Assembly: GCF_002879855.1 (NCBI RefSeq)
Contig: NZ_PNYB01000011.1
Coordinates: 62,001 to 126,000, forward strand
Source of the DNA: Trinickia soli
GTDB taxonomy: Bacteria; Pseudomonadota; Gammaproteobacteria; Burkholderiales; Burkholderiaceae
Reading direction: 5' to 3'
Length of the DNA stretch: 64,000 nt
Both the position numbers and the translations under genes were made by a program. The notes under the pieces were generated by a model. That model saw only the letters and a program-made list of their open reading frames with translations. It made no database searches and was not told the DNA's origin. Numbering within the stretch: the stretch's first letter is position 1; each line of letters opens with the position of its first letter. This document shows positions 1 to 64,000 of this stretch, piece by piece.

Positions 1-185
1 AGCTTTTGCAGCGCTTCGCGCAGCGGGATGCGGCTGACCGAAAAACGCTCGGCCAGCTCGCGCTCGACAAGCCTCGCGCCGTCGCCCAACTCGCCGGTCG
101 CAATGGACGCCCGCAGCGACAGCGCGATGGCGTCGGCCGTGGAATCGATCTTGGTTTGCATGTTCATTTCCGCAATATTTGGCAT
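1..185 (-). CDS. GntR-family transcriptional regulator, N-terminal part only
   Basis: This is the first 61 residues of a DNA-binding repressor or activator; the gene continues beyond the left edge. Read leftward from the ATG at 183-185 it contains the winged-helix recognition stretch ERELAERFSVSRIPLREAL, diagnostic of the GntR superfamily. The effector-binding half (probably an FCD domain) lies outside the window, so ligand and subfamily are not visible. Internal Met codons at residues 7 and 9 are alternative starts. It diverges from the small monooxygenase-fold gene at 223, and a 10-bp palindrome sits between the two starts, which suggests autoregulation and control of that neighbour. The GntR identity is secure; the target is inferred. 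Confidence 0.85.
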   Translation of the reverse strand, partial: MPNIAEMNMQTKIDSTADAIALSLRASIATGELGDGARLVERELAERFSVSRIPLREALQK

Positions 186-187
186 AA

Positions 188-197
188 TGGTATACCA
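188..197. promoter_or_regulatory. Candidate GntR operator, perfect palindrome TGGTATACCA
   Basis: TGGTATACCA is a perfect 10-bp palindrome two bases upstream of the GntR start codon and 25 bases upstream of the divergent gene. GntR (FadR/VanR type) proteins commonly bind short palindromes with a GTATAC core, so this is the most likely operator. Binding is inferred, not shown. Confidence 0.5.
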
Positions 198-222
198 AAC
201 TACCACCAGCCTGGAGGCTCGG

Positions 223-546
223 ATGTCGTTCGCAAAAACGGGTGCAACGCCGTATTACGCGGTGATCTTCACGTCGGTCCGCACGGATGTCGATGACGGC
301 TACGAGGAAACAGACCGGATCTTGTGCGATGCCGCCGAGAAGCTGCCGGGCTTTCTCGGGTCCGAATCGGCGCGCAATGGAATCGGTATTACGGTTTCCT
401 ATTGGCGCGATCTTGAATCGATTGCGGCATGGAAGGCGGACGCAACGCATCTGATCGCCCAGAAGCGCGGACGTGAGAACTGGTATGAGGAATACGTCAC
501 GCGCGTCTGCAAGGTCGAGCGCGATTATTCGTTCAAGAAGGCGTAA
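223..546 (+). CDS. Antibiotic biosynthesis monooxygenase (ABM)-fold protein
   Basis: A 107-residue cytosolic protein with the size and motif pattern of the ABM/YgiN-like dimeric alpha-beta barrel family: an N-terminal strand YYAVIFTSVRT, a central GFLGSESAR segment, the strand ITVSYWRDLESIAAWK, and a C-terminal helix-strand rich in basic and aromatic residues. Members include heme-degrading and quinone-acting monooxygenases as well as proteins of unknown role; no substrate can be read here. The ATG at 223 follows GGAGG at 213-217. Reading upstream in frame is possible, but it would run through the palindrome and the divergent promoter. A strong terminator follows the stop. Likely controlled by the divergent GntR regulator. 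Confidence 0.75.
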   Translation: MSFAKTGATPYYAVIFTSVRTDVDDGYEETDRILCDAAEKLPGFLGSESARNGIGITVSYWRDLESIAAWKADATHLIAQKRGRENWYEEYVTRVCKVERDYSFKKA

Positions 547-569
547 AGCGCGAGAGGCCGTAGTGTGGT

Positions 570-610
570 GCGGCAGCGGGCCCCGTGGGTCGCTGCCGCA
601 TGTTTTTATT
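570..610 (+). terminator. Rho-independent terminator after the ABM-like gene
   Basis: GCGGCAGCG at 570-578 pairs perfectly with CGCTGCCGC at 591-599 around a 12-base loop and is followed by a T-rich stretch on the plus strand. It ends the gene at 223-546 and overlaps the last bases of the convergent hfq2 gene. On the minus strand there is no T run. Confidence 0.75.
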
Positions 611-1097
611 CTTCTTCGTGATTGCCCGAATCCGAATTGCCGTTGCTGCCGCCGCTGGTGCCCGGCAGCGTGCTGAAGGGGCGACGCCGGCGCGTCACGA
701 CCACCGGCGCGTCGGACGAACGATTATCGGGAGCGGACGGCGAGCCGTAGTGTTCGCGCGGCTCCCGCGGTTCGCGCGGTTCCCGGGGCTCGCGCCCCTC
801 GCGCCCTTCACGCGGGCCCGAGCCTTCGCGCGAGCCGTGCCGCTCGCCATAGCCGCCCGTGCGTGGGCCGCGCGGGCCAGGCCGCGTGCCCGTATCGATC
901 TGGATCGTCGAAATGGCGCGTTTGTAGATGCCCTGCAGCCCAACGGGCGTACGGAGCATGACGAGGTACTGATCGAACGACTCGATGCATCCCGTCAGGC
1001 GGATGCCGTTGACGAGATAGATCTCGACGCGCTTGCGCTCTTTGCGCGCGGCGTTCATGAAGTCGTTCTGCGGATGCGATTCGGAAGGATTCGGCAT
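606..1097 (-). CDS. hfq2: RNA chaperone Hfq, second paralogue with long disordered tail
   Basis: A 163-residue Hfq-type protein. Residues about 8-65 form an Sm/Hfq core: [20 protein letters not shown] (Sm1 start), then [14 protein letters not shown] and the Sm2 signature YKRAISTI. The canonical Hfq tyrosine/lysine-histidine YKHAIST appears as YKRAIST. About 95 residues follow that are rich in Arg, Gly, Glu and Pro, including several REP/REG repeats, and end in an acidic HEEE. Ordinary Hfq is about 78-100 aa; Burkholderia species carry a longer second Hfq (Hfq2), which this matches. The start at 1097 gives MPNPSES; longer upstream reading is out of family. The protein should bind sRNA and mRNA as a hexamer; partners are unknown. 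Confidence 0.88.
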
Positions 1098-1457
1098 TGC
1101 TAGGACTGCAGCGTGGGCTGCTCCAGGGTTGGTTGGCGGCCGCGCGACGATACGCGCACGATTGGGCGGGATTTTACCGCGTGCGCGCAAAGCGTGTATC
1201 GATTTGGCGAAGATCGACGTGTCGTGCGCGTCGCCAAGGCGATTTCCGACGATGTTTTGCACCGTCCCGGGTCAGTGCATGCGCACGCGCCGTGGGCGAA
1301 CGGCCCCGGGATTGGGCAAAATCCGCTCAATTCGGTAACGTTTTCTTGCGGCTGCGAGCGCGATGCCTATCATCAATGACAAAGCAGAAAATTCCACCGC
1401 GTTGCGTGCGGGCCACGGGCACAGGCAAGGCATACCACCGACGAGAAGACCGAAACG
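1098..1457. other. Divergent intergenic region, hfq2 / flavoprotein
   Basis: A 360-bp spacer holding the promoters of two divergent genes. I see no repeat, RNA gene or clear operator. A purine-rich ACGAGAAGACCGAAACG lies just before the flavoprotein start, without a strong Shine-Dalgarno. Confidence 0.4.
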
Positions 1458-3035
1458 ATGAACGCCAGTCCGCCGAACCTCTCCGCAGTGGTTTTTGCGC
1501 GTGTACTGCGCGAGCTGGCCTCGGTCGTGGGCGCATCGAACGTGCTGACGACGGCCGACCGCCTGCGCGAGTACGCCGATCCCTTCACGCCGCAGCCGAG
1601 CGCACGCTCGTTCGAGGCATCGGCGGTGGTGCTGCCGGCCACGGTGGTCGAGATTCGCGAAGTGCTGAAGCTGGCACGCGCCTATCGGTTGGCGCTTTGG
1701 CCTGTGTCGGGCGGCCGCAATTTCGCCTACGGCGGGGGCGCGCCGCGCTTGCGCGGTTCCGTCGTACTCGATTTGAAGCGGATGAACCGGATCATCGAAG
1801 TGGATGAAACGTTGGCCTACGCGCTGGTCGAGCCCGGCGTCACCTATTTCGACCTCTATGCGCATTTGCGGGAGCGCGGCGTGAAGCTGTGGGTGGATCC
1901 GGCCGCCGCGGGCTGGGGCAGCATCGTCGGCAATACGCTCGAGCGCGGGTTCGGCTACACACCCTATGGCGACCACGCCGCGCATCAATGCGGAATGGAA
2001 GTCATGCTCGCGAACGGCGAGCTGATTCGCACGGGCATGGGGGCGATCGAAATCGGGCGGACCTGGCAGCTCTATAAAGCCGGATTCGGGCCGTCCTACG
2101 ACACGATATTCATGCAGTCGAACTTCGGCATCGTGACGAAGCTCGGGATGTGGCTGATGCCGCGGCCCGACGCTTATGTCATTGCGCACGTGAAATTGCC
2201 GCGCGAGGCGGATCTCGAAGCCGCCGTGGAAACGCTGCGGCCGCTGAAGCTCGACGAAACGATTCGCAATCATGCCGTGATCGAAGGCGCGATTCGCCAT
2301 GCCGCCGGTCAATCCGCTCGCCGCGATTGGTACGGCGGAAAGGGTCCGCTGCCCGATTCGGTCGTCGACCAAATCACCGCGCGGCTCGACATCGGGCGTT
2401 GGAATGTGCATTTCGCCATCTACGGCGAACGCGGGATCGTGGAGGCGCAGCTCGCGAATGCGCAGCGGGCCTTTTCGCGCCTACCCGGCGCGCGAATCGA
2501 GCTGCACCGATATGCATCGGATGCCGAACCCGTGGGCGGCGCCGAGCGCAACATGGCCGGCATTCCAAGCCTGAGCGCGTTTCGCATGCTCGATTGGGTC
2601 GGAGGAACGGGGATGCATGTCGATTTCTCGCCGATCTGTCCTTTTACGGGCCGCGACGCAATGCGGCAGTACTCGGTCGCCAAGGCGCGGCTGGCCGAAT
2701 ACGGATTCGACTACTACGGCGGTTTCACGGCCGGCACGCGACACTTGCATCACATCGTCGCGACGATCTTCAACCGCGACGACGCCAAAGAGACGGAGGC
2801 GGCTGCCGATTTGCAGCGGGTCTTGATGAGCGATGCGAGGTCCGAAGGATACGGCGTCTATCGAACGCATCTTGCGACCATGGATTTTGCGGCTTCGCAG
2901 TACGACTTCAACGACGGGGCGCTGCTGAAGATGTCGGAGACGATCAAAGACGCGCTGGACCCCGATGGCATTCTGGCGCCGGGAAAATCGGGAATCTGGC
3001 CTCGCGCGTGGCGCGGTCGGCGCGGCTCGGTGTGA
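1458..3035 (+). CDS. FAD-linked oxidase of the vanillyl-alcohol oxidase / p-cresol methylhydroxylase family
   Basis: A 525-residue flavoprotein that should oxidise a para-alkyl or para-hydroxymethyl phenol. The PCMH-type FAD-binding domain covers residues about 50-235: PVSGGRNFAYGGGAPR binds the cofactor, and GFGYTPYGDHAAHQCGMEV and QSNFGIVTKLGMWLMP match the p-cresol methylhydroxylase flavoprotein subunit. The C-terminal cap domain includes RHLHHIVATIFNR near residue 430, the neighbourhood of the covalent-FAD residue in this family. Length fits (520-560 aa). The p-cresol enzyme needs a cytochrome c subunit, and none is encoded next door, so a plain oxidase or a different electron acceptor is likely. 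The downstream gene encodes a small exported protein and may be co-transcribed. The substrate is inferred from the family only. Confidence 0.85.
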   Translation: MNASPPNLSAVVFARVLRELASVVGASNVLTTADRLREYADPFTPQPSARSFEASAVVLPATVVEIREVLKLARAYRLALWPVSGGRNFAYGGGAPRLRGSVVLDLKRMNRIIEVDETLAYALVEPGVTYFDLYAHLRERGVKLWVDPAAAGWGSIVGNTLERGFGYTPYGDHAAHQCGMEVMLANGELIRTGMGAIEIGRTWQLYKAGFGPSYDTIFMQSNFGIVTKLGMWLMPRPDAYVIAHVKLPREADLEAAVETLRPLKLDETIRNHAVIEGAIRHAAGQSARRDWYGGKGPLPDSVVDQITARLDIGRWNVHFAIYGERGIVEAQLANAQRAFSRLPGARIELHRYASDAEPVGGAERNMAGIPSLSAFRMLDWVGGTGMHVDFSPICPFTGRDAMRQYSVAKARLAEYGFDYYGGFTAGTRHLHHIVATIFNRDDAKETEAAADLQRVLMSDARSEGYGVYRTHLATMDFAASQYDFNDGALLKMSETIKDALDPDGILAPGKSGIWPRAWRGRRGSV

Positions 3036-3106
3036 GGTGATAGGTGACGCATGAGGTGATGCATGAAGCAACGCACCGTGCTGCCCTTGATCGAAGGAGT
3101 TCGTCA

Positions 3107-3595
3107 ATGGACCGACGCGCATTTATAACCGCCAGCGCCGGCGCGGCGGCGTTCTGTTGGGCGGCGCCGTGGCTCGATTGCTATGGAGTCCTGATTGATC
3201 GTATGCAGCCTGAGCATCCGTCGTTGCCTACGTTGATCGTCGTCGACAGTGCGCTCGCCGAGAGTCGTGCATTTGCAGCGAACGCATGCGGGAGTGGGGT
3301 GCATCGGATCGACATGGGCATCGACATCGACATCGACGCCGATGTCGGAACGCTATGGCACGCGAAGTTGCGCCATTGGACGGGGGCGATCTGCGGCATG
3401 CTGCGCCCGTCGGATTGCTTCGTTCTCCGAACTTTCTCGATGGCGGAGGGCCGTGTTTTTCGGGTTATGCCGGTCCTCGTGCGCCCCGGGCGGCAGATTT
3501 CCGAGGCGCGGGCGGCGGCGTTCGCGCTCGACGGTGCGTTTGCTGCGCCGTCGAGCGCGGTGTGCTTCGGCACGTGCGCGAAGCCGCTTGGCTGA
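3107..3595 (+). CDS. Small exported protein of unknown function with twin-arginine-like leader
   Basis: A 162-residue protein I do not recognise. The ATG at 3107 is preceded by AAGGAG at 3094-3099. The N-terminus MDRRAFITASAGAAAFCWAA looks like a twin-arginine or Sec signal, with two Arg followed by a hydrophobic Ala-rich stretch, so export is likely. The middle contains an Ile/Asp repeat (DMGIDIDIDADVG). It lies 71 bp after the flavoprotein and is probably in the same transcript; one possibility is a periplasmic partner of that oxidase. No cytochrome CxxCH motif is present, so it is not the missing cytochrome subunit. The gene converges on fadD with only three bases between stops. Confidence 0.65.
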   Translation: MDRRAFITASAGAAAFCWAAPWLDCYGVLIDRMQPEHPSLPTLIVVDSALAESRAFAANACGSGVHRIDMGIDIDIDADVGTLWHAKLRHWTGAICGMLRPSDCFVLRTFSMAEGRVFRVMPVLVRPGRQISEARAAAFALDGAFAAPSSAVCFGTCAKPLG

Positions 3596-3598
3596 GGA

Positions 3599-5461
3599 TC
3601 AATGAACGCTGCCGCCAGCGTTGCCATTGCCATTGCGCGGGCGGCCTGTGGCGCTGGTGCGCATCGGGTCATGCTTTGCCATTTCTTCGTCACGCAATGC
3701 GCGCCGCAAGATCTTGCCGACATTCGTCTGCGGTAGTTCGCGACGAAACTCGATCAGCTTGGGCACCTTGTAACCGGTCAGGTTCTTGCGGCAGTGTTCG
3801 AGGATTTCCTCGCGCGTGAGGCCGGTCTCACGTGGCACGACGAACACTTTGACGCGCTCGCCCTGGGCCTCGTCGGGAACGCCGATGGCCGCGACTTCGC
3901 GTACGCCGGGATGCATCGCGATGACATCCTCGATCTCGCTCGGATAAACATTGAAGCCCGACACGAGAATCATGTCCTTCTTGCGATCGATCAGCCTGAT
4001 GAAGCCGGCAGCGTCCATGACGCCGATATCGCCGGTGGCGAGCCACCCGTCGGCGTCGAGCACCTTTGCCGTTTCGTCGGGCCGCATCCAATATCCCTCC
4101 ATGACCTGCGGTCCCTTGACGCAAAGCTCGCCGGCCTCGCCGATATTGGCCCAGGTGCCATCGTCCTTGCGAAAGCGCACGAAGGTGGAGGGAGCGGGCA
4201 GCCCGATCGAACCGTCGAATTCGCGCGGGTGGTTCAGATCGACCGGATTGAATGCGACGATCGGCGAACATTCGGTCAGCCCGTAACCCTCGATGATCGG
4301 CTTGCCCGTCACGGCTTTGAAGCGTTCGGCCACGGCCCGCTGAGTGGCCATACCGCCCGCCATGGCGAGCTTCAGATTGGAAAAATCGCGCTTGCAGAAT
4401 TCCTCGTTCTCGAGAAGTGCCTTATAGAGCGTGTTGATCGCGAGAATGCCGGTGAACGTTTGCTTGCGCAACATCTGTACGACGCGCTTCGTATCGCGCG
4501 GATTGGCGATCAGGATGTTGCGTCCGCCCAGACCCAGGAAGATAAGCCCGTTTACGGTCAGCGAGAGGATGTGATAAAGCGGCAGCGGCGTCAGTACCGT
4601 CTCGATCTCGCTGGTCAACTCGCGCTCGGCCCAGGCTTTGGCCTGCAGCAGGTTGGCGACGATGTTTCGATGCGTGAGCATGGCGCCTTTTGCAACGCCC
4701 GTGGTGCCGCCCGTGTATTGCAGGAAGGCCAGCTCGTCGTGCGAGACGATCGTCGGCGCAAGCGGCGATCTGGCGCCGATCGCCAACGCGCGGCGCATGC
4801 GGACGGCGCCCGGCAGGCGATAGGCCGGCACCATCTTCTGAATGCGTTTGATGACGAAGTTCAGCAGGCGTCCCTTGGCGTTCAGTCCGGAACTCAGCAG
4901 ATCGCCCAGCGCCGTGATGACGATATGCTGCACGGCCGTCTCGGGCAGCGCCTCTTCGAGCGTCTTGGCGAAGTTCTCGAAGACGACAATCGCCGTTGCG
5001 CCGCTGTCTTTCAACTGGTGCGCGAGCTCGCGCGGCGTGTAAAGAGGATTGACGTTGACGACGACTGCGCCGGCCTTCAGCACGCCGAACAATGAAACGG
5101 GGTACTGGAATGTATTCGGCAGCATGATCGCGACGCGGTCGCCGCGCTTGATCCCGATGCGTTGCAGATAGGCGGCGAATGCGTTGGCCCGGCGCGCGAG
5201 CGTGTCGTAGGTCATTTCGCAGCCCACGCTGACAAAGGCCGTGCGGCCGCGAAACTGCGTGGTGCATTCGTCGAAGAAATGCGCGACCGATTGGTATTGG
5301 GTCACGTCTATATCATGCGGTACGCGGGGCGGATAGGAGGCGTACCAGATGCCGTCGGTGTTCGGCGTTGGCGGATCTGCCGAGCTTTGCGCCGCGGGCG
5401 GTGCGCCGCCGTTCGATTCCATAGCGACCGATGCAACGTGCTGCGCGATGGGTTCGTTCAT
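3599..5461 (-). CDS. fadD: Long-chain fatty-acid CoA ligase
   Basis: A 620-residue AMP-forming acyl-CoA synthetase that activates fatty acids with ATP and CoA at the start of beta-oxidation. The phosphate-binding motif YTGGTTGVAKGAMLTHRN is near residues 245-262, followed by EGYGLTECSP, the TGDIG hinge segment, and the C-terminal lysine region TNVGKILRRAL. About 45 low-complexity N-terminal residues precede the folded part. The start at 5461 has GGGAG upstream; a longer reading adds 14 residues without a ribosome site. It is the last gene of the psrA-fadE-fadD operon, 94 bp after fadE, with a long palindrome in the gap. fadD versus a paralogous medium-chain ligase cannot be fully resolved. 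Confidence 0.9.
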   Translation of the reverse strand: MNEPIAQHVASVAMESNGGAPPAAQSSADPPTPNTDGIWYASYPPRVPHDIDVTQYQSVAHFFDECTTQFRGRTAFVSVGCEMTYDTLARRANAFAAYLQRIGIKRGDRVAIMLPNTFQYPVSLFGVLKAGAVVVNVNPLYTPRELAHQLKDSGATAIVVFENFAKTLEEALPETAVQHIVITALGDLLSSGLNAKGRLLNFVIKRIQKMVPAYRLPGAVRMRRALAIGARSPLAPTIVSHDELAFLQYTGGTTGVAKGAMLTHRNIVANLLQAKAWAERELTSEIETVLTPLPLYHILSLTVNGLIFLGLGGRNILIANPRDTKRVVQMLRKQTFTGILAINTLYKALLENEEFCKRDFSNLKLAMAGGMATQRAVAERFKAVTGKPIIEGYGLTECSPIVAFNPVDLNHPREFDGSIGLPAPSTFVRFRKDDGTWANIGEAGELCVKGPQVMEGYWMRPDETAKVLDADGWLATGDIGVMDAAGFIRLIDRKKDMILVSGFNVYPSEIEDVIAMHPGVREVAAIGVPDEAQGERVKVFVVPRETGLTREEILEHCRKNLTGYKVPKLIEFRRELPQTNVGKILRRALRDEEMAKHDPMRTSATGRPRNGNGNAGGSVH

Positions 5462-5535
5462 GTTTGCCGGCTCCCTGTGGTCATCATCTTTTCGCGACTG
5501 CAACGATCGATATGAACGCCCGCGATCGCCGCAGC

Positions 5536-5576
5536 GTCAATATCGATCGATTCGATCAATGTCGATCGATATTGAC
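5536..5576. repeat. 15-bp perfect inverted repeat at the fadE stop
   Basis: GTCAATATCGATCGA (5536-5550) is repeated inverted as TCGATCGATATTGAC (5562-5576) with an 11-base spacer. It overlaps the last codons and stop of fadE. There is no T run, so it is not a classical terminator. It could be an mRNA-stabilising or attenuating hairpin between fadE and fadD, or a protein-binding site. Confidence 0.8.
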
Positions 5577-8117
5577 GGATAAATCGGCTGGCGTGTCCAT
5601 GTCCGTCAGGCGTCGATCGTCTTGCCCCGCATCGGAGTGCGGCGGGTTCGCGCCGCCTGCCGCAGCTTCGGGACGGTCGAGATTCGCCGGAAAATCGTCG
5701 ACTTTGACGAGCATCGCACCGTCCTGCGCGAAGCGCACGAGCGTCTCGCATTCTCGCTCGTCGAGGTACCCCGAATCTTTGAGCGCACGCGCCCAGCCCG
5801 GCACTTCCGCCAGGCTTTGCGGCATAGGCTGGACGCGGCCCGCGCGAACGGCTTCGTGCAGCTTGGCCTCGATTTCCGACACTTCCTGGCACAGCTCCAG
5901 CAGACGTTCGCCGCATGCAATCGGGTCGTTTGCATCCGCTTGCGTCGGCACGTGCGAGTCGGCGAGCAGGCGCTTGCGCGCGTCGCAAGGGGTTTGGATC
6001 AGCAATGCGATCGTGCTCGTGAGCGCGTCGGACGGCGGGCGTCGCCTCAGGCCGTAGGGGAAGGCGAGGGCGCGCATGATCGCCGCGGCGAAACGGTTCG
6101 GGAAGTTCGCGAAGAGGCCTTCGAGCGCGACGTCTGCCGCGTGTAGCGCATCTTTGACGCCCCAGCGCACGAACGGCAGATCTTCGGCGTGCGCCCCTTC
6201 GTCTTCGAAGCGTTTGAGCGTGGCGGACATCAGCACGAGTTGCGAAAGGACATCGCCGAGCCGCGCAGATAATCGCTCGGTCCGCTTCAGGCGGCCGCCG
6301 AGCAGCAGCATCGACATATCCGCAACGATTGCGAACGCGATGGAAAGCCGCGTGACGGCGCGGTAGTACTTCGCGAGCACCGGTGTCGCGCCTTTCGGCT
6401 TCGTGAGAAAAACGCCGCACGTCAGGCCATGAAAGACACTGCGCAACGCATTCGATCCGAGGAACGCGGCATGCCGGAAAAATGCATGGTCGAACGCGAT
6501 CAGCGCGCGTTCGTTGTCATCGTCGCGCGCCGCGGTCATTTCCTTGAGCAGATACGGATGACATCGAATCGATCCCTGGCCGAAGATGATGAGCGAGCGA
6601 GTGAGAATATTGGCGCCTTCGACCGTAACCGAAATCGGCAATTGCTGATAGGCGCGCGCCAGAAAATTCGACGGCCCCATGCAGATTCCTTTGCCGCCGG
6701 CGATATCCATCGCATCGTTGACGATGCGGCGCGAGCGCTCGGTCACGTGATACTTCGCGATGGCCGACAGCACGGCGGGCCTTTCGCCCAGGTCGACGGC
6801 CTGCGCGCAGAACCGCCGCATGGCATCGATGACGTAGAGATTGCCACCCATGCGGCCGAGCGCTTCATGAATTCCTTCGAATTTGCCGATCGGCGTCCTG
6901 AATTGCCGACGCAGCGCCGCATAGGCACTCGTGCCGCGCACGGCCAACTTTGCCGTGCCGACACCCGCGGACGGCAACGAGATGGCGCGCCCTGCCGCAA
7001 GGGATTCCATCAACATGCGCCAGCCGTTGCCGACTTGGGCGGGGCCGCCTATCACCCAATCGATCGGAATGAAAACATCCTTGCCCGAGTTCGGGCCATT
7101 TTGAAAGACGGCGTTGAGCGGCCAGTGGCGGCGGCCGATGTTGACGCCCGGATGCGAAGTGGGAATCAGCGCGCAGGTGATGCCGGGCTCGTCTGCCGAA
7201 CCGAGCAGATGATCGGGATCGCGTACGCGAAAGGCGAGGCCGAGCACCGTGGCGATGGGCCCGAGGGTGATATAGCGCTTGTCCCAGGTCACGCGAAAGC
7301 CGATCGTTTCGCGGCCTTCATACGTGCCTTTGCAGACGATGCCGACATCGGGGATGGCGGCGGCGTCCGAGCCGGCGTAAGGACTCGTCAATGCGAAACA
7401 GGGGATTTCTTCGCCGCTGGCAAGCCGCGGCAGGTAATAGGCCTTTTGCCTGTCGGTGCCGTAGTGCAGCAACAACTCGGCGGGCCCGAGCGAGTTCGGC
7501 ACCATCACCGATACGGCCGCGGCGGAGCAACGCGAGGACAGCTTCATGACCACCTGCGAGTGCGCATAGGCGCTGAAGCCTTTACCGCCGTATTGCCTGC
7601 CGATGATCAGCCCGAGAAAGCCCCGCTGTTTGATGGTTTGCCACGATTGCGGCGAGAGATCCTGCCACTGTGCCGTCGTTTCCCAATCGTTCGACAGATC
7701 GGCCAACGTTGCGCATTCGTTATCGAGGAACGCGCGCTCTTCATCGGTCAGCGCGGGCGGGCCGTGAGCGAGCAACGTATCCCAATCGGGGCGGCCCTTG
7801 AAGAGTTCGGCGTCCCACCAGACCGTGCCCGCTTCGATCGCATCGCGCTCGGTTGCCGACATCGCGGGCAGTGCGCGACGAAAAAAAGCGAGCACGTGCG
7901 TGCTTAAGAGCGCGCGCCGCAGCGGCTTGATCGTAAGGATGAGTGCCGGTACGACGAGCACGACGCCGAGCGCGATGCATGCTGCGAGTCCGGCCGCACC
8001 AGTCGCCACCACGATCGCGAGCCAGACCGAGAGCGTGACGAGCCACCATAAGGCCGCAGCTTCGACGAAGACCAGGATAGCGCTCGCGACGGCGAGCGCC
8101 ACGACGAGCCATGCCAT
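5556..8117 (-). CDS. fadE: Long acyl-CoA dehydrogenase, FadE type
   Basis: An 853-residue acyl-CoA dehydrogenase carrying out the first oxidation of each beta-oxidation cycle. As in E. coli FadE (about 814 aa), it begins with hydrophobic membrane segments (residues about 1-70, MAWLVVALAVASAILVFVEA), then the dehydrogenase core (about 130-560) with CFALTSPYAGSDA and VTVEGANILTRSLIIFGQGS, and a long C-terminal helical domain. I chose the ATG at 8117 because GGGAGG lies seven bases upstream; an ATG at 8123 is too close to that site. It follows psrA by 41 bp, consistent with one transcript psrA-fadE-fadD. The coding end is part of a 15-bp inverted repeat. Confidence 0.9.
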   Translation of the reverse strand: MAWLVVALAVASAILVFVEAAALWWLVTLSVWLAIVVATGAAGLAACIALGVVLVVPALILTIKPLRRALLSTHVLAFFRRALPAMSATERDAIEAGTVWWDAELFKGRPDWDTLLAHGPPALTDEERAFLDNECATLADLSNDWETTAQWQDLSPQSWQTIKQRGFLGLIIGRQYGGKGFSAYAHSQVVMKLSSRCSAAAVSVMVPNSLGPAELLLHYGTDRQKAYYLPRLASGEEIPCFALTSPYAGSDAAAIPDVGIVCKGTYEGRETIGFRVTWDKRYITLGPIATVLGLAFRVRDPDHLLGSADEPGITCALIPTSHPGVNIGRRHWPLNAVFQNGPNSGKDVFIPIDWVIGGPAQVGNGWRMLMESLAAGRAISLPSAGVGTAKLAVRGTSAYAALRRQFRTPIGKFEGIHEALGRMGGNLYVIDAMRRFCAQAVDLGERPAVLSAIAKYHVTERSRRIVNDAMDIAGGKGICMGPSNFLARAYQQLPISVTVEGANILTRSLIIFGQGSIRCHPYLLKEMTAARDDDNERALIAFDHAFFRHAAFLGSNALRSVFHGLTCGVFLTKPKGATPVLAKYYRAVTRLSIAFAIVADMSMLLLGGRLKRTERLSARLGDVLSQLVLMSATLKRFEDEGAHAEDLPFVRWGVKDALHAADVALEGLFANFPNRFAAAIMRALAFPYGLRRRPPSDALTSTIALLIQTPCDARKRLLADSHVPTQADANDPIACGERLLELCQEVSEIEAKLHEAVRAGRVQPMPQSLAEVPGWARALKDSGYLDERECETLVRFAQDGAMLVKVDDFPANLDRPEAAAGGANPPHSDAGQDDRRLTDMDTPADLSVNIDRH

Positions 8118-8158
8118 GAGCATTCCTCCCGAAAGGGGCGCGTACGCGCGGGTCGCAG

Positions 8159-9094
8159 TCAGAGTGCGGGGCGCGAGCCGTCTTGCTGTTGGGCGGCGTG
8201 CGCCCCGGCTGCTTGCAGCGCTGAAGCGGCCGCAATCGACGGGGATTCCTGCTCCTCGCGTTTGGCTGCGGGCTGCTCGCCCTGATGTCCGTTGCGACGT
8301 TCGTCCTGTTCCCCGGCATGGGGGCCGTCTTGGTGCGTCGACGCGTCGAGCGGACCGCACGCGCTGATCTTCGTGGCGGCGTCGCAGCCGTCGCCGGCAT
8401 CGCCCAGCACGGCCGCGAACGCGGCAAGCTGCGTGCCATCCGGTAACGGCGCCTTCAGGGCGGCCACCATCAGCGAGGCAAGCCTTGCGATCAGATGCAG
8501 ATCGCTGATCGCTTGTCCCTTCGAAAACTCGGCGATGAGATTGTCGGTGTCGGCGCCGGCGAGCACGCCCGAGAGCGCACCGATGGCGAAATGCAGACGC
8601 CATCCGAGTTCTTCGCGGGGCAGGTGCGGCAACGCGCGTTGGAACGCGTCGAAGAAGCGCTCGGCCACATCGGCATAATGCCCATTCAAAAATTCGTGAA
8701 TGAAGGCCGACGGATCCGTATAGGCGCGTCCAAGCAGGCGCAGAAAGGCCGGGCCGCCCGCCCGAGGGTCGCGCGACAAACGCAATGCCGGAATGAACAT
8801 TGCCCCGAGCACGTGCTCGCAGGTCAGACGATCACCGAGCTGCGTATCGAAGCGGTCGAGTAATTTCAGGCGTTCGACGTTGAGCTTGTCGAGACGACGC
8901 GCCAGCATCGCGTGAATGAGCGCTTCTTTACTGCCGAAGTGATAGTTGACGGCGGCGAGATTCACATCGGCGCGCGATGTGATCTGACGTAACGACATGG
9001 CTTCGTAGCCGCATTCGATGAAGATGTCTTCGGCAGCATCGAGAATGCGCGCTTTGGTGTCGCCGGTGCTTCGACTGGATGTTCGAACGACCAT
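8159..9094 (-). CDS. psrA: TetR-family regulator, PsrA-like, of fatty-acid oxidation
   Basis: A 311-residue repressor. Residues about 10-57 are a TetR helix-turn-helix: ILDAAEDIFIECGYEAMSLR, QITSRADVNLAAVNYHFGSK, matching Pseudomonas PsrA closely. PsrA binds long-chain fatty acyl ligands and derepresses fadE-type genes. Residues about 230-311 are a poorly ordered Gln/Ala/Glu-rich extension not usual in PsrA (about 230 aa). The start at 9094 follows GGGAGG; the earlier in-frame ATG at 9121 lacks a ribosome site. It lies directly upstream of fadE, so it probably represses its own operon. I did not find a convincing PsrA-type palindrome upstream, so the operator is unassigned. Confidence 0.82.
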   Translation of the reverse strand: MVVRTSSRSTGDTKARILDAAEDIFIECGYEAMSLRQITSRADVNLAAVNYHFGSKEALIHAMLARRLDKLNVERLKLLDRFDTQLGDRLTCEHVLGAMFIPALRLSRDPRAGGPAFLRLLGRAYTDPSAFIHEFLNGHYADVAERFFDAFQRALPHLPREELGWRLHFAIGALSGVLAGADTDNLIAEFSKGQAISDLHLIARLASLMVAALKAPLPDGTQLAAFAAVLGDAGDGCDAATKISACGPLDASTHQDGPHAGEQDERRNGHQGEQPAAKREEQESPSIAAASALQAAGAHAAQQQDGSRPAL

Positions 9095-9432
9095 GTGCCC
9101 TCCCTGTAGGCCAGAGTTCATGCTGTCCGCTGTTGGCTGGGGTGTCGATCCACCGACTCCGGCCCATGCAGAGCACTTACCCTGATCTCACGCACAGCAA
9201 CGCCGGTTGCCCGGCTGCGAACAAGCGATTCAAGCCTCTGATTGAAATGCGTTATTTTTAGCACGATAAAAACGCTTCGAAACGGCGGCAAGCGATCTTT
9301 ATGGACGGACTCCTCTAGTGGCGTGGGGAACCCGGGATATTCTCGTTTGTTGCTATGCAGCGCAGTGTAGTCGCAACTGAAAAGAAAGAAAGGCGCCGCA
9401 GCGCCTTTCTTCGATGTCGCAGATCGCAAATG
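9095..9432. other. Spacer between psrA and the MFS gene
   Basis: 338 bp. The right part holds the terminator of the MFS gene; the left part should hold the psrA-fadE-fadD promoter. TTCAA and TTGAA half-sites separated by 8 bases lie near 9228-9245. They are too weak to call an operator. Confidence 0.4.
9386..9411 (-). terminator. Rho-independent terminator of the MFS gene
   Basis: An 11-bp stem (9386-9396 with 9401-9411, core AGAAAGGCGC) and a four-base loop, followed on the minus strand by a T-rich CTTTCTTTTC. It lies 21 bp past the MFS stop codon. Confidence 0.85.
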
Positions 9433-10662
9433 CTAGACCGTCGAGGACGTCGCGACTTCCTGCGCCGAACGCGTCATATCGATGCCGCGTTTTTCGGGCC
9501 CGAACAGGATGAAGATGGCAATGACTACCGAAGCGATACCTGCGACGACCGCCAGCGCCAAGGCATAGTTATTGCCCGAGCTGACGGCGAACGACGCCTG
9601 CAACGTCGCATTGACCGATGCGATCAGGTTGCCGAGCTGATAGACGAGCCCGGGAAATGTCGCGCGTACTTCGTCAGGCGAGATCTCGTTCAGATGAACG
9701 GGGATGACGCCCCAGGCACCTTGCACCGAGATCTGCATCAGGAACGCGCCGATCGCGAGCATGACGGCGCCGCTCGAGAAAGCCCACAACGGCAACACCG
9801 GCAGCGCGATCAATGCGGCGATGCAAATCGCACGGCGGCGGCCGATTTTTTCGGAGAGCGTACCGAAGAACAGCCCGCCCACGATCGCGCCTATGTTCAG
9901 CACGATAGCGATGATCGACACCGTATGCGGATCGAAGTGATGCTGCTCGCGCAGGAACGTAGGATAGAGATCCTGCGTGCCGTGCGAGAAGAAGTTGAAT
10001 GCCGTCATCAGAATGATCGAGTACAGCGCGAGCGTCCAATGCTTCTTGAACGTGGCAAGCAGGCCAGGGCGAACGCGTTTTGCGTCGAGCGCCTTCCAGG
10101 CAGGCGATTCCTGCACGTTGCCGCGGATATAGAGCACGAGCAGTGCCGGGACGACGCCGACGAAAAACATGCCGCGCCAGCCGATGTATTGATAGAGCAC
10201 GCCGAACACGATCGAAGCGATCAGATAGCCGCTCGGGTAGCCGGCTTGCAAGAGGCCGGACACGGCCCCGCGGGAGCGGGCCGGAATGGTTTCCATCGTC
10301 AACGCAGAGCCCACGCCCCATTCGCCGCCCATGGCGATACCAAATAGCGCGCGCAGAACGAGCAGCGTGGCCAGGTTCGGCGAGAAGCCCGACACCAGTT
10401 CGAGCAGCGAGTAGCAGGCGACGTTGACCATCAGCGTCGGGCGCCGGCCGAACTTGTCGGCAAGACGGCCGAAGATCAGCGCGCCGATGGGACGCATGGC
10501 GAGCGTCAAGGTGATGGCGAAAGCGACCTCGGGGATTTTCGTATGGAATTCGGCGGCGATGTCTTTCAGCACGAACACCATGAGAAAGAAGTCGAATGCG
10601 TCGAGCGTCCAGCCCAGGTAGGCGGCGATCGTTACGTTTCGTTGTTCCTTGGTCCAAGTCAT
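9433..10662 (-). CDS. MFS transporter, sialate:H+ symporter (SHS) / carboxylate type
   Basis: A 409-residue inner-membrane carrier with twelve predicted helices. The loop signature GRLADKFGRRPTLM lies between helices 2 and 3 and is echoed by GTLSEKIGRRRA in the second half. The opening WTKEQRNVTIAAYLGWTLDA and the phrase FDFFLMVFVLKDIA resemble SHS-family carriers (lactate, pyruvate, sialate). The ATG at 10662 is preceded by AAGGAG. The substrate is probably a small carboxylate, but no catabolic gene beside it settles this. A dedicated terminator follows; the gene appears monocistronic. Confidence 0.82.
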   Translation of the reverse strand: MTWTKEQRNVTIAAYLGWTLDAFDFFLMVFVLKDIAAEFHTKIPEVAFAITLTLAMRPIGALIFGRLADKFGRRPTLMVNVACYSLLELVSGFSPNLATLLVLRALFGIAMGGEWGVGSALTMETIPARSRGAVSGLLQAGYPSGYLIASIVFGVLYQYIGWRGMFFVGVVPALLVLYIRGNVQESPAWKALDAKRVRPGLLATFKKHWTLALYSIILMTAFNFFSHGTQDLYPTFLREQHHFDPHTVSIIAIVLNIGAIVGGLFFGTLSEKIGRRRAICIAALIALPVLPLWAFSSGAVMLAIGAFLMQISVQGAWGVIPVHLNEISPDEVRATFPGLVYQLGNLIASVNATLQASFAVSSGNNYALALAVVAGIASVVIAIFILFGPEKRGIDMTRSAQEVATSSTV

Positions 10663-10968
10663 TTCGTTGGCTCTCCTTTTGGCTCCAGATTTTGCGTACT
10701 GGTTGATTCCATTCGGATGCTTGGTGTTTTCGTGATTCGGCGTTTTGGCGCTCTTGTGGAGCGGCAAGCATCACCCCTGGGTATGGGAAGTGTACGCGCT
10801 CTTTAAGTGGACGCAGGGTTGGGAATGGCGGAGTGAGGGGTAATACCTAGGTGCCGCGCGACGACGCTTACGCTTAGCGGTAACTGTCAGAAAGTTGAAA
10901 GAATATCGACGCAAATGGCAGGTGCCGAAGATGATCTAGCGCCCGTGAGGGGACCAGGCGCGATCCGC
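10663..10968. other. Spacer upstream of the MFS gene
   Basis: 306 bp between the luxR-type stop and the MFS start. It should hold the MFS promoter; GTGTTTTCGTGATTCGGCG repeats look accidental. I see no gene or RNA. Confidence 0.35.
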
Positions 10969-11748
10969 TTACAGTAACCCGCAAGCTGTGGCGCGATCGA
11001 CGGCTTGATGGCGACTATTCGCGCCCAGTTTCCACAGAAGCTTGCGCACGTAATAGACGACGCCGTGCTCCGTCATGCCGAAGATCATCGCGATTTCCCA
11101 GTTCGATTTACCGATCGCGATCCAGCGTAGGCATTCGAGCTCTCTGTGTGTAAGCGGCGCCTGCAATACGTTTCGTTCTTTATCGACGATTCGGCGCATG
11201 GAGTCATGAACGAACGTTGCCGCGAGGCTACCTCCGGCAAGGGTTCCTAGCAGAATGTCATCCGTATTGCTTCTGCTCGCCGTGTTTGCAAAACTAAGAA
11301 TGGCGTTGTCTCCATTTCTCGTTTGAATAGGAAAGCTAATGCCATTCCCGATCCCGTGCTGACGCGCATCATTCAAGTATCGCTGTTGCTCGGAAGGTTC
11401 ATTTCTTATGCAAAAATTCGACCAAATCAAGGGCGTTACATGCGAAAAGGCGTGCTCTAATGCCGGATCTACTTTTTCGTATTCGCATGCAGCATATCTT
11501 TCGATCCACTCTTTGGGGAAATTGGTTAGCATCTTGCGGATGCGATTGTGACGATCGAGGTAAAAATCGCCCATGTAATGAAAATAGTCAAGTCCGGCGG
11601 TGTAGGCTGCATTGCAAATTGCATCCCTGACCTCGTCCTCGGTTCTGCAATCATTGATCTTAAAAATACTGTCGATGGACATCTTGGCGGACGTGAGATG
11701 TACAAACATTGTATCAGCGGTCACATTGGCTCTCGTGTCAATGAACAT
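10969..11748 (-). CDS. LuxR-type quorum-sensing regulator without a LuxI partner (LuxR solo)
   Basis: A 259-residue regulator (237 if the ATG at 11682 is used). The N-terminal autoinducer-binding domain has the family's conserved pattern: FHYMGDFY, then WIERYAACEYEKVDPALEHA with the key Trp, Tyr, Asp and Pro. The C-terminal helix-turn-helix spans the last 65 residues: LTHRELECLRWIAIGKSNWE, IAMIFGMTEHGVVYYVRKLL. No acyl-homoserine-lactone synthase is encoded in the window, so it may answer a signal made elsewhere. I kept the long start because GGGGAG lies ten bases upstream; the short form fits family length better. It is divergent from the four-gene unknown operon at 12438, its most likely target. 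Confidence 0.85.
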   Translation of the reverse strand: MFIDTRANVTADTMFVHLTSAKMSIDSIFKINDCRTEDEVRDAICNAAYTAGLDYFHYMGDFYLDRHNRIRKMLTNFPKEWIERYAACEYEKVDPALEHAFSHVTPLIWSNFCIRNEPSEQQRYLNDARQHGIGNGISFPIQTRNGDNAILSFANTASRSNTDDILLGTLAGGSLAATFVHDSMRRIVDKERNVLQAPLTHRELECLRWIAIGKSNWEIAMIFGMTEHGVVYYVRKLLWKLGANSRHQAVDRATACGLL

Positions 11749-12437
11749 AGCTTTGCAGCTCCCCGTTGCTGAATTAGGCTGGAAACTTTGTCTAACGGTG
11801 TCCGCATCTTCTCATCTGGGCTGGCCGGGCAGGCACGCGCATGCACGGATCGCTCATACGAGCTAGACATGGACCGAGACCGTTAAGCGTATTGAGGGAC
11901 TGTAAGGTCATGCTTGGCTCCGTAGGTGAGTGGTGCGCACATGCATTCGCGCGGTTGGTCTCTTGGCGTGACCGCCGCTCCTCCATAGCATACCGACGAT
12001 CACACCGAACGCGTTCGACCAAGAATGCTTCGGTTGTTGCATTGAGCGACTTGCGCTCAGATAGTGGACTTTCAAAGTGAAATCGCGTCTGGGTCGCAAT
12101 CGCTGCGTGGCAAACGCGCAGGCATTCGACAACCTTATCTTCGATTTCGGTTTCGGCGTGCGACAGAGCTATGTTTCAGTGAAATGAGGTGGTGCATACC
12201 AGTATGTGCGTCACTCCCCGCGATAAAAACGGGGGGCTACAAGGGTATGCAGTTTTGCGTGACGGCGATTCGCCCATAATGCGTTCAGGGAGAACATCCC
12301 CACACTGGCCCGGGGAAATTGGAGTGATGGCGTGCCCGTGCCATTCAAATCACGACTGATATTCGCCGTGACGCGTCTCCATGCTTCCGCAGGATGCGAA
12401 AGATGATGCGCACACGAAACAACCTTTGGAGAAAACT
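11749..12437. other. Divergent spacer between the luxR-type gene and the unknown operon
   Basis: 689 bp with lower GC than its left flank. It should carry both promoters. I searched for a lux/cep-box dyad (CTGT-N10-ACAG) and found none convincing. A weak hairpin CCCCG/CGGGG lies at 12216-12234. There are no open frames with protein-like character. Confidence 0.4.
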
Positions 12438-13010
12438 ATGTCGACTGTTACGGGAAATCCAATTTCTGGTGTTCCGCCGACGGATCCGAAGTCTCCGTGG
12501 AAGGACGCCGCAGGATTCGTTCTTAAGATGCAAAATCTTAAGAAAGGCGAGGTCATCAAGTTCGACTTAAAAAATACTTCAAAAGGGACAAATGACGATA
12601 AAAACCCGGATTCTTGCGTAATTGCGCCGTATCCTCCGGATGATTCTGGTCCCTACACGTCAAACACTGCTGGAGAGGTCTATTTTCAAATATGGGGATC
12701 ATCTACGGGGGATAATTCACTCACGGATTTGAGCGTCCCAATTTACGCGATGGAAGTCAATCCGCGCAATGTACAGATCACTCTAGCATCCAATTTTCCG
12801 GCATCAGGTTCTGCAACATATTACTTCGCATTCTACGTTTGGTATAAGGACAAGGTGACCGACCTGACCATGCAGCGCGACGGCGGAAAGACAAACTCGA
12901 ACATTCAGGCTTGTTGGGTGACAAAAACCCAAGGCGATTATAACAAAACGATGACAGATTTTGATAATGGTGCCGGAACCGTTGAATTTCCGGTAAGCGC
13001 TAATCTCTAG
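12438..13010 (+). CDS. Unknown beta-rich protein, first gene of the LuxR-linked operon
   Basis: A 190-residue protein I do not recognise. The ATG at 12438 follows TGGAGA. There is no signal peptide or membrane segment. The sequence alternates short hydrophobic strands with Thr/Ser/Asn/Asp turns (VLKMQNLKKGEVIKFDLKN; VQITLASNFP; ATYYFAFYVWYKD), which suggests a soluble beta-sandwich. The pattern is distantly reminiscent of AidA/PixA inclusion-body proteins, which are quorum-regulated in Burkholderia, but no identity is strong enough to claim membership. Codon use is more AT-rich than surrounding core genes. It is probably co-transcribed with the next three genes. Confidence 0.7.
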   Translation: MSTVTGNPISGVPPTDPKSPWKDAAGFVLKMQNLKKGEVIKFDLKNTSKGTNDDKNPDSCVIAPYPPDDSGPYTSNTAGEVYFQIWGSSTGDNSLTDLSVPIYAMEVNPRNVQITLASNFPASGSATYYFAFYVWYKDKVTDLTMQRDGGKTNSNIQACWVTKTQGDYNKTMTDFDNGAGTVEFPVSANL

Positions 13011-13106
13011 TTGCATTCGCAAGGTTTTTAAATGGAAATCACAATCGGTGTTGCTAATTGCCGCCATTGTGCTCACTTTCGCTGTAGTTGAAAATTTGGA
13101 GTGACC

Positions 13107-13562
13107 ATGAAATCGACCGATCTGCGTAGAAGCAAGTTCACGGAGTTGCCGTACGGTAATTCTGGGGCATGTACTATCTTTATTCACGCATCATCAATGA
13201 GCCCGGATGATCTAAGTACGATCAATTTACTTGCCGCGGATGGAAGCGAAAATCCGGGCACGTTCGTCTTTGGTCTTTATCCGTTGAACTTTGGGGCGCT
13301 TACGAAATTCAGTCTGACTTATGGTGATCCTTCGAAAGGACTAGTCGCGTCTCAAGTTCAAATTACCTCGGATGTAATCACTCTTGATTATCCTGATACT
13401 GTTACTAATCCGCAAGATATAGGATTGGGTTTGAATATTTGGTGGGCAAGCGATGCGACCTCATGTGGCCTTCAAGCCTCGTCGGATGTTTATGCGACCG
13501 TTAATTTCAATAAGAGTACTCAAGTATTGAGAGACGGAAATTTGATCTATTTCGAGTTTTGA
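13107..13562 (+). CDS. Unknown beta-rich protein, second gene of the LuxR-linked operon
   Basis: A 151-residue soluble protein of unknown function. The ATG at 13107 is preceded by TTGGAG; a GTG six bases earlier is inside that ribosome site and is rejected. The central stretch FVFGLYPLNFGALTKFSL followed by VQITSDVITLDY parallels a segment of the fourth gene of the operon (VGFSLNPLDLGGL, then VAESVISIQT), so the two probably share a domain. No signal peptide; two Cys. Predicted to be mostly beta strand. Confidence 0.7.
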   Translation: MKSTDLRRSKFTELPYGNSGACTIFIHASSMSPDDLSTINLLAADGSENPGTFVFGLYPLNFGALTKFSLTYGDPSKGLVASQVQITSDVITLDYPDTVTNPQDIGLGLNIWWASDATSCGLQASSDVYATVNFNKSTQVLRDGNLIYFEF

Positions 13563-13656
13563 TGTGAGCCGATAAGTTGCCGCGCTCAAAAAGATGCGTA
13601 TGTTGGCGAGCGTCATTTGGGAACGTGTGTGTTTCGCAGCGCCGAAGGAGAAAGCA

Positions 13657-14088
13657 ATGGAACAATTGGCGGACATGGCTTCGGACGGAGTGGTCGGGGC
13701 CGAGGCGGCACACATGAAGGTCCACCCGGTCACGCTCTCCATATACGCACTTCGTGCGAATCAGCAGATTCAAATAACGTTGAGTCAAGATGCCACGGCG
13801 TGTTGGGGCGACGCTTTCGTCGGCAATCGCCGTGTGGGGGTTTCGTTGGCAGCATCTGTCCCGGGCGCATTGCTGCATGTCAACCGCTTCATAGTGAACA
13901 AGAAATCGGTATTGCTATCTAACAACGAAGAGTGTGCGGAAATCCGTATTCGATTGTACATTCATCACGTCGATTTGTGCGTCACGGGATCGATCGATTT
14001 GCCGCCGGGCGCACATATGGAAATCGAGTCTCTTGTTGATCGTGTGGTAAACGTTCAAGGATCATTTAGTTTGATTTTAGATCGATAA
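13657..14088 (+). CDS. Unknown beta-rich protein, third gene of the LuxR-linked operon
   Basis: A 143-residue soluble protein; start at 13657 with AAGGAG at 13645-13650. An N-terminal helix (MEQLADMASDGVVGAEAAHM) precedes alternating strands. VGVSLAASVPGALLHVNRFI followed by KKSVLLSNN and CVTGSIDLPPG has the same spacing as the shared domain of its neighbours. Function unknown. It is separated by only 16 bp from the next gene, supporting one transcript. Confidence 0.68.
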   Translation: MEQLADMASDGVVGAEAAHMKVHPVTLSIYALRANQQIQITLSQDATACWGDAFVGNRRVGVSLAASVPGALLHVNRFIVNKKSVLLSNNEECAEIRIRLYIHHVDLCVTGSIDLPPGAHMEIESLVDRVVNVQGSFSLILDR

Positions 14089-14104
14089 TCGAATGGAGAT
14101 TGCG

Positions 14105-14956
14105 ATGAGTGATGAAGCGACACTGGTGCCGATCGTGTTGAAATTTAGTGGCGTTATTCACGAGCAAAGTCTCAGTCTGGAGCTGAATACGCCCGGTGTC
14201 GCATGGTCGATCGGAAATGCGGAGTTCGGTGAAGTTGGATTTTCGTTGAACCCGCTAGACCTAGGTGGCCTGCAATCTTCGTGCGTGCACGGTATTGAGG
14301 TGGCTGAGTCTGTAATTTCGATTCAGACAGGTTCGAAGCAAGTGGGTGGAAGAAATTCGAGCGATTCTTTTTCGTTGAGTGCTTTCTTGAAGTGCAAAAA
14401 TGAAATTAGAAATATTGACGGATACTGCAATGTCAATGCTGATGCGAAAGTGATGGCGTGCTTGCCGTTCCAGCAGCCGCTGGAATGGCGTCGTGGTCCG
14501 TTTAGTGCGACGTTGACAGAGCAAACTGAGGGCTTCGAAACGATAAGGCTGAAGCTTCGCGGGCTCAAACCGGGTAAAGCGGTCGCGTTCGAGCTTCAGC
14601 CACGATCTTTCTATGGGCGGACCGCAAGATGGTCACTAGGAGCACCGGCCGTTTTCGGACGAGGCCTCGGAGTTCAAGTGGCGGACGGGGGCCCTTCATT
14701 GCAGTTGATAATGGAGGAGCACCGGATCGAGTTGATATGCGGCTCGTCCGCTGTGGCCTCTGGCGCCGGCGAAGCTACGCTTGAGCTTTCCATTGAACTC
14801 GGTGCCATTCCCGATCAGAGTGGACAAGCCTCGTCGACCGAGCGCGACTGTCTTGCATTGGCGGCTGATTTGGATCCTGATGTGGTCGCCGTTGCACAGG
14901 TAGGCATCCAACTGCCGAAATACGTCGTTAGCGGCTTTACACCGTTTCCACTATGA
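14105..14956 (+). CDS. Unknown two-domain protein, fourth gene of the LuxR-linked operon
   Basis: A 283-residue soluble protein that appears to contain two tandem copies of the domain seen singly in the previous genes: the first copy is around residues 5-125 (LKFSGVIHEQSLSLELN, VGFSLNPLDLGGL), the second around 140-260 (LKLRGLKPGKAVAFELQ, LGVQVADGGPSLQL, ATLELSIELG). The ATG at 14105 follows TGGAGA; the ATG at 14093 lies upstream of that site and is less likely. No signal peptide or catalytic motif is visible. Role unknown; a structural or ligand-binding, lectin-like role would fit the fold but is a guess. Confidence 0.68.
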   Translation: MSDEATLVPIVLKFSGVIHEQSLSLELNTPGVAWSIGNAEFGEVGFSLNPLDLGGLQSSCVHGIEVAESVISIQTGSKQVGGRNSSDSFSLSAFLKCKNEIRNIDGYCNVNADAKVMACLPFQQPLEWRRGPFSATLTEQTEGFETIRLKLRGLKPGKAVAFELQPRSFYGRTARWSLGAPAVFGRGLGVQVADGGPSLQLIMEEHRIELICGSSAVASGAGEATLELSIELGAIPDQSGQASSTERDCLALAADLDPDVVAVAQVGIQLPKYVVSGFTPFPL

Positions 14957-15307
14957 ATCGCGTCATAAACTGGAGGCTGTTAGTTCACTCCGTCGGCGAG
15001 CTGTTGCACAGTCTGATCTGAGCAGGTGGGCCGCAGTTATCGGCAACGACTGCGACATTCGATTTGAGCGGTTTTCGGGGTCGACTTTGCGTCGAGAATT
15101 GTGTGCATAACGACGTGCGATGGGGTCAGTTCGATGTTTCGAATGTGTGAAATCGACATCGTTTCTCGCGCCGAAGGCATGTGTAAATGCGACGCGGGTT
15201 GCATTGCGCCACTCATGGGGCGGCTCTGTTAGTGCGGTTCTGTATTTGATTTGGTCGAACGAAAAGAACCTGCTGTATTTTTGTCGCCGAGACGGTTGAA
15301 CAAATCG
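14957..15307. other. Non-coding stretch before the insertion-sequence remnants
   Basis: 351 bp without a supported gene. Its right end near 15222 (GGCTCTGTTAG) may be the terminal repeat of the IS256-family remnant that follows. A 58-codon minus-strand reading from 15216 has no ribosome site and is not called. Confidence 0.35.
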
Positions 15308-15529
15308 TTAGCCGCGCGCTTGCGTAAATCGCTCGCCGAACAGGATAGCAGACTGGTTCATGGCTGATTTCCAATCGAAGACCGAGCGCACCTTTTTGGC
15401 CAGCAGATTGCGCAGCGCCAGCCGGAGCAGCTGAATCGCCGCCTCGTCGTTCGGGAAGTGACCACGGGTTTTGATGATCTTGCGCAGTTGCATGTTCATA
15501 CTCTCGATGGCGTTTGTAACCGGCATGAT
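15308..15529 (-). pseudogene. IS256-family (Mutator) transposase, C-terminal fragment
   Basis: Only the last 70 or so residues remain: TNAIESMNMQLRKIIKTRGH, then FPNDEAAIQLLRLALRNLLA and MNQSAILFGERF are the signature end of IS256/Mutator transposases, including the third catalytic Glu region (NAIES). A complete enzyme is about 400 aa. Homology stops near 15535-15545, where IS110-type sequence begins, so the rest was lost or displaced when that element arrived. Non-functional. Confidence 0.85.
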
Positions 15530-15540
15530 ATAGCCGGTGC

Positions 15541-15764
15541 CTCACGGTCCCGTGCTGAGCGGTTTGGGCGTATGGTGTGACCATCCGGGACAAGGGGCAC
15601 TGGGGAGCACTTCGGGGGGGCAGGCCGTTGTTATACGATGAGCCGCAAGCTCGTGTTAGTAGTTCGCCACCCTTCCGACCCGCCCGGTTGCGCTGCGAGC
15701 GCGAATCCATAGTTGTCGTGCTGTCCCACCAGTTCCCGACAGTGACCTGAAACGGGAGACGATT
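15541..15764 (+). mobile_element. Left, non-coding end of an IS110-family element (possible bridge-RNA relic)
   Basis: About 220 bp of structured, gene-free DNA directly before an IS110-type transposase start. In IS110-group elements this end encodes the bridge RNA that guides recombination. Assignment rests on position; I could not fold the RNA or identify its loops. The left boundary near 15541 is approximate, set by the end of IS256 homology. Confidence 0.5.
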
Positions 15765-16163
15765 ATGCGAATCGTAGGGTTAGACGTTTCGCGCTCCGTG
15801 GCCGAGGTCGCCTATCTGGAGCATGGCACGCTGCACGCCGGCGGCCGAACCGGGTTGCGACGCGACGAACTGGAACGCTTTGCTGCGAAGCTGCGCGCGA
15901 CTGACCATGTGGTGCTTGAGGCGACGGGCAACGCCGCTGCCATCGTCAATGTGCTGCGTGCGCATGTCGCGTATGTGGCGACCGCCAATCCGCTGCAAGT
16001 GCGGCTGATCGCAGAGGCGCGCGTCAAGACGGACAAGATCGATGACGCCGTATTGGCCCAGCTATATGCGGGCGGCTTTTTGCCGAAGTCTGGATGCCTG
16101 ACGAGCATACGCTTGCGTTGCGTCGGCGGATCTCGCGCCGCTCGCGACTCGTTCGGCAGTGTC
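15765..16163 (+). pseudogene. IS110-family transposase, frameshifted and truncated
   Basis: The N-terminal DEDD/RuvC-like domain of an IS110 transposase: MRIVGLDVSRSVAEVAYLEH, VVLEATGNAAAIVNVL, and KTDKIDDAVLAQLYAGGFLP. Close to 16083-16086 the frame breaks: the expected continuation EVWMPDEHTLALRRRISRRS is found in a neighbouring frame, consistent with loss of one base. Homology then ends near 16160, where an IS701 element is inserted, and does not resume on its far side. The C-terminal serine domain is missing, so the element is dead. Confidence 0.88.
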
Positions 16164-16167
16164 TTAG

Positions 16168-16185
16168 TCTTACTGTGTCAATAAA
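16168..16185. repeat. IS701 left inverted repeat
   Basis: An 18-bp terminal repeat pairing with 17612-17629 with one mismatch. It contains the transposase stop codon (16170-16172). Confidence 0.92.
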
Positions 16186-17570
16186 TCAGTATTGGAAGCT
16201 GAACAAAACGGACATCGCTGGAGCCGGCGCGCGATGTAAGCAGCGATACGCCATCGCAACGTGGTGATGGAATCAGCCACGTGGCGCTGCGCGCGCTGGG
16301 GACCCGCGTGGCACGTAATCCGAGGGTAAGGCAAATGGATTGCGGATCGCAGAGTTTTTTTACTGCCACCTTGTATCAGGCGTTGAGCAACAAGAAACCC
16401 ATAGGCAGCAATGCACAATGATGCATGGTGGTGGAATCCACGCCAGCCACGTCCTTCGAAGTGTCCCAGGCCGAATTCCTGCTTGAGATCCTGATAGTCC
16501 CGCTCGATACGCCAGCGCATCCTGGCGACATGAACCAGACGTTCGAGTGTCGTGTCTAGGGGCAATGTCGAAAGCCAATATTTGAGCGGTTCGGCATCAC
16601 CTTCGGGCCATTCGATCAGCAGCCATTCCTCCTCGCGCAGTGTGGGACGCCAGTAATCGCGGTGTGAAGCACGCACACGCACGGCGGCAAAGCGCGAACT
16701 GAGTGCGGTACACGTGCCTTCACGCCATATCACCGTGCGATAGTGCGAGGCATCGAGCGTCAAGGCCAGATCTTTGACGCCGATCGGCTCATGCCCCGGC
16801 GCCCGCCGTAATAAGCTGCGCGGCTGGCCCGACTTCCCCGCGGAGGGCTCGGGCGGCAGAGGAGCCGTACCCGGCGCCCATACGCGTGTGTTCGAGCGAA
16901 TGCCCACCGCATACTGCAAGCCGAGTTCGCTGACGGCCTCGCGAAACGAGGTGTCGTCTCCATAGCCAGCATCGGCCAGAACGAAACCGTCGGGCGCGCC
17001 ACTTTGCCTGGCTTCGCGCAACTGCCCGGCCGCAATCTCCGGTTTGGTTGCAAACTCGATTTGCTCGGACACGCCGGCTTTCTGTCGTCGCTCGGGAGCG
17101 TCGCACCATTCACGCGGCAGATACAACCGATACGGCACCGGCAAGCTTGCCTCTGCCGTCGCCACCGACAGACTCACCGCCACCTGGCAGTTGTCCTGCT
17201 TGCCCAGTTGGCCACAGTATTGCCGCGCCACACCGACCGAATGCTCGCCCTTCTTGGGAAAACCCGTGTCGTCAATGGTCCAGTACAACCCGCCAGTCGG
17301 GTCCATGTGCGGCAGCACCCAGCGCCGCACCTGCTCAAGCAGCGCCTCATCAGACCATTCCGACTTCGCCACGAAATGATGCAGCGACTGGTGCCGCGCG
17401 CCCGCATGCTCCGGCTCCAGATGTGCCGCCAGCGGCTCTACGCTCTTGCGCCGAATCGGCAGCATCAGCCCTTGGCAATAGCCCCTCAATCCTGATTCGC
17501 GGTCGTTATGCCCAAGCGCTTCACACAAATGTGCCAGATACGCCTTGAATGACGTCTCCAAGTCCATCAT
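16170..17570 (-). CDS. IS701-family DDE transposase
   Basis: A 466-residue cut-and-paste transposase of the IS4-like superfamily. The catalytic acids are in recognisable contexts: WTIDDTGFPKKGEHSVG (first Asp), VLADAGYGDDTSF (second Asp), and the YREK-like RIERDYQDLKQEFGLGHFEG (Glu). It is full length for IS701. The start is one of two adjacent ATG codons (17570 or 17567) just after GTGAGGA. The stop lies within the left terminal repeat. Expression is probably weak and driven from the right end. Confidence 0.94.
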   Translation of the reverse strand: MMDLETSFKAYLAHLCEALGHNDRESGLRGYCQGLMLPIRRKSVEPLAAHLEPEHAGARHQSLHHFVAKSEWSDEALLEQVRRWVLPHMDPTGGLYWTIDDTGFPKKGEHSVGVARQYCGQLGKQDNCQVAVSLSVATAEASLPVPYRLYLPREWCDAPERRQKAGVSEQIEFATKPEIAAGQLREARQSGAPDGFVLADAGYGDDTSFREAVSELGLQYAVGIRSNTRVWAPGTAPLPPEPSAGKSGQPRSLLRRAPGHEPIGVKDLALTLDASHYRTVIWREGTCTALSSRFAAVRVRASHRDYWRPTLREEEWLLIEWPEGDAEPLKYWLSTLPLDTTLERLVHVARMRWRIERDYQDLKQEFGLGHFEGRGWRGFHHHASLCIAAYGFLVAQRLIQGGSKKTLRSAIHLPYPRITCHAGPQRAQRHVADSITTLRWRIAAYIARRLQRCPFCSASNTDLLTQ

Positions 17571-17611
17571 TCCTCACGCCATGGATGAACAAGTTTCTAT
17601 AATGGCATGAA

Positions 17612-17629
17612 TTTATTGACGCAGTAAGA
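17612..17629. repeat. IS701 right inverted repeat
   Basis: An 18-bp terminal repeat, mate of 16168-16185. TTAG follows immediately as the right copy of the target duplication. Confidence 0.92.
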
Positions 17630-17784
17630 TTAGAGGTGCTGAATATCATCGGTGTCAATCGATTTTGTGCCAGCCGCATAATCAGATTGGCGTAGATGAT
17701 CTCCCCCGCATGCACTTCTTTATAATGTGTGGGAAGATTGGGTTTGGTGTATTGAGCGGTGTTATGAATTCCAGAGTGGCTAGA

Positions 17785-17934
17785 TTAATGATGGAAGTCA
17801 AATTCAATATAGGCGACAATTGTTTCTAAATCGGTTGCAGGCTCGGTTTCGGTGGCGCAGTGTGACAAATTAAGAATCAGTTTACGTGCCAAGGTCTGGC
17901 GTGAATGTGATACGGCTGGCGACGCACCACTCAT
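17785..17934 (-). CDS. Possible 49-residue peptide gene of unknown function
   Basis: A short minus-strand frame starting at 17934 with a good AGGAG six bases before the ATG. The peptide starts MSGASPAVSHSRQTLARK, has one Cys, and ends FDFHH. It matches no family I know. It lies between the IS701 element and the start of the injection-system operon, pointing away from it. The ribosome site and clean stop favour a real gene; its size and isolation count against it. Confidence 0.35.
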   Translation of the reverse strand: MSGASPAVSHSRQTLARKLILNLSHCATETEPATDLETIVAYIEFDFHH

Positions 17935-18238
17935 AGCGAGCTCCTGTTTTTGATTGGTTTGATCGAAAACCGAGCCGGCGCAACTTCGGACCACATCTGC
18001 TGACGTGAGCTCATCATCACGGATGAATCGGATCTCGCCACATGCGCGCTAACGCTTCCTTCGCCCTATTTCCAAATTTTGGTGGGGCCCGGTCCGTATC
18101 GTCGAACTCGAAATCAGGTCCACTAAGACTGCAAGCGTTTGTACTGTCCGTGCTGCCAACGCTGATTCATACTACTTCAGCAATGCGCAAGTTCTGCGCT
18201 GACACCGAGATGACGGCCTAACATTTAGTGACCCGGCA
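17935..18238. other. Upstream region of the injection-system operon
   Basis: 304 bp that should contain the operon promoter. No sigma-54 site, terminator or operator repeat is obvious. The first gene has only a weak ribosome site. Confidence 0.4.
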
Positions 18239-18862
18239 ATGTCCGACCCAATCCTTGACCGATCCACGATCATCCCGTCAGTGAGCGAATCACTGCGCCG
18301 GTTCATCGGCGCTTATGTTCCGCTCCTCACCGAAGCGACAATCTCGCTGGATTCTCCCGCAGATTGGGACGGCACTAAGCAAAACAGCGCGACGCTTTAT
18401 CTCTACCAGATCGAAATCGATCCATATTTGCGCAACACGCCCGCAAGCATCCTATGGCGGGAGACTTCGACCGAACAGGTTCTTCCCCCCGTAATGAGGC
18501 TTGCACCGCTCGCGCTCGATTTGACCTACATGGTGGTGGCATACGGTACTTCCGGCGAGAACGAACAGATCATCGCCAACGGGCTCGCGAATCTGCTCGA
18601 CACCTGCGGCCGGATACCCGATGAGTATCTAATGGCGACGCTCCAGCAAAGCGGCAACGCGTCGCTCGCTGTGATCCCCGAGGCGTCGTCTATTCATGAA
18701 CTTCGCGATCTGTGGGCCGCGTTTTCTCCGAAAACGTATCACCTGACTCGGCTGTATAAGGTCCCGGCAGTGCGCATTCCTTCGCCGCGAGAACTCCCTG
18801 TCGACATCCTGAAGGAAATGCAGGTGAGCGCGGCGCCGATGAACCAGGGGAGCGCGCAATGA
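18239..18862 (+). CDS. eCIS sheath-terminator / cap protein (Pvc16, DUF4255)
   Basis: A 207-residue protein of the DUF4255 (Pvc16_N) family, which caps the sheath-tube at the distal end of extracellular contractile injection systems. Typical segments are SVSESLRRFIGAYVP, NSATLYLYQIEIDPYLRN, and LALDLTYMVVAYG. The family usually closes the operon in Photorhabdus PVC but is first here. The ATG at 18239 has a poor Shine-Dalgarno, so efficient expression may depend on leader context. It overlaps by ATGA with a candidate 47-aa frame and lies 142 bp upstream of the sheath gene. Confidence 0.88.
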   Translation: MSDPILDRSTIIPSVSESLRRFIGAYVPLLTEATISLDSPADWDGTKQNSATLYLYQIEIDPYLRNTPASILWRETSTEQVLPPVMRLAPLALDLTYMVVAYGTSGENEQIIANGLANLLDTCGRIPDEYLMATLQQSGNASLAVIPEASSIHELRDLWAAFSPKTYHLTRLYKVPAVRIPSPRELPVDILKEMQVSAAPMNQGSAQ

Positions 18863-19002
18863 TCGATAAGGGTTGCGATCTCTGCCGCGTGACCTACGCC
18901 GTAGTGTCGAGAGTGGCCCCTGCAGGACCATTGTTCAAACCGGTTGGCGTCACCGTTTTCACACGTTTAACACATAGGCAGCGCATGCATAAGGAGATCT
19001 GA
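18859..19002 (+). CDS. Possible 47-residue protein between cap and sheath genes
   Basis: The ATG at 18859 overlaps the cap stop (ATGA) and has GGGGAG six bases upstream. The stop at 19000-19002 is three bases before the sheath start. The peptide contains a CDLC motif near its start and is basic toward the end (RLTHRQRMHKEI). Translational coupling geometry favours it, but part of its end doubles as the sheath ribosome site (AAGGAG), so it may be only a reading frame that couples translation. Function unknown. Confidence 0.35.
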   Translation: MIDKGCDLCRVTYAVVSRVAPAGPLFKPVGVTVFTRLTHRQRMHKEI

Positions 19003-19004
19003 GC

Positions 19005-20702
19005 ATGTCCGACGTTAGCAATCTTTTGCATCCGGGCGTATACATCAAAGAGCTGCCGGGGCTGCCGTCGATGACGGGCGCATCCACGTCGATTCCCGTG
19101 TTTATCGGCGCTACCGAAAGACTTGCCGACGGCGACCGCAACGTTGCTCGGCCGGTAAGGGGATGGGCCGATTATCAAGCGCGGTATGGCTCGTTCGTGT
19201 TTGGTGCGCAGGTTGGCGCTGCGGTGTTCGAGTTCTTCGCCCTAGGCGGGGCGTTCTGCTACGTCATCGGCGTTGCCGATGATCCGCCACCGACGGTGGC
19301 AAATTTCGATCTATCCGACCCGTTTGCGAAACTGCACATCGCCGCGGCAAGCATGGGCGATTGGCCCAATGACCTTGTGCAGGTGGTGACGTTGGACGCG
19401 GGGCCCGCTCCGGCCGCAGGGAAGGCTGCAAACACCTTTACGCTCAACGTTGTTGTCGATGAGACGGACCTGGCGGCATCCTCATCGGTATGGGCGAAAC
19501 TTTTAAAAGTTTACATTACGACGAACGCAATTAAGCCGACCCCTATTGGTCCTGCCAGCCAGGACAACTTCTACATTCTCGAATCTTATGGTGCGTTCAA
19601 CGCTGCGAGCCTGAATCCGCCTGCTGGGGCTTCGACATGCCCCCTCCAAGATCAGGTCAATGCGAAGTCGATGTTTATCCGTGTGCAAACGGTTGATACA
19701 TCCGAGGTGAACTCGGGCGGCGACCGCTCGTCGACGCTTGTCAAGTTCGCTAATGGCGATACGGTCACCTACAACGCAGCATTCTACGGCCCCGCATTGA
19801 AGGCGGTGTCAGCCGTCCCGGATGCAACCTTAATCGCAATCCCCGACGCCGCGATCATAGACATGTCGGACCTGGACCCTGCGACCGCTGCCACCGCTGC
19901 GAAGCCACTGAAGGACGTCATTAGTTCTGTATTCACCGCCTTCAAGCATCTGCCCAACATGTTCTACGTGATCGACTCGCCGTACGTCGATATTCCCTCG
20001 GACACGCAAAATATCGTGGATTTCGTCACGGGCGGGACGGACAACCTACCAGTGATCAACGACCACGCAGCCATCTACTACCCGTATATCGTTGTCCTGA
20101 ATCCCATTTCGGGTTACAGCGTCCCGGTCCCCCCGAGCGGCGCTGTGCTTGGTCTATACGCCAACACGGACATGAATGCGGGAGTCTGGGTCTCTCCTGC
20201 GGGCGTCGTCAACGGACGCGTAACGACAGCGACGGCGTTGACGGGATGGCTATCCGAGAGCGACCAAGATACGTGTAATCCGCACGGCATCAACGTAATC
20301 CGCCCGATCTCAGGCTACGGCATCACGATCTATGGCGCCCGCACGCTCAATCCCGGCACGCAAACTAAGTACGTCTCCGTCCGTCGATTCCTGACGTATG
20401 TCGAGCAAACCATCAAGGCGGGCCTCCAATGGGTGGTGTTCCAGAACATCACCGAAATTTTATATACCACCGTGGTCCGCGAAACGACCGCCTTTTTGAC
20501 TTCTTTGTGGAACATGGGCGCACTCTATGGCGCTACCGTGGATCAAGCATTTTTCGTCACCTGCGACGACACCAACAACCCGCCGGACCAACGGGCGAAG
20601 GGCATCCTTAATATCGCAGTCGGCTTAGCAGTATTGTCTCCCGCCGAGTTCGTGGTGGTCACTATTTCGCAGATCACTGGCTCGCCGAGCTCTGGTTCCT
20701 AA
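19005..20702 (+). CDS. eCIS contractile sheath protein
   Basis: A 565-residue tail-sheath protein (Pvc2-4 / phage sheath family), which forms the contracting outer cylinder. The N-terminal LLHPGVYIKELPGLPSMTGA and GATERLADG are the classical sheath opening. The C-terminal VSVRRFLTYVEQTIKAGLQW, then ETTAFLTSLWNMGALYG and CDDTNNPPDQRAKG, is the interlocking sheath domain. It is the only sheath gene here, whereas Afp and PVC have three. AAGGAG lies nine bases before the ATG. The central part is a variable surface domain without recognisable similarity. Confidence 0.93.
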   Translation: MSDVSNLLHPGVYIKELPGLPSMTGASTSIPVFIGATERLADGDRNVARPVRGWADYQARYGSFVFGAQVGAAVFEFFALGGAFCYVIGVADDPPPTVANFDLSDPFAKLHIAAASMGDWPNDLVQVVTLDAGPAPAAGKAANTFTLNVVVDETDLAASSSVWAKLLKVYITTNAIKPTPIGPASQDNFYILESYGAFNAASLNPPAGASTCPLQDQVNAKSMFIRVQTVDTSEVNSGGDRSSTLVKFANGDTVTYNAAFYGPALKAVSAVPDATLIAIPDAAIIDMSDLDPATAATAAKPLKDVISSVFTAFKHLPNMFYVIDSPYVDIPSDTQNIVDFVTGGTDNLPVINDHAAIYYPYIVVLNPISGYSVPVPPSGAVLGLYANTDMNAGVWVSPAGVVNGRVTTATALTGWLSESDQDTCNPHGINVIRPISGYGITIYGARTLNPGTQTKYVSVRRFLTYVEQTIKAGLQWVVFQNITEILYTTVVRETTAFLTSLWNMGALYGATVDQAFFVTCDDTNNPPDQRAKGILNIAVGLAVLSPAEFVVVTISQITGSPSSGS

Positions 20703-20714
20703 TGGAGGTGTTGC

Positions 20715-21167
20715 ATGGCTACTTTAGTTCAAGATCCCTTTCGCGGATTCCGCTTCCATGTAGACATCGTCCCGAAGATATCGGCTTCCTTCTCGGAGGT
20801 GACGATACCGGACATCACGATCGATACCGTCGACTACCGAGAAGGAACGGATAAGTCGCCGGGCCGCCGGCGGCTCTCGGGCATGGCCACGTATGGAAAC
20901 GTTTCGTTGAAACGCGGTATTACGGCCTCCTTAGACCTATATGAATGGCACCAAATGATCATAGCCACCGGGACCTCGGGGCAGAACGCGCGGCGCCATG
21001 GAACGATCATCTTGTACGACACCGACATCAGCAAGATCGCCGCGAAGTGGTCGTTCTTTGGCGCGTTTCCGACGACTTATCAATCGAGCGGCCTAAACGC
21101 GAGCAGCGCCGAAGTGATGATCGAGACGCTCGATCTGGTGGTTGAACGGATGTCGCGAGATCAGTGA
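20715..21167 (+). CDS. eCIS inner tube protein 1 (Pvc1/gp19-like)
   Basis: A 150-residue tube subunit; hexameric rings of it stack to form the needle. DPFRGFRFHVDIVPKISASF, the SFSEVTIPDITIDTVDYREG stretch and the GNVSLKRGITAS strand are standard for T4 gp19-like tube proteins of contractile systems. Length equals Afp1/Pvc1. It starts 12 bp after the sheath stop with GGAGG upstream. It is paired with a longer second tube protein at 21811, which probably forms the baseplate-proximal ring or a tube initiator. Confidence 0.92.
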   Translation: MATLVQDPFRGFRFHVDIVPKISASFSEVTIPDITIDTVDYREGTDKSPGRRRLSGMATYGNVSLKRGITASLDLYEWHQMIIATGTSGQNARRHGTIILYDTDISKIAAKWSFFGAFPTTYQSSGLNASSAEVMIETLDLVVERMSRDQ

Positions 21168-21205
21168 CTGTTTCATCGATAACCCAAACTATCTGAGAGG
21201 CCGCG

Positions 21206-21601
21206 ATGGGAGATCCGATTAGCACCGAATTCAAATTCACACTGCCCATAGGATACGCAGGGGCCGACGGCACATTGCATAAAGAAGGCATCATGCGTCT
21301 GGCAACCGCAGCCGACGAGATCGTAACCATGCGGGACGCTCGCGTACAAGCAAATCCCGCTTACCACCCAGTCGTCGTGCTCGCGCGTGTCGTTACGCAA
21401 CTGGGGTCGCTCGACATCGTCAGCCCCGATGTCATCGGCAATCTATTTGTGGCGGATTTCGATTTTCTGATTCGCCTGTACGAAGAAAAGAACGGGGGCG
21501 ATGACGAATCGAATGAACAGGCAGCCCGCGGCCGGCTGCAGGAGGCCGCCCAGGGAAACGTCGACTCGCTGCCCCTTCGGGCCAACTTTATGAGGAGATA
21601 G
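21206..21601 (+). CDS. eCIS tail-assembly chaperone-like protein (gpG-like), 0-frame product
   Basis: A 131-residue soluble acidic protein located directly after the tube gene, where phages encode tail-assembly chaperone G. It starts at 21206 with GAGAGG upstream. SFKFTLP-like FKFTLPIGYAGADGTLHKEG, MRLATAADEI and VVVLARVVTQLGSLDIVSPD are typical of this eCIS component. The last 15 codons overlap a -1 frame that encodes a DUF6760-like domain. An AGGAGG at 21540-21545 and GGGAAAC at 21553-21559, placed correctly as G GGA AAC, form a likely programmed frameshift. Two products, 131 and 187 aa, are therefore expected, as for lambda G and GT. Confidence 0.85.
   Translation: MGDPISTEFKFTLPIGYAGADGTLHKEGIMRLATAADEIVTMRDARVQANPAYHPVVVLARVVTQLGSLDIVSPDVIGNLFVADFDFLIRLYEEKNGGDDESNEQAARGRLQEAAQGNVDSLPLRANFMRR
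21553..21559 (+). promoter_or_regulatory. Programmed -1 ribosomal frameshift site GGGAAAC
   Basis: The heptamer GGGAAAC lies in the X XXY YYZ register of the chaperone frame (codons GGA AAC). Upstream, AGGAGG (21540-21545) is an internal Shine-Dalgarno-like stimulator seven bases away. Downstream, GCCC(CTTC)GGGC at 21571-21582 can form a small hairpin. Lambda G/GT uses the closely similar GGGAAAG. After slipping, the next codon is CGT at 21559-21561. Confidence 0.8.
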
Positions 21602-21768
21602 CGTTCATCGCTTATCACCTTCATTGGTCGCGCGAGGACATCTGTTCGATGGCGCATGCGGAGCGGCGGCGATGGTGTGAGGAGATCAGCAGGATCAACG
21701 AGAAGATCAATGCGGAGGCGGAGCAGTCGGACCGGCCGCGTGGGATCGATATTCGCGAGATGTGGTGA
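21559..21768 (+). CDS. DUF6760-like C-terminal domain made by -1 frameshift from the chaperone gene
   Basis: 69 codons in the -1 frame relative to the preceding gene. It contains GQLYEEIAFIAYHLHWSRED and HAERRRWCEEISRINEKIN, the pattern of small DUF6760 proteins (LYEEVAYIAYHFHW, HPERRRW) found in eCIS operons. The frame is open from 21517 but has no ATG, GTG or TTG before the ATG near 21648, which lies inside the domain. Normal initiation is therefore unlikely and the frameshift from 21553-21559 is the natural explanation. The fused product would be 118 + 69 = 187 residues. By analogy with lambda GT it should help load tube subunits on the tape measure. Confidence 0.75.
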   Translation, partial: RRLAAPSGQLYEEIAFIAYHLHWSREDICSMAHAERRRWCEEISRINEKINAEAEQSDRPRGIDIREMW

Positions 21769-21810
21769 ATGCGCGATCGACAATCGGCATATGTCTTTAA
21801 CGGGTGATGC

Positions 21811-22461
21811 ATGAGCTTTTCTCTCGGCGGCATAGCGAAAACTGCCCTCAACCAGGCGCAGGAGCCGGTTAAAACCTACAACTTTCGCGTCATTCTGCAT
21901 CCTGATTTAGGTGGGTCGGGCGGCATTCTGGGTGCGATGAAAAAAATCGCAGGTGGGATTGGGGCGAGTTTCGCGCTTGGCAGCTTTAGCTCGGTGGAGG
22001 GCGTCGGTTGGAAGACGGAAGTTCACACGGTGCGAGAGGGCGGCGTGAACGAGTGCGAGCATAGGCTGCCTGGCCGAACGACCTGCAATGAGCTCGTGTT
22101 TTCGAAAGGGCTGACGCTGCTCGATCCGATGTGGGACTGGTATCACTCGACCATTTCCGGCAGTGTGAGTCGGATGAACGGCACGATCTTTCTGATGACG
22201 GATTACCATACGCCGACGGGTGGCATCAGCGCGGTCCCCTCCACGGGGATACCCACGGCCGCGTGGCATTTCTTTCACGCGTTTCCGACGGCGCTCGAGG
22301 GAGCGCGAATGGACGCTTCCCAAAGCGCGATCGCCATTCAACATTTGACGGTGTCGATTGATCGCATTGAGAAGGTCGGTTTGCCGGTTGGTGGGTTAGG
22401 GGCGCTCGCTGCGGATGCGGTGGCCGGCACTGCGCTCAGTATAGCGGGGAGCCTTTTGTGA
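21811..22461 (+). CDS. eCIS inner tube protein 2 (Pvc5-like)
   Basis: A 216-residue gp19-like tube protein, longer than tube 1. KTYNFRVILHPDL, SFSSVEGVGWKTEVHTVREG and FSKGLTLLDPMWDWYHSTIS are the family landmarks (compare YVWKTEVEEYREGG/KRG in Pvc5). It probably forms the ring that joins the tube to the hub. It ends in a Gly/Ala-rich hydrophobic tail (LGALAADAVAGTALSIAGSL), unusual for a tube subunit. Its stop overlaps the next start (TGATG), so the two are translationally coupled. Confidence 0.88.
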   Translation: MSFSLGGIAKTALNQAQEPVKTYNFRVILHPDLGGSGGILGAMKKIAGGIGASFALGSFSSVEGVGWKTEVHTVREGGVNECEHRLPGRTTCNELVFSKGLTLLDPMWDWYHSTISGSVSRMNGTIFLMTDYHTPTGGISAVPSTGIPTAAWHFFHAFPTALEGARMDASQSAIAIQHLTVSIDRIEKVGLPVGGLGALAADAVAGTALSIAGSLL

Positions 22462-23942
22462 TGATGCGGACCTTCGGTCGCCTATCAATGACGCGGGCGC
22501 AAACGGCGCGTGCGTTTTGGCGTCGATCCGCTGCGCGGTTTCGCGTGCGTCTATACGGGCTGTCGGGCTACCCGTGGCCGACGCAGCGATCGCCAAAGTT
22601 CGTATTCGCCGTTTCGCTCGCGAGTTGGTTGACGAATAGAACAGCCAAGAAGAGAGCACTATCCGCAGAACGTCGGAGCCGGCAGCCTCGGCGTGAACCA
22701 ATGTCGCGGCAGTCAGCTGCGTTGCACGTCGCCGGTGGCTCGACGCGTAACACTGTGCGGGGACAGGCTTCGTCCACAGCGAAAACACTGCGCGAGTCTG
22801 CTCGTGTCGCACCGCGAAAGCCTGCGCAACCGATTGCTGCAAAACGCATCGCGGTTCCTACGACATCCCGCCGAATAACCGTATACGGACGCGTTATTCG
22901 GCCCGATCGTTCAATCGCATTTCGGCGCGCCGCCATGGTGGCGCGCGAGGTGGTCAAGACGCGATGGCTCGGCGGCGAGCGCATCTGGAGAGAGGTTCAG
23001 ACGCGTTTCGTAGAGCGGGGCGCGCGATCAATGTCCGCCGCTATCGCGGCGCGGCGTTCGGCCGGGACAAACGATGCACGCGCGTGGCGAACCCCGCGAC
23101 GCGCTGCCCACATTGCGATGCGGTCGGCACGTCGCCGGCGCGAGGCTGCAGTTCATCGCCGTGTTGACGCGTCGCGCCGCCGCGTGGCGATGATTGTCCG
23201 CAGTGCATATCGCGCGCATACGTTGACGAACCGGCGATCGGCCAAGTCGTTCGTTTCGTCGTCGCGGAGCGCGCATCGCGATTGCGGCCGCCAGGGAGCC
23301 AACAGCCGAACGAGTCAAGTGAGAGAGCTTCCGATTCGCGACCGCATTTTCATACTGCGGCGTTTCCAGATACATCGGATGGCCTCGGCGGCTCGAATTG
23401 TGCGCGCGACGCAGGCGCCTCGCGCGGATCTCGCACGGCCGCAATATCGATGGAGGCGGACGGACGTGGGCGCTCTCCGCTTCTTCTCGCGTCGTAGCGA
23501 TAGGCAGCCCGCGACTGCTGCGGCACGCCGGTATGTTCATCGAGCGGCGTCCTCGCCGCGGCGGTTCCTAGCGGAATCCCTATCGTCGCCGCGAGATTAT
23601 GCGGTCGCGACGTTAGCCCGGTACGAATCCGCTGCGAGACCGGCGATGATCATGCGGCAACGTACCGATCCGCAACGCTCACGCGAGCAAGCGACGGTAG
23701 GCGTACGGAACGCGCAGCCGACGCAGGATTCCCGCACGCGGCTCGCATCACATGAGAGCGACGGGTCGCGCGATCGATCGCCGCGCCCGCCGGCGGCCGA
23801 AGAAATACGCCGGATATTGATCCCCCTCTTGCAGGAAACGCTGTTTTCCGAGCGCACGATGGGGCGACTGGCGAATGGCGTCGTGTCCGAGGTAGACCGG
23901 CGCGATAGCGTGGAACAATACCGCAAAACGGGGGGGCGCTAA
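22461..23942 (+). CDS. Very arginine-rich eCIS protein at the tape-measure position
   Basis: A 493-residue protein with about 105 arginines by hand count (roughly 21%), few acids, and Ala/Ser/Thr filling. Most of it looks disordered or extended. The last 50 residues are more ordered (AEEIRRILIPLLQETLFSER, TMGRLANGVVSEVDRR). The frame is genuine: it begins by overlapping the tube-2 stop (TGATG) and ends overlapping the next ATG (TAATG), filling the interval exactly. In phage and eCIS maps this slot, after chaperone and tube and before the LysM hub protein, holds the tape measure. No other tape-measure candidate exists here. It may be a divergent tape measure or a lumen cargo/nucleic-acid-binding protein. 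Confidence 0.72.
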   Translation: MMRTFGRLSMTRAQTARAFWRRSAARFRVRLYGLSGYPWPTQRSPKFVFAVSLASWLTNRTAKKRALSAERRSRQPRREPMSRQSAALHVAGGSTRNTVRGQASSTAKTLRESARVAPRKPAQPIAAKRIAVPTTSRRITVYGRVIRPDRSIAFRRAAMVAREVVKTRWLGGERIWREVQTRFVERGARSMSAAIAARRSAGTNDARAWRTPRRAAHIAMRSARRRREAAVHRRVDASRRRVAMIVRSAYRAHTLTNRRSAKSFVSSSRSAHRDCGRQGANSRTSQVRELPIRDRIFILRRFQIHRMASAARIVRATQAPRADLARPQYRWRRTDVGALRFFSRRSDRQPATAAARRYVHRAASSPRRFLAESLSSPRDYAVATLARYESAARPAMIMRQRTDPQRSREQATVGVRNAQPTQDSRTRLASHESDGSRDRSPRPPAAEEIRRILIPLLQETLFSERTMGRLANGVVSEVDRRDSVEQYRKTGGR

Positions 23943-24670
23943 TGCTAGAACGAAACAGTGCGAGCGACGCAGGTTTCCATCTCTTTCCCGCCGCGCTGCA
24001 GCGCGCGACCATTCATATCGAGAACTCGAACACGAGCACGATGAAGGTCAAGCATAAGCACATTGAGGTGATGTACAACCCCGAGGAGTTGTCGCTGAGT
24101 CAACGTGCGTCGGTGGACGGCGAGGGTAACAACGTATGGTTCTCGCGAACCCAGCCGGAAGATTTGGTGGTCACGCTATTTTTCGATACGTATGAAAAGG
24201 GCTCTGACGTACGCAAGAAAACCAATGACATTCTTGCGTTGACGGAGCCTTGGCCTGCAAAGAAAGGGGCAAAGGTGCCGCCGACAGTGCGATTCATGTG
24301 GGCCGACCATCTGTTTACGGGGATCGTGACTCATGTCGCACAGAGGTTCACGATGTTTCTGCCCACGGGGGCGCCGGTCAGAGCGGAGCTGACCGTCACG
24401 TTCAAGGAAGTCTTGAACGACAAGCAAGAGATCGCGGCGAAAGGGCTAGACAACTGTCGCGCCCTGTACACCGTCATCGGTAGCGACCGGCTTGGGTCGA
24501 TCGCATACAACACGGTCGGAGATTTGTCTCAATGGCGTCTTATCGCCGAGGCGAACGGCATCTACGATCCGATTGGTTTTCCCGGACATGCATGGACGGG
24601 GCGGACGATCGCGATACCTGATACGGACAACGTGACGTTCGAGCCAAAAGGAGCGTCGGACTATGTCTGA
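23942..24670 (+). CDS. eCIS baseplate hub protein with LysM domain (Pvc7-like)
   Basis: A 242-residue hub/tube-initiation protein. HKHIEVMYNPEELSLSQRAS near residues 40-60 and VTLFFDTYEKGSDVRKKTND are conserved in Pvc7/Afp7-type proteins. A LysM-like peptidoglycan-binding module fills residues about 180-235 (DRLGSIAYNTVGDLSQWRLI, IYDPIGFPGHAW). The LysM may help the baseplate dock on the cell wall during assembly. It overlaps the upstream stop by TAATG and the downstream gene by eight bases, typical of a tightly coupled baseplate operon. Confidence 0.9.
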   Translation: MLERNSASDAGFHLFPAALQRATIHIENSNTSTMKVKHKHIEVMYNPEELSLSQRASVDGEGNNVWFSRTQPEDLVVTLFFDTYEKGSDVRKKTNDILALTEPWPAKKGAKVPPTVRFMWADHLFTGIVTHVAQRFTMFLPTGAPVRAELTVTFKEVLNDKQEIAAKGLDNCRALYTVIGSDRLGSIAYNTVGDLSQWRLIAEANGIYDPIGFPGHAWTGRTIAIPDTDNVTFEPKGASDYV

Positions 24671-25826
24671 CTTCGGCGGAGGCGAGAAACCGACTGCACA
24701 CAACGCCGCGGAAGGCGGGGCGGCGCCGAAGTCAGGCGATGGCGGCAAGCAAACGTATGGCGTGGCGCGCAACGCAAACGAATTCCGCGATATCACAAGC
24801 AACGGCGAAAAAATCACGGCTGTCGCCAGCTCCACGTTCGTTTCGACCGTCGTCATTCAAGAGATCAACGCGCCGGCGATGTGCCAAATCGTTTTCGAAT
24901 TGGACACGAATTGGACTGACGACGACTACAAGCAGTTTGCGGCTGGCTCCAGGCTGGAGATTCCTGACAAGCTGGTCCAGGACAAACAGCTTCCACCGAT
25001 GTATGTGAGCGGCCTCACACTCGATGGGACCACGGGGTCGAGCATGCAATCGACGCTGACCGTCACCGCTTTCGACAAGATGCACTTTCTTCGGTTTGGC
25101 GAATACAGCAAGAGTTTTGTGAATCAGAGCGACCAGGACATTTTCGAGTGGATAGTGGAGTCGGTTGGCATGAATTTTTCCACGATCGGATATATGTCGA
25201 AGTTGGCGTATCCATTCTTCCTTTCGGATAACGAAACGCGTTACGATCTTTTATTAAAAGTATGTCGGCAGGAGTACTACGAATGCATAGTGAAGATGAA
25301 AGGCGAACACGAGACGCTAGTTGTGAACAGTCGGGAGTACAGAAACAGCGCGCTCGATCCACCGTTGTTTTACAACTACGACATCGAAGCGATCAACCTC
25401 GATATGCGTGTGCCGACACTGGGCGAGACGGTAACGATACGGGGATACGATTTTTTAAACGGCAAGCCTCTAAGCACAACGGACAGTGACAATACCGAGC
25501 TTAGCGAAATGAAAGGGGCGCAAAAGGCGTTCGAGGCATCCGAGCCGTTCGGGGATTCGCCGGTTACGCTGAAGCGACCGGATATCGGCAGTGAGAATTC
25601 GCTCGTCAACATCGCCGTGGGTCAGCGCGAGCGGTTCCAAGATACTTTTATCGAAGGGACAGTGACGCTGAGACAGATCAATCTCGAAGCATGCCCCGGT
25701 GTCAATGTCGATCTACGCGGGATAAACAGTCGTTTTGACGGCCTGTATCACGTCGTAAAGAGCACGCATCGGATTGATCGTAATCGGAACTTCACCATCC
25801 TGAACGTAACAAGGAGCGGAATGTGA
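24663..25826 (+). CDS. eCIS central hub protein, gpD/VgrG-N type (Pvc8 part)
   Basis: A 387-residue protein equivalent to phage late-control protein D and the gp27-like half of VgrG. It forms the trimeric ring on which the spike sits. VVIQEINAPAMCQIVFELDT, DQDIFEWIVESVGMNFS, VCRQEYYECIVKMKGEHETL and the terminal FDGLYHVVKSTHRIDRNRNF are the family landmarks. The N-terminal 35 residues are Gly/Ala/Lys-rich and probably flexible. It has AAAAGGAG before the ATG at 24663. In many eCIS the hub and spike are fused; here they are separate genes. Confidence 0.88.
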   Translation: MSDFGGGEKPTAHNAAEGGAAPKSGDGGKQTYGVARNANEFRDITSNGEKITAVASSTFVSTVVIQEINAPAMCQIVFELDTNWTDDDYKQFAAGSRLEIPDKLVQDKQLPPMYVSGLTLDGTTGSSMQSTLTVTAFDKMHFLRFGEYSKSFVNQSDQDIFEWIVESVGMNFSTIGYMSKLAYPFFLSDNETRYDLLLKVCRQEYYECIVKMKGEHETLVVNSREYRNSALDPPLFYNYDIEAINLDMRVPTLGETVTIRGYDFLNGKPLSTTDSDNTELSEMKGAQKAFEASEPFGDSPVTLKRPDIGSENSLVNIAVGQRERFQDTFIEGTVTLRQINLEACPGVNVDLRGINSRFDGLYHVVKSTHRIDRNRNFTILNVTRSGM

Positions 25827-26626
25827 GTGCGCGTTTGAAGCTCGAATTGGGCGTGGTGATCAACGCAACGGATCCGGATGAGCTTGGCCGCGTTCAGGTT
25901 CAGTATGAAGACGGGGTGGTATCGAATTGGCTTCAGGTCGCGAGCCCGTTTGCGGGACCCGGATACGGGATGTTCTCGCTGGAGACGACATTGGGGGAGC
26001 AGGGTCCTTTGCCCGCCGAGCCGAAGCCTCCGCCGGACCCCAATGCCGATGGTAAGAACCCTTCCACTACCGGGTCGTCTACTACATCAACGTCTTCCAC
26101 TACGTCAACGTCCTCCGCTACGTCAACGTCTTCCACTTCGGCGACACCGCCAGCCGAGCCGGCGGCGAGTGCGCCTACGCTCGCGTTGGTCGCGTTCCCC
26201 ATGGACGATCGTACCTACGGATACGTTATCGGTTTCCTTTTCCGTTGGGACAAAAATGCTTCACCCTATATCGTCGATGATGAAAAAAAGCGGCAAAGCG
26301 TATGGCTCGTAAAAACGAAGAACGGAAAGACGATCACACTCGACGATTCGGACGACACACCCTCGATCACGATTGCGGACGAAAACCAAAACATCATTAC
26401 GTTCGACACGAAAAAAAACGAGATTTCGATCGTCAGCCAGGGCAACTTAACGGTCACGGCAACCGAAACGCTAACGCTCAAAGGGAAAAACGTGGAGGTG
26501 CAGGCCCAGGAAAAGGTCAAGCTCGACGCGAGCGAGATCGACCTCACCGCTGAGATGGAGGAGCCTCCGCCACCGCCGGCAACTCAACCACCGAAAACAC
26601 CGCAACCACCGAAGGCGCGCCAATGA
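25823..26626 (+). CDS. eCIS spike protein, gp5/VgrG-C type
   Basis: A 267-residue spike. An OB-fold opens the protein (LELGVVINATDPDELGRVQV, VSNWLQVASPFAGPGYGMF). A Ser/Thr linker of about 35 residues built on 18-bp DNA repeats follows, then a domain with WLVKTKNGKTITLDDSDDTP, and a beta-helix needle (QNIITFDTKKNEISIVSQGN, LTLKGKNVEVQAQEK). It ends in a proline tail (EEPPPPPATQPPKTPQPPK). It starts with GTG at 25823, overlapping the hub stop, with AAGGAG six bases upstream. The low-complexity insert between OB-fold and needle is unusual. Confidence 0.88.
   Translation: MSARLKLELGVVINATDPDELGRVQVQYEDGVVSNWLQVASPFAGPGYGMFSLETTLGEQGPLPAEPKPPPDPNADGKNPSTTGSSTTSTSSTTSTSSATSTSSTSATPPAEPAASAPTLALVAFPMDDRTYGYVIGFLFRWDKNASPYIVDDEKKRQSVWLVKTKNGKTITLDDSDDTPSITIADENQNIITFDTKKNEISIVSQGNLTVTATETLTLKGKNVEVQAQEKVKLDASEIDLTAEMEEPPPPPATQPPKTPQPPKARQ
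26075..26146 (+). repeat. 18-bp tandem repeats encoding a Ser/Thr linker in the spike
   Basis: Four head-to-tail 18-bp units start at 26075, 26093, 26111 and 26129 (the last partial). The second reads TCTTCCACTACGTCAACG. Each encodes about six Ser/Thr residues. Copy number could vary by replication slippage without breaking the frame. Confidence 0.8.
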
Positions 26627-27018
26627 ATCCGTTCATCGCCAAATCGGGCGACCTCATCCAAGGGACCGATGTTCACACTGTGGTGAACAGTACTACTAGC
26701 GAGACTCAACCTCAGTCGTTTCCGTTCTCCGGGGCTTTCATTCCGGCAACCCTCGAGGCTAAAGTGAAGGTCAATGACATGGCGGTGGCCACGGTCAACT
26801 CGCAGGCTGAAAACCAGCCTCCGCATGAGCCTCCGCCGTCGGACACGTTCTCCGATCCGCCGACGAACTTGGGTCAACTTTCGTCATGCAGGATCAAGGT
26901 AAAAGTGAACGGCAAAAACGTCGCACGAGATGGAGATTCATGCACGACCTGCACCGAGGGAGATCAGAACGCGCAGGTACGGGTGCAGCAGAAGGTGAAG
27001 GTTTGTATCGGAAGCTAG
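26623..27018 (+). CDS. PAAR-like spike-tip protein (DUF4150)
   Basis: A 131-residue protein of the PAAR-like DUF4150 family that sharpens the spike or carries cargo on its tip. VKVNDMAVATVNSQAENQPP in the middle and VNGKNVARDGDSCTTCTEGD near the end match the family, including the paired Cys segment that probably binds a metal. PAAR/DUF4150 proteins often bear C-terminal toxin domains; this one stops just after the fold and so is a bare tip. It overlaps the spike stop (CAATGAA). Confidence 0.85.
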   Translation: MNPFIAKSGDLIQGTDVHTVVNSTTSETQPQSFPFSGAFIPATLEAKVKVNDMAVATVNSQAENQPPHEPPPSDTFSDPPTNLGQLSSCRIKVKVNGKNVARDGDSCTTCTEGDQNAQVRVQQKVKVCIGS

Positions 27019-27033
27019 CCCTGGAGGGGCCTG

Positions 27034-27426
27034 ATGCTCGTCAATGAAGATTTCCTAGGCAGGGGCTGGTCATTCCCGGTCGCGATTTCGACATCGGGCC
27101 AGGTGCAATGGAGCGCCGGCGAACAAAAGATACGCGAATCGATCTTGATCATCCTTCGCACGGTGCCTGGGGAACGTGTGCTGATGCCGACCTTCGGTTG
27201 CCGCATTAATGAGCTCGTGTTCGCTTCCAACAACGGCACGACGCGAGCGTTGGCCCAAACCTACGTGACCGAGGCGCTTCGCACGTGGGAGCCGCGTATC
27301 GAGGTGTCCGATGTCACGGTGAGCATGGACCCTACGATGCCGAACGCGCTGCCGATCCGTATCGACTACGTCGTAAGAGAGACGAACAACGCGGGCAACC
27401 TCGTTTATCCGTTCTTACTCAAATGA
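27034..27426 (+). CDS. eCIS baseplate wedge protein, gp25-like (Pvc9)
   Basis: A 130-residue gp25/lysozyme-like wedge protein that nucleates sheath polymerisation. GRGWSFPVAISTSGQVQWSA, the EQKIRESILIILRTVPGERV motif and LMPTFGCRINELVFASNN are the standard gp25 signature (including the conserved EPR-like turn). Start at 27034 with GGAGG upstream. Only seven bases separate its stop from the large baseplate gene. Confidence 0.93.
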   Translation: MLVNEDFLGRGWSFPVAISTSGQVQWSAGEQKIRESILIILRTVPGERVLMPTFGCRINELVFASNNGTTRALAQTYVTEALRTWEPRIEVSDVTVSMDPTMPNALPIRIDYVVRETNNAGNLVYPFLLK

Positions 27427-27433
27427 GCCGCGC

Positions 27434-30400
27434 ATGAGCGTTCCGATCTTCGACCCCCGCACGGCTGCGACGTTCTTCACCGATGCGCTCGCGCTCGCGC
27501 GGCTGTATTGCCCGCAATGGGCGTTGCCTGACGATGACGACTTAACACCCGCCGCCATCGCGCAAGATCCGGGTTTGGTCTTGCTCGAATTGTTCTCGCT
27601 GTTGGGACAGGACTTAGCTAGCGTGCTGAACGCCATTCCGGCGCAGCGTCAGCTCGCCTTGTACCGATTTTTGGATATGACGCTGCGGCCCGCGGCGTGC
27701 GCATCCGCGCCGATTCAATTTTCGCTCGCGCCGAAGCGCGCGGCCGTCGTGCTGCCGAAAGGCACGACCGTCAGCGCGCCCTCCGCGCAGGGCGTGCGTT
27801 TCGAAACCAATGTGGATGTGCAGGTGTTGCCCGCGACGCTTAGCGCGGTACTCACGGTAGTGCCGAGGTTGGATCGCTATTGGGACCTTCAATCGTTGTG
27901 GCAAGCCGGCAATTCGGCGCCGGCCTTTCCTGCCAGTGACGCTGACGAGAGCGATGTCGAACGCTCCTTCGCACATTGTTTGATGATCGGCGACCCGACG
28001 CTCTTTGATCCGGCGCGCGGAGCGAGTCGAATGACGCTGATATTCAGCGGAGAGAGCCTCGCGAAAGAATTTTTCCAACGCTGGTATGACGGCGCGTTGA
28101 ACCCGCTGCTCGTCTCGGTGGAGAGTTCGCTCGATCAGCGTACGTGCAGAATCGAATTCGCCGTCATGCCCTCCGCGCCTGCGGAATCGGTCACGGCATT
28201 GCATGCTTCGATCTCTGCGCTCGCGGGTCGTCCGTTGAATATGACGGACCCGTACATCAAGGCAGGCGCAACAACGCCCCTTAATTGGGTCGTCTGCGCG
28301 CCTCGTCCCGATTGGCGCATCGTGCCCGCTTTGAACGGCGGCCTGCCGAGAATCGATTCGATCTGGTGCGATTTCGGCACGTTGTCGACAGCGCCTCAGC
28401 AAGCGGCTGCCGGTGCGTATCTTATCGATCTCAATAACGGCGCATATGCGTTCGGAAAGGTTCCGGCGCAAGAAGGCTGCTTCAATATTCGATGCGATGC
28501 TGCATTTTCGGCACAGGGTGCGCCGGTCAGCATGGAAATCGACATTCGTCCCATTACCAAGAAATACCCGGTACAAATCGAATGGGAATATTGGAACGAA
28601 ACGCTCTGGTACCCGTTCGCAGCTGATGGCGATCCGTACCGGTTTCTCGACGGAACGAACGGCTTGACCGAGAGCGGTACGGTTTCGTTCCTCTGCCCGC
28701 CCGTTACACCCTCAACGGTGGCGGGAACCTTAGGCTTTTGGATTCGCGCAAGGATCGCAGAAGGCAATTATGGCGACGCTGCGGACGGATTCGATCCGCC
28801 GTTCGTGTACTCGCTGACTATCACGTACAGAAGCGGCGGCGTGCCGGCTTCGGTGTGGACCCATAACGCTTTCGAGCTCGAACTGGCTTATTCGAAAAGC
28901 GATTTTTTCCCCGCGCCTAGCGTCGAGCCGTATAAGCCGCTGGCGGAGGAAGGCCCTTCGGTTTACGTGGCCTTCGACGCGGCGAGTTTGCTTCCCTATG
29001 GCCTTGGTCAACGGTTGACGCTGTACGTTGATATCGACCCGCGCGACGAGCATATCGGCTATAGCGACGCCGGCCAGTGGCAATGGTTCGATGCGACGAC
29101 CACCGCATGGCTGCCGCTGAGCATCGATGTGGGCGAAGCCGGTTTGGCGCGAAGTGGGACCCTCAGCTTTGAAGTACCCGCGACTATGCAAGGCGCCGTA
29201 CTCTTCTCGCAAACGGCTTGTTGGTTTCGCGTGCTCTGCCCGCGCGAGGACAACGCGCTTCGCTTGCGCGGCATCTACCCGAATACGATCAGCGGTTTCA
29301 ATCGCGAGACTTATCTGAACGAAGTGCTCGGTTCGAGCAACGGGCAACCGGGCCAACGGTTCGTATTGGGTCAGGTCGCAACGACGCCAACGGGAACGGA
29401 TCAAGTGCTGCTTGCCATAAGCGAGGACCCGCAATACACGGTGGCGATCTCGGTGGTCGAGCCAACGAGCGCTGTGTCTCCTGCGATCGGCGCGAATCAA
29501 ACACAGCAGCAAACGATCAGGTATCCGTGGACGCGCGTAGATAGTTTCGTCGGGCGAGGCCCGAACGAACGCGTCTTCACGGTTGACGTGCTCGCCGGAG
29601 CGATTCTCTTCGGCGACGGGAAAAGCGGAAAGATTCCGCCGCCGGGGCCCCGCAACGTCGTCGCGACACGCTACGCGGTAACGCGTGGGTCAGGCGGGAA
29701 CGTAGACGCCGGCACGCTCACCAACTTGTACAGTTCGACGCCGGGCATCACGCAAGTGACGAATCCGGTCGCGGCGCGCGGCGGCGCAGATGCTGAGATG
29801 GTCCCCGATTTGACGATTAGCGGCCCAGGACGCGTGCGAGCGAACGACCGTGTCGTGAGCGCCGCGGATGCAGAGGCCCTCGGCCCTTTTGCGAACGCCG
29901 GGGTGCGTCGCGTGCGTGCGATCGAGCGCATATGGGGGGGCGGGATGACCCTGCATGGCGTCTTTACATCGTCAGCGCCGCTGATGTCGCCGGACGATAT
30001 CGGCTTGCCGCAGCTCGACCTTGTTGTGCTGGCGGCATCGAATGAGCCGGAGCCGCTCACACCGATGTCGATGCTCGACGACGTGTTGGCGTACGTACGC
30101 GATCGCAGTACGCCCGCGTTGGCCGCTCGAACAAGTGCCCGCCGCCCGGCATTCAAGCGCATTAACGTTGCGGTGTTGCTGGAAACCAATGAACCGAAAG
30201 CGCAATGGCCTGCGCTGCAGGCCACCATTACCGCGCAATTGACGCAGTTCCTCCATCCGTCTCAAGGGGGGGGCGATTCGCTCGGCTGGCCGATCGGCGA
30301 GCCGATGAGGTATATGGCGGTGCGTTTGTTTTTGCAGGGCTGCCAATCATCGGTGACCTCGGTATTGGCGTTGGCGTTATGCGGACAGACGGACGACGTC

Positions 30401-30472
30401 ACGCTCCAGCCCTATGAAGCGCCTTCGGCTGGGACGATCGACCTGCGCTTTTCAGAGGCACAGCCGTCATGA
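27434..30472 (+). CDS. eCIS baseplate J-like protein (Pvc11)
   Basis: A 1012-residue wedge component. The opening DPRTAATFFTDALALARLYC and AIAQDPGLVLLELFSLLGQD are characteristic of Pvc11-type proteins. The J-like core in the last 350 residues has FGDGKSGKIPPPGPRNVVAT, YAVTRGSGGNVDAGTL and DAEALGPFANAGVRRVRAIE. It should dimerise with the gpI- and second J-like proteins to form the six baseplate wedges. It overlaps the next gene by ATGA. Confidence 0.9.
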   Translation: MSVPIFDPRTAATFFTDALALARLYCPQWALPDDDDLTPAAIAQDPGLVLLELFSLLGQDLASVLNAIPAQRQLALYRFLDMTLRPAACASAPIQFSLAPKRAAVVLPKGTTVSAPSAQGVRFETNVDVQVLPATLSAVLTVVPRLDRYWDLQSLWQAGNSAPAFPASDADESDVERSFAHCLMIGDPTLFDPARGASRMTLIFSGESLAKEFFQRWYDGALNPLLVSVESSLDQRTCRIEFAVMPSAPAESVTALHASISALAGRPLNMTDPYIKAGATTPLNWVVCAPRPDWRIVPALNGGLPRIDSIWCDFGTLSTAPQQAAAGAYLIDLNNGAYAFGKVPAQEGCFNIRCDAAFSAQGAPVSMEIDIRPITKKYPVQIEWEYWNETLWYPFAADGDPYRFLDGTNGLTESGTVSFLCPPVTPSTVAGTLGFWIRARIAEGNYGDAADGFDPPFVYSLTITYRSGGVPASVWTHNAFELELAYSKSDFFPAPSVEPYKPLAEEGPSVYVAFDAASLLPYGLGQRLTLYVDIDPRDEHIGYSDAGQWQWFDATTTAWLPLSIDVGEAGLARSGTLSFEVPATMQGAVLFSQTACWFRVLCPREDNALRLRGIYPNTISGFNRETYLNEVLGSSNGQPGQRFVLGQVATTPTGTDQVLLAISEDPQYTVAISVVEPTSAVSPAIGANQTQQQTIRYPWTRVDSFVGRGPNERVFTVDVLAGAILFGDGKSGKIPPPGPRNVVATRYAVTRGSGGNVDAGTLTNLYSSTPGITQVTNPVAARGGADAEMVPDLTISGPGRVRANDRVVSAADAEALGPFANAGVRRVRAIERIWGGGMTLHGVFTSSAPLMSPDDIGLPQLDLVVLAASNEPEPLTPMSMLDDVLAYVRDRSTPALAARTSARRPAFKRINVAVLLETNEPKAQWPALQATITAQLTQFLHPSQGGGDSLGWPIGEPMRYMAVRLFLQGCQSSVTSVLALALCGQTDDVTLQPYEAPSAGTIDLRFSEAQPS

Positions 30473-31644
30473 CGTTCGAACTCCCCAATCTCGATGTGAT
30501 GCAGGCGCAGCAGGTCCTCGATCAGCTTAAGCGCCGCATTCCCGGTTATTCTCCCGGATGGACAGACTACAACCCGTCGGACCCGGGTATCACTCTGCTG
30601 CAAATGCTCGTGTGGATTTTCGAAGGTACGGCCTTTACGGCTAACGCTGTTCCGTTGGAAACCTATCGGAATATGTTGCGTTCGGTGGTGGGATTGTCGA
30701 GCGCAGTGTATTTGCCGGGATCGCAGGCCCAGGATTACGGCACTGCTTTTCCCTACGCGAACTACGCCGATAACAATTCGCAGGACCCCGCTTACGAGGC
30801 GCTCAAAGATACCCTCGTAGACATGGAAATGGGTGTGAAGCTCGGCTATCCCGCGCTGCAGGAAGCCGTCGTTAAGTATCGTCGCGCGCCGTATCTCGCG
30901 ATCACGCCAAACGACTTGACGGCGCTCGCGGCGGAACTCAGCGCGTTCATCGATGCACTGGCGCAAGGGGCCGATACAGTGCTGCACGTGGCCCGTTTGT
31001 GTTTGCAGCAACGCGGCGATGCGTCGGAACTTTTTCTAGTAAATGACGAGCCTTACGCATACTCGGCGCCGGCCAGCGACGGAAATGGAACATTCGCCGT
31101 TTCATTGACGACGGCGCTTGAGGACGACACAGCTGCGGCCGAAGTGACGCTGCTCGACAACGTCCAGCAGTACTTAGGGGCTCGCACGCTACTGGGCGGC
31201 ATGCTCTCGATACACCACGCAAACCTGGTTTATCTCGATGTGCGGTGTCAGGTTCGCTGTTTCGCGCGCGAGCGTGCGGGCGAGGTCGCGGGTGCGGTAC
31301 TGGTGGCGCTCGAACAAGGCTTGCAGCCGCTTCGCTTGGACGGCGGGCGAGAGTGGACATACGGCGCGCGAATCGACGCGACGACATTGACGCCGCTGAT
31401 CGCTGCCGTGCCGGGCGTCGATCGGCTCGAAGCGCTGACTGTTCAAACGGTGGGGCGCGCGATTTCGCTGTTTCGCCGCCCAGTTTTGCGAAGAGGCGTC
31501 GAGGAGACGAAGCCTGTCCGCCATCCATGGGTAGCGGGACAGATACCGTTACCTCGCTTCCCCCATCCTCCGAGTGTGATCGAGAGTGGTCTGCCGCGGC
31601 TTTATTCGGCGTGTGTAACGGCATTGGAGGCAGACAATGGCTAG
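30469..31644 (+). CDS. eCIS second baseplate J-like protein
   Basis: A 391-residue wedge protein, shorter than Pvc11. The start ELPNLDVMQAQQVLDQLKRR and WTDYNPSDPGITLLQMLVWI matches the N-terminal clamp of J-like proteins; the C-terminal half has IHHANLVYLDVRCQVRCFAR and IDATTLTPLIAAVPGVDRLE. It corresponds to Pvc12 or a split J domain. It overlaps both neighbours (ATGA upstream, an eight-base overlap downstream). Confidence 0.85.
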   Translation: MTFELPNLDVMQAQQVLDQLKRRIPGYSPGWTDYNPSDPGITLLQMLVWIFEGTAFTANAVPLETYRNMLRSVVGLSSAVYLPGSQAQDYGTAFPYANYADNNSQDPAYEALKDTLVDMEMGVKLGYPALQEAVVKYRRAPYLAITPNDLTALAAELSAFIDALAQGADTVLHVARLCLQQRGDASELFLVNDEPYAYSAPASDGNGTFAVSLTTALEDDTAAAEVTLLDNVQQYLGARTLLGGMLSIHHANLVYLDVRCQVRCFARERAGEVAGAVLVALEQGLQPLRLDGGREWTYGARIDATTLTPLIAAVPGVDRLEALTVQTVGRAISLFRRPVLRRGVEETKPVRHPWVAGQIPLPRFPHPPSVIESGLPRLYSACVTALEADNG

Positions 31645-32743
31645 CGAAAGCGACACCGCGAGCACGCTCAATACGGTGCCATCGAGCTATCTGAACTATC
31701 TGCCGGGGATCTATTCGGGTCCGGATGGTTCTGGCGATCCACCGTTCTTGGCGTTGTATTTGAAGGTGTTCGAGAAGATACTGTCGGGCATCGGAGACGG
31801 CGAGGACCTGGCGCTCGCCGATCCCAATCTCGACCTCTCCATCGCCAACCGCGCGGGCATACGGCAACTGCTCAATGCTTCCGTTATCGGCAATTTGTTT
31901 TATCCGCGTTGGAGCTTCCTGTTTCCGAGCGGTGACCAAAACAGCGATCCGTCGGTGTTCATGCCGCCGCTATCGGGAGATGACGACTCCGACGATCAAA
32001 CGGCGCTCTTCAATACGCTGGCGAACTATTTCGGGTTACCGGAGTTCACGGGGGAAGTGGACGGGTTGTCGCCTGTGGAGATATGGGCGCGGTCGTTTTT
32101 ATCGTGGCTAGGCGGGACAATCGGATTAGAGATCGACAAAAATTGGTCGATTGACTCTGTTCGGACGTTGATCGGTCAAGCGTTCCCCTTCGCGCGCGCT
32201 CGTGGCACGCCAATGGGGATGACGTGGCTGCTCAACGCTTACTTGCTTGCGCGCCCTGTAGCGATCGACGGTGTAACGCTCACCAACGCGACGGTTGACG
32301 AATGCTTCAGGCCCACGATCATCGTGTACGACGAGGATCCAGGAACGCCCCCGGCTTTTCGCGTTTGCGATTCGTACTCTGCCGACCCTGCGCAGGCCGT
32401 CATCATTTCCGATGTGGTGGGGCCGACGATCGATCGAGACGCCACTGGCACGCCCACCGGCGTGGACGATACGACCGTGGTGGCGTACGTGCCCTGGCGC
32501 TTTGAGGTCGATATCACGCTTTCCGCGACTGCGAGCGTTTCAACGAGCGATCAAGCGCGTGCGGTACAGGCTTACTTCCGTTTGGTCCGCTCCGCACTCG
32601 ATTCGGCGAGGCCGGCGCTCACGACATATGCCGTGGACTTCACCGTGAACGTGCAGACGCCAAGTAGTTCTTCATCAAGTTCACCGAATTATCGGTTACG
32701 GAACCGCTCCGACGCGTGGGCCGATTTTGAGGATGCCAAATGA
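31637..32743 (+). CDS. eCIS baseplate protein, P2 gpI-like
   Basis: A 368-residue tail protein I homologue that connects wedges to fibres. SSYLNYLPGIYSGPDGSGD, FLALYLKVFEKILSGIGD, FLSWLGGTIGLEIDKNWSID and FPFARARGTPMGMTWLLN are the hallmarks. The C-terminal end carries a Ser run (PSSSSSSSP) and a basic-acidic tail. Start at 31637 with TGGAGG. It overlaps the fibre gene by ATGA. Confidence 0.88.
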   Translation: MASESDTASTLNTVPSSYLNYLPGIYSGPDGSGDPPFLALYLKVFEKILSGIGDGEDLALADPNLDLSIANRAGIRQLLNASVIGNLFYPRWSFLFPSGDQNSDPSVFMPPLSGDDDSDDQTALFNTLANYFGLPEFTGEVDGLSPVEIWARSFLSWLGGTIGLEIDKNWSIDSVRTLIGQAFPFARARGTPMGMTWLLNAYLLARPVAIDGVTLTNATVDECFRPTIIVYDEDPGTPPAFRVCDSYSADPAQAVIISDVVGPTIDRDATGTPTGVDDTTVVAYVPWRFEVDITLSATASVSTSDQARAVQAYFRLVRSALDSARPALTTYAVDFTVNVQTPSSSSSSSPNYRLRNRSDAWADFEDAK

Positions 32744-35454
32744 GTGACACTCCGATTGCTCGCGTCAATTATTTCAACGGCGAAGCGCTGCTAACCGAGG
32801 ATTTCCAGGATGAGCAGGCCTATCACACGCAAGCGCGGGAGCTTTTGAACGAGGGCGTGTTCTCGCCCGGAATTGTAGAAGGGCTCGATGTTAGCTGGTC
32901 TCATAGCGGCAACCAACTGACGGTGGATGTAGGCAAGGCGCTTGACGTTCAAGGGCGTCTGATCTTTCTCGCTACTCCCACCGCGCCCTTCACACCACCG
33001 CTTCAGACTGGGGCGAATTTTCTGACGATCTTCTTCCATGAAGATCAAACCGATCAGCAAAACCAGCCCTACGGGCAGGGTTATAAGCGCTGGACGCAAA
33101 ACCCGCAGATCGCGTGCAGGGCGGCCTTCGATTCCACTGGCGGGGACATTCTGCTGGCGATTGTTATGTCCTCCGACGGGATCAACATTGCGAGCGTTAA
33201 GTACAACTACACCGACCCCGGCAACAACCAGGATTACTACGCGCGACGTCATATTGGCGCGACCCTTCAGTCGATCAATTTTGTCGACGAGGGCAATGGG
33301 CCTGGGGGTGCGACGGGGAGCATCGTGTTGGATCAAGAAACGCTCGTGTTGACGGCTGCGGGGATCGACTTGAACGGCGCTGTGACGGCGCGAAACGTAA
33401 CATCAGCGACGGGTAACTTTAATGGCAACTTCAGCGGCACCTTCACGGGCGACGGCCGCATGCTTACATTGCCCCCGTCCAGGAGCCTTTGGCAGCCGAA
33501 TGGCGACGATATTTATTTCAAGGCTGGGCATGTTGCGATCGGTGATGAGGATGCCTCGGCCGCGGTTTTGACGATAAGAAAGGAAAGCGCCCCGCCCAAG
33601 GTCGCGACAGGGCTGATATCGCTAGACCCTGACGGGCAGACGTTGCACGGGTATCAAACTAAGTTTCTGAGCGAATTGAAGGCTGGAGACGTCATCACCT
33701 ACGATTACGCGCCGGCGCAGACGGCGACCATCGTCCATCTGACGTCAAACACGCAAGTGGAGATTGATAAAAGGTTTCATATCGACCTGGGGCCAAGCAC
33801 ATACAGCACGCAGCGTGGCGCCGGCGCCAAGAACCCTGGCCCGGGCAAGGTCGTGGCCAACGACACAACCGTAACCTGCATCGGCGCTACGTTCCAGGGG
33901 ATTGCGGAGGGGGACACACTTATTCTCGATGCTTCGGTAGAGGACTACCCAAAGTGCTTGCGCGTGCAAAGCATCGATAGCGATACGAAGATGACGGTCG
34001 TCACCATGCTGACCGGGGGCGCCAACGCCGCCGTTCTTGGGGGCCCGAAGTTGTCGGCGTTTTCGAGCGCGCAGTCGGTGCTGTTGGTGGCCGGTGGTGT
34101 GCCCAATCAGCCCGTTGGGGCGGCGCCGCCGGCGCTGGCGATCGCGGAGAACGGCAACGGTGGCCAAATGCCGAACACTGTGGGCATCAACGTCGATGGC
34201 GCCAGTTTGGACGGTTCGAAAGCGTTGGAGGTAAGGGGTACGTTTCTGCTCTCGCGGTGGCCACTCGATGCGACCCACTCGGCTGAACTCTTGAATGTGG
34301 GTGGCACGCAGAGTCCGGCATATCAGGGGCTCACGGTCACGGACAACGGGTCGAGCAGCATGCCCCGCCAAACGGTTTCGATTAATGTGCCAACGGTTGC
34401 TGATTCGTATGCGCTCGATGTGGGCGGGCCGACTCGGCTGGGAAGCTTGGAGGTCACTTCCGATTTGAATGTCAGCTCGACGGGGACGCTCAAGGTTGGG
34501 TCGGAAATCGATACGGACAAGATCGGTGCATACACCGCAGGCGGCCCCGTCGAGGTGACGAGTGACTTGGTGATAGAAAAGACAATCAGAGGAGTGAGCG
34601 CCGGCGGGTCAGGTGGGATCACTCCCACGCTGAAGGTGGGCGGCAACCTTGAGGTTTCCGAAAACGCAACGATTGATGGGAATTTACAGGTTAACGGGAA
34701 GATAGGCGGCAACATCCCGCTTCTTCAAGGGCCGCTTACGATTGACGGCCCGCTCTTCGTGACGAACGGCAATACGGTCGCGGACAATGATCTTCTTGTT
34801 CACGGTGATTTACATGTGAATGGGGCGTTGACTACCGATGCCATCACTGTTAATCATCACAATGCATTGGGCGAAATTGTTTGGTCGGCGAAGGACGATG
34901 GCAGTCTTTCAATGATTGGCGAGTTGACCGTTGGGCCGAATGGGAACGCAAACTTTACGGTAGAGCCGGATGGGGATGTAAATGTCAATGGGTCGGTTAC
35001 GGTTGGAAAAGCGTTATCGGTGCAGAGCGGCGATTTTTCGGTCAATGCTGATGGATCGATTCGGTGCTTTTCTCCGAATGTCCTGACTCGAAAAAAGACC
35101 GTCAGCCCACCGACGGCGCTCGAGCCCCCGTTCATGACATGTACGGCCAATACGGATGGATTCGTCGTCGTCGATGTAGATCCCGATACTATCCTGTTTA
35201 ACCGTAGCATCGAAGTGCTTATTGATGTGACGATATCCGGGGTGAAGTACACCCATCGCGCGAGTGCGTTCGTATTGAATCAGAATGGTCGCGGAGGTGT
35301 GAGCGCAACGGTTCCCGTTCCGAAAAATGCCCAATGCGCTTTCTCGTACCGAACGACCGGGGGCTCGGGGGGGCAGGCGGACATTCAGATCACCTGGGTG
35401 CCCTTCGGCTCGGGCGAGCTCACCAATCTCGCGGCCTGGGGCAATCCCCCCTGA
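32740..35454 (+). CDS. eCIS tail fibre / receptor-binding protein (Pvc13-like)
   Basis: A 904-residue fibre. The N-terminal baseplate-attachment domain (ARVNYFNGEALLTEDFQDEQ, GIVEGLDVSWSHSGNQLTVD) is conserved in eCIS and phage fibres. The shaft (about 550-800) consists of short beta-repeat phrases (LEVTSDLNVSSTGTLKVG, LQVNGKIGG, LHVNGALTTDAITVNHH, DVNVNGSVTVGKALSV) typical of trimeric beta-helices. The last 140 residues form the tip (FVVVDVDPDTILFNRSIEVL) that should decide target-cell specificity. The receptor cannot be deduced. The GC drops within the shaft, which suggests a mosaic origin. Confidence 0.85.
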   Translation: MSDTPIARVNYFNGEALLTEDFQDEQAYHTQARELLNEGVFSPGIVEGLDVSWSHSGNQLTVDVGKALDVQGRLIFLATPTAPFTPPLQTGANFLTIFFHEDQTDQQNQPYGQGYKRWTQNPQIACRAAFDSTGGDILLAIVMSSDGINIASVKYNYTDPGNNQDYYARRHIGATLQSINFVDEGNGPGGATGSIVLDQETLVLTAAGIDLNGAVTARNVTSATGNFNGNFSGTFTGDGRMLTLPPSRSLWQPNGDDIYFKAGHVAIGDEDASAAVLTIRKESAPPKVATGLISLDPDGQTLHGYQTKFLSELKAGDVITYDYAPAQTATIVHLTSNTQVEIDKRFHIDLGPSTYSTQRGAGAKNPGPGKVVANDTTVTCIGATFQGIAEGDTLILDASVEDYPKCLRVQSIDSDTKMTVVTMLTGGANAAVLGGPKLSAFSSAQSVLLVAGGVPNQPVGAAPPALAIAENGNGGQMPNTVGINVDGASLDGSKALEVRGTFLLSRWPLDATHSAELLNVGGTQSPAYQGLTVTDNGSSSMPRQTVSINVPTVADSYALDVGGPTRLGSLEVTSDLNVSSTGTLKVGSEIDTDKIGAYTAGGPVEVTSDLVIEKTIRGVSAGGSGGITPTLKVGGNLEVSENATIDGNLQVNGKIGGNIPLLQGPLTIDGPLFVTNGNTVADNDLLVHGDLHVNGALTTDAITVNHHNALGEIVWSAKDDGSLSMIGELTVGPNGNANFTVEPDGDVNVNGSVTVGKALSVQSGDFSVNADGSIRCFSPNVLTRKKTVSPPTALEPPFMTCTANTDGFVVVDVDPDTILFNRSIEVLIDVTISGVKYTHRASAFVLNQNGRGGVSATVPVPKNAQCAFSYRTTGGSGGQADIQITWVPFGSGELTNLAAWGNPP

Positions 35455-35493
35455 GCCAGCCAACGCACATGGGACATTTTCACTGGAGTAGAC

Positions 35494-35883
35494 ATGTCAG
35501 CTAACTTCGAACTGACGATGTATAACGGATCTCGTCATTTGATGATCTTGCACAAGGTCAATGCCAATTCCTGTGATACTTGCATGACCACGTCTGGCCC
35601 GAATGTTTTTTCCATCACCCCGTTTGGGCGATGTGTCCTCCTGCTGGAGGATTCAAACGATTCATCCTGCAACTGTTGGGGCGCAAATAAATATTTGGAT
35701 TGGACGGTGAAAGAAAATGGTGACTCGTCGCGTCGATTCGGCTTTAAATCGTATGTCTCTCCGGACAGGGTTCGCGTGTATGGAGATGTCATATACGCGG
35801 AAACAAGCGGTAGCCCCTGTCTTAACCCGTGCTGGGTCGATAGGAACAGCGATCAAGCGATTCCCGTAAATATTTATCTGTGA
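35494..35883 (+). CDS. Small Cys-rich beta protein in the eCIS operon, member 1
   Basis: A 129-residue protein, no signal peptide, about eight Cys. It is unrelated to any eCIS structural protein I know. MYNGSRHLMILHK, GPNVFSITPFGRCVLLLEDS, YLDWTVKENG and the final VNIYL resemble the other two small proteins downstream in order and spacing, so the three look like one family of compact beta-sandwiches. Its place just after the fibre suggests a fibre accessory, an adhesin or a loaded cargo. Lower GC than the structural genes. Function unknown. Confidence 0.68.
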   Translation: MSANFELTMYNGSRHLMILHKVNANSCDTCMTTSGPNVFSITPFGRCVLLLEDSNDSSCNCWGANKYLDWTVKENGDSSRRFGFKSYVSPDRVRVYGDVIYAETSGSPCLNPCWVDRNSDQAIPVNIYL

Positions 35884-36218
35884 CCCCCGGTACGCAGCTG
35901 ATCTCCCGGTTTTCGGCGCTGCGATAGCGTCGGGTATGCGAGTGTGGTTGCGCAGTCGCGCATGCGGATGATATGAGATCAGTTTTTGCGGACTGTGTGC
36001 GAATCATCAATTCCTAGGATTTCTTGTCGAGTGACGGCTTCGGCGCCTTTGTTTGTTACCCATGTTTTACTACACTAAATGTGCTTGATCTTGCTCGTTG
36101 TGTGCTTGCAATAATCGGAAGCGCGAATCGGAGATGAGGGTGTGGGGCGAGCTGAAAAGAAGAGATTCAAACCGTCTCATTGAATGCTGAAGTATCTTTA
36201 TTTCGAAAGGAGATCGCT
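35884..36218. other. Intergenic region within the eCIS 3' block
   Basis: 335 bp, AT-richer than the structural genes. It ends in a good AAAGGAG before the next start. It may contain an internal promoter; I see no terminator with a T run and no gene. Confidence 0.4.
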
Positions 36219-36620
36219 ATGACTGCATTTATTGTTAACTTTCATAATGCTTCGCAACAAACAATCACGCTAACGCAAGGCGATGCGGTACTTATGACGC
36301 AAAGCGGCCCGTTAACGCTTTCAATCCCGTCGAAAGATACGATGTTAGCCTATTTGATTGCTGCGGATGATCAAGGATCAGACTGTATTGTGCCTTGGGT
36401 GGTTAATAATAATAGTGGAACTGTTGTTAAATTTCATCTGGTTCCGGCTAAATCAGATGATATGCAGACGTTGGGGATCGAAGGCAAAGGTACGGCATAT
36501 AGTAAGGCTGTTTGCGATTCTAATACATCCTCGACGGACTGCTCATCGACCGATCAAACCAAATGGCCGCAGGTTTTTTCCGATCCTGCCACGGTCGATA
36601 TCTATTTTGGCCTTACCTGA
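36219..36620 (+). CDS. Small beta protein in the eCIS operon, member 2
   Basis: A 133-residue soluble protein. The start at 36219 follows AAAGGAG. FHNASQQTITLTQGDAVLM, GPLTLSIPSKDTMLAYLIA, CIVPWVVNNNSGTVVKFHL and the last strand VDIYFGLT align in order with members 1 and 3. There is no leader, so it is cytoplasmic or delivered by the particle. AT-rich codon use points to recent acquisition. Function unknown. Confidence 0.66.
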   Translation: MTAFIVNFHNASQQTITLTQGDAVLMTQSGPLTLSIPSKDTMLAYLIAADDQGSDCIVPWVVNNNSGTVVKFHLVPAKSDDMQTLGIEGKGTAYSKAVCDSNTSSTDCSSTDQTKWPQVFSDPATVDIYFGLT

Positions 36621-36723
36621 GGCGATTGCGGGTCGGTTATTGGCTCGACGTCATCTCGCGGTTTTTCCGGAGTTGTCGTCGGGAGCTTTTTGTGGGTATG
36701 ATTAACAAAAATGGGGTGGATCA

Positions 36724-37263
36724 ATGGGGGCGCGCGCAAGCTTAATGATGCGTCTGAAAGGGTTGGTGCGGATTTCGATATTAATGGTTATTCCATTCGT
36801 TTTCATGCAAGGCAAATCGCAAGCGGAGGACGCCGCCTCTTCGGGTAAGCGAATTGACTACAACGTTACTTTCGATAATACCGCTGGATCCGCGGATCTG
36901 ACAATTATTCATCCCAAAACCTACAATGCAGGCTCTGCTTGTATGTACCAGGCTGGTCCGGATTCGATCGTTATAAAGAAGGGCGAAACAAAATCTTTTT
37001 CTATCACAACTTCTAATAGTCCGCAGCATAACTGTTTCTATTCTGCAAAATATGTCACCTGGACGACCGGTGATGGAGGATCGAATTGGGTGTTTACGGT
37101 TAAACCTATTGATAGAGTTTGGAGTGAAGAGGTAGGCACCAAATTCAAAACGAGTCCACCATCGGGAGTGCCGTCCGCCGCCACCTGTGGTGGACAAGAC
37201 TGCTTAAATAGCTGGGTTCGCGAAAATGTCGATTCGCCTAAATTGTTGGTTTCATTCAAATGA
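36724..37263 (+). CDS. Small beta protein with signal peptide, member 3
   Basis: A 179-residue protein with an N-terminal Sec signal (RLKGLVRISILMVIPFVFMQ, then GKSQAED) that probably is cleaved near residue 34. The mature part has DYNVTFDNTAGSADLTIIH, DSIVIKKGETKSFSITTSN, YVTWTTGDGGSNWVFTVKP and a final LLVSFK, the same layout as members 1 and 2. This one has been given a secretion route of its own, unlike its siblings. An alternative start lies at 36745 (Met-Met-Arg). Function unknown. Confidence 0.66.
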   Translation: MGARASLMMRLKGLVRISILMVIPFVFMQGKSQAEDAASSGKRIDYNVTFDNTAGSADLTIIHPKTYNAGSACMYQAGPDSIVIKKGETKSFSITTSNSPQHNCFYSAKYVTWTTGDGGSNWVFTVKPIDRVWSEEVGTKFKTSPPSGVPSAATCGGQDCLNSWVRENVDSPKLLVSFK

Positions 37264-37489
37264 TGTTACGTTGCCGCTGATTAGAGTGTGTCGGTCGGGC
37301 GGGTTACCCCGCCGACTATCTGGTTGGCCTCGCCACGCCTGAGCGGAGAATTGGGCCTGCCGGTCTGGCGGCGCAACTACGGCGCACAGACAGCAGTTGA
37401 CGCAGTCTTACCAGGCAGTAGCACTGGTTCTGCTCTTGCTTGTGACGGACAACGAATTTCGCCCACCACTCCTTCCCTCAAGGCGCCCC

Positions 37490-39634
37490 ATGACCACCAC
37501 AGGCGCGTCACTCGCCGAGTCGGCCGCCCCTTACGCCGACAACCCTGCCTTCCTCGACGACCTACGCCGCTTCGTCGAATCGCTGCTGTCAGCAGCCGAT
37601 CGTGCCGCGACGGATTCCCTCCATACAGCGTCCCACCAAGCCTCCCACACCTGGCGCGCCATCGCCGCCCGCATGGCGGCAACCGTCAAAGCGGAAATCT
37701 TCATCCCTCTGGCCCACGTCGCGCTCGTATTTCAGCTCGATGCGCGCGACGTGCAGTTGCTGTCGCTCGCATTGATGATCGAAGCCGATCGCTCGATAAG
37801 CGACGCATTCTCGACGCTGACGCGCACGTTGCACGAAGCCGAAGGCATTGACGATCGCCCACGCTCGACATCGGCGACGGGCAAGGCTACGTCGCTCAGA
37901 ACCGCGACCTATCTCCTAGGCGACGTGCGAGGCTGCCTATTTGCCGATAGCCCGCTATGCGTGCATCAACTGATCGAGCTCGACGACGTCAACGTCTCGA
38001 CGCTCGACGGCGCCTATCGTTTAGCGCCGGCGCTCACGGCGTACTTGCTTGGCCTTGCTGCCCCCCAGCCACGTATCGGCGATCAAATGGCCGTCGACGT
38101 GATCGTCGAGGAATCCCTCGCGGAATTGATCGTGGGCGAGAACATCAAGCGTCAACTCCAACGATTCGTCGAAGTGTGCTGCGCGCCGAGCGCGCGCTTC
38201 GGCGCCGTCGTGCTTCAAATCGAGGCCGATGATACGACGCTCGCCGGCGCGCTTGCCGCTGCGGCATTTTCGAATCTAGGCTACGGCGTGGCGCGCTTGA
38301 GCGCACGGCATATTCGATCGGCGTATCAAAACGCCGATCATCGTCTTTCGACACTGCAGCAACAATTGCGCACGGCATGCCGCGACGCTGCACTCTGCAC
38401 GCAAGTGCTCATGCTGACCGATACCGACGCGCTGATCGGCAACGAAGAGCGCGAACAAATCGATCTTTTCGATAGCGCGATTCAGGCGCTGCTTCAGGCC
38501 GTCACGTACGTGGTGATCCTCAACGGCGCCTCCAGGCGGCTAGCCGATACGGTGGCGGGCTCGCGCCAGCAAGGCGTGAGATTGTTTCAAGTGTGCGTGC
38601 CGCCGCCTACGCCGGATTTGCGCAAGCTGGCCTGGGAAAAGCATGCCGATTACTACGATCTGCCGCTTGACGATCGTCTATTGACCGCGGTGGCAGACGC
38701 CTACACGTTTACGGAAGCGCGTATCGCCGCGGTGATCGACACCTTGGCGGGGCGGCATGCCTTGGCCGGCGACGATAAGATCGAGCCGATGCTGTGGGAT
38801 ATTTGTCGTACCGAGGCGCAGGATCAGCCGATCGGCGTGGCCAGACGCGTCGATGCGCCGTATCGGCTAAGCGATCTCGTCGCGCCGCCGCAGACCGTCG
38901 CCTTGCTCGAAGAAGTGTTGGGTCAGATGCGGCATCGCGCACACGTTATCGACGAACTTGGTTTCGCGGCCAAACATCCCGCCGTCAAGAACCTATGCGT
39001 GCTGTTCCATGGATCGCCGGGAACAGGCAAGACGATGGCCTCGTCGATTCTTGCTAATGAGCTCTCGCTACCGTTGTATCGCGTCGACCTCTCGACGGTG
39101 CTCAGCAAATATATCGGCGAGACGGAGCGCAACATCGCGCAGTTGTTCGAGCGCGCACAGTTGATGAACGTCGTGCTGCACTTCGACGAAGCGGAAGGAC
39201 TCTTCAGCAAGCGAACGGATGCGAAGGATTCGCACGACCGCTTCGCGAACCTGCAAGTGGGCTTTCTATTGCAGCGAATCGAGTCCTATCAGGGCCTCGT
39301 GATCCTATCGACGAACTTGATGGGCAACATCGATAAGGCGTTCTTGCGGCGTTTTGGCTTCGTTATCGAGTTTCCGTCGCCGGCCAGGGATGAGCGGCTG
39401 CATTTGTGGCGGCAGATTTTTCCGGAGCGGGTGCGATTGCACGACGATGTCGATCTCGAGGTGCTGGCCGACAAGGCGGCCCTCTCGGGAGGGTACATCC
39501 GTAACGCTGCGCTCAGCGCAACTTTCCTGGCGGCGCGGGAGGGCTCGGCGGTCAAAATGACGCACCTAGTGAAATCGGTTGGACGCGAATATGAAAAGCT
39601 CGGGAAGTTGTTTTCCGAGGCGGACTACATATAG
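37490..39634 (+). CDS. eCIS AAA+ ATPase (Pvc15)
   Basis: A 714-residue ATPase associated with eCIS assembly. The C-terminal AAA+ module has Walker A FHGSPGTGKTMASS (near residue 508), Walker B VVLHFDEAEGLF (near 564), sensor-1 VILSTNLMG, and an arginine finger in LRRFGFVIEF. An inactive-looking AAA-like half precedes it (about residues 210-390). ATG at 37490; longer upstream reading begins at non-ATG codons and is ignored. In Afp/PVC this protein is needed for particle formation or cargo loading. It is the last recognisable structural gene of the cluster. Confidence 0.9.
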   Translation: MTTTGASLAESAAPYADNPAFLDDLRRFVESLLSAADRAATDSLHTASHQASHTWRAIAARMAATVKAEIFIPLAHVALVFQLDARDVQLLSLALMIEADRSISDAFSTLTRTLHEAEGIDDRPRSTSATGKATSLRTATYLLGDVRGCLFADSPLCVHQLIELDDVNVSTLDGAYRLAPALTAYLLGLAAPQPRIGDQMAVDVIVEESLAELIVGENIKRQLQRFVEVCCAPSARFGAVVLQIEADDTTLAGALAAAAFSNLGYGVARLSARHIRSAYQNADHRLSTLQQQLRTACRDAALCTQVLMLTDTDALIGNEEREQIDLFDSAIQALLQAVTYVVILNGASRRLADTVAGSRQQGVRLFQVCVPPPTPDLRKLAWEKHADYYDLPLDDRLLTAVADAYTFTEARIAAVIDTLAGRHALAGDDKIEPMLWDICRTEAQDQPIGVARRVDAPYRLSDLVAPPQTVALLEEVLGQMRHRAHVIDELGFAAKHPAVKNLCVLFHGSPGTGKTMASSILANELSLPLYRVDLSTVLSKYIGETERNIAQLFERAQLMNVVLHFDEAEGLFSKRTDAKDSHDRFANLQVGFLLQRIESYQGLVILSTNLMGNIDKAFLRRFGFVIEFPSPARDERLHLWRQIFPERVRLHDDVDLEVLADKAALSGGYIRNAALSATFLAAREGSAVKMTHLVKSVGREYEKLGKLFSEADYI

Positions 39635-39702
39635 AGGTTCGATGTTCTGTCGCGCCTTCGCCTGCGGCATAATCGCATTTCCGCCGCGCGAGCCTCCTTC
39701 CC

Positions 39703-40221
39703 ATGCTCCCAGCACTCGATACCGCCCGCCTGTTGATCCGCGAGCGCACGCTTGCCGATCTCGAATCGTGCCTCGAAATGGATCGCGATCCTGAGGTCAC
39801 GCGTCACATCGCCGGGCCTTGGAGTGACCCCGTCGCTCACCGGCAGTTCGTTCAGCACCGCATCACCCGCCAATACCCGCCGGGCCTCGGCTATTGGAGC
39901 ATCCGTGAGCGCGCCGATCCCGATCGATTCATCGGCTGGGTATTATTGATCCCCGACCACGGAAGCGGTCCCGACGTCGAAATCGGTTGGCGGCTCGTTC
40001 GTTCGGCGTGGGGGCGCGGGATCGCAAGCGAAGCGGCGAGGGCGCTGGTGAAGCACGCGTTCGAAACGGTGGGCCTGCCGCGCGTGATCGCCGATATCGC
40101 TGCAGAAAACCGGGCCTCGCTACACGTAGCGCGAAAGCTCGGGATGCAATGGCTGGGATATGACACAAGCGACGGCAAGAGGTATGAACGCTATCGCCTG
40201 GTGCGCGATGATCTCCGATAG
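39703..40221 (+). CDS. GNAT-family acetyltransferase, RimJ/RimL-like
   Basis: A 172-residue N-acetyltransferase. DTARLLIRERTLADLESCLE opens the fold; VEIGWRLVRSAWGRGIASEA holds the acetyl-CoA pyrophosphate loop (R-W-G-R-G-I-A pattern), and ENRASLHVARKLGMQWLG is the usual end. It transfers acetyl from acetyl-CoA to an amine; the acceptor is unknown. It could modify an eCIS or effector protein but may simply be a flanking housekeeping gene. Confidence 0.85.
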   Translation: MLPALDTARLLIRERTLADLESCLEMDRDPEVTRHIAGPWSDPVAHRQFVQHRITRQYPPGLGYWSIRERADPDRFIGWVLLIPDHGSGPDVEIGWRLVRSAWGRGIASEAARALVKHAFETVGLPRVIADIAAENRASLHVARKLGMQWLGYDTSDGKRYERYRLVRDDLR

Positions 40222-40257
40222 GGTGGGGTGGGGCTTCCGATAGGACCTTCGATCGGG

Positions 40258-41070
40258 TTAATTTTTCTTGCCGATGACTGCATTCGCAACCATGGGGGCG
40301 AACGTTGCCAACCGACTTGCGACGACGCGAAGAACGCGCTCGACCTTGCCGATATCAAATCGTCCCTGCGTTCGAACACCGCTCTGCATATCGATCCAAT
40401 AACGATGTGGCACCGTTCTGCTGCCGCTCACCGCTTGCGCGACGGCATCGAGCACCGGCCCGATGTTTTCGGGGGAGACACCGCCCGCATAGCCCGTATC
40501 GATCGCGATATTGCCCACGCTGTATGGCTTCTCCCATGCATGAGGCGACTTGCCCTTACCGCACGATGCGTCGAACAGCACCGATACGCGCTGCGGCGGG
40601 GAAATCGACGTTGTTGCCAATGCGGCAAGCAAGCTATCGATCGCGTAGGCCGAGCCTTCGTGATACTGAAGAATCAGGGGCACGTCATGGGCCAACAACG
40701 ATTGATATATATCGATGAGCTCGCTGTGGCTGAAGGCCCTTTCTCGTCCATTGAGGTTCGCCTGCACTCGGCCGTACTGCCGTAACTCATAGAAGAACGA
40801 GATTTCTTCCTGACGCGCGAGCAGCATGCGAAACGTCTGGCTGATGCATAAATGCAGGGCGGACCGGACGCGATGCTGCCGACATCGGGCCGCGCATTCG
40901 CTGCGCCATTCGAATGTCGGATTATGCGGCGTCCCTTCTTTTTCCGGAAAATGAAGGATGCCCCATTCGACGAACGGATAAATTCGGCCGAGCGCGATCA
41001 AATCCTCGATGCGCACGTTATCGTCGGCGCCGGTAATCGAAACGCAAAACGGCTGGATAGTTGGGAGCAT
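40258..41070 (-). CDS. Unknown protein, possibly TIM-barrel (phosphoribosylanthranilate-isomerase-like)
   Basis: A 270-residue soluble protein. FCVSITGADDNVRIEDLIAL at the start, YGRVQANLNGRERAFSH in the middle, SVLFDASCGKGKSPHAW, IDTGYAGGVSPENIGPVLDA and the end WIDMQSGVRTQGRFDIGKVE have the alternating beta-alpha rhythm and the GG(V/L)SPEN phosphate-binding turn of TrpF-like barrels. The catalytic Cys/Asp pair of real TrpF is not evident, so enzymatic identity is open. ATG at 41070; a longer reading uses a TTG. It is convergent with the GNAT gene. Confidence 0.5.
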   Translation of the reverse strand: MLPTIQPFCVSITGADDNVRIEDLIALGRIYPFVEWGILHFPEKEGTPHNPTFEWRSECAARCRQHRVRSALHLCISQTFRMLLARQEEISFFYELRQYGRVQANLNGRERAFSHSELIDIYQSLLAHDVPLILQYHEGSAYAIDSLLAALATTSISPPQRVSVLFDASCGKGKSPHAWEKPYSVGNIAIDTGYAGGVSPENIGPVLDAVAQAVSGSRTVPHRYWIDMQSGVRTQGRFDIGKVERVLRVVASRLATFAPMVANAVIGKKN

Positions 41071-41468
41071 GATCGGGCTTCGTTTCGATACCGTACAACG
41101 AGAGCGCGAGCGCAATCAAGCTCGCGGCGCAAGCTAACGGCCAAGCGCGTCGTCATAGTCCACAAGATGAGAATCCGGCGCAGTGTCTCGCACGTCTGTA
41201 TCAAGGCCCGACGTAGCCGATCGGTACATGGCCGATAACACGGGCATCGCGCGGTACTTGCGGCACGGCGCGGCGAACCTGCGACGCCATTCGGCCCTGG
41301 GATTGTATTGCGTGCCTTCTTTTCCGACCCATACGCCGCGACGGTAATCACACCCGGGCCTCCCGCATCATGAACCCGACCGTGTCCATTTGCCCATAGG
41401 CCGCCCGAGTACGCATCGCTACATTGAATCCGAGCGCTCTCCACCCATTTCCAAGAGAGGATTCAACG
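41071..41468. other. Spacer with a possible degraded minus-strand gene
   Basis: 398 bp. A minus-strand reading from 41416 to 41134 gives protein-like sequence (RRGVWVGKEGTQYNPRAEWR then FAAPCRKYRAMP) but is broken by a TGA at 41348-41350, where one missing base would restore it. I treat it as a doubtful relic. The right end contains AGAGAGG before the next start. Confidence 0.35.
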
Positions 41469-42352
41469 ATGCCTATCAGCCAAAATGACATCGATGCCGA
41501 GATCAAGTTGCGCATGCCAGGTTACGCGATGTCGCCGCATCGCAAAGCGCTTTCGTCAATCGAACGCCGGGCGTTAAGCTGCCCGATCATTTGCAAAACC
41601 TGCTGACGACTGTGCTGGCACGAGCGGAATCGCAGCACGGCTTCTGCCTGGGGGGCGCGCAAAATAGCACGGGGGTACAACGGCCTGCAGCTTTGCTGCT
41701 GACAGGCGTTATCAACGAAAACAAGTTTCGCTCGCTGCTTCGGCAGCAAATGCCGTTCAAGGATCCGACGGTGCCGTACGGACACGGCGAATTCAGCCAT
41801 CGGATTCAGTGGTATTGCGTGATCAAGCGCGCTCAGGCGTTTGATACGCAGGGCATCGCTTGGGCCGATCTCTACGAGTGGGTCGGCACACAGGCGCATA
41901 CTCAAGCGCAAAACTGGGATGAAGAGGGCTGGGCCAACGAAGGTCTTTGGGACGCGCTATTCGATCGCAATAAGTACGGTCGAGACGGATTCAACGGGCC
42001 ATATAACACCGCCGCGCTGACGGACTTTAGGAGTCCTGAGAATCTGCACGAGCATCTGACGACGCATGCCAATATGAAAACGGACTGCCCGTTGCTGTCG
42101 ACTTTCCTGGCGGTGCGCGAAGCGAAGCGGACGAACACCGCCATTCGCGTGAGCACGGCTTATATCAACGATTATGCGACGAAGAAGGTGTTCGGGTCGG
42201 GTGTCACCTACGCGCAGTTGAGCGACAGCGATAAGACGCAAATCGATACGGTGGTGGCCGGAAAAACGCTGCTGCCGCAGCCCACGCAGCAGCAGACGCC
42301 CGATACGGTGATGCAGAAATTGTCGGCGCTTTTTGGCGGGTTGTGGTGGTGA
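41469..42352 (+). pseudogene. Unknown gene interrupted by a frameshift
   Basis: The start at 41469 has AGAGAGG upstream and reads MPISQNDIDAEIKLRMPGYA. That frame ends near 41606, while a well-behaved 250-residue frame continues to 42352 (LPDHLQNLLTTVLARAESQH, IQWYCVIKRAQAFDTQGIAW, WADLYEWVGTQAHTQAQNWD, NPNT-like RTNTAIRVSTAYINDYATKK). The second frame has only a TTG at 41591 as a start, so the two parts were probably one protein of about 295 aa. Loss of one base between 41487 and 41590 would explain it. No slippery heptamer is visible, so I favour a mutation or a sequencing error over programmed frameshifting. Function unknown. Confidence 0.6.
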
Positions 42353-42623
42353 CACGCCTCGGCGCCCCGGCGTCGGCGCCTAAGTCGGTATCAGCCTTGA
42401 TTCGGGGCGTTGTCGAGGAGGGCGCCGGGGCCGGGCAGTAGACGACGCGGTCGATGGCGAAGGCGGTCGCCATCAACGCGAGGTAAAAACGTTCAGTATG
42501 TGGTCCACCGCACCAGTTACGGCGAGTCGCCGTGACCGGCAATACGCGCGCATCGGCTACCCTTCAATGGCGCCCCGCGCAGCTCACGGGTGCGATCTTC
42601 TCGCCCAACTCGCGTACGGCTCC

Positions 42624-44444
42624 ATGGATAGCCACAATGTCCGCCCGAAAACCAAGAAGTCGCGGCAGAAGCTGGCGAAGCGAGCACGTCACGCCCGGGG
42701 AGAGAAACGCGCCAGCACGAAAGAATACGAGAAGCCCACCAGCCAGCAGCTCTGGCTTCAGGAACTCTACTTACCCACACTGTTCGACGTTATTCGCGCG
42801 TTGCAAGCGGGGCAGCCGATGGAGTCGGTGGACGTCCCAAAGTTGGACGGCTGGGGAGTGGCGTTCTTCATCATGCTGATTCTGCAGTTCTTCGGCGGCG
42901 CCTATGCAAGCACGAGGGAAAAGCCGTATCAATTACCCCGTGTGTCTCCGGGGCAAAAGCCCGGTCCCGACAGCCAGGATCAAGGCAATGCGTTCAGCGT
43001 GTACCACGATTACCCAGTGGACGATCTTTACAACGTTTTCGCAACTATCACGGAGGGGAATGGGCTTCCGTTCGACAGTGGCGATGCGATCCAATCGGAA
43101 AACGGACCGACGAAAAAACAAGCTCGCTTCAAACGAAACAGCGGCCTTCATCGCTCTGGTCACTCGACCGGACATCACCCGCACCATCGCCACGACCAAC
43201 TTGATCCTCAGCACGATAGTGATCATAAGCGTCACACTCATCGTCGGAACGGCGCTGAAGAAGCCTCTCATCACTTACAAGACTCCGTCGTCTACCCCGA
43301 GGATAAATTAAGTCCTTGGATGAAAAATGTATTCAATTCCGTCGAATCGATTGTTTCCTTGTTTGGGCCGGCATTGCGTGCAATCGGGTTTGAACCAGAC
43401 GAGCCGATAGAGGTTCATAGGAGTGTATCAGGCATGGAGCATATACCCATGCCGTCCAAAAACGTCACAGCGGCCGAATTTTCCATGCATCTCACGACGG
43501 AAGGCAACGAAAAATTCAGGCTCAAACCTTTGACGGACAGGGGGCGTGAGCTGCAGAGGATCGTCACCGAGAAAGGAAGATACGGGGAGAATAATTTTCT
43601 GGCAAAAGAGGTGCTCAATCCGATAAAGCGAAAAAATATAGAAGAAGGCATGATGGCCATCGGCAATAAATTTATGGATATAGATCGAATTTTTCTCGAT
43701 GATACCGCAACGCTTTATCATCTCAAGGGCCAAATGCCGGTCAAGGTCCAGCTCTCATCGTCGTATGTCGCCGCTATCAAGAGCGAGCTCGGGACCATTG
43801 TCAAAATACCAGGGCCAGGCGGGACCCTGACCCGGTATTTCGCGATCGTTCCTCACCACCCGGATATGGTGATCCAAGTCCCCGATCCGAACTCGAAAGA
43901 AAGGTGGCGTACTTGGATGGCGACAACTGGAAAACATTTGTTCTTCAGCGATCCGAGCATCTTTCCGGGAGGATCGACATTTTTGGCGGAAGAACAAGAC
44001 ATCAGTGGCCTTGAGCGCTCCGCCGGAGTGCTCCGCGGCGCTGTCCACCATACAATCGAACCGATTGTCGACGGCACGATGAAGCACATGACAGAATTGG
44101 TAAGCCACGAGACGCTAGCGGAGGGGGCGCTTAACAAGATTCTCGGCTTCATTCCATTCTATGATTTTGCGAGATCTGTTAGGAATGGACAATATAAAAA
44201 GGCAGTTGTGTTTTTGAGCTTCGATTTAATCCCTTATGTGGGTAAGGGGGCGAAAATTTTGTTTAAGACGATCTTTAAATCGACTCCCGCGCGCCTTGCG
44301 GCCGATCAGGTCGCAAAATGGGCAGACGAAGGTTTCGAAGTGCTCAGTAAATCCAGTAGTGGGAATGTTGCAGACGCCGTAGCGGACGATCTAGTGCGGA
44401 GAGAGCAGCGCGCCCGCCAGCGACCGGTTGCAAGGGGACGTTAA
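42624..44444 (+). CDS. Effector-like protein A, dermonecrotic-toxin/DUF6543-like C-terminus
   Basis: A 606-residue protein, tandem paralogue of 44797-46512. Layout: basic N-terminus (KKSRQKLAKRARHARGEKRA), a conserved WLQELYLPTLFDVIRALQ segment, one membrane helix (WGVAFFIMLILQFFGGAYA), a His/Asp/Arg-rich linker (about residues 175-225), then a large globular part with TRYFAIVPHHPDMVIQVPDP and, near the end, LGFIPFYDFARSVRNGQYKK followed by LSFDLIPYVGKGAK. That last phrase resembles the end of DUF6543/dermonecrotic-toxin-type proteins. No catalytic motif is obvious. Proximity to the eCIS suggests cargo. ATG at 42624 chosen by alignment to the paralogue; no strong ribosome site. Confidence 0.7.
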   Translation: MDSHNVRPKTKKSRQKLAKRARHARGEKRASTKEYEKPTSQQLWLQELYLPTLFDVIRALQAGQPMESVDVPKLDGWGVAFFIMLILQFFGGAYASTREKPYQLPRVSPGQKPGPDSQDQGNAFSVYHDYPVDDLYNVFATITEGNGLPFDSGDAIQSENGPTKKQARFKRNSGLHRSGHSTGHHPHHRHDQLDPQHDSDHKRHTHRRNGAEEASHHLQDSVVYPEDKLSPWMKNVFNSVESIVSLFGPALRAIGFEPDEPIEVHRSVSGMEHIPMPSKNVTAAEFSMHLTTEGNEKFRLKPLTDRGRELQRIVTEKGRYGENNFLAKEVLNPIKRKNIEEGMMAIGNKFMDIDRIFLDDTATLYHLKGQMPVKVQLSSSYVAAIKSELGTIVKIPGPGGTLTRYFAIVPHHPDMVIQVPDPNSKERWRTWMATTGKHLFFSDPSIFPGGSTFLAEEQDISGLERSAGVLRGAVHHTIEPIVDGTMKHMTELVSHETLAEGALNKILGFIPFYDFARSVRNGQYKKAVVFLSFDLIPYVGKGAKILFKTIFKSTPARLAADQVAKWADEGFEVLSKSSSGNVADAVADDLVRREQRARQRPVARGR

Positions 44445-44796
44445 GCTCCATTGCCACTGCCAGGTCGTGCCGCAGTCCACGCACCTTATATCAATAATTG
44501 CGTCGCAAGAAAGTGTTCGGCACAGGCGGGAGCGTCGGAATTCCCGTGTTCAATATGTGATTCAAGCCCCCCTCAGCGCGAGGCGTCGCTAACGAGAAGA
44601 GGCCGGCATCAGCTACGCTGTCGCGGTGCGCCTCTACTGTTCGACCATCGCTGCCGCTTTGTCGGGCAGGACCAACGGCAGGACCAACCCCGGGACCTTC
44701 TCATGCAGCGCCCGTATCTTTTTATGCATAAGCACAACGTCGGCCGTTCCATTCTGGTCAAGCGGAGCGGGTGGAATTGCGATTGGGCTTGTTCGC
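44445..44796. other. Spacer between the two effector-like genes
   Basis: 352 bp. In-frame codons lie upstream of the second start, but that reading lacks similarity to the first paralogue. No terminator, promoter or RNA is recognisable. Confidence 0.35.
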
Positions 44797-46512
44797 ATGA
44801 CAATAACGCACAGTAAGAAGTCGCGGCAAAAGCGAGTGAAGCGAGCGCGTCGCGCTCGGGGGGAGAAACGCTTTAGCCTGAAAGAGCACGAGCAGCCAGT
44901 CGGCGAGCAGCTCTGGTTACAGGAAATCTTGCAACCCACATTATTCGACGTTGTCCGCGCGTTGCAAGACGAGCAGCCGATGGGGCTGGAGGCGCCCCCA
45001 AAGCTGGACAGTTGGGGAGTGACGTTCCTCATCATGATGATTCTGCAGTTCTTCTCCGGCAGCTACGCGAGAACCTTGGACAAACCCTATCGCCTACCTG
45101 GAGCGCCGCTCGGCCAGAACGTTGAACCCGATATCAAAAATCAGGGCGATGAGCCGAGCGGTTATCCCGCGTACTCCACGAACGATCTATATAACCTCTT
45201 CACGGCTATGAGGGCTGGTGAAGGCGAGCCTTTCCAAGGCAACGAGGCTAAGCAGTCGAAAAATCGAATTGAGCCAAGGCAAAAACGCGTTAAGCGAAGC
45301 GGGCACGTCGGTCGGCATCATCATCGGCGTGATCATCCGCGGCGAGGCTATCACCGTCGCCGTGGCCGTCGCCATCAGCGTCGCGACATCGAGGAAACGT
45401 TCGACCCATCGCAAAATGCAGCCGCGTACCCGGAGGAAAAGTTAAGTTCTTGGATGCGAGATTTAATAAACTCCGTTGCATCGCCTTCTGCATTGCTCGG
45501 GCCATCACTGCGCAAGATCGGGTTCGATCCGGACGAGATGATAGATGTCCGGATCGCTCGGCCGGGTACGCATATACGCCCGACGCAGCAAAAAGTGACG
45601 GCGGCTGAATTTACCCTGTACCTTACTACGTCGCGGACGCCGGGCTATTCGATGAGGCCGGTGACGGACAGGGGCAAGGAGCTGAAAAGCGCCATCGAAG
45701 AGCGGGGAAGATACGGAGAGAAGAACTTCCTGGTCAAAGAGGCGCTCGATCCGAACCGGGATAAATTCAGACACGAAGGTTTGGATGCCATCGCAGATAA
45801 GTTTAAGAAAGAGGGGATCTTTCTCGAGTGGGGTGCAACGCTTTTTCACGTGACGGCCATCGAGACACCAACGCCGATGTCTGACATGTTCTCTGGAACG
45901 CTCGGAACCATCGTCAAAATGGCGGGGCCAGAGCGAAAGTATTTCGCGATTGTCCCTCACCACCCGGACTTGGTGATTCGCTTGCCCGACCCCGCATCGA
46001 AAACCGAGTGGAATGATTGGATGATAAGCAAGGGAAAATATTTATTCTTCTCAGATCCGAGCGCCTTGCCCGAAGGCGTTAAATTCTACCTGAAACGAGA
46101 GGATCCCAGTAATATCGCGCACCCTAGCGATACTCTTCGGGGCGCCGTGGTACACACGCTGAAACCGATCATCAGTGGGACGATGCAGCATATGACAGAT
46201 CTCGTGGCAAATGAGACGCCGGCGGAGCAAGCGCTTAACAGGTTACTCGGCTTTATTCCGTTTTATGATGTTATGAAATCCATTAAGGACCGTGAGTATA
46301 AGAAGGCATTGATGTTTTTAAGTCTCGAACTGATTCCGTACGTGGGTAAAGGGGCGAAGGTCTTCGTTAAGACGGTCTTTGTAGGGGGAGCCGCTCGCGC
46401 CGCCGCCAATCAACTCGCGAAGCGGACGGACCGCATCTACTCATGGTCGAAGAACTTGTTTGGCTCGAACGTCGTAGACCGGACCATCGATGGCGAGAGT
46501 GAGAGCGAGTAG
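44797..46512 (+). CDS. Effector-like protein B, paralogue of the preceding gene
   Basis: A 571-residue protein aligning along its whole length with protein A: KKSRQKRVKRARRARGEKRF, EQLWLQEILQPTLFDVVRAL, the membrane segment WGVTFLIMMILQFFSGSYA, a His/Arg-rich linker, RKYFAIVPHHPDLVIRLPDP and LGFIPFYDVMKSIKDREYKK with LSLELIPYVGKGAK. The linker is Arg/His here and His/Asp in A. The start at 44797 is set by the shared basic N-terminus. Tandem duplication with divergence is typical of toxin effectors under selection. Target and activity are unknown. A terminator follows the stop. Confidence 0.7.
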   Translation: MTITHSKKSRQKRVKRARRARGEKRFSLKEHEQPVGEQLWLQEILQPTLFDVVRALQDEQPMGLEAPPKLDSWGVTFLIMMILQFFSGSYARTLDKPYRLPGAPLGQNVEPDIKNQGDEPSGYPAYSTNDLYNLFTAMRAGEGEPFQGNEAKQSKNRIEPRQKRVKRSGHVGRHHHRRDHPRRGYHRRRGRRHQRRDIEETFDPSQNAAAYPEEKLSSWMRDLINSVASPSALLGPSLRKIGFDPDEMIDVRIARPGTHIRPTQQKVTAAEFTLYLTTSRTPGYSMRPVTDRGKELKSAIEERGRYGEKNFLVKEALDPNRDKFRHEGLDAIADKFKKEGIFLEWGATLFHVTAIETPTPMSDMFSGTLGTIVKMAGPERKYFAIVPHHPDLVIRLPDPASKTEWNDWMISKGKYLFFSDPSALPEGVKFYLKREDPSNIAHPSDTLRGAVVHTLKPIISGTMQHMTDLVANETPAEQALNRLLGFIPFYDVMKSIKDREYKKALMFLSLELIPYVGKGAKVFVKTVFVGGAARAAANQLAKRTDRIYSWSKNLFGSNVVDRTIDGESESE

Positions 46513-46560
46513 CGGGTCGATAAGGGTGCGCAGGCACCTTGCTTCCTGGGCGGAATAATG

Positions 46561-46591
46561 AAAAAAGGCCAGCTAGAAGCTGACCTTTTTT
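46561..46591. terminator. Bidirectional terminator between effector B and tRNA-Leu
   Basis: AAAAAAGGCCAGCT (46561-46574) and AGCTGACCTTTTTT (46578-46591) form a stem with one mismatch and a three-base loop. It has runs of A and T on both sides, so it works for effector B on the plus strand and for the tRNA on the minus strand. Confidence 0.85.
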
Positions 46592-46598
46592 AAATACC

Positions 46599-46685
46599 TG
46601 GTGCCCAGGAGAGGACTCGAACCTCCACGATGTTGCCACCGCTAGGACCTGAACCTAGTGCGTCTACCAATTCCGCCACCTGGGC
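46599..46685 (-). tRNA. tRNA-Leu (anticodon CAG)
   Basis: An 87-nt gene including the encoded CCA. The acceptor arms GCCCAGG and CCTGGGC pair; the D-arm GGCGGAATTGGTAGACGC, the anticodon loop TTCAGGT (anticodon CAG, reading CTG), a long variable arm and the GGTTCGAGTCC T-arm are present. Its 3' end faces the accessory block, the usual orientation for tRNA-linked islands. Confidence 0.97.
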
Positions 46686-46762
46686 TCGCTCTGAAAGCGA
46701 AGGCGCTATTTTAGCCACTCCGGGACAACTGTCAACAATCCAATCGATAAAATGCGCGCCCC

Positions 46763-48517
46763 TCAGCTCCCGATCACCACAAACACCTGCGCAAGCGGCG
46801 CCTTCGAGCCCCCCTGTACCGCCCGCAACGGCTGCCCAAACGTCACACGCGCATTGACAAACCGCGACCACTGAAACCGTACACCCACCCCCACGCTCGA
46901 TAACATCCCCGCCTGAACCTCGCCCGGCTGGTCGATCTTCGTCCATACATGCCCGGCATCGAAGAAGAAGTACGGCTGAAACGCCGGGCCGCTTTCGCCG
47001 AAAAACGCAAACGCAGGTGTGCGCAATTCCGTTTGAAGATTCCAGCCGCGGTCGCCCTGCACGCTATACGGCTCATATCCCCGCAACGTGTCGTCGCCGC
47101 CAAGCCCCATTTCCTCGCTCGGCAGCAGCGTATCGGGCGTCCATTGGAATCTCCCACGCGCAAAGACGCCGAACCCCGATCCGATCGTCAGGTTGCGCTC
47201 GGCAAGGAACTGCAAATACCCATACCGCGCCGTCGCACCGTTGCGTGTAGTCTGGAACGCCTCGTCGTTGTTGTCGCCGTCCAAATGCCCCGGGCTTCCA
47301 ACGAAGGCTACATTCGCATGCGTTTGCCCCAATGCGTCGCTCCTGGTTGCGTCGTACGAGATCAAAAACTGATGCACGTGCGTATTGGCATTGAAGACCT
47401 GCACGCCGCCAAACTCCAAATCGTTGTTCGATCGCTTGAAGTCATAGCCGAACTGCAGTTGCTGCTGCCAACCGCCGACGAATGGCAAATGCCTGTCATA
47501 ACGCGCACTGAATTGCGCCGACACACCCGTTTGATTGAAGCTGTTGTCCAGGCGCGGCGTGCTCTGCGCATAGACGCCGAAAAATTCGACGCGATCGAAC
47601 CAAGGCAGAGGCGCCGAATAGCTGAACGAATGCGCTTGAAAGCGCGGCCGGTTCGGCCGCCCCTCGATCTGCGGGTTGCCGCCCAATAAATCGCTGCTCG
47701 CCGTGTATTGATAGGCGATCTGCTGATCGAGGCCGAACAGGTTGCCGTAATCGAACCCCGCGAAGAATCGATCCCGGCCGAGTTGCCGCACGCCCGCGTC
47801 GTCATAGCCCGCGCTCACACGAAACGGAAGCCGATCCTGCGTCTGCAAGATCACGTCCGTCGCGTTCGTGCCTTCCCCCGGCGCGTAGACGACATCGACA
47901 CGCCGATAGGGATTGGCGTTGAGCAGCGCCAATCCGGTCGAGACGTCCGACTCGCGAATCGGTCCGCCGCTTCGCAACGGCATCTCCCGCTCGAGTTGGG
48001 CATCGGAGAAATAACGATTGCCGCGCGCCTTCACTTTGCCGACATGAAATTCGGCGACGGCGATGCGCACGACGCCGCCGCTGACATCCTGCTCCGGCAC
48101 ATAGACATCGACGAGTGGCTCGCCCGCCGCGCGGAATCGCTCGATGACGGCCCGACGAATTTCGGCGAGCCGGGCAAACGTCAAAGGTTTGCCGATGTCT
48201 CTCTCGAACCCGGCAAGGAACCCACGGTCGAGTTCGCTCAGACCCACTGCGGCGACGTGCTGGCCCGCGGGCAATGGCTGCGAGCGCACGTTCGAGCGGC
48301 CGTTATCTTTGACGAAGACGATACCGCGCAAGTCGGCAATGGCGACCCGTTGCGAACCGGCCGCGGGCGCGGGCGGTGGAGGCGGCGCACTCGGACGGGT
48401 TGGCGCAGGAGGGGAGGCGGGCGCCACGTCGCGATACGATTGAGCGCCCGCCGTGGCACTCAGGAGCGCGAGCGCGGCGCCGGTCCATTTCAGCTTGTCG
48501 CCGAATCGTCTCCTCAT
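46763..48517 (-). CDS. TpsB-type outer-membrane transporter (ShlB/FhaC family), two-partner secretion
   Basis: A 584-residue outer-membrane protein. A cleavable signal (LKWTGAALALLSATAGAQS) is followed by a Pro/Ala-rich stretch, two POTRA domains (about residues 60-210; GNRYFSDAQLEREMPLRSGG, GLALLNANPYRRVDVVY) and a 16-strand barrel ending in VTFGQPLRAVQGG-type strands. The lid motif GLGGDDTLRGYEPYSVQGDR is the VRGY-like signature (LRGY) of Omp85/TpsB pores. It exports a large filamentous TpsA partner, but none is encoded in the window, so the pair is incomplete here. It converges toward the tRNA. Confidence 0.9.
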   Translation of the reverse strand: MRRRFGDKLKWTGAALALLSATAGAQSYRDVAPASPPAPTRPSAPPPPPAPAAGSQRVAIADLRGIVFVKDNGRSNVRSQPLPAGQHVAAVGLSELDRGFLAGFERDIGKPLTFARLAEIRRAVIERFRAAGEPLVDVYVPEQDVSGGVVRIAVAEFHVGKVKARGNRYFSDAQLEREMPLRSGGPIRESDVSTGLALLNANPYRRVDVVYAPGEGTNATDVILQTQDRLPFRVSAGYDDAGVRQLGRDRFFAGFDYGNLFGLDQQIAYQYTASSDLLGGNPQIEGRPNRPRFQAHSFSYSAPLPWFDRVEFFGVYAQSTPRLDNSFNQTGVSAQFSARYDRHLPFVGGWQQQLQFGYDFKRSNNDLEFGGVQVFNANTHVHQFLISYDATRSDALGQTHANVAFVGSPGHLDGDNNDEAFQTTRNGATARYGYLQFLAERNLTIGSGFGVFARGRFQWTPDTLLPSEEMGLGGDDTLRGYEPYSVQGDRGWNLQTELRTPAFAFFGESGPAFQPYFFFDAGHVWTKIDQPGEVQAGMLSSVGVGVRFQWSRFVNARVTFGQPLRAVQGGSKAPLAQVFVVIGS

Positions 48518-48580
48518 ACGCGCTCGTTGTGCGTCATGTCGGTGGTTTCCGTGGCTGATTATCGCGGCTTCCGACGGGCG

Positions 48581-49120
48581 CTAGGGCCGGGCGCGCTCGA
48601 TATCCTTGATTTTGCGAGCAGGCACCCCGCCCACGAGCGTGTACGCCGGCACATCTTTCGTGACGACCGCACCCGCGGCGACTACGGCCGCTTCGTGAAT
48701 CGTCACGCCGGGCAAGATCGTTGCGCCCGCACCGATCCACACCTTGTCTTCCACTCTTATCTCGTGATGATCGAGGCCACGGCCGGTTTCAGGCGCGAAG
48801 ACGAGGCCGTGCGTTGCTGTCTCAAACGAGACGCGGGGGCCGATCTGCACGTCGGCCCCGAGCGAGATACGGCTGTTGCGGCAGGCGAGCCGGGTGTCGA
48901 AGTTCAGGTACGCGCGGTCCCCGATCGAAATGCCGCGAATCGTTTCTTCATTGAGACTGAGTTCGACATGCAACGGACCGATGATCGTCACATCCTTGCC
49001 GATCGCCATCCCGGCCATGCGATAGAAAGCAGGGCGGATGCGGTTAAACGGGCCGTACGTGGGCATCGCATTGCCCAGACTCATGAAAAAGTGTCGTTTG
49101 AATGCCGTCAGGAGCTTCAT
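48581..49120 (-). CDS. Hexapeptide-repeat acyltransferase (LbH / maltose O-acetyltransferase type)
   Basis: A 179-residue left-handed beta-helix enzyme. Hexapeptide repeats run through [56 protein letters not shown] and [20 protein letters not shown]; the catalytic His is in FETATHGL. The ending [13 protein letters not shown] is usual. It transfers acetyl or another acyl group, probably to a sugar of the adjacent exopolysaccharide. The adjacent EPS locus (from 49984) makes polysaccharide decoration its most likely role. Confidence 0.88.
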
Positions 49121-49983
49121 CGGTTCGCCCGCGGGTAGGCGCGTCGCGCCTCAATAGTCAACGATAACGCCGCGCTTCCGTTCAGTCCCTAATGTGGCGC
49201 ATAGAGCGGGGGTTTTGGCGCAAATCCCGGCCCGCACAACGGTTGCTCGCGGCGACAGCTTGAAAAGGTACGGCCCCCGCGGATCGTTCGTGCGCGGGGA
49301 GCCCTCAACGCCTCCAGCCTGTATCCGCGCCTGCGTCCATTGCTGCCTTTTACGCCAGCACGCAGGTCCGATCCCTTTCCCGATCCGTCATCCGATATTC
49401 GCAAAGCGGCTGAAATGATCATTCAGGCCGGATGCTATCCGCATATTTAAAAGGGTCGTAATCCTATTAACAAGGTAAATGTGCTCTTTGCTCTGGAATA
49501 ATTTCCGAAATTCCTACAAACATTCCGGAAAAATAAGTGTTTCCCCTAGTGTGGTATCGGTAACAAAGGGCCGACTAGCCGACACAAAATAATACAAAAA
49601 TACACACTTCGGAAAATTCGACCATGCGGCGATTTACATGCCCGTTATGTCGGATGAATCCTACAGGTTTTACTGATGCCTTACGCGATCTTCCGCCTAC
49701 GCTGATTTCGCCAACTGGCGCGTTCTCCGATACTTCGCATCAACGAGTGGCACCCGCGATCCACCGCGACACAACGACGTGTCGGGCAGTGGGTCAGGAA
49801 GCGGATCTTCCCCGGAAGCAAAGCCCCAAGGTTGCGGCTCGAAGCTGTTGGATTAGTTAGGAATCCTAACTAGTTGATTGCAGGTGAATTTGTTTGGGAA
49901 AGCCTTTTCGCATTCGAGATGCCGCTGCCCCGCTCACACACGCTTCGCTCGGGCTTGTCTCGATGCAGATGAGGTTCTGAATC
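49121..49983. other. Long regulatory spacer before the exopolysaccharide locus
   Basis: 863 bp. The central 180 bp are AT-rich. They contain three related motifs: TTTCCGAAA (49502-49510), the palindrome TTCCGGAA (49523-49530) and TTCGGAA (49608-49614). These may be protein-binding sites in the promoter region of the hydrolase gene. A 78-codon frame at 49624 lacks a ribosome site and is not called. Confidence 0.45.
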
Positions 49984-51549
49984 ATGAAACGACGTCAATT
50001 TCTCGGCTGCCTGTCGGCGGCGGCAAGCAGCTACGTCCTGGTCGCCTGCGGCGGCGGCGGATCGGGCCCCGATCTGAGCGCGAGCGCCGGAACCGGCCCG
50101 ATCGCGAACGCCAGCTCCGCAACGACGTCGACCGCCTCGCCGGACGGCACGACCGTGCCCTCGGCCACCTCTATCGTGGACAACAGCGCAAACGTTTGGA
50201 CACTCTCTGGCGGCTACGTTTATGTGAACGGCGCGAAGATGTCGGGCCCTTACAACGTCGCCATGCTGCTGTGGTACGGCGGCTACATCTATCAGGAAAA
50301 CACGAGCAAGGTGTTCTACAAGTACACCGGCACGACCTGGATCCAATGTCTCGATCCTCGTCTGGGCGGCACCTCGGCAGACGGCACGGCCATTCCCCCG
50401 GCTTCGTACATCATCGACAAGGCCAACAACCAGTGGACGCTGTCGAACGGCTACATCTACAAGAATGGCGTGAAAGACCCGTATTCGTACAACGTGAGCC
50501 TGCTGCTCTGGTACGGCGGCATGATTTACCAGGCAGGGACGGGCGGTCAGTTCTACGTGAAGACCTGGATGAACACGTGGGTGCCTTGCCGTGATCCGCG
50601 CGTCGACCTGGCGGCGACGGCCGGTTCGTTCTACGGCATCAACGGCCACTACGACTACCCGTTCACCGCGACGCAGGTCGTGACCGCGCTGCAAACGCTC
50701 GGCTGCACGACCTATCGAGTTGGTTGCATCAACACGTCCAGGCAGTTAAACCCCGTCATCGCCTTGGCCAAGCAGTTCCAGTCAGCAAATATGACGTTGT
50801 TCACGCTCGTCAACTACGGCCTGCGCGATTCGACGGGCGCGCTTTACACGAGCGAATCGGCCGCTTACAGCGCCACGTACGCGGGCGCCGCCGCGGTCGC
50901 CACGGCGCTCGCTCCCTACGGCGTGACGATGTACGAATGCGGTAACGAACTGACGCGCGATCCGGCCATTATTCTGAACTCGGCAACGGCGGGCACGAAC
51001 AAGGCCGACTTCAACAACGCGAATTGGCCGATCATGCGTGGTGCGATTCGGGGCATGATCGACGGCATCAAGTCGGTGCAGCCGGGCGCGAAGGTGGGCG
51101 TGAACTTCTGCGTGGCCGACGTTGCTGCGTCGGACATGCTCTGGGACGGGCAGCAGCCCGACGGGACCGGCGGTCACCCGACGGTTCGCTGGGACATCAC
51201 GACGTGGCACAACTACTCCCCGTACGGCGACATCTTCAATGTCGGAACGGATGGCGCGGGCCCGGGCTTCAACCTGCCGTCGTACTGCAAGGCGCGCTAC
51301 GGTGTGCCGTTCATGATCACCGAGTGGAACGCGGCGCCCGAGCAAACCGAAACGCAGCGCTCGACCTATGTCACGCAGCAGCTCGGCGAGTTCTACGCGG
51401 CGCGCAAGACGCAAGGGCTGCAGTCCGTGATGTACTACGAACTGACGAGCGGCGATTACACGTACGGCATCGTGCTCGACGACCTTTCGCCGATCCAGCC
51501 GACCTACGGCTCGTTCCAAACGTTCGTGCAGAACAATCCCGACAACTGA
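49984..51549 (+). CDS. Secreted glycoside-hydrolase-like lipoprotein of the EPS locus
   Basis: A 521-residue exported protein. MKRRQFLGCLSAAAS is twin-arginine-like and LVAC (Cys22) is a lipobox, followed by a Gly/Ser/Thr linker. Residues about 60-205 hold two copies of a 75-residue module (SGGYVYVNGAKMSGPYNVAM and SNGYIYKNGVKDPYSYNVSL, each with LLWYGG and CxDPR), possibly carbohydrate-binding. The rest is a clan-A TIM-barrel hydrolase: YECGNELTRD carries the acid/base Glu and PFMITEWNAAPEQ the nucleophile Glu. Likely cleaves the locus's polysaccharide during export, or degrades biofilm. A terminator follows. Confidence 0.82.
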   Translation: MKRRQFLGCLSAAASSYVLVACGGGGSGPDLSASAGTGPIANASSATTSTASPDGTTVPSATSIVDNSANVWTLSGGYVYVNGAKMSGPYNVAMLLWYGGYIYQENTSKVFYKYTGTTWIQCLDPRLGGTSADGTAIPPASYIIDKANNQWTLSNGYIYKNGVKDPYSYNVSLLLWYGGMIYQAGTGGQFYVKTWMNTWVPCRDPRVDLAATAGSFYGINGHYDYPFTATQVVTALQTLGCTTYRVGCINTSRQLNPVIALAKQFQSANMTLFTLVNYGLRDSTGALYTSESAAYSATYAGAAAVATALAPYGVTMYECGNELTRDPAIILNSATAGTNKADFNNANWPIMRGAIRGMIDGIKSVQPGAKVGVNFCVADVAASDMLWDGQQPDGTGGHPTVRWDITTWHNYSPYGDIFNVGTDGAGPGFNLPSYCKARYGVPFMITEWNAAPEQTETQRSTYVTQQLGEFYAARKTQGLQSVMYYELTSGDYTYGIVLDDLSPIQPTYGSFQTFVQNNPDN

Positions 51550-51597
51550 GCGCTGAGTGCAAGTTCGCCCGCTCCATAGCGCGGGCGATTGAAAACG

Positions 51598-51640
51598 AAA
51601 GCTCGAAGCACAGGCGCAATGCGCCGAGGCTTCGAGCTTT
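51598..51640. terminator. Bidirectional terminator between the hydrolase and wzy-like genes
   Basis: A 12-bp perfect stem (51598-51609 with 51629-51640, core AAAGCTCGAAGC), enclosing a smaller GGCGC/GCGCC stem. It ends the plus-strand hydrolase and, read the other way, the convergent polymerase gene. Confidence 0.85.
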
Positions 51641-51655
51641 TGCGTTGATGCGGCG

Positions 51656-52981
51656 TCAGCGCCCGGTATTGGGCGACGGGGAGGGCGACGGGGAGACACC
51701 CGCCACGCGCGGCCCGCGCATACGGGTTGGCCTGCGCGCGGGCATGGTCGGCGCGGCCGGCACGGGTGGTCGCATGAAAGCGGGAAGCGTTTCGCGAACG
51801 CGCGAGGCGAGCAGCAGAGAAATGACGAGCGCGATCGGCAGCATGTTCGACGGCGTGGTCAAGCGATGCTCGGTGGCCGACATCGCGAGCAGGCAGACAG
51901 AGCCCAGTTCGACGAAACGATAGGCGACGAAATTGCGGCCGCTCTCGCGCACGGACATCCATGCGCCTTTCTGACACCACCCGACGAGGCGCCAGTAAAA
52001 CGTGATCATCAACACGAGACCGACGACGCCCAACTCCGCGAGGATGTTCAGATACGAGTTGTGCGCATGGGAATCGGTGTGGTTCGCCGTAATGCCGACG
52101 GCCTGGCCGAACAGCCCGAAATAATGGACGACGTAGGCGATCGTATCGTCGAACGAGCCGAAGCCCATGCCGAAGATCGGGCTTTGCCGGAAGTAGGACA
52201 GGGCGCGCGGCCACAGCCACTCGTAGCGGATGTCGAGGTTCGCCACCTTTTCGTCGGGGTTGTCGATGCTGAACTGATAGCCCATGTAATCGACGGAGCC
52301 GCGCGTGTGATAGGCCGCCATCGCCAGCGACGCGACAACGAGGCCGGCCATGAGCGTAGCGAGCATCCAGCGCTTGCGACCGAAAATGACGTAGGGCAGC
52401 ACGACGAGAATGCCGAGCATCGACCCGCGGCTGTACGTCGAAAACAACATCAGCGCGTTGGCGCCCATCAGCGCCAGCAGGCCGCGGCTCTTCTTCATCG
52501 AATAGCAGGCGATGCCCAGGCATAGCAAGATGGCCAGGAACCCGCCCGCTGCGTTACGCGCGATGAAGTAACTGCCGAACGTAGCCGAAGGGTGGCGAAA
52601 AATCGTCAGCAAGCCGTTCTGTGCGACGTACCAAAGGTAGTACGGAATGTTGATCAATACGGCGAATAGATAAAAGCGCCGCAGGACTTTGTTCAGATCC
52701 CACCGATGCATGTAAACGCATCCGGCGAGAATCGGCGCGTAGGAAACGAAGAAGTTGCCATCGTGCCGATAGAAATCGAACTCGAGGAATGACTCGGGGT
52801 TGTAGTAGAGCGTCGAAAGCAGGGCGAACGCGGCGAACGTCACCAACGGGGCGATGAACGCGGGATAGCGGCGTCCGAAGAACCGCCACCCGTACAGCAC
52901 CATCGGCGCGAAGCCGATCGCGCTGACCGGAACGAAGTTCGTGACGCTGAAGATCAGCGCGATCAAGGAGACGTAGGCCAC
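51656..52981 (-). CDS. Wzy-like polysaccharide polymerase / O-antigen ligase family membrane protein
   Basis: A 441-residue integral membrane protein with about eleven helices, and the periplasmic loop SHAHNSYLNILAELGVVGL that is the signature of the Wzy_C/O-antigen ligase family. It joins or ligates lipid-linked repeat units in the periplasm. It starts with GTG at 52981 (GTG GCC TAC), 17 bp after the wza stop, so the two are co-translated from one operon. The C-terminal 40 residues are Pro/Arg/Ser-rich and cytoplasmic. Confidence 0.85.
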   Translation of the reverse strand: MAYVSLIALIFSVTNFVPVSAIGFAPMVLYGWRFFGRRYPAFIAPLVTFAAFALLSTLYYNPESFLEFDFYRHDGNFFVSYAPILAGCVYMHRWDLNKVLRRFYLFAVLINIPYYLWYVAQNGLLTIFRHPSATFGSYFIARNAAGGFLAILLCLGIACYSMKKSRGLLALMGANALMLFSTYSRGSMLGILVVLPYVIFGRKRWMLATLMAGLVVASLAMAAYHTRGSVDYMGYQFSIDNPDEKVANLDIRYEWLWPRALSYFRQSPIFGMGFGSFDDTIAYVVHYFGLFGQAVGITANHTDSHAHNSYLNILAELGVVGLVLMITFYWRLVGWCQKGAWMSVRESGRNFVAYRFVELGSVCLLAMSATEHRLTTPSNMLPIALVISLLLASRVRETLPAFMRPPVPAAPTMPARRPTRMRGPRVAGVSPSPSPSPNTGR

Positions 52982-52998
52982 GCTCGCTTACCCTCGAC

Positions 52999-54183
52999 TT
53001 ATTTGGTCACGATCGCCGCCGTCAGGCCGGCGTTGAGCGCAGGCAACAGCAGGCTCAGCACGCGGTTGAAGCGTACCAGCGGGCCGTTGTCGACGTAGAC
53101 GACATCCTTAGGCTGCAGATCGAATTGATTGGCGAGCAGCATCGACACGGGCGAGCGCGAATCCAGGTGGTACACCTGCGGCGTGCCGTTTTCTTCGCGG
53201 ATCACATAGAGCTGCCGCGGGTCGGCCGTGCCTTGATTCAGGAAGCCCGCCTGGCTCAGTGCGTCGGCCAGCGTGAGTTTCCCGTCGGCCGTCGGCGTAG
53301 CCGCGATCGGCTTGGCCACTTCGCCCATCACGTAGGCCGTGCTGTTGTCACGCGTATTGACACGCAGCATGTCGCCCGGCTGCAGCATGATGTCCTGCGG
53401 ATTCTTGCCGCTCGCGATCATCTGCGTCAGGTTGATCGGATATGACTTGCCATTGCGTGTGAGCGTCAAATGCGCGCGATCGGCGTTCGCCGTGAATCCG
53501 CCCGCACGATTGACGGCCTCCGTCAATGTCATCGGAATGTCGTTGATCGCCTCGCCGCCCGGTGCGCGCACTTCGCCGTCGACATAGACTTGCGCGGACC
53601 GGTACGACGCCACGCGCACGGTCACCTGCGGCTCGCGGAATTGCTTCGAGAGATCGGCGCGCACGTCACGCCGGACCTGCTCGACCGTCTTGCCGGCTGC
53701 ATGGATCGGATGCGACAGGTAAGGGAAGTCGAGGTTGCCCTGATCGTCGACGACGAAACCCTGGCTCGGATCGCCCGGCTTCGACGTTTGCGCTTGCTGG
53801 CCGAGCGCCGCCGCGAGCTCCGGGTGGTCCCATACCGTGATCTGCAGCACGTCACCCGGGCCCAGTTTGTACGGGCCGGGCTTGGCGAACAGGTCCAACT
53901 GATCGGCGACCTCCGTCTGGCTCGCACCGCTCTGCAATTGCTTGATCAGGTTCAGATCGATCGGCTGGATCGGAATCTGCTCCGCCGATTGCACGGCGCC
54001 GTCAGGCGTCGACGAAACAGGCAGGGAAGGGGGCGTCTCCATGTGCTGACCGGGAACGATCGAGCATGCGGCGAGCAGCGTCGACAGCGCAGTGAAGGCC
54101 GTTGCGCAGGTCCTGGCGGCAATGCCGCGCGTCGCACCACCATGACTTCCGTTCGGGTCGAGCAATCCTGATGTGTTTTTCAT
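52999..54183 (-). CDS. wza: Outer-membrane polysaccharide export lipoprotein (Wza/BceE-like)
   Basis: A 394-residue export protein. The lipobox LLAAC has Cys40 as the likely modified residue. The Poly_export domain (YKLGPGDVLQITVWDHPELA) and the SLBB beta-grasp repeats (VYVDGEVRAPG; AYVMGEVAKP) build the periplasmic tube; the last segment (FNRVLSLLLPALNAGLTAAIV) is the amphipathic C-terminal helix that pierces the outer membrane. The start at 54183 follows GGAGTG. It lies 31 bp from the glycosyltransferase upstream and partners with the Wzc kinase at 59100. Confidence 0.92.
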   Translation of the reverse strand: MKNTSGLLDPNGSHGGATRGIAARTCATAFTALSTLLAACSIVPGQHMETPPSLPVSSTPDGAVQSAEQIPIQPIDLNLIKQLQSGASQTEVADQLDLFAKPGPYKLGPGDVLQITVWDHPELAAALGQQAQTSKPGDPSQGFVVDDQGNLDFPYLSHPIHAAGKTVEQVRRDVRADLSKQFREPQVTVRVASYRSAQVYVDGEVRAPGGEAINDIPMTLTEAVNRAGGFTANADRAHLTLTRNGKSYPINLTQMIASGKNPQDIMLQPGDMLRVNTRDNSTAYVMGEVAKPIAATPTADGKLTLADALSQAGFLNQGTADPRQLYVIREENGTPQVYHLDSRSPVSMLLANQFDLQPKDVVYVDNGPLVRFNRVLSLLLPALNAGLTAAIVTK

Positions 54184-54214
54184 TGTCGCACTCCATGCTT
54201 CAGTAGGCTTCTCT

Positions 54215-55591
54215 TCAATACGCATTGGTATGGCGTAGGCCCTTGAAGATCGTCGCGAGGATGATCCGCATATCGAGCCGGAACGACCAGTTGCGCAGGT
54301 AATAAAGATCGTGGGCGACGCGCTGCTCCATTTTTTCCACCCGCTCCGTTTCGCCGCGGAAGCCGTTGACTTGCGCCCAGCCCGTGATGCCCGGTTTGAT
54401 ACGGTAGCGGTGGATATAGCCCTGAACGATCGGTTGATAAAGATTGTCGTGCTCGATGGCGTGGGGACGCGGCCCGACGACCGACATCTCGCCGCGCAGC
54501 ACGTTGATGAACTGCGGCAACTCATCGAGGCTCGTGCGCCGCAGGAACGCACCGACGCGCGTCACGCGCGGATCGCCCCGCTTGGCCTGCTCGAGCACGC
54601 CGGCCTTCTGCTGATGCACGCGCATCGAGCGGAATTTGTAGATTTCGAAGACGCGGCCGTCCACGCCCTTACGGCGCTGTTTGAAGAACACGGGCCCCTG
54701 CGAGGTCAGCTTCACCGCGATCGCGATGACGAGCATCACGGGCGCGAGTGCGATCAGCGCGGCGGCCGCGAACAGGCGGTCGAACAGTTCCTTCTTGATC
54801 AATGCGCTCGGCGGAACCGGCGATGCGATCAGATTGATCGTCGGCAGTCCTAACAGATTCGTCACGCTTCCCTCGAACAGCGACAGCGTGCGTACGTCGG
54901 GCAAGAAGCGGATGTTGATGAGGTCGTTGCGGAATTCGTTGACGACCTCGAGGATCGCCGATTCCTCGGCCAACGGAAGGGCGAGCCACAGTTCGTCGAG
55001 CTCATGCTCGCGCACGAACGAGGCAAACGCCGCATGATCCTCGAAGACGGGTATTTCGGGGTGTGCGATGGGAGTGCCGCCAGACTTCACGTTATAGATG
55101 GCGGCCGCGCGGAAACCCGATGTCGTCGCGATTTCGATTTTGCGGATCAGGTCGTCGCAGTGCGCACCGCAGCCCACGATGGCCACCTGATGCAGGTTCA
55201 TGCCGGCCGTGCGCATGCGCGCGAGCACGGCATGCATCCAGAGCCGGCCGGCGATCATCGCGGCGCCCGTGATCAGCGTCCAATAGCCGAACCAGAGCCG
55301 CGACACGAGGTTGACCATGTGCAGCGAAAACATCAACGCCATTGCGCCGACCTGAACGAGCGCCCAAGCCAGTGCGACCTGCCGCACGAGTGCGCGCTTC
55401 GAACGGCCGCGCCACGATTCGTAGACGCCGAAAGAGGGGAACACGAGTAGCGACAACGTCGCCGAAAAGGCGACGAACGCCCAGTACAGTCGGCCGACGT
55501 CCTCGAATCGCAATTGCGATGCGATCAGGGCGCCCAGGGCGATCATGCCGACATCGAATACACGCGCCCAAAGATCCTGCAGTCCTCGCAT
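54215..55591 (-). CDS. Undecaprenyl-phosphate glucose phosphotransferase (WcaJ/BceB-like)
   Basis: A 458-residue membrane enzyme that starts each polysaccharide repeat by transferring sugar-1-phosphate to undecaprenyl phosphate. Four or five helices come first, then a CoA-binding-like domain ([20 protein letters not shown]), and the catalytic Bac_transf domain: [69 protein letters not shown]. The start at 55591 has GGGAG upstream; 23 further in-frame residues are possible but lack a ribosome site. Sugar identity (glucose) is the family default. Confidence 0.92.
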
Positions 55592-55710
55592 TTCTTCACT
55601 CCCAATCGTTGCCCTTTCGTCGGCGCGTCGCTTGGCGCGATGCGTATGCGACGAGTTCATCCACGACGCGATAGGTATGAAAGCTCCATACGTGTCCTCC
55701 CGAGCCTTGA

Positions 55711-55754
55711 CGTATCCGCGGGATACGCCGGTGCGCCGGCTGCTACGCCGGCGC
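55711..55754. repeat. Two adjacent inverted repeats between the regulator and glycosyltransferase
   Basis: CGTATCC(GCG)GGATACG at 55711-55727 and GCGCCGGC(TGCTAC)GCCGGCGC at 55733-55754. The second touches the regulator's stop codon. No T run, so more likely an mRNA structure or binding site than an intrinsic terminator. Confidence 0.7.
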
Positions 55755-56773
55755 TACTGGCTCAACGCGTGTTTGCGATAGATGGTGGGCGACACGCCGT
55801 ACCGTTTGCGGAATAGCCGCCCCAAGCGATCGCCGTTGCCCATGCCGCAGCGGCGGGCGATCTTGTCGACAGGGAGTTTCGTGCCGACGAGCATCGCGCA
55901 GATCGCTTCGAAGCGCAGTTGCATGAGGTATTCGAGCGGCGTGACACCGAACTCGCTCTTGAAGCGCCGCAGATAGTTGCGCACGCTCATGGCCGCGACG
56001 GCCGCTGCATCGGATACGGAGATATCGCCGCCGAAGTTTTCGCGCATCCAACGCGTCGACTCATGAATCTTGTCGACGGTCGTATTCAGGCTGGGCGTGT
56101 CGTTGCGCGCTTTGACGACTTCACCGACCGAGGGCGGCAGGCTGCTCGCAATGCGCAGCGACATATCCTCGCCGTGATCGGAGGCGATCTGCGTCAACGC
56201 CATTTGGGCGGCTTTTTGATTGAGCGCCCAGGCCGGCATCGAACCCGAGCCGATCCAAAAGACGGGCACGCTCGGCCGCGTGTGCTGACCGATGCCGACC
56301 CCGAACGCGGACGGATGGCGGCTCGCCGAGGCATGTCCGGCCGTCGCCGAACCCGAGAGCCAGCGCGCGAGCTGAACGTCGAAGCCCGATGTCACACGCA
56401 CGTCGTTACTGGCGACGTATAACGCATGGAAATCGCCGACCGAGTAGGCGTCGAGTCGCTGCGTCATCACGGCGATCGACGACGAGCTCGTGACCGGCCC
56501 CCCGAGCTTGGAGAGCAGCGACACCCTGTAAGGGGGCTGACCGCTCGAAAAGCGCATGAGTCCATTGGCTAATTGAAAGACTTCGCTGATCACGCCTGTC
56601 GTGAACAGGCAGTGACCGTCGAAGATGAGGATCCCGATATGGCGCGCATCGGCCAGGGAGGTCATCTCCCTGGGTACGAGGTGCGGTGAAGTAAAGACAG
56701 TGGCGCGATCCACGAAGCATTCCTCCGCATGGTGAACACATTGAGTGTTGCGGTGCATCATCGTAATCATCAT
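55754..56773 (-). CDS. GlxA-type AraC-family transcriptional regulator
   Basis: A 339-residue regulator with an N-terminal DJ-1/PfpI-like domain (ARHIGILIFDGHCLFTTGVI, PYRVSLLSKLGGPVTS) and a C-terminal AraC double helix-turn-helix (VSDAAAVAAMSVRNYLRRFK, SEFGVTPLEYLMQLR, CGMGNGDRLGRLFRKRYGVS). The catalytic Cys of true peptidases is not apparent. The exact start is uncertain: ATG codons at 56773 and 56761 lack clear ribosome sites, and MTSLADARH (56665) is a later option. It sits between the two arms of the exopolysaccharide locus and probably controls it. Confidence 0.85.
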   Translation of the reverse strand: MMITMMHRNTQCVHHAEECFVDRATVFTSPHLVPREMTSLADARHIGILIFDGHCLFTTGVISEVFQLANGLMRFSSGQPPYRVSLLSKLGGPVTSSSSIAVMTQRLDAYSVGDFHALYVASNDVRVTSGFDVQLARWLSGSATAGHASASRHPSAFGVGIGQHTRPSVPVFWIGSGSMPAWALNQKAAQMALTQIASDHGEDMSLRIASSLPPSVGEVVKARNDTPSLNTTVDKIHESTRWMRENFGGDISVSDAAAVAAMSVRNYLRRFKSEFGVTPLEYLMQLRFEAICAMLVGTKLPVDKIARRCGMGNGDRLGRLFRKRYGVSPTIYRKHALSQ

Positions 56774-57251
56774 GATGCCATGTCGATTTTCGTAGAAAAA
56801 GGTGGCAAAAATCGACGTGTATTTGGCGCGAGAGGTCGTGTCTGCGAAAGATATCGCCCGTAGTATTTTTTATATTTTTGTTATAAAAAATTACAAATGC
56901 GGATTTTTTTTATGCGCCCCTCGGATGCCCCTTGAGTACATTGGGGACAGGGCTGTATCCGTTCTGGCAGGGCGCTCGGTAAAAAATATTATCTTTAATC
57001 ATAAATATTGCCGTTCCGCGTAATTGCGCCGGTCTGCCATTTACCGATCTTAAGCGCTCGGTCATTCGCAATGTTTCTCGTGCCTCAGCCAAATGCGCCA
57101 ACACATCGGGCTTTTGCGACCTTCGGGATTTCGCATGGAGTTGTCTCGCTATGCTTCACAGCAACATGAGCCGAAGCGGTCGGTGGCACATTCGTTGGCG
57201 TGTCCGTTTTCCGTTTCTTCATGCTTTCGGACCCATTAGGAGAACAAGCAG
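56774..57251. other. AT-rich divergent promoter region of the exopolysaccharide locus
   Basis: 478 bp between the regulator and manC. Two strongly AT-rich patches (around 56862-56910 and 56980-57010) contrast with the surrounding GC and are good promoter or silencer (H-NS-like) candidates. No gene, riboswitch or terminator is recognisable. Confidence 0.5.
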
Positions 57252-58796
57252 ATGAGTACTCCTGTTGAATTGAGGGAGCGACCCCGCAGGGCCGGTTCGG
57301 CGACGCAACTGCGCACGCCACAGACGCTGGCCACGCCGTCGACGCTGCGCACGCGAGCCGTGGTGCTTGCAGGCGGTTCAGGTACCCGGCTATGGCCACT
57401 CTCGCGCAAGCATTTCCCGAAACAACTGGTCGATGTCCTCGGGGCGGGATCGTTGTTGCAGATGACGGTGAGGCGGCTCCAACGCCTTGCAGACGTCGAG
57501 CTGCAGATCGACGAATCGCCGATCATCGTCTGCGGCTCCGAGCACCGCGCGATCAGCGCGCAGCAGATGGAGCAACTCGGTATCGGGGCGCGCTTCATCA
57601 TCGAGCCGAGCGGACGCAATACGGCGCCTGCACTTTCTCTCGCAGCCATGCATGCGTTGGAGGACGGCGGTGACGCCGTGCTCGTCGTCATGCCGGCCGA
57701 TCATATGATCGGCGATGTGGCCGCGTTTCAGCGCGCCGTAGCAGTGGCCACGCGTCATGCAGAGCGCGGTGCGATCGTGACGCTCGGAATCCGGCCGACG
57801 CGCGCTGAAACCGGCTACGGCTACATCGAGCCGGGCGACGAAATCGGCGAAGGCGCAGATAAAGCGCGCAAGATCACACGCTTCGTCGAAAAGCCGCCGC
57901 TGGAGGTCGCACGCTCCTACCTTGCCTCCGGCAAATACTTCTGGAACAGCGGCATCTTCGTCCTGCGCGCGAGCGTCTGGCTCTCGACCTTGCAGCAGAT
58001 GCAACCCGAAACCTTTTCGGCTTGCACGGCGGCCTACGAATCCGGTCAGGACAGCGCGACCGGCTTCACGCCGAATGAGCAGTTGTTCGCCAACGTGCCT
58101 TCCGATTCGATCGACTACGCCGTGATGGAGAATCTGGCGCGCGGCGGCGACGTCGAAGGCGTCGTCGTGCCGCTCGATGCGACATGGTCGGATCTGGGGT
58201 CGTGGGACTCGGTGTGGGACGCGCTCGGCAAAGATGCTGCCGGTAATGTCGCTTCGGGCCGTGTGCTGATGGAGGACGCGAACTCGTGCTACGTGCGCGC
58301 CGAAAGCCGTCTCGTCACATGCGTCGGCGTATCGGACCTCGTTGTAGTCGAGACGGCCGATGCCGTGCTCGTCGTCGATCGTTCGCGCGTGCAGGACGTC
58401 AAGCGCATCGTCGGGCGCATCGCCGATCAGCAGGGCCCTGAAGTGGACGCGCATCGCAAGGTGCAGCGGCCTTGGGGCTGCTATGACTCCATCGACAAGG
58501 GCGAGCGGTTCCAGGTGAAGCATATCGTCGTCGACGCTGGTGCGCAGCTCTCCCTGCAGCTTCATCATCATCGCGCCGAGCATTGGATCGTCGTACGCGG
58601 CACAGCGCTCGTCACGCGCGGCGAGGAGCAGTTCCTGCTCGGAGAAAACCAATCGACGTACATTCCGCTCGGCGTGAAGCACCGGCTCGAAAACCCGGGA
58701 AAGGTGCCGCTCGAATTGATCGAAGTTCAATCGGGCGCCTATCTGGGGGAGGACGATATCGTCCGTTTCGAGGATGTGTACGGACGCGCGAATTGA
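57252..58796 (+). CDS. manC: Mannose-1-phosphate guanylyltransferase / mannose-6-phosphate isomerase (BceA/ManC)
   Basis: A 514-residue bifunctional enzyme making GDP-mannose for the polysaccharide. The nucleotidyltransferase half begins with VVLAGGSGTRLWPLSRKHFP (residues about 37-56, KQL follows) and includes FVEKPPLEVARSYL and WNSGIFVLRASVW. The C-terminal cupin (LSLQLHHHRAEHWIVVRGTA) is the isomerase, with its metal-binding His residues. About 35 extra residues precede the fold. ATG at 57252 with GGAG upstream. It is the first gene of the rightward transcript with wzc. Confidence 0.93.
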   Translation: MSTPVELRERPRRAGSATQLRTPQTLATPSTLRTRAVVLAGGSGTRLWPLSRKHFPKQLVDVLGAGSLLQMTVRRLQRLADVELQIDESPIIVCGSEHRAISAQQMEQLGIGARFIIEPSGRNTAPALSLAAMHALEDGGDAVLVVMPADHMIGDVAAFQRAVAVATRHAERGAIVTLGIRPTRAETGYGYIEPGDEIGEGADKARKITRFVEKPPLEVARSYLASGKYFWNSGIFVLRASVWLSTLQQMQPETFSACTAAYESGQDSATGFTPNEQLFANVPSDSIDYAVMENLARGGDVEGVVVPLDATWSDLGSWDSVWDALGKDAAGNVASGRVLMEDANSCYVRAESRLVTCVGVSDLVVVETADAVLVVDRSRVQDVKRIVGRIADQQGPEVDAHRKVQRPWGCYDSIDKGERFQVKHIVVDAGAQLSLQLHHHRAEHWIVVRGTALVTRGEEQFLLGENQSTYIPLGVKHRLENPGKVPLELIEVQSGAYLGEDDIVRFEDVYGRAN

Positions 58797-58801
58797 GCCA
58801 T

Positions 58802-58833
58802 GCGGCCGCGAGCGGAAGCTCGCTGGCGGCCGC
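58802..58833 (+). repeat. GC-rich hairpin after manC
   Basis: GCGGCCG (58802-58808) with CGGCCGC (58827-58833) and CGAGC with GCTCG form an interrupted 12-bp stem with a GGAA loop, just past the manC stop. It lacks a T run. It may attenuate transcription into the kinase gene or protect the manC mRNA. Confidence 0.65.
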
Positions 58834-58882
58834 TGCGCATTTGCCCGCCGAGCAGCATGGCAACCGGATTTGAACTCGATCC

Positions 58883-59053
58883 ATGAACGTTTATGACGCT
58901 GCGCTGGAGCATGTCCGCAATTCGATCGGGACCGCGGAGGTGCTGGGATTGAAGTCCTGCGCGATCCTGGTGTCCGATCTGAAGCTCCTGCTCGAGATGC
59001 TGGAGGACGCGCTGCGCGAGCAGCAAACAGGCCCGCAACCGAAAGCGCGATAA
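58883..59053 (+). CDS. Small helical protein (56 aa) between manC and wzc
   Basis: A 56-residue frame, MNVYDAALEHVRNSIGTAEV, GLKSCAILVSDLKLLLEMLE, DALREQQ and a basic end. It is predicted to be two helices with a Leu-rich amphipathic face, so it may form a dimer or bind a partner. It fits snugly between the manC and wzc genes. The ribosome site is weak. Function unknown; a small regulator of the adjacent kinase is a guess. Confidence 0.5.
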   Translation: MNVYDAALEHVRNSIGTAEVLGLKSCAILVSDLKLLLEMLEDALREQQTGPQPKAR

Positions 59054-59099
59054 GAGCGGACGTGATTCACACAACGCTATATTTTCGAGGACGACGCCA

Positions 59100-61433
59100 G
59101 TGAACGACTTGGCTCTCAACTCTTTATATGTGCAGACGGGTGGCGAACGCAGCCAACTGACTGCGCGCGATATGTCGAAGCTGCTACGCGACCATATCTT
59201 CGAGGTGCTGGGCATCGCGCTCGCCGTGACGGCGCTCGCCCTGGCGTACATGTTCGTTGCGACGCCGGTCTACGAGTCCGACGTGCTCGTGCGCGTGGAC
59301 CCGCCCGAGCCGAACGCGCTCGGCATTTCGTCGCAAGGCCAACAGTACGCGCCGCCTGCACCGTCGCCATCGGCCGAGATGGCGATCATGCAAAGCCGGT
59401 CGGTGCTCGAACCGATCATCAATCGCTATCGCTTCGATGTGACGATCAAGCCCAAGACGGTGCCGCTGATCGGCAATCTCGCCCAGAAGTTTGCGAAGCC
59501 GGGGCAGCCGGCGGGGGCGTGGTTTGGCCTCAGCTCGTATGCATGGGGCGGCGAAAAGATGACCGTGAGCCAACTCGACGTGCCGCCCTCGCTCGAAGAA
59601 CGCAAGCTGACGCTGACCGCGCTCGACGGCGGGCGCTATGAGTTGCGCGGCCCCGGCGGCGAAGCGATCCTGACGGGGCAGGTCGGCACGTTGGCGCGTT
59701 CGAGCGACGGTGTTTCGATGCTGGTGACGCAACTGACCGCGCGCCCCGGAACGCAGTTCGAAGTGAAGCATTGGGCCATGGTTGATGCGATCAAGCGCTT
59801 CAGCAAAGATCTGAAAGTGAGCGACAAGGTCAAGGATACGGGCCTCGTCGAAATCACCTATTCGGATACGAAGCCGGAAAAGGCCGCCGAAGTGGCCAAT
59901 GCCATTTCGCAGCAGTACATGATGACGGCCGTTGCCGCCAAGCAGCGCAACGACAATTCGACCCTGGCGTTCATCAACAAGGAATTGCCGCGCCTGCACG
60001 GCGAGCTCGATAAAGCCGAGCAGGCTTTGTCGAGCTATCAGACGTCGGCGCAATCGATGCAGCCGACGAGCGAAGCGCAAGCCTACCTGCAGGGCGGCAT
60101 CGACTTCGATCGACGCATCGCCGACCTGCAGATTCAAAAGACGCAGTTGCTCGATCGTTACACGCCCGATAGCCGCTGGGTGCGCAATATCGACGATCAA
60201 TTGCGCCAATTGCAAGCGCAGAAGGGCCAGTTCGATTCGCGCTTCGCCGCGATGCCTGCGTCGGAACGCAAGAACGTGGACCTGACGCGCGACGCAAAGG
60301 TCGCCGAGCAGGTGTACCTCGGCATGATGCAAAAGGCCGAAGAGTTGTCCGTGCGCCGCGCGAGTACGACGGGGGGCGCGCATATCGTCGACGCCGCGGC
60401 CGTGCCGTTCAAGCCCGTGAAACCCGACCCGCTGATCGTGCTGCCGGGCGGCGTGGTGCTCGGTCTGCTGCTGGGCGTGACCTCGGTGTTCGTGCGCCGT
60501 CACATGATGGTGGGCGTGACCGATCCGTTGTTCGTCGAGGCGCGGCTTGGCGTGCCGCTGATGGGCGAAGTGCTGTACAGCCAACAGCAGGCGCGTCTGG
60601 ACCAGGAAATCGGTGCGTTGCAGCGGCGCTCGCTGTCCTCGCGCGGCGCGACGCCGGGGTTGCCGGGGCGCGTGCCGGGGCAGAGCCCGGGCCAGGCGCC
60701 GACGGACGGCCGTCTCATAGCGACGGGCGCGGGCGTGTCGAAGGTGCTGGCCGATCGCTATCCCGACGATCCGTCGATCGAAGCGCTGCGCAGCGTGCGC
60801 ACGGCGCTTTCCCTCGATCTCGCGCACGCGCCGAACAACATCGTGATGATGGCGGGCCCGACGCCCTCTGCCGGCAAGAGCTTCGTCGCGGCCAACATGG
60901 CGGTGCTGCATGCCGAAGTCGGATCGCGCGTATTGCTGATCGACGCGGACATGCGCGCGGGACACCTCGCCTATTACTTCGGTCAGCCCAATCGCGGCGG
61001 GTTGTCGGAAGTGCTCAAGGGCGCGATGCAGCCGCACGAGGCGTTGCGTCGCACGAGCGTCGAAGGTCTGACGTTGCTCTCGTGCGGCAGCCGCATCACG
61101 AATCCGGCTGCGCTGTTGATGCGTCATAACTTCCGCGAGATGCTGCAGCGCTTCTCGCAGGAATACGACCTCGTCATCGTCGATACGCCGCCGTTCCTCG
61201 TCGTGACCGACGCTGCGATCATCGCGGGCGATGCGGGCGCCACGGTGCTCGTGCTGCGTTCGGGCATGCAGAGCGAAGAGGAAATCGCCGAGACGGTCCG
61301 TAAGCTCGAGCGCTCGGAAGCGCGCGTGACGGGGGCGGTGTTCAATGCGATTCCGCTTTCGCGCAGCCATCGCTATTACGGCTATTACGGTTCGGGCGAC
61401 GACACGGAGCCGATCTTCGACGCGACAGCGTGA
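59100..61433 (+). CDS. wzc: Polysaccharide co-polymerase tyrosine autokinase (Wzc/BceF-like)
   Basis: A 777-residue inner-membrane protein that sets chain length and gates export with Wza. A Wzz domain lies between two membrane helices (VLGIALAVTALALAYMFV near residue 40; LIVLPGGVVLGLLLGVTSVF near 450), with a long coiled coil between. The C-terminal BY-kinase has Walker A MAGPTPSAGKSFVAANMA, Walker A' VLLIDADMRAGH, Walker B DLVIVDTPPFLV and a short Tyr cluster (HRYYGYYGSGDD). Start is GTG at 59100 after a weak GAGG. About 80 Pro/Gly-rich residues separate the helices from the kinase. Confidence 0.93.
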   Translation: MNDLALNSLYVQTGGERSQLTARDMSKLLRDHIFEVLGIALAVTALALAYMFVATPVYESDVLVRVDPPEPNALGISSQGQQYAPPAPSPSAEMAIMQSRSVLEPIINRYRFDVTIKPKTVPLIGNLAQKFAKPGQPAGAWFGLSSYAWGGEKMTVSQLDVPPSLEERKLTLTALDGGRYELRGPGGEAILTGQVGTLARSSDGVSMLVTQLTARPGTQFEVKHWAMVDAIKRFSKDLKVSDKVKDTGLVEITYSDTKPEKAAEVANAISQQYMMTAVAAKQRNDNSTLAFINKELPRLHGELDKAEQALSSYQTSAQSMQPTSEAQAYLQGGIDFDRRIADLQIQKTQLLDRYTPDSRWVRNIDDQLRQLQAQKGQFDSRFAAMPASERKNVDLTRDAKVAEQVYLGMMQKAEELSVRRASTTGGAHIVDAAAVPFKPVKPDPLIVLPGGVVLGLLLGVTSVFVRRHMMVGVTDPLFVEARLGVPLMGEVLYSQQQARLDQEIGALQRRSLSSRGATPGLPGRVPGQSPGQAPTDGRLIATGAGVSKVLADRYPDDPSIEALRSVRTALSLDLAHAPNNIVMMAGPTPSAGKSFVAANMAVLHAEVGSRVLLIDADMRAGHLAYYFGQPNRGGLSEVLKGAMQPHEALRRTSVEGLTLLSCGSRITNPAALLMRHNFREMLQRFSQEYDLVIVDTPPFLVVTDAAIIAGDAGATVLVLRSGMQSEEEIAETVRKLERSEARVTGAVFNAIPLSRSHRYYGYYGSGDDTEPIFDATA

Positions 61434-61462
61434 CCGCGTCGATTCGTTTTTTCGGGAGAACT

Positions 61463-62581
61463 ATGCGTCTCGTGGTCAATGGTAAGTTCACCGCGCAGCG
61501 CCTGACGGGCGTACAGCGCGTGGCTTACGAACTGATGCGCGCCGTCCGATCGAACAGTTCAGCGGACGAAATCGAAGTAGTCGTACCGAGCAATGCCGTC
61601 GCGTCCGCTTCGCCGATCGATCGACAACGGCAGGTGCCCTGGCTCAAGGGCGATCTCTGGGAGCAGATCGCCTTGCCGCTCGCGACGCGCGGCGAACTGT
61701 TGTTGAGCCTGTGCAATAGCGGACCGATATTCAAACGCCGTCACGTCGTGATGGTCCATGACATGGCTGTCTATGACACGCCGCATACGTTTTCCTGGGC
61801 GTTCCGTACCTGGTATCGCGTCAAGTTCGCCATGCTGCTGCGCCACGCACCGATTTTGCTGACGGTGTCCGCCTTTTCGAAGTCGCGCATTTGCGCGTTG
61901 CTGGGCGCCGACGAGTCGCGCGTGCGGGTGGTGCGTCCGGGCGCCGATCATTTCGGCCGCATCGTCTCCGACCTTTCGATCGTCGCGCGCCTCGGGCTCG
62001 CCGACGTCAACTACTGCGTCATCGTCGGCAGTCTGGACCCGCGCAAGAACCTGCAGCGCGTGCTGGCCGCGGTGGAACGGCTTGGACACCTGCACGACGT
62101 GAAATTCGTGGTTGTCGGAGGCGCGAATTCACGCGTCTTCGCGCAGGCGGCAACGGCGTTGGACGATGGCGCGGCTACGGGCGCACGCATCGTGCGCGCG
62201 GGCTACGTCTCGGACGGCGAACTGAAAGCGCTCTACGAACATGCCGCCTGTCTCGCGTTTCCTTCGTTGTACGAAGGATTCGGGTTGCCGCCGCTCGAGG
62301 CGATGTATTGCGGATGCCCCGCCATCGTGTCGACGCATCCCGCGGTGACCGAAGCGTGCGGCGATGCCGCGATGTACTGCAACGCAGAATCGATCGAAGA
62401 CATCGCGCAAAAGATGGCGTTGATGCTGACCGACGGTGCGCTACGCGCGGCCTATCGGGAAAAAGGACTCGTGCATGCCCATGCGAAAAGCTGGGATCGG
62501 TCGGCGCGGGAGCTGATGAAAATATTGAAGGGAGAGACATATGAAGCGGAGCCTGCGATCGCCGTTCGATCGGTCGCGTAG
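61463..62581 (+). CDS. GT4-family glycosyltransferase
   Basis: A 372-residue cytoplasmic glycosyltransferase of GT-B fold, probably adding one sugar of the repeat. NGKFTAQRLTGVQRVAYELM opens the first domain; VVGGANSRVFAQAATALDDG and the acid/base segment PSLYEGFGLPPLEAMYCGCP (with the E-x7-E motif) form the donor site. The ATG at 61463 follows GGGAG; a GTG at 61430 overlaps the kinase stop and is less likely. It lies in the same transcript as wzc and the next hydrolase gene. Confidence 0.88.
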   Translation: MRLVVNGKFTAQRLTGVQRVAYELMRAVRSNSSADEIEVVVPSNAVASASPIDRQRQVPWLKGDLWEQIALPLATRGELLLSLCNSGPIFKRRHVVMVHDMAVYDTPHTFSWAFRTWYRVKFAMLLRHAPILLTVSAFSKSRICALLGADESRVRVVRPGADHFGRIVSDLSIVARLGLADVNYCVIVGSLDPRKNLQRVLAAVERLGHLHDVKFVVVGGANSRVFAQAATALDDGAATGARIVRAGYVSDGELKALYEHAACLAFPSLYEGFGLPPLEAMYCGCPAIVSTHPAVTEACGDAAMYCNAESIEDIAQKMALMLTDGALRAAYREKGLVHAHAKSWDRSARELMKILKGETYEAEPAIAVRSVA

Positions 62582-62608
62582 CGCGTGCGCGGCAAAGGAG
62601 GTCATCGC

Positions 62609-64000
62609 ATGACCGAGCGCTTCGAATTTTCGCGGCGGCGGCGCGCGATGCTGGCCGCGATGGCAGCCGCTGGCGCGACATCGAGCGTCTGTGCATCGGC
62701 GGCGCAGGCCGTCCGCGCAGTCAGTGCGTCGGGCCGGGGCGAGCGGCGCATGACGCAGCTCATCGGCGCGAACGGTTGGCCCGTCACCGCGGCCAATATT
62801 GCCATGTGGAAGGAGATGGGCATCAGTTGGGGCCGCGATTCGGTCGGACCGGGCCAGCCCCACTCGCCCGACGAGCCGGTCGAAGTCGACAAGACGGGCG
62901 CGGCATTCGATCACAATTTGCCGCAGGCCATCGTGCAAAACAATCGCAACGGCATTCGTTCGCTGTTGCTGCTCGGCTACACGCCGAAATGGAATGCGAG
63001 CGTCGACGGCGACAGCCGATCGGCGCCGAAGGACGACAGCGTTTGGCAACGCTACGTCGAAACGGTTGTGCGCACCTACATCGCGCCGCCTTACAACATC
63101 CGCCACTTTCAGATCTGGAACGAGGCGGCCGGGAAATTGTCGGGCGGCTCGCCGCAAGCCACGTTCTGGCACGGCAAGAATTTTCGTGCGCAGCATGAGA
63201 AGTCGCGACCGTATGACCGTGCGATGCAGGATTACGTCGAGCTCGTCCATATTCCGGCCGCGCGGATCGTCCGTAAGTACGGCGGCTATGTCGTGTACGG
63301 CGGATGGCCTGATCAGGGCGGGCTCGACAACTACATCAAATGGCTCGAGTATCGCAGCCCGGTGGCCGGTGCGCGCATGATCGATTGGGTCGACTATCTC
63401 GACACGCACTACCTTGGGGTGGACGGATTGACGCCGCTCTATGAACGTTACGTGGCGAACGGGCCGGCGCGCGGTGTGTGGCAGACCGAGATCGGCGACC
63501 GCTACATGACCGATCCGCACTACCTGCCGATGTATTTTTTCAGGTTCGCCGTGTGGGCGCTCGATCACGCGTGGGACGATCCGGACAAATACGTTTCGAT
63601 GGTTTATCACTGGGATGGGTTTGAGCCCTATCGCCTGACGCATCGCGGCAACCCGCGCACCTATAACGTCTCGGGAAAATCGCTCATCGTCCTGAACAAG
63701 ACGGTTGGTGGCGCGCTCGAGCGTTTCAACGGACATCTCGCATTCGGGCCCAACGCATCGGGCTTGGCGTTGCGCTCGGGCAGTGATCTTGTCGTCCAGG
63801 TGCGGGCGAGCCCCGGGCCGAGGACGGTCACCGTCACGGGCTTGAGCGGCGCCCAGCCCGGGCGCCTTGGCGTGGCGATGATTGACGCGTTGACGGGCGA
63901 GCCCGCCGACATGAGCGCAATCGCGGCTCGGTTGAGCCCGGATGGTTTATCGATCGATTTCCGCGTCCCCGAAGCGGTCAATGGAGCGGGGCATGGCGCC
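62609..64000 (+). CDS. Secreted glycoside hydrolase, C-terminus beyond the window
   Basis: 464 codons, still open at the right edge. MTERFEFSRRRRAMLAAMAA then AGATSSVCASAAQA is a twin-arginine leader. The barrel is like clan-A (GH39/GH5-type) enzymes: HFQIWNEAAGKL has the acid/base Glu and VWQTEIGDRYM the likely nucleophile. AAAGGAG lies eight bases before the ATG at 62609. It is related in plan, not closely in sequence, to the hydrolase at 49984. It probably trims the polysaccharide during export. Confidence 0.82.
   Translation, partial: MTERFEFSRRRRAMLAAMAAAGATSSVCASAAQAVRAVSASGRGERRMTQLIGANGWPVTAANIAMWKEMGISWGRDSVGPGQPHSPDEPVEVDKTGAAFDHNLPQAIVQNNRNGIRSLLLLGYTPKWNASVDGDSRSAPKDDSVWQRYVETVVRTYIAPPYNIRHFQIWNEAAGKLSGGSPQATFWHGKNFRAQHEKSRPYDRAMQDYVELVHIPAARIVRKYGGYVVYGGWPDQGGLDNYIKWLEYRSPVAGARMIDWVDYLDTHYLGVDGLTPLYERYVANGPARGVWQTEIGDRYMTDPHYLPMYFFRFAVWALDHAWDDPDKYVSMVYHWDGFEPYRLTHRGNPRTYNVSGKSLIVLNKTVGGALERFNGHLAFGPNASGLALRSGSDLVVQVRASPGPRTVTVTGLSGAQPGRLGVAMIDALTGEPADMSAIAARLSPDGLSIDFRVPEAVNGAGHGA

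Follow-up and report, generated by a model that had tools for sequence, protein, structure and literature searches.

The closest described relatives of the locus reported here are the tail assembly chaperones of phages. In lambda, whose heptamer is GGGAAAG, a -1 slip near the end of the tail chaperone gene yields gpG and gpGT, which is the kind of event that we propose here; we liken the two by device rather than by sequence, and lambda, unlike eCIS, is non-contractile. According to PMC5009743, the short lambda form binds the length-determining protein while the long form also binds tube subunits. The annotation of the P2 record gives the order sheath (FI), tube (FII), E and E+E' (by -1 frameshift) and then T. 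Phage Mu encodes its chaperone, gp41, between tube and tape measure together with a frameshift product that is annotated as -2 rather than -1. For the chaperones of T4-like phages, Vladimirov reportedly proposed in 2022 a mechanism other than frameshifting; we take these phages as a precedent for the ATGA-type loci described below, by the title of that study and not by sequence.

Described eCIS such as Afp, PVC, AlgoCIS and the cyanobacterial and Streptomyces CIS have genes for cap, sheath, tubes, baseplate and ATPase in common with the DNA analyzed here. PMC10066040 describes the Streptomyces CIS as being without a typical tape measure protein, and for a cyanobacterial CIS 13 of 17 gene products were reportedly found by mass spectrometry. 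Within the open literature, no title or start of an abstract linked eCIS with programmed frameshifting; subscription papers lie mostly outside this scope and a prior description is possible. Term searches of individual eCIS papers gave no chaperone pair made by frameshifting: “frameshift” was absent from PMC8213781, PMC8894135, PMC8894136 and PMC10066040 and appeared in PMC8528098 only as a mutation in another gene. In PMC13222765, searched in the same way, it stood only in the title of a reference on T4-like phages. PMC8718954, PMC11948020 and PMC5009743 deal with phages or recoding.

The window, a 64,000-nucleotide stretch of Trinickia soli DNA, contains an eCIS chaperone gene that is very probably decoded in two ways by a -1 slip, which would give a 131-aa chaperone and a 187-aa fusion of the chaperone with a DUF6760 domain. 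Our best reading is that this is a known device, the frameshifted chaperone of the P2 E/E' or G/GT type, here placed in an eCIS.

The chaperone gene and its cluster

As listed in Table 1, the window cluster runs from cap, sheath and tube 1 through the 131-aa ORF to tube 2, a basic 494-aa ORF, CIS_tube, hub, spike, PAAR, gp25 and baseplate J, with an AAA ATPase further downstream. We assigned it to the eCIS on finding a Pvc16_N cap, sheath, gp19 tubes, CIS_tube, gp25, baseplate J and AAA ATPase in one cluster. The ATPase is probably Afp15-like, judging from its family and place. No capsid, portal or terminase gene was found among those window ORFs that were scanned with Pfam, a part of all ORFs. 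Upstream of the chaperone gene is tube 1, and downstream are tube 2 and then a variable-length ORF that is a ruler candidate only. Just upstream of the cluster, a DDE-type transposase is encoded on the minus strand (16170-17570); downstream of it are a DUF5636 protein (41591-42352) and an outer membrane transporter of the ShlB/FhaC type (46763-48517).

Table 1. Features of the window around the chaperone gene.
Feature	Position	Strand	Evidence or remark
eCIS cap (Pvc16_N)	18239..18862	+	PF14065 E 3.1e-23
Sheath	19005..20702	+	PF17482 and PF04984
Inner tube 1 (gp19-like)	20715..21167	+	PF06841 E 3.1e-35
Tail assembly chaperone-like ORF, zero frame, 131 aa	21206..21601	+	PHROG_508 E 1.8e-10
Internal AGGAGG, SD-like, candidate stimulator, 7 nt 5' of heptamer	21540..21545	+	
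Slippery heptamer G GGA AAC	21553..21559	+	Zero-frame codons CAG GGA AAC, exact X XXY YYZ register
-1 frame extension, 69 codons + TGA (21766-21768)	21559..21768	+	PF20546
4-bp hairpin, small, not supported as conserved stimulator	about 21571-21582	+	Folds in silico
DUF6760 domain within -1 frame	about 21583-21735	+	PF20546 E 1.4e-19
Zero-frame stop TAG, inside -1 coding sequence of LYEEIAF	21599..21601	+	
Inner tube 2 (gp19-like)	21811..22461	+	PF06841 E 6e-23
Basic ORF, candidate length ruler (guess)	22458..23942	+	Place of variable-length ORF in relatives; no family
CIS_tube family protein	23942..24670	+	PF19266 E 2.1e-24
Baseplate hub (GPD-like)	24663..25826	+	PF05954 E 3.3e-5, below its cut-off
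Spike (Phage_base_V)	25823..26626	+	PF04717 E 1.6e-10
PAAR-like tip	26623..27018	+	PF05488 E 2e-5, just below its cut-off
Baseplate wedge gp25	27034..27426	+	PF04965 E 2.4e-26
Baseplate J-like	27434..30472	+	PF04865 E 3.8e-7
AAA ATPase	37397..39634	+	PF00004 E 5.1e-29

An initial annotation, made from the letters of the DNA, had reported an internal AGGAGG in the chaperone-like gene, a GGGAAAC in the exact register for slippage and, in the -1 frame, a DUF6760-like domain preceded by no ATG, GTG or TTG. All of these were found as described. The domain scored 70.4 bits against PF20546, above the curated cut-off of 27, and was matched with E 2.8e-18 in a genome-level search. From 21517 onward the -1 frame is open, and CTG, too, is absent from it ahead of the domain; its first ATG, at 21649, lies inside the domain. 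The predicted shifted product comprises 118 + 69 = 187 aa and has the junction AQGN-RRLAAP, and both this and the expected sizes of 131 and 187 aa agree between the initial annotation and the ORF coordinates.

Other searches with the window were negative. The 131-aa ORF matched no Pfam family at E 0.1 and no NCBIfam family, Rfam gave no match over 20700-22500, a PDB sequence search with the chaperone and DUF6760 alignments returned chance-level matches only, and tblastn of the two window proteins against a phage collection gave no matches at E 0.01. When codons of the window alone were shuffled, any in-register heptamer turned up in the 27-codon overlap with a probability of about 0.055, and GGGAAA with one of about 0.03. 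Taken alone the window heptamer is therefore weak evidence, and its significance rests on the comparison across loci.

We propose that most ribosomes would read straight through the gene to make the 131-aa tail assembly chaperone, while a minority would slip back by one base at G GGA AAC, tRNA-Gly re-pairing from GGA to GGG and tRNA-Asn from AAC to AAA. The slip would probably be aided by the SD-like AGGAGG upstream, and the slipped ribosomes would enter the start-less DUF6760 frame and complete the 187-aa fusion. If lambda gpG/gpGT and P2 gpE/gpE+E' are taken as models, the chaperone part may coat a length-determining protein and the DUF6760 extension may recruit tube subunits during assembly. 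The anatomy of the overlap, the register, the recurring slip sites, the match of the chaperone to its family and the similarity between DUF6760 relatives and P2 E' are read directly from the sequences. From these we infer the frameshifting itself and its extent, the part played by the SD-like element and the function in assembly.

Slip sites and candidate stimulators across loci

A search with a DUF6760 alignment gave 80 genome loci (of 123 confirmed) and 19 viral loci, which together with the window and two more genomes made 102 loci. A chaperone relative lay upstream, with DUF6760 in its -1 frame, in 101 of the 102; the remaining locus, L049, is truncated and ends before the chaperone, leaving 79 genome loci for the analysis of heptamers. 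An ATGA overlap also produces a -1 frame relation, so that this relation alone is no proof of frameshifting, and it is the missing starts and the in-register heptamers that carry the argument. Sheath and tube upstream, chaperone, and tube downstream were all found in 75 of 83 loci when genome loci and our own were combined, and such loci occur in Pseudomonadota, Bacillota, Thermodesulfobacteriota, Methanobacteriota and others.

Within the last 75 nt of the chaperone gene, where the -1 frame is open, an in-register X XXY YYZ heptamer was present in 66 of 79 genome loci; the other two registers had one in 1 and 2 of the same loci. When the codons of the 79 loci were shuffled 1000 times, the mean was 10.1 loci with an in-register heptamer and the maximum was 19. 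By one common rule, heptamers occurred at 67/79 chaperone ends compared to 36 of the 497 remaining gene ends of these loci. Of the viral loci, 14 of 15 analyzed had an in-register heptamer (off register, 3 and 2; shuffle mean, 1.9); 4 of the 19 were dropped from this count and 3 from the count of 115 loci given below. The viral loci may be phages or eCIS, and a second tube gene lies downstream in only 1/19. In the viral loci L092, L093, L096 and L097, 89 nt lie between the end of the chaperone ORF and the domain match, so that there is no overlap as measured; a T6 heptamer stands 16 nt before the ORF end in L093, L096 and L097.

With plasmid loci included, 115 loci were analyzed (82 genome and own, 17 plasmid, 16 viral). 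A canonical heptamer was present in 85, only the motif GGGGGA[AG] in 25 and neither in 5. No ATG, GTG or TTG was near the zero-frame stop in 84 of the 115, and all 84 had either a canonical heptamer or GGGGGA[AG]. The five loci with neither motif, including L092, which was measured at the wrong ORF end, all have a start nearby. A canonical heptamer combined with the lack of a start near the stop was found in 60/82 genome and own loci. The comparison that the initial annotation had outlined, of -1 relation, slip site and missing starts across eCIS loci, thus favors frameshifting, and the reading of the window as a -1 frameshift in the style of lambda G/GT is strongly favored by it, although the nearest phage relative identified by sequence is P2 E'.

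The heptamers differ between groups: Burkholderiales and some others have GGGAAA[GCA], Paenibacillus has TTTTTTG, Clostridia have AAATTTT and TTTTTTC, and Thermodesulfobacteriota and Methanotrichaceae have CCCGGGG. Parsimony on one tree of 90 rows, with the last 30 chaperone residues left out, gave 17 changes among 8 motif labels, a rough figure because support was <80 on 45 of 85 inner branches. Many loci are closely related, and locus counts exceed event counts. In 14 loci of the Paenibacillus type (one titled Bacillus) a single codon was used at each of six consecutive positions, GAT TTT TTG TCC TTA ACG, compared to a mean of 2.75 codons for invariant residues upstream of the slip site; the last three of the frozen codons are also in the dual-coded stretch, which itself restrains codons. 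In 15 Clostridia loci, AAT and TTT within the AAATTTT site were likewise frozen as codons.

Closer to the window, the Trinickia members L128, L129, L132, L133 and L134 keep GGGAAAC, and the slip-site region of L132 is the same as in L009 (Trinickia sp.). Among 14 further loci of the window's family, the domain was located in 11 (not in L136, L138 and L140), several of which look like duplicates, and all 11 readable loci had an in-register motif (8 GGGAAA[ACG], 3 GGGGGAG). Four loci are outside all counts: L004 and L006, which are below the cut-off and inside ORFs of about 815 aa, and the sub-threshold L005 and L007. The weak DUF6760-like domain of L005 (reverse strand, around 1501-1617), from a genome of the window's order, is in frame with a longer protein. 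The DUF6760 matches L137 and L138, of the window's family, each contain one internal stop codon, and these copies may be decayed.

Past the overlap, pS exceeded pN in the -1 frame by 2.6- to 8.5-fold in four of six locus pairs, while pS was lower than pN in the two other frames in all six. For the window, the synonymous excess in the -1 frame was slight both against L008 (0.36 vs 0.26, ungapped, the L008 domain being one codon shorter) and against L009 (0.34 vs 0.27).

In 47 of 85 loci, a GAGG, AGGAG or GGAGG was present in the 20 nt that precede the heptamer, as compared to 9.0% of other sequence windows in the same ORFs. The commonest spacings were 7 and 10 nt, the former being that of the AGGAGG in the window. 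Some of this enrichment may come from a Glu-Val that is conserved behind the zinc ribbon; the choice of GAG as the Glu codon before G (49/58 near the slip site vs 69/128 elsewhere) argues for more than that, though the rows are related. With some heptamer types the element was scarce (TTTTTTC, 1/10; TTTTTTA, 0/4). We consider the upstream SD-like element a supported candidate stimulator. In many relatives a zinc-ribbon-like end with CPxC stands ahead of the slip site, as in the chaperones of L012, L036, L042, L055, L059 and L118; it is absent from the window chaperone.

The small hairpin that the initial annotation had placed after the heptamer does form in silico, but it is not supported as a stimulator: over 37 nt its z was -0.09, no better than shuffles, and it differs from the structure predicted for an alignment of the ten-locus subgroup (weak consensus, -5.0 kcal/mol). 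An 81-nt stretch of the window folded with z -1.90 (12/200 shuffles as good), and single folds of relatives gave z -1.25 (L008), -2.68 (L002), -1.36 (L022) and -0.94 (L012). The consensus structure of four L002-type loci was stronger (-15.3 kcal/mol). In this structure, as in that of the ten loci, both partners are changed in 2 pairs. For the ten loci of the window's subgroup no downstream structure is conspicuous, and we claim no such stimulator for the window.

Overlapping starts and alternative explanations

Of 19 plasmid records, 18 were taken in, the exception being H9, one strain's second record, and 17 were analyzed after L123 was dropped; their sheath or tail neighbors were seen only where the record was annotated. 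In 14/17, GGGGGA[AG] stood in register just 5' of the zero-frame stop, and these loci span Actinomycetota, Cyanobacteriota, Pseudomonadota, Bacillota and Spirochaetota. Loci with this plasmid-type motif at the chaperone stop are L107, L109, L111, L112, L114-L122 and L124. An overlapping ATG or GTG accompanies the motif in six of the 14. In the remaining eight, no ordinary start is close to the stop, and annotation starts three of these at ATT, ATA or CTG. Across the data the motif was in register in 13 genome, 14 plasmid and 1 viral loci, off register in none, and at 1/497 other gene ends. GGG was the Gly codon in 37/40 C-terminal Gly-Glu pairs compared to 207/1119 Gly codons elsewhere. Because GGGGGA[AG] was drawn up as a motif once the data had been seen, the 25 loci that depend on it carry less weight than the canonical heptamers. 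The motif may be a slip site (with perfect re-pairing in the P site and G-U in the A site), a Shine-Dalgarno for a coupled start, or both.

It could be argued that DUF6760 is instead a separate small protein made by termination-reinitiation at ATGA or GTGA, or at a weak ATA, ATT or CTG, with the G-rich stretch serving as Shine-Dalgarno. Starts close to the chaperone stop, often ATGA or GTGA, do occur in 14/82 genome and own, 7/17 plasmid and 10/16 viral loci, and in about 10 more genome loci a -1 frame start 10-100 nt upstream of the zero-frame stop makes initiation there possible. The annotated DUF6760 begins with ATG or GTG in L113, L118, L119 and L121 and with ATT, ATA or CTG in L109, L112 and L122, and the Streptomyces sequence GGGGGAATCGTGA also speaks for a separate protein. 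These loci show that DUF6760 can be made on its own and that translational coupling may replace or accompany frameshifting in several Streptomycetaceae and in scattered other loci. The window, however, has no usable start, as the near-stop candidates ATA 21598 and ATC 21607 are within the domain; the 60 genome and own loci with a canonical heptamer and no near start also stand against separate translation, which leaves the in-register heptamers unexplained. We regard this explanation as unlikely, for the window itself as well. The suggestion of the initial annotation that DUF6760 genes are generally frameshift products is accordingly right in part only, as it does not fit several Streptomycetaceae and the scattered others with ATGA or GTGA. 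Homologues with their own start, which are part of what it had named as evidence against frameshifting, make up a minority and are absent among the window and its close relatives.

Another possibility is that frameshifting is real but regulatory, acting through pausing or coupling to the downstream tube 2 and not for the sake of a functional fusion. The extension is indeed short and directly before the second tube gene; this is nevertheless improbable, as DUF6760 is conserved as a protein (all 51 members scanned match PF20546) and has relatives that are similar to the P2 E' extension. The fusion could also arise if transcription, rather than the ribosome, slipped on a homopolymeric run, and TTTTTTG, TTTTTTC and related runs are present in many loci. 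On the other hand, GGGAAAC, GGGAAAG, AAATTTT and CCCGGGG are not homopolymeric yet obey the two-tRNA -1 rule in register, and off-register motifs are rare, which makes this explanation very improbable. A chance heptamer, an assembly error or a broken gene, for which the window-alone probability given above could be cited, is on sequence grounds already refuted by the comparison, with the -1 relation kept in loci from many assemblies and GGGAAAC in the window's genus.

Relation to P2 E' and the variable-length ORF

Ribosomal frameshifting to a functional fusion, the reading that we prefer, is consistent with the family matches of both parts. The tail assembly chaperone family PHROG_508 matched 51/51 chaperones scanned (the window and 50 of 77 listed loci), and Gp41_Mu (PF23746) weakly matched 8/51 (best E 0.002). 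PF06528 (Phage_P2_GpE) matched 15/51 DUF6760 members at E up to 1, with a best value of 1.3e-4; the window's own DUF6760 gave no match to it even at E 10. The window domain probably works like GpE' and is related to it, and we do not file it as a member of PF06528. With the DUF6760 profile, the P2 E' extension ranked first of 1 + 5000 shuffles, and hhalign gave E 1e-5 and 3.1e-5 in single comparisons. When P2 gpE was compared with the chaperone profile, shuffled sequences topped the list and the hhalign probability was near 0; P2 gpE is thus undetected by this profile, and homology of the chaperone parts is not shown.

P2 gpE/gpE+E' (PF10109, PF06528) and the window have in common the order sheath, tube, and chaperone with a -1 extension. 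The extensions are alike in sequence around FHW, and the P2 heptamer, TTTTTTG, is that of the Paenibacillus loci. Unlike P2, the window has a second tube gene after the chaperone and the gene is in an injection-system cluster, not a phage. The nearest phage relative identified by sequence is P2 E' rather than lambda, whose device is of the same kind. The sub-threshold locus L007 (1489-1716, minus strand) scored 22.4 bits for DUF6760 and 16.6 bits for P2 GpE, both under the cut-off, and is a possible bridge between the families.

These data give DUF6760 a probable identity as a P2 E'-like extension of a tail chaperone. A start-less frame would explain why annotation misses the DUF6760 gene in some records or assigns it ATA, ATT or CTG starts. 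If frameshifting is correct, many eCIS would depend on two chaperones at a fixed ratio, with consequences for the way in which their length is set, and a recoding device would be present in cellular injection machines, beyond phages. In eCIS recoded for expression, a synonymous change could silently remove one protein. The loci also offer natural cases in which ATGA coupling and frameshifting seem to stand in for one another.

In the loci L008-L087 an ORF lies between tube 2 and CIS_tube that measured 163 to 1572 aa, stop to stop, in 57/60; the other three were <100 aa, where the delimiting rule probably failed. Family searches with it gave nothing reliable. An R-R-G-like C-terminal motif was seen in 39/60. 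Our guess is that this ORF is the length ruler and a candidate partner of the short chaperone. It could be speculated, tentatively, that a whole branch of eCIS in bacteria and archaea, including the Streptomyces and cyanobacterial types, assembles like a phage tail with a G/GT-type pair, the second chaperone arising by a canonical -1 slip, by a slip at G GGG GA(A/G) or from a coupled ATGA start at that site, and that the variable ORF is the hidden ruler of systems believed to have no typical tape measure. Tandem CIS_tube-type matches (two) were observed in L053, L059, L067, L068, L075, L077, L078, L080-L085 and L087, while the window has a single copy.
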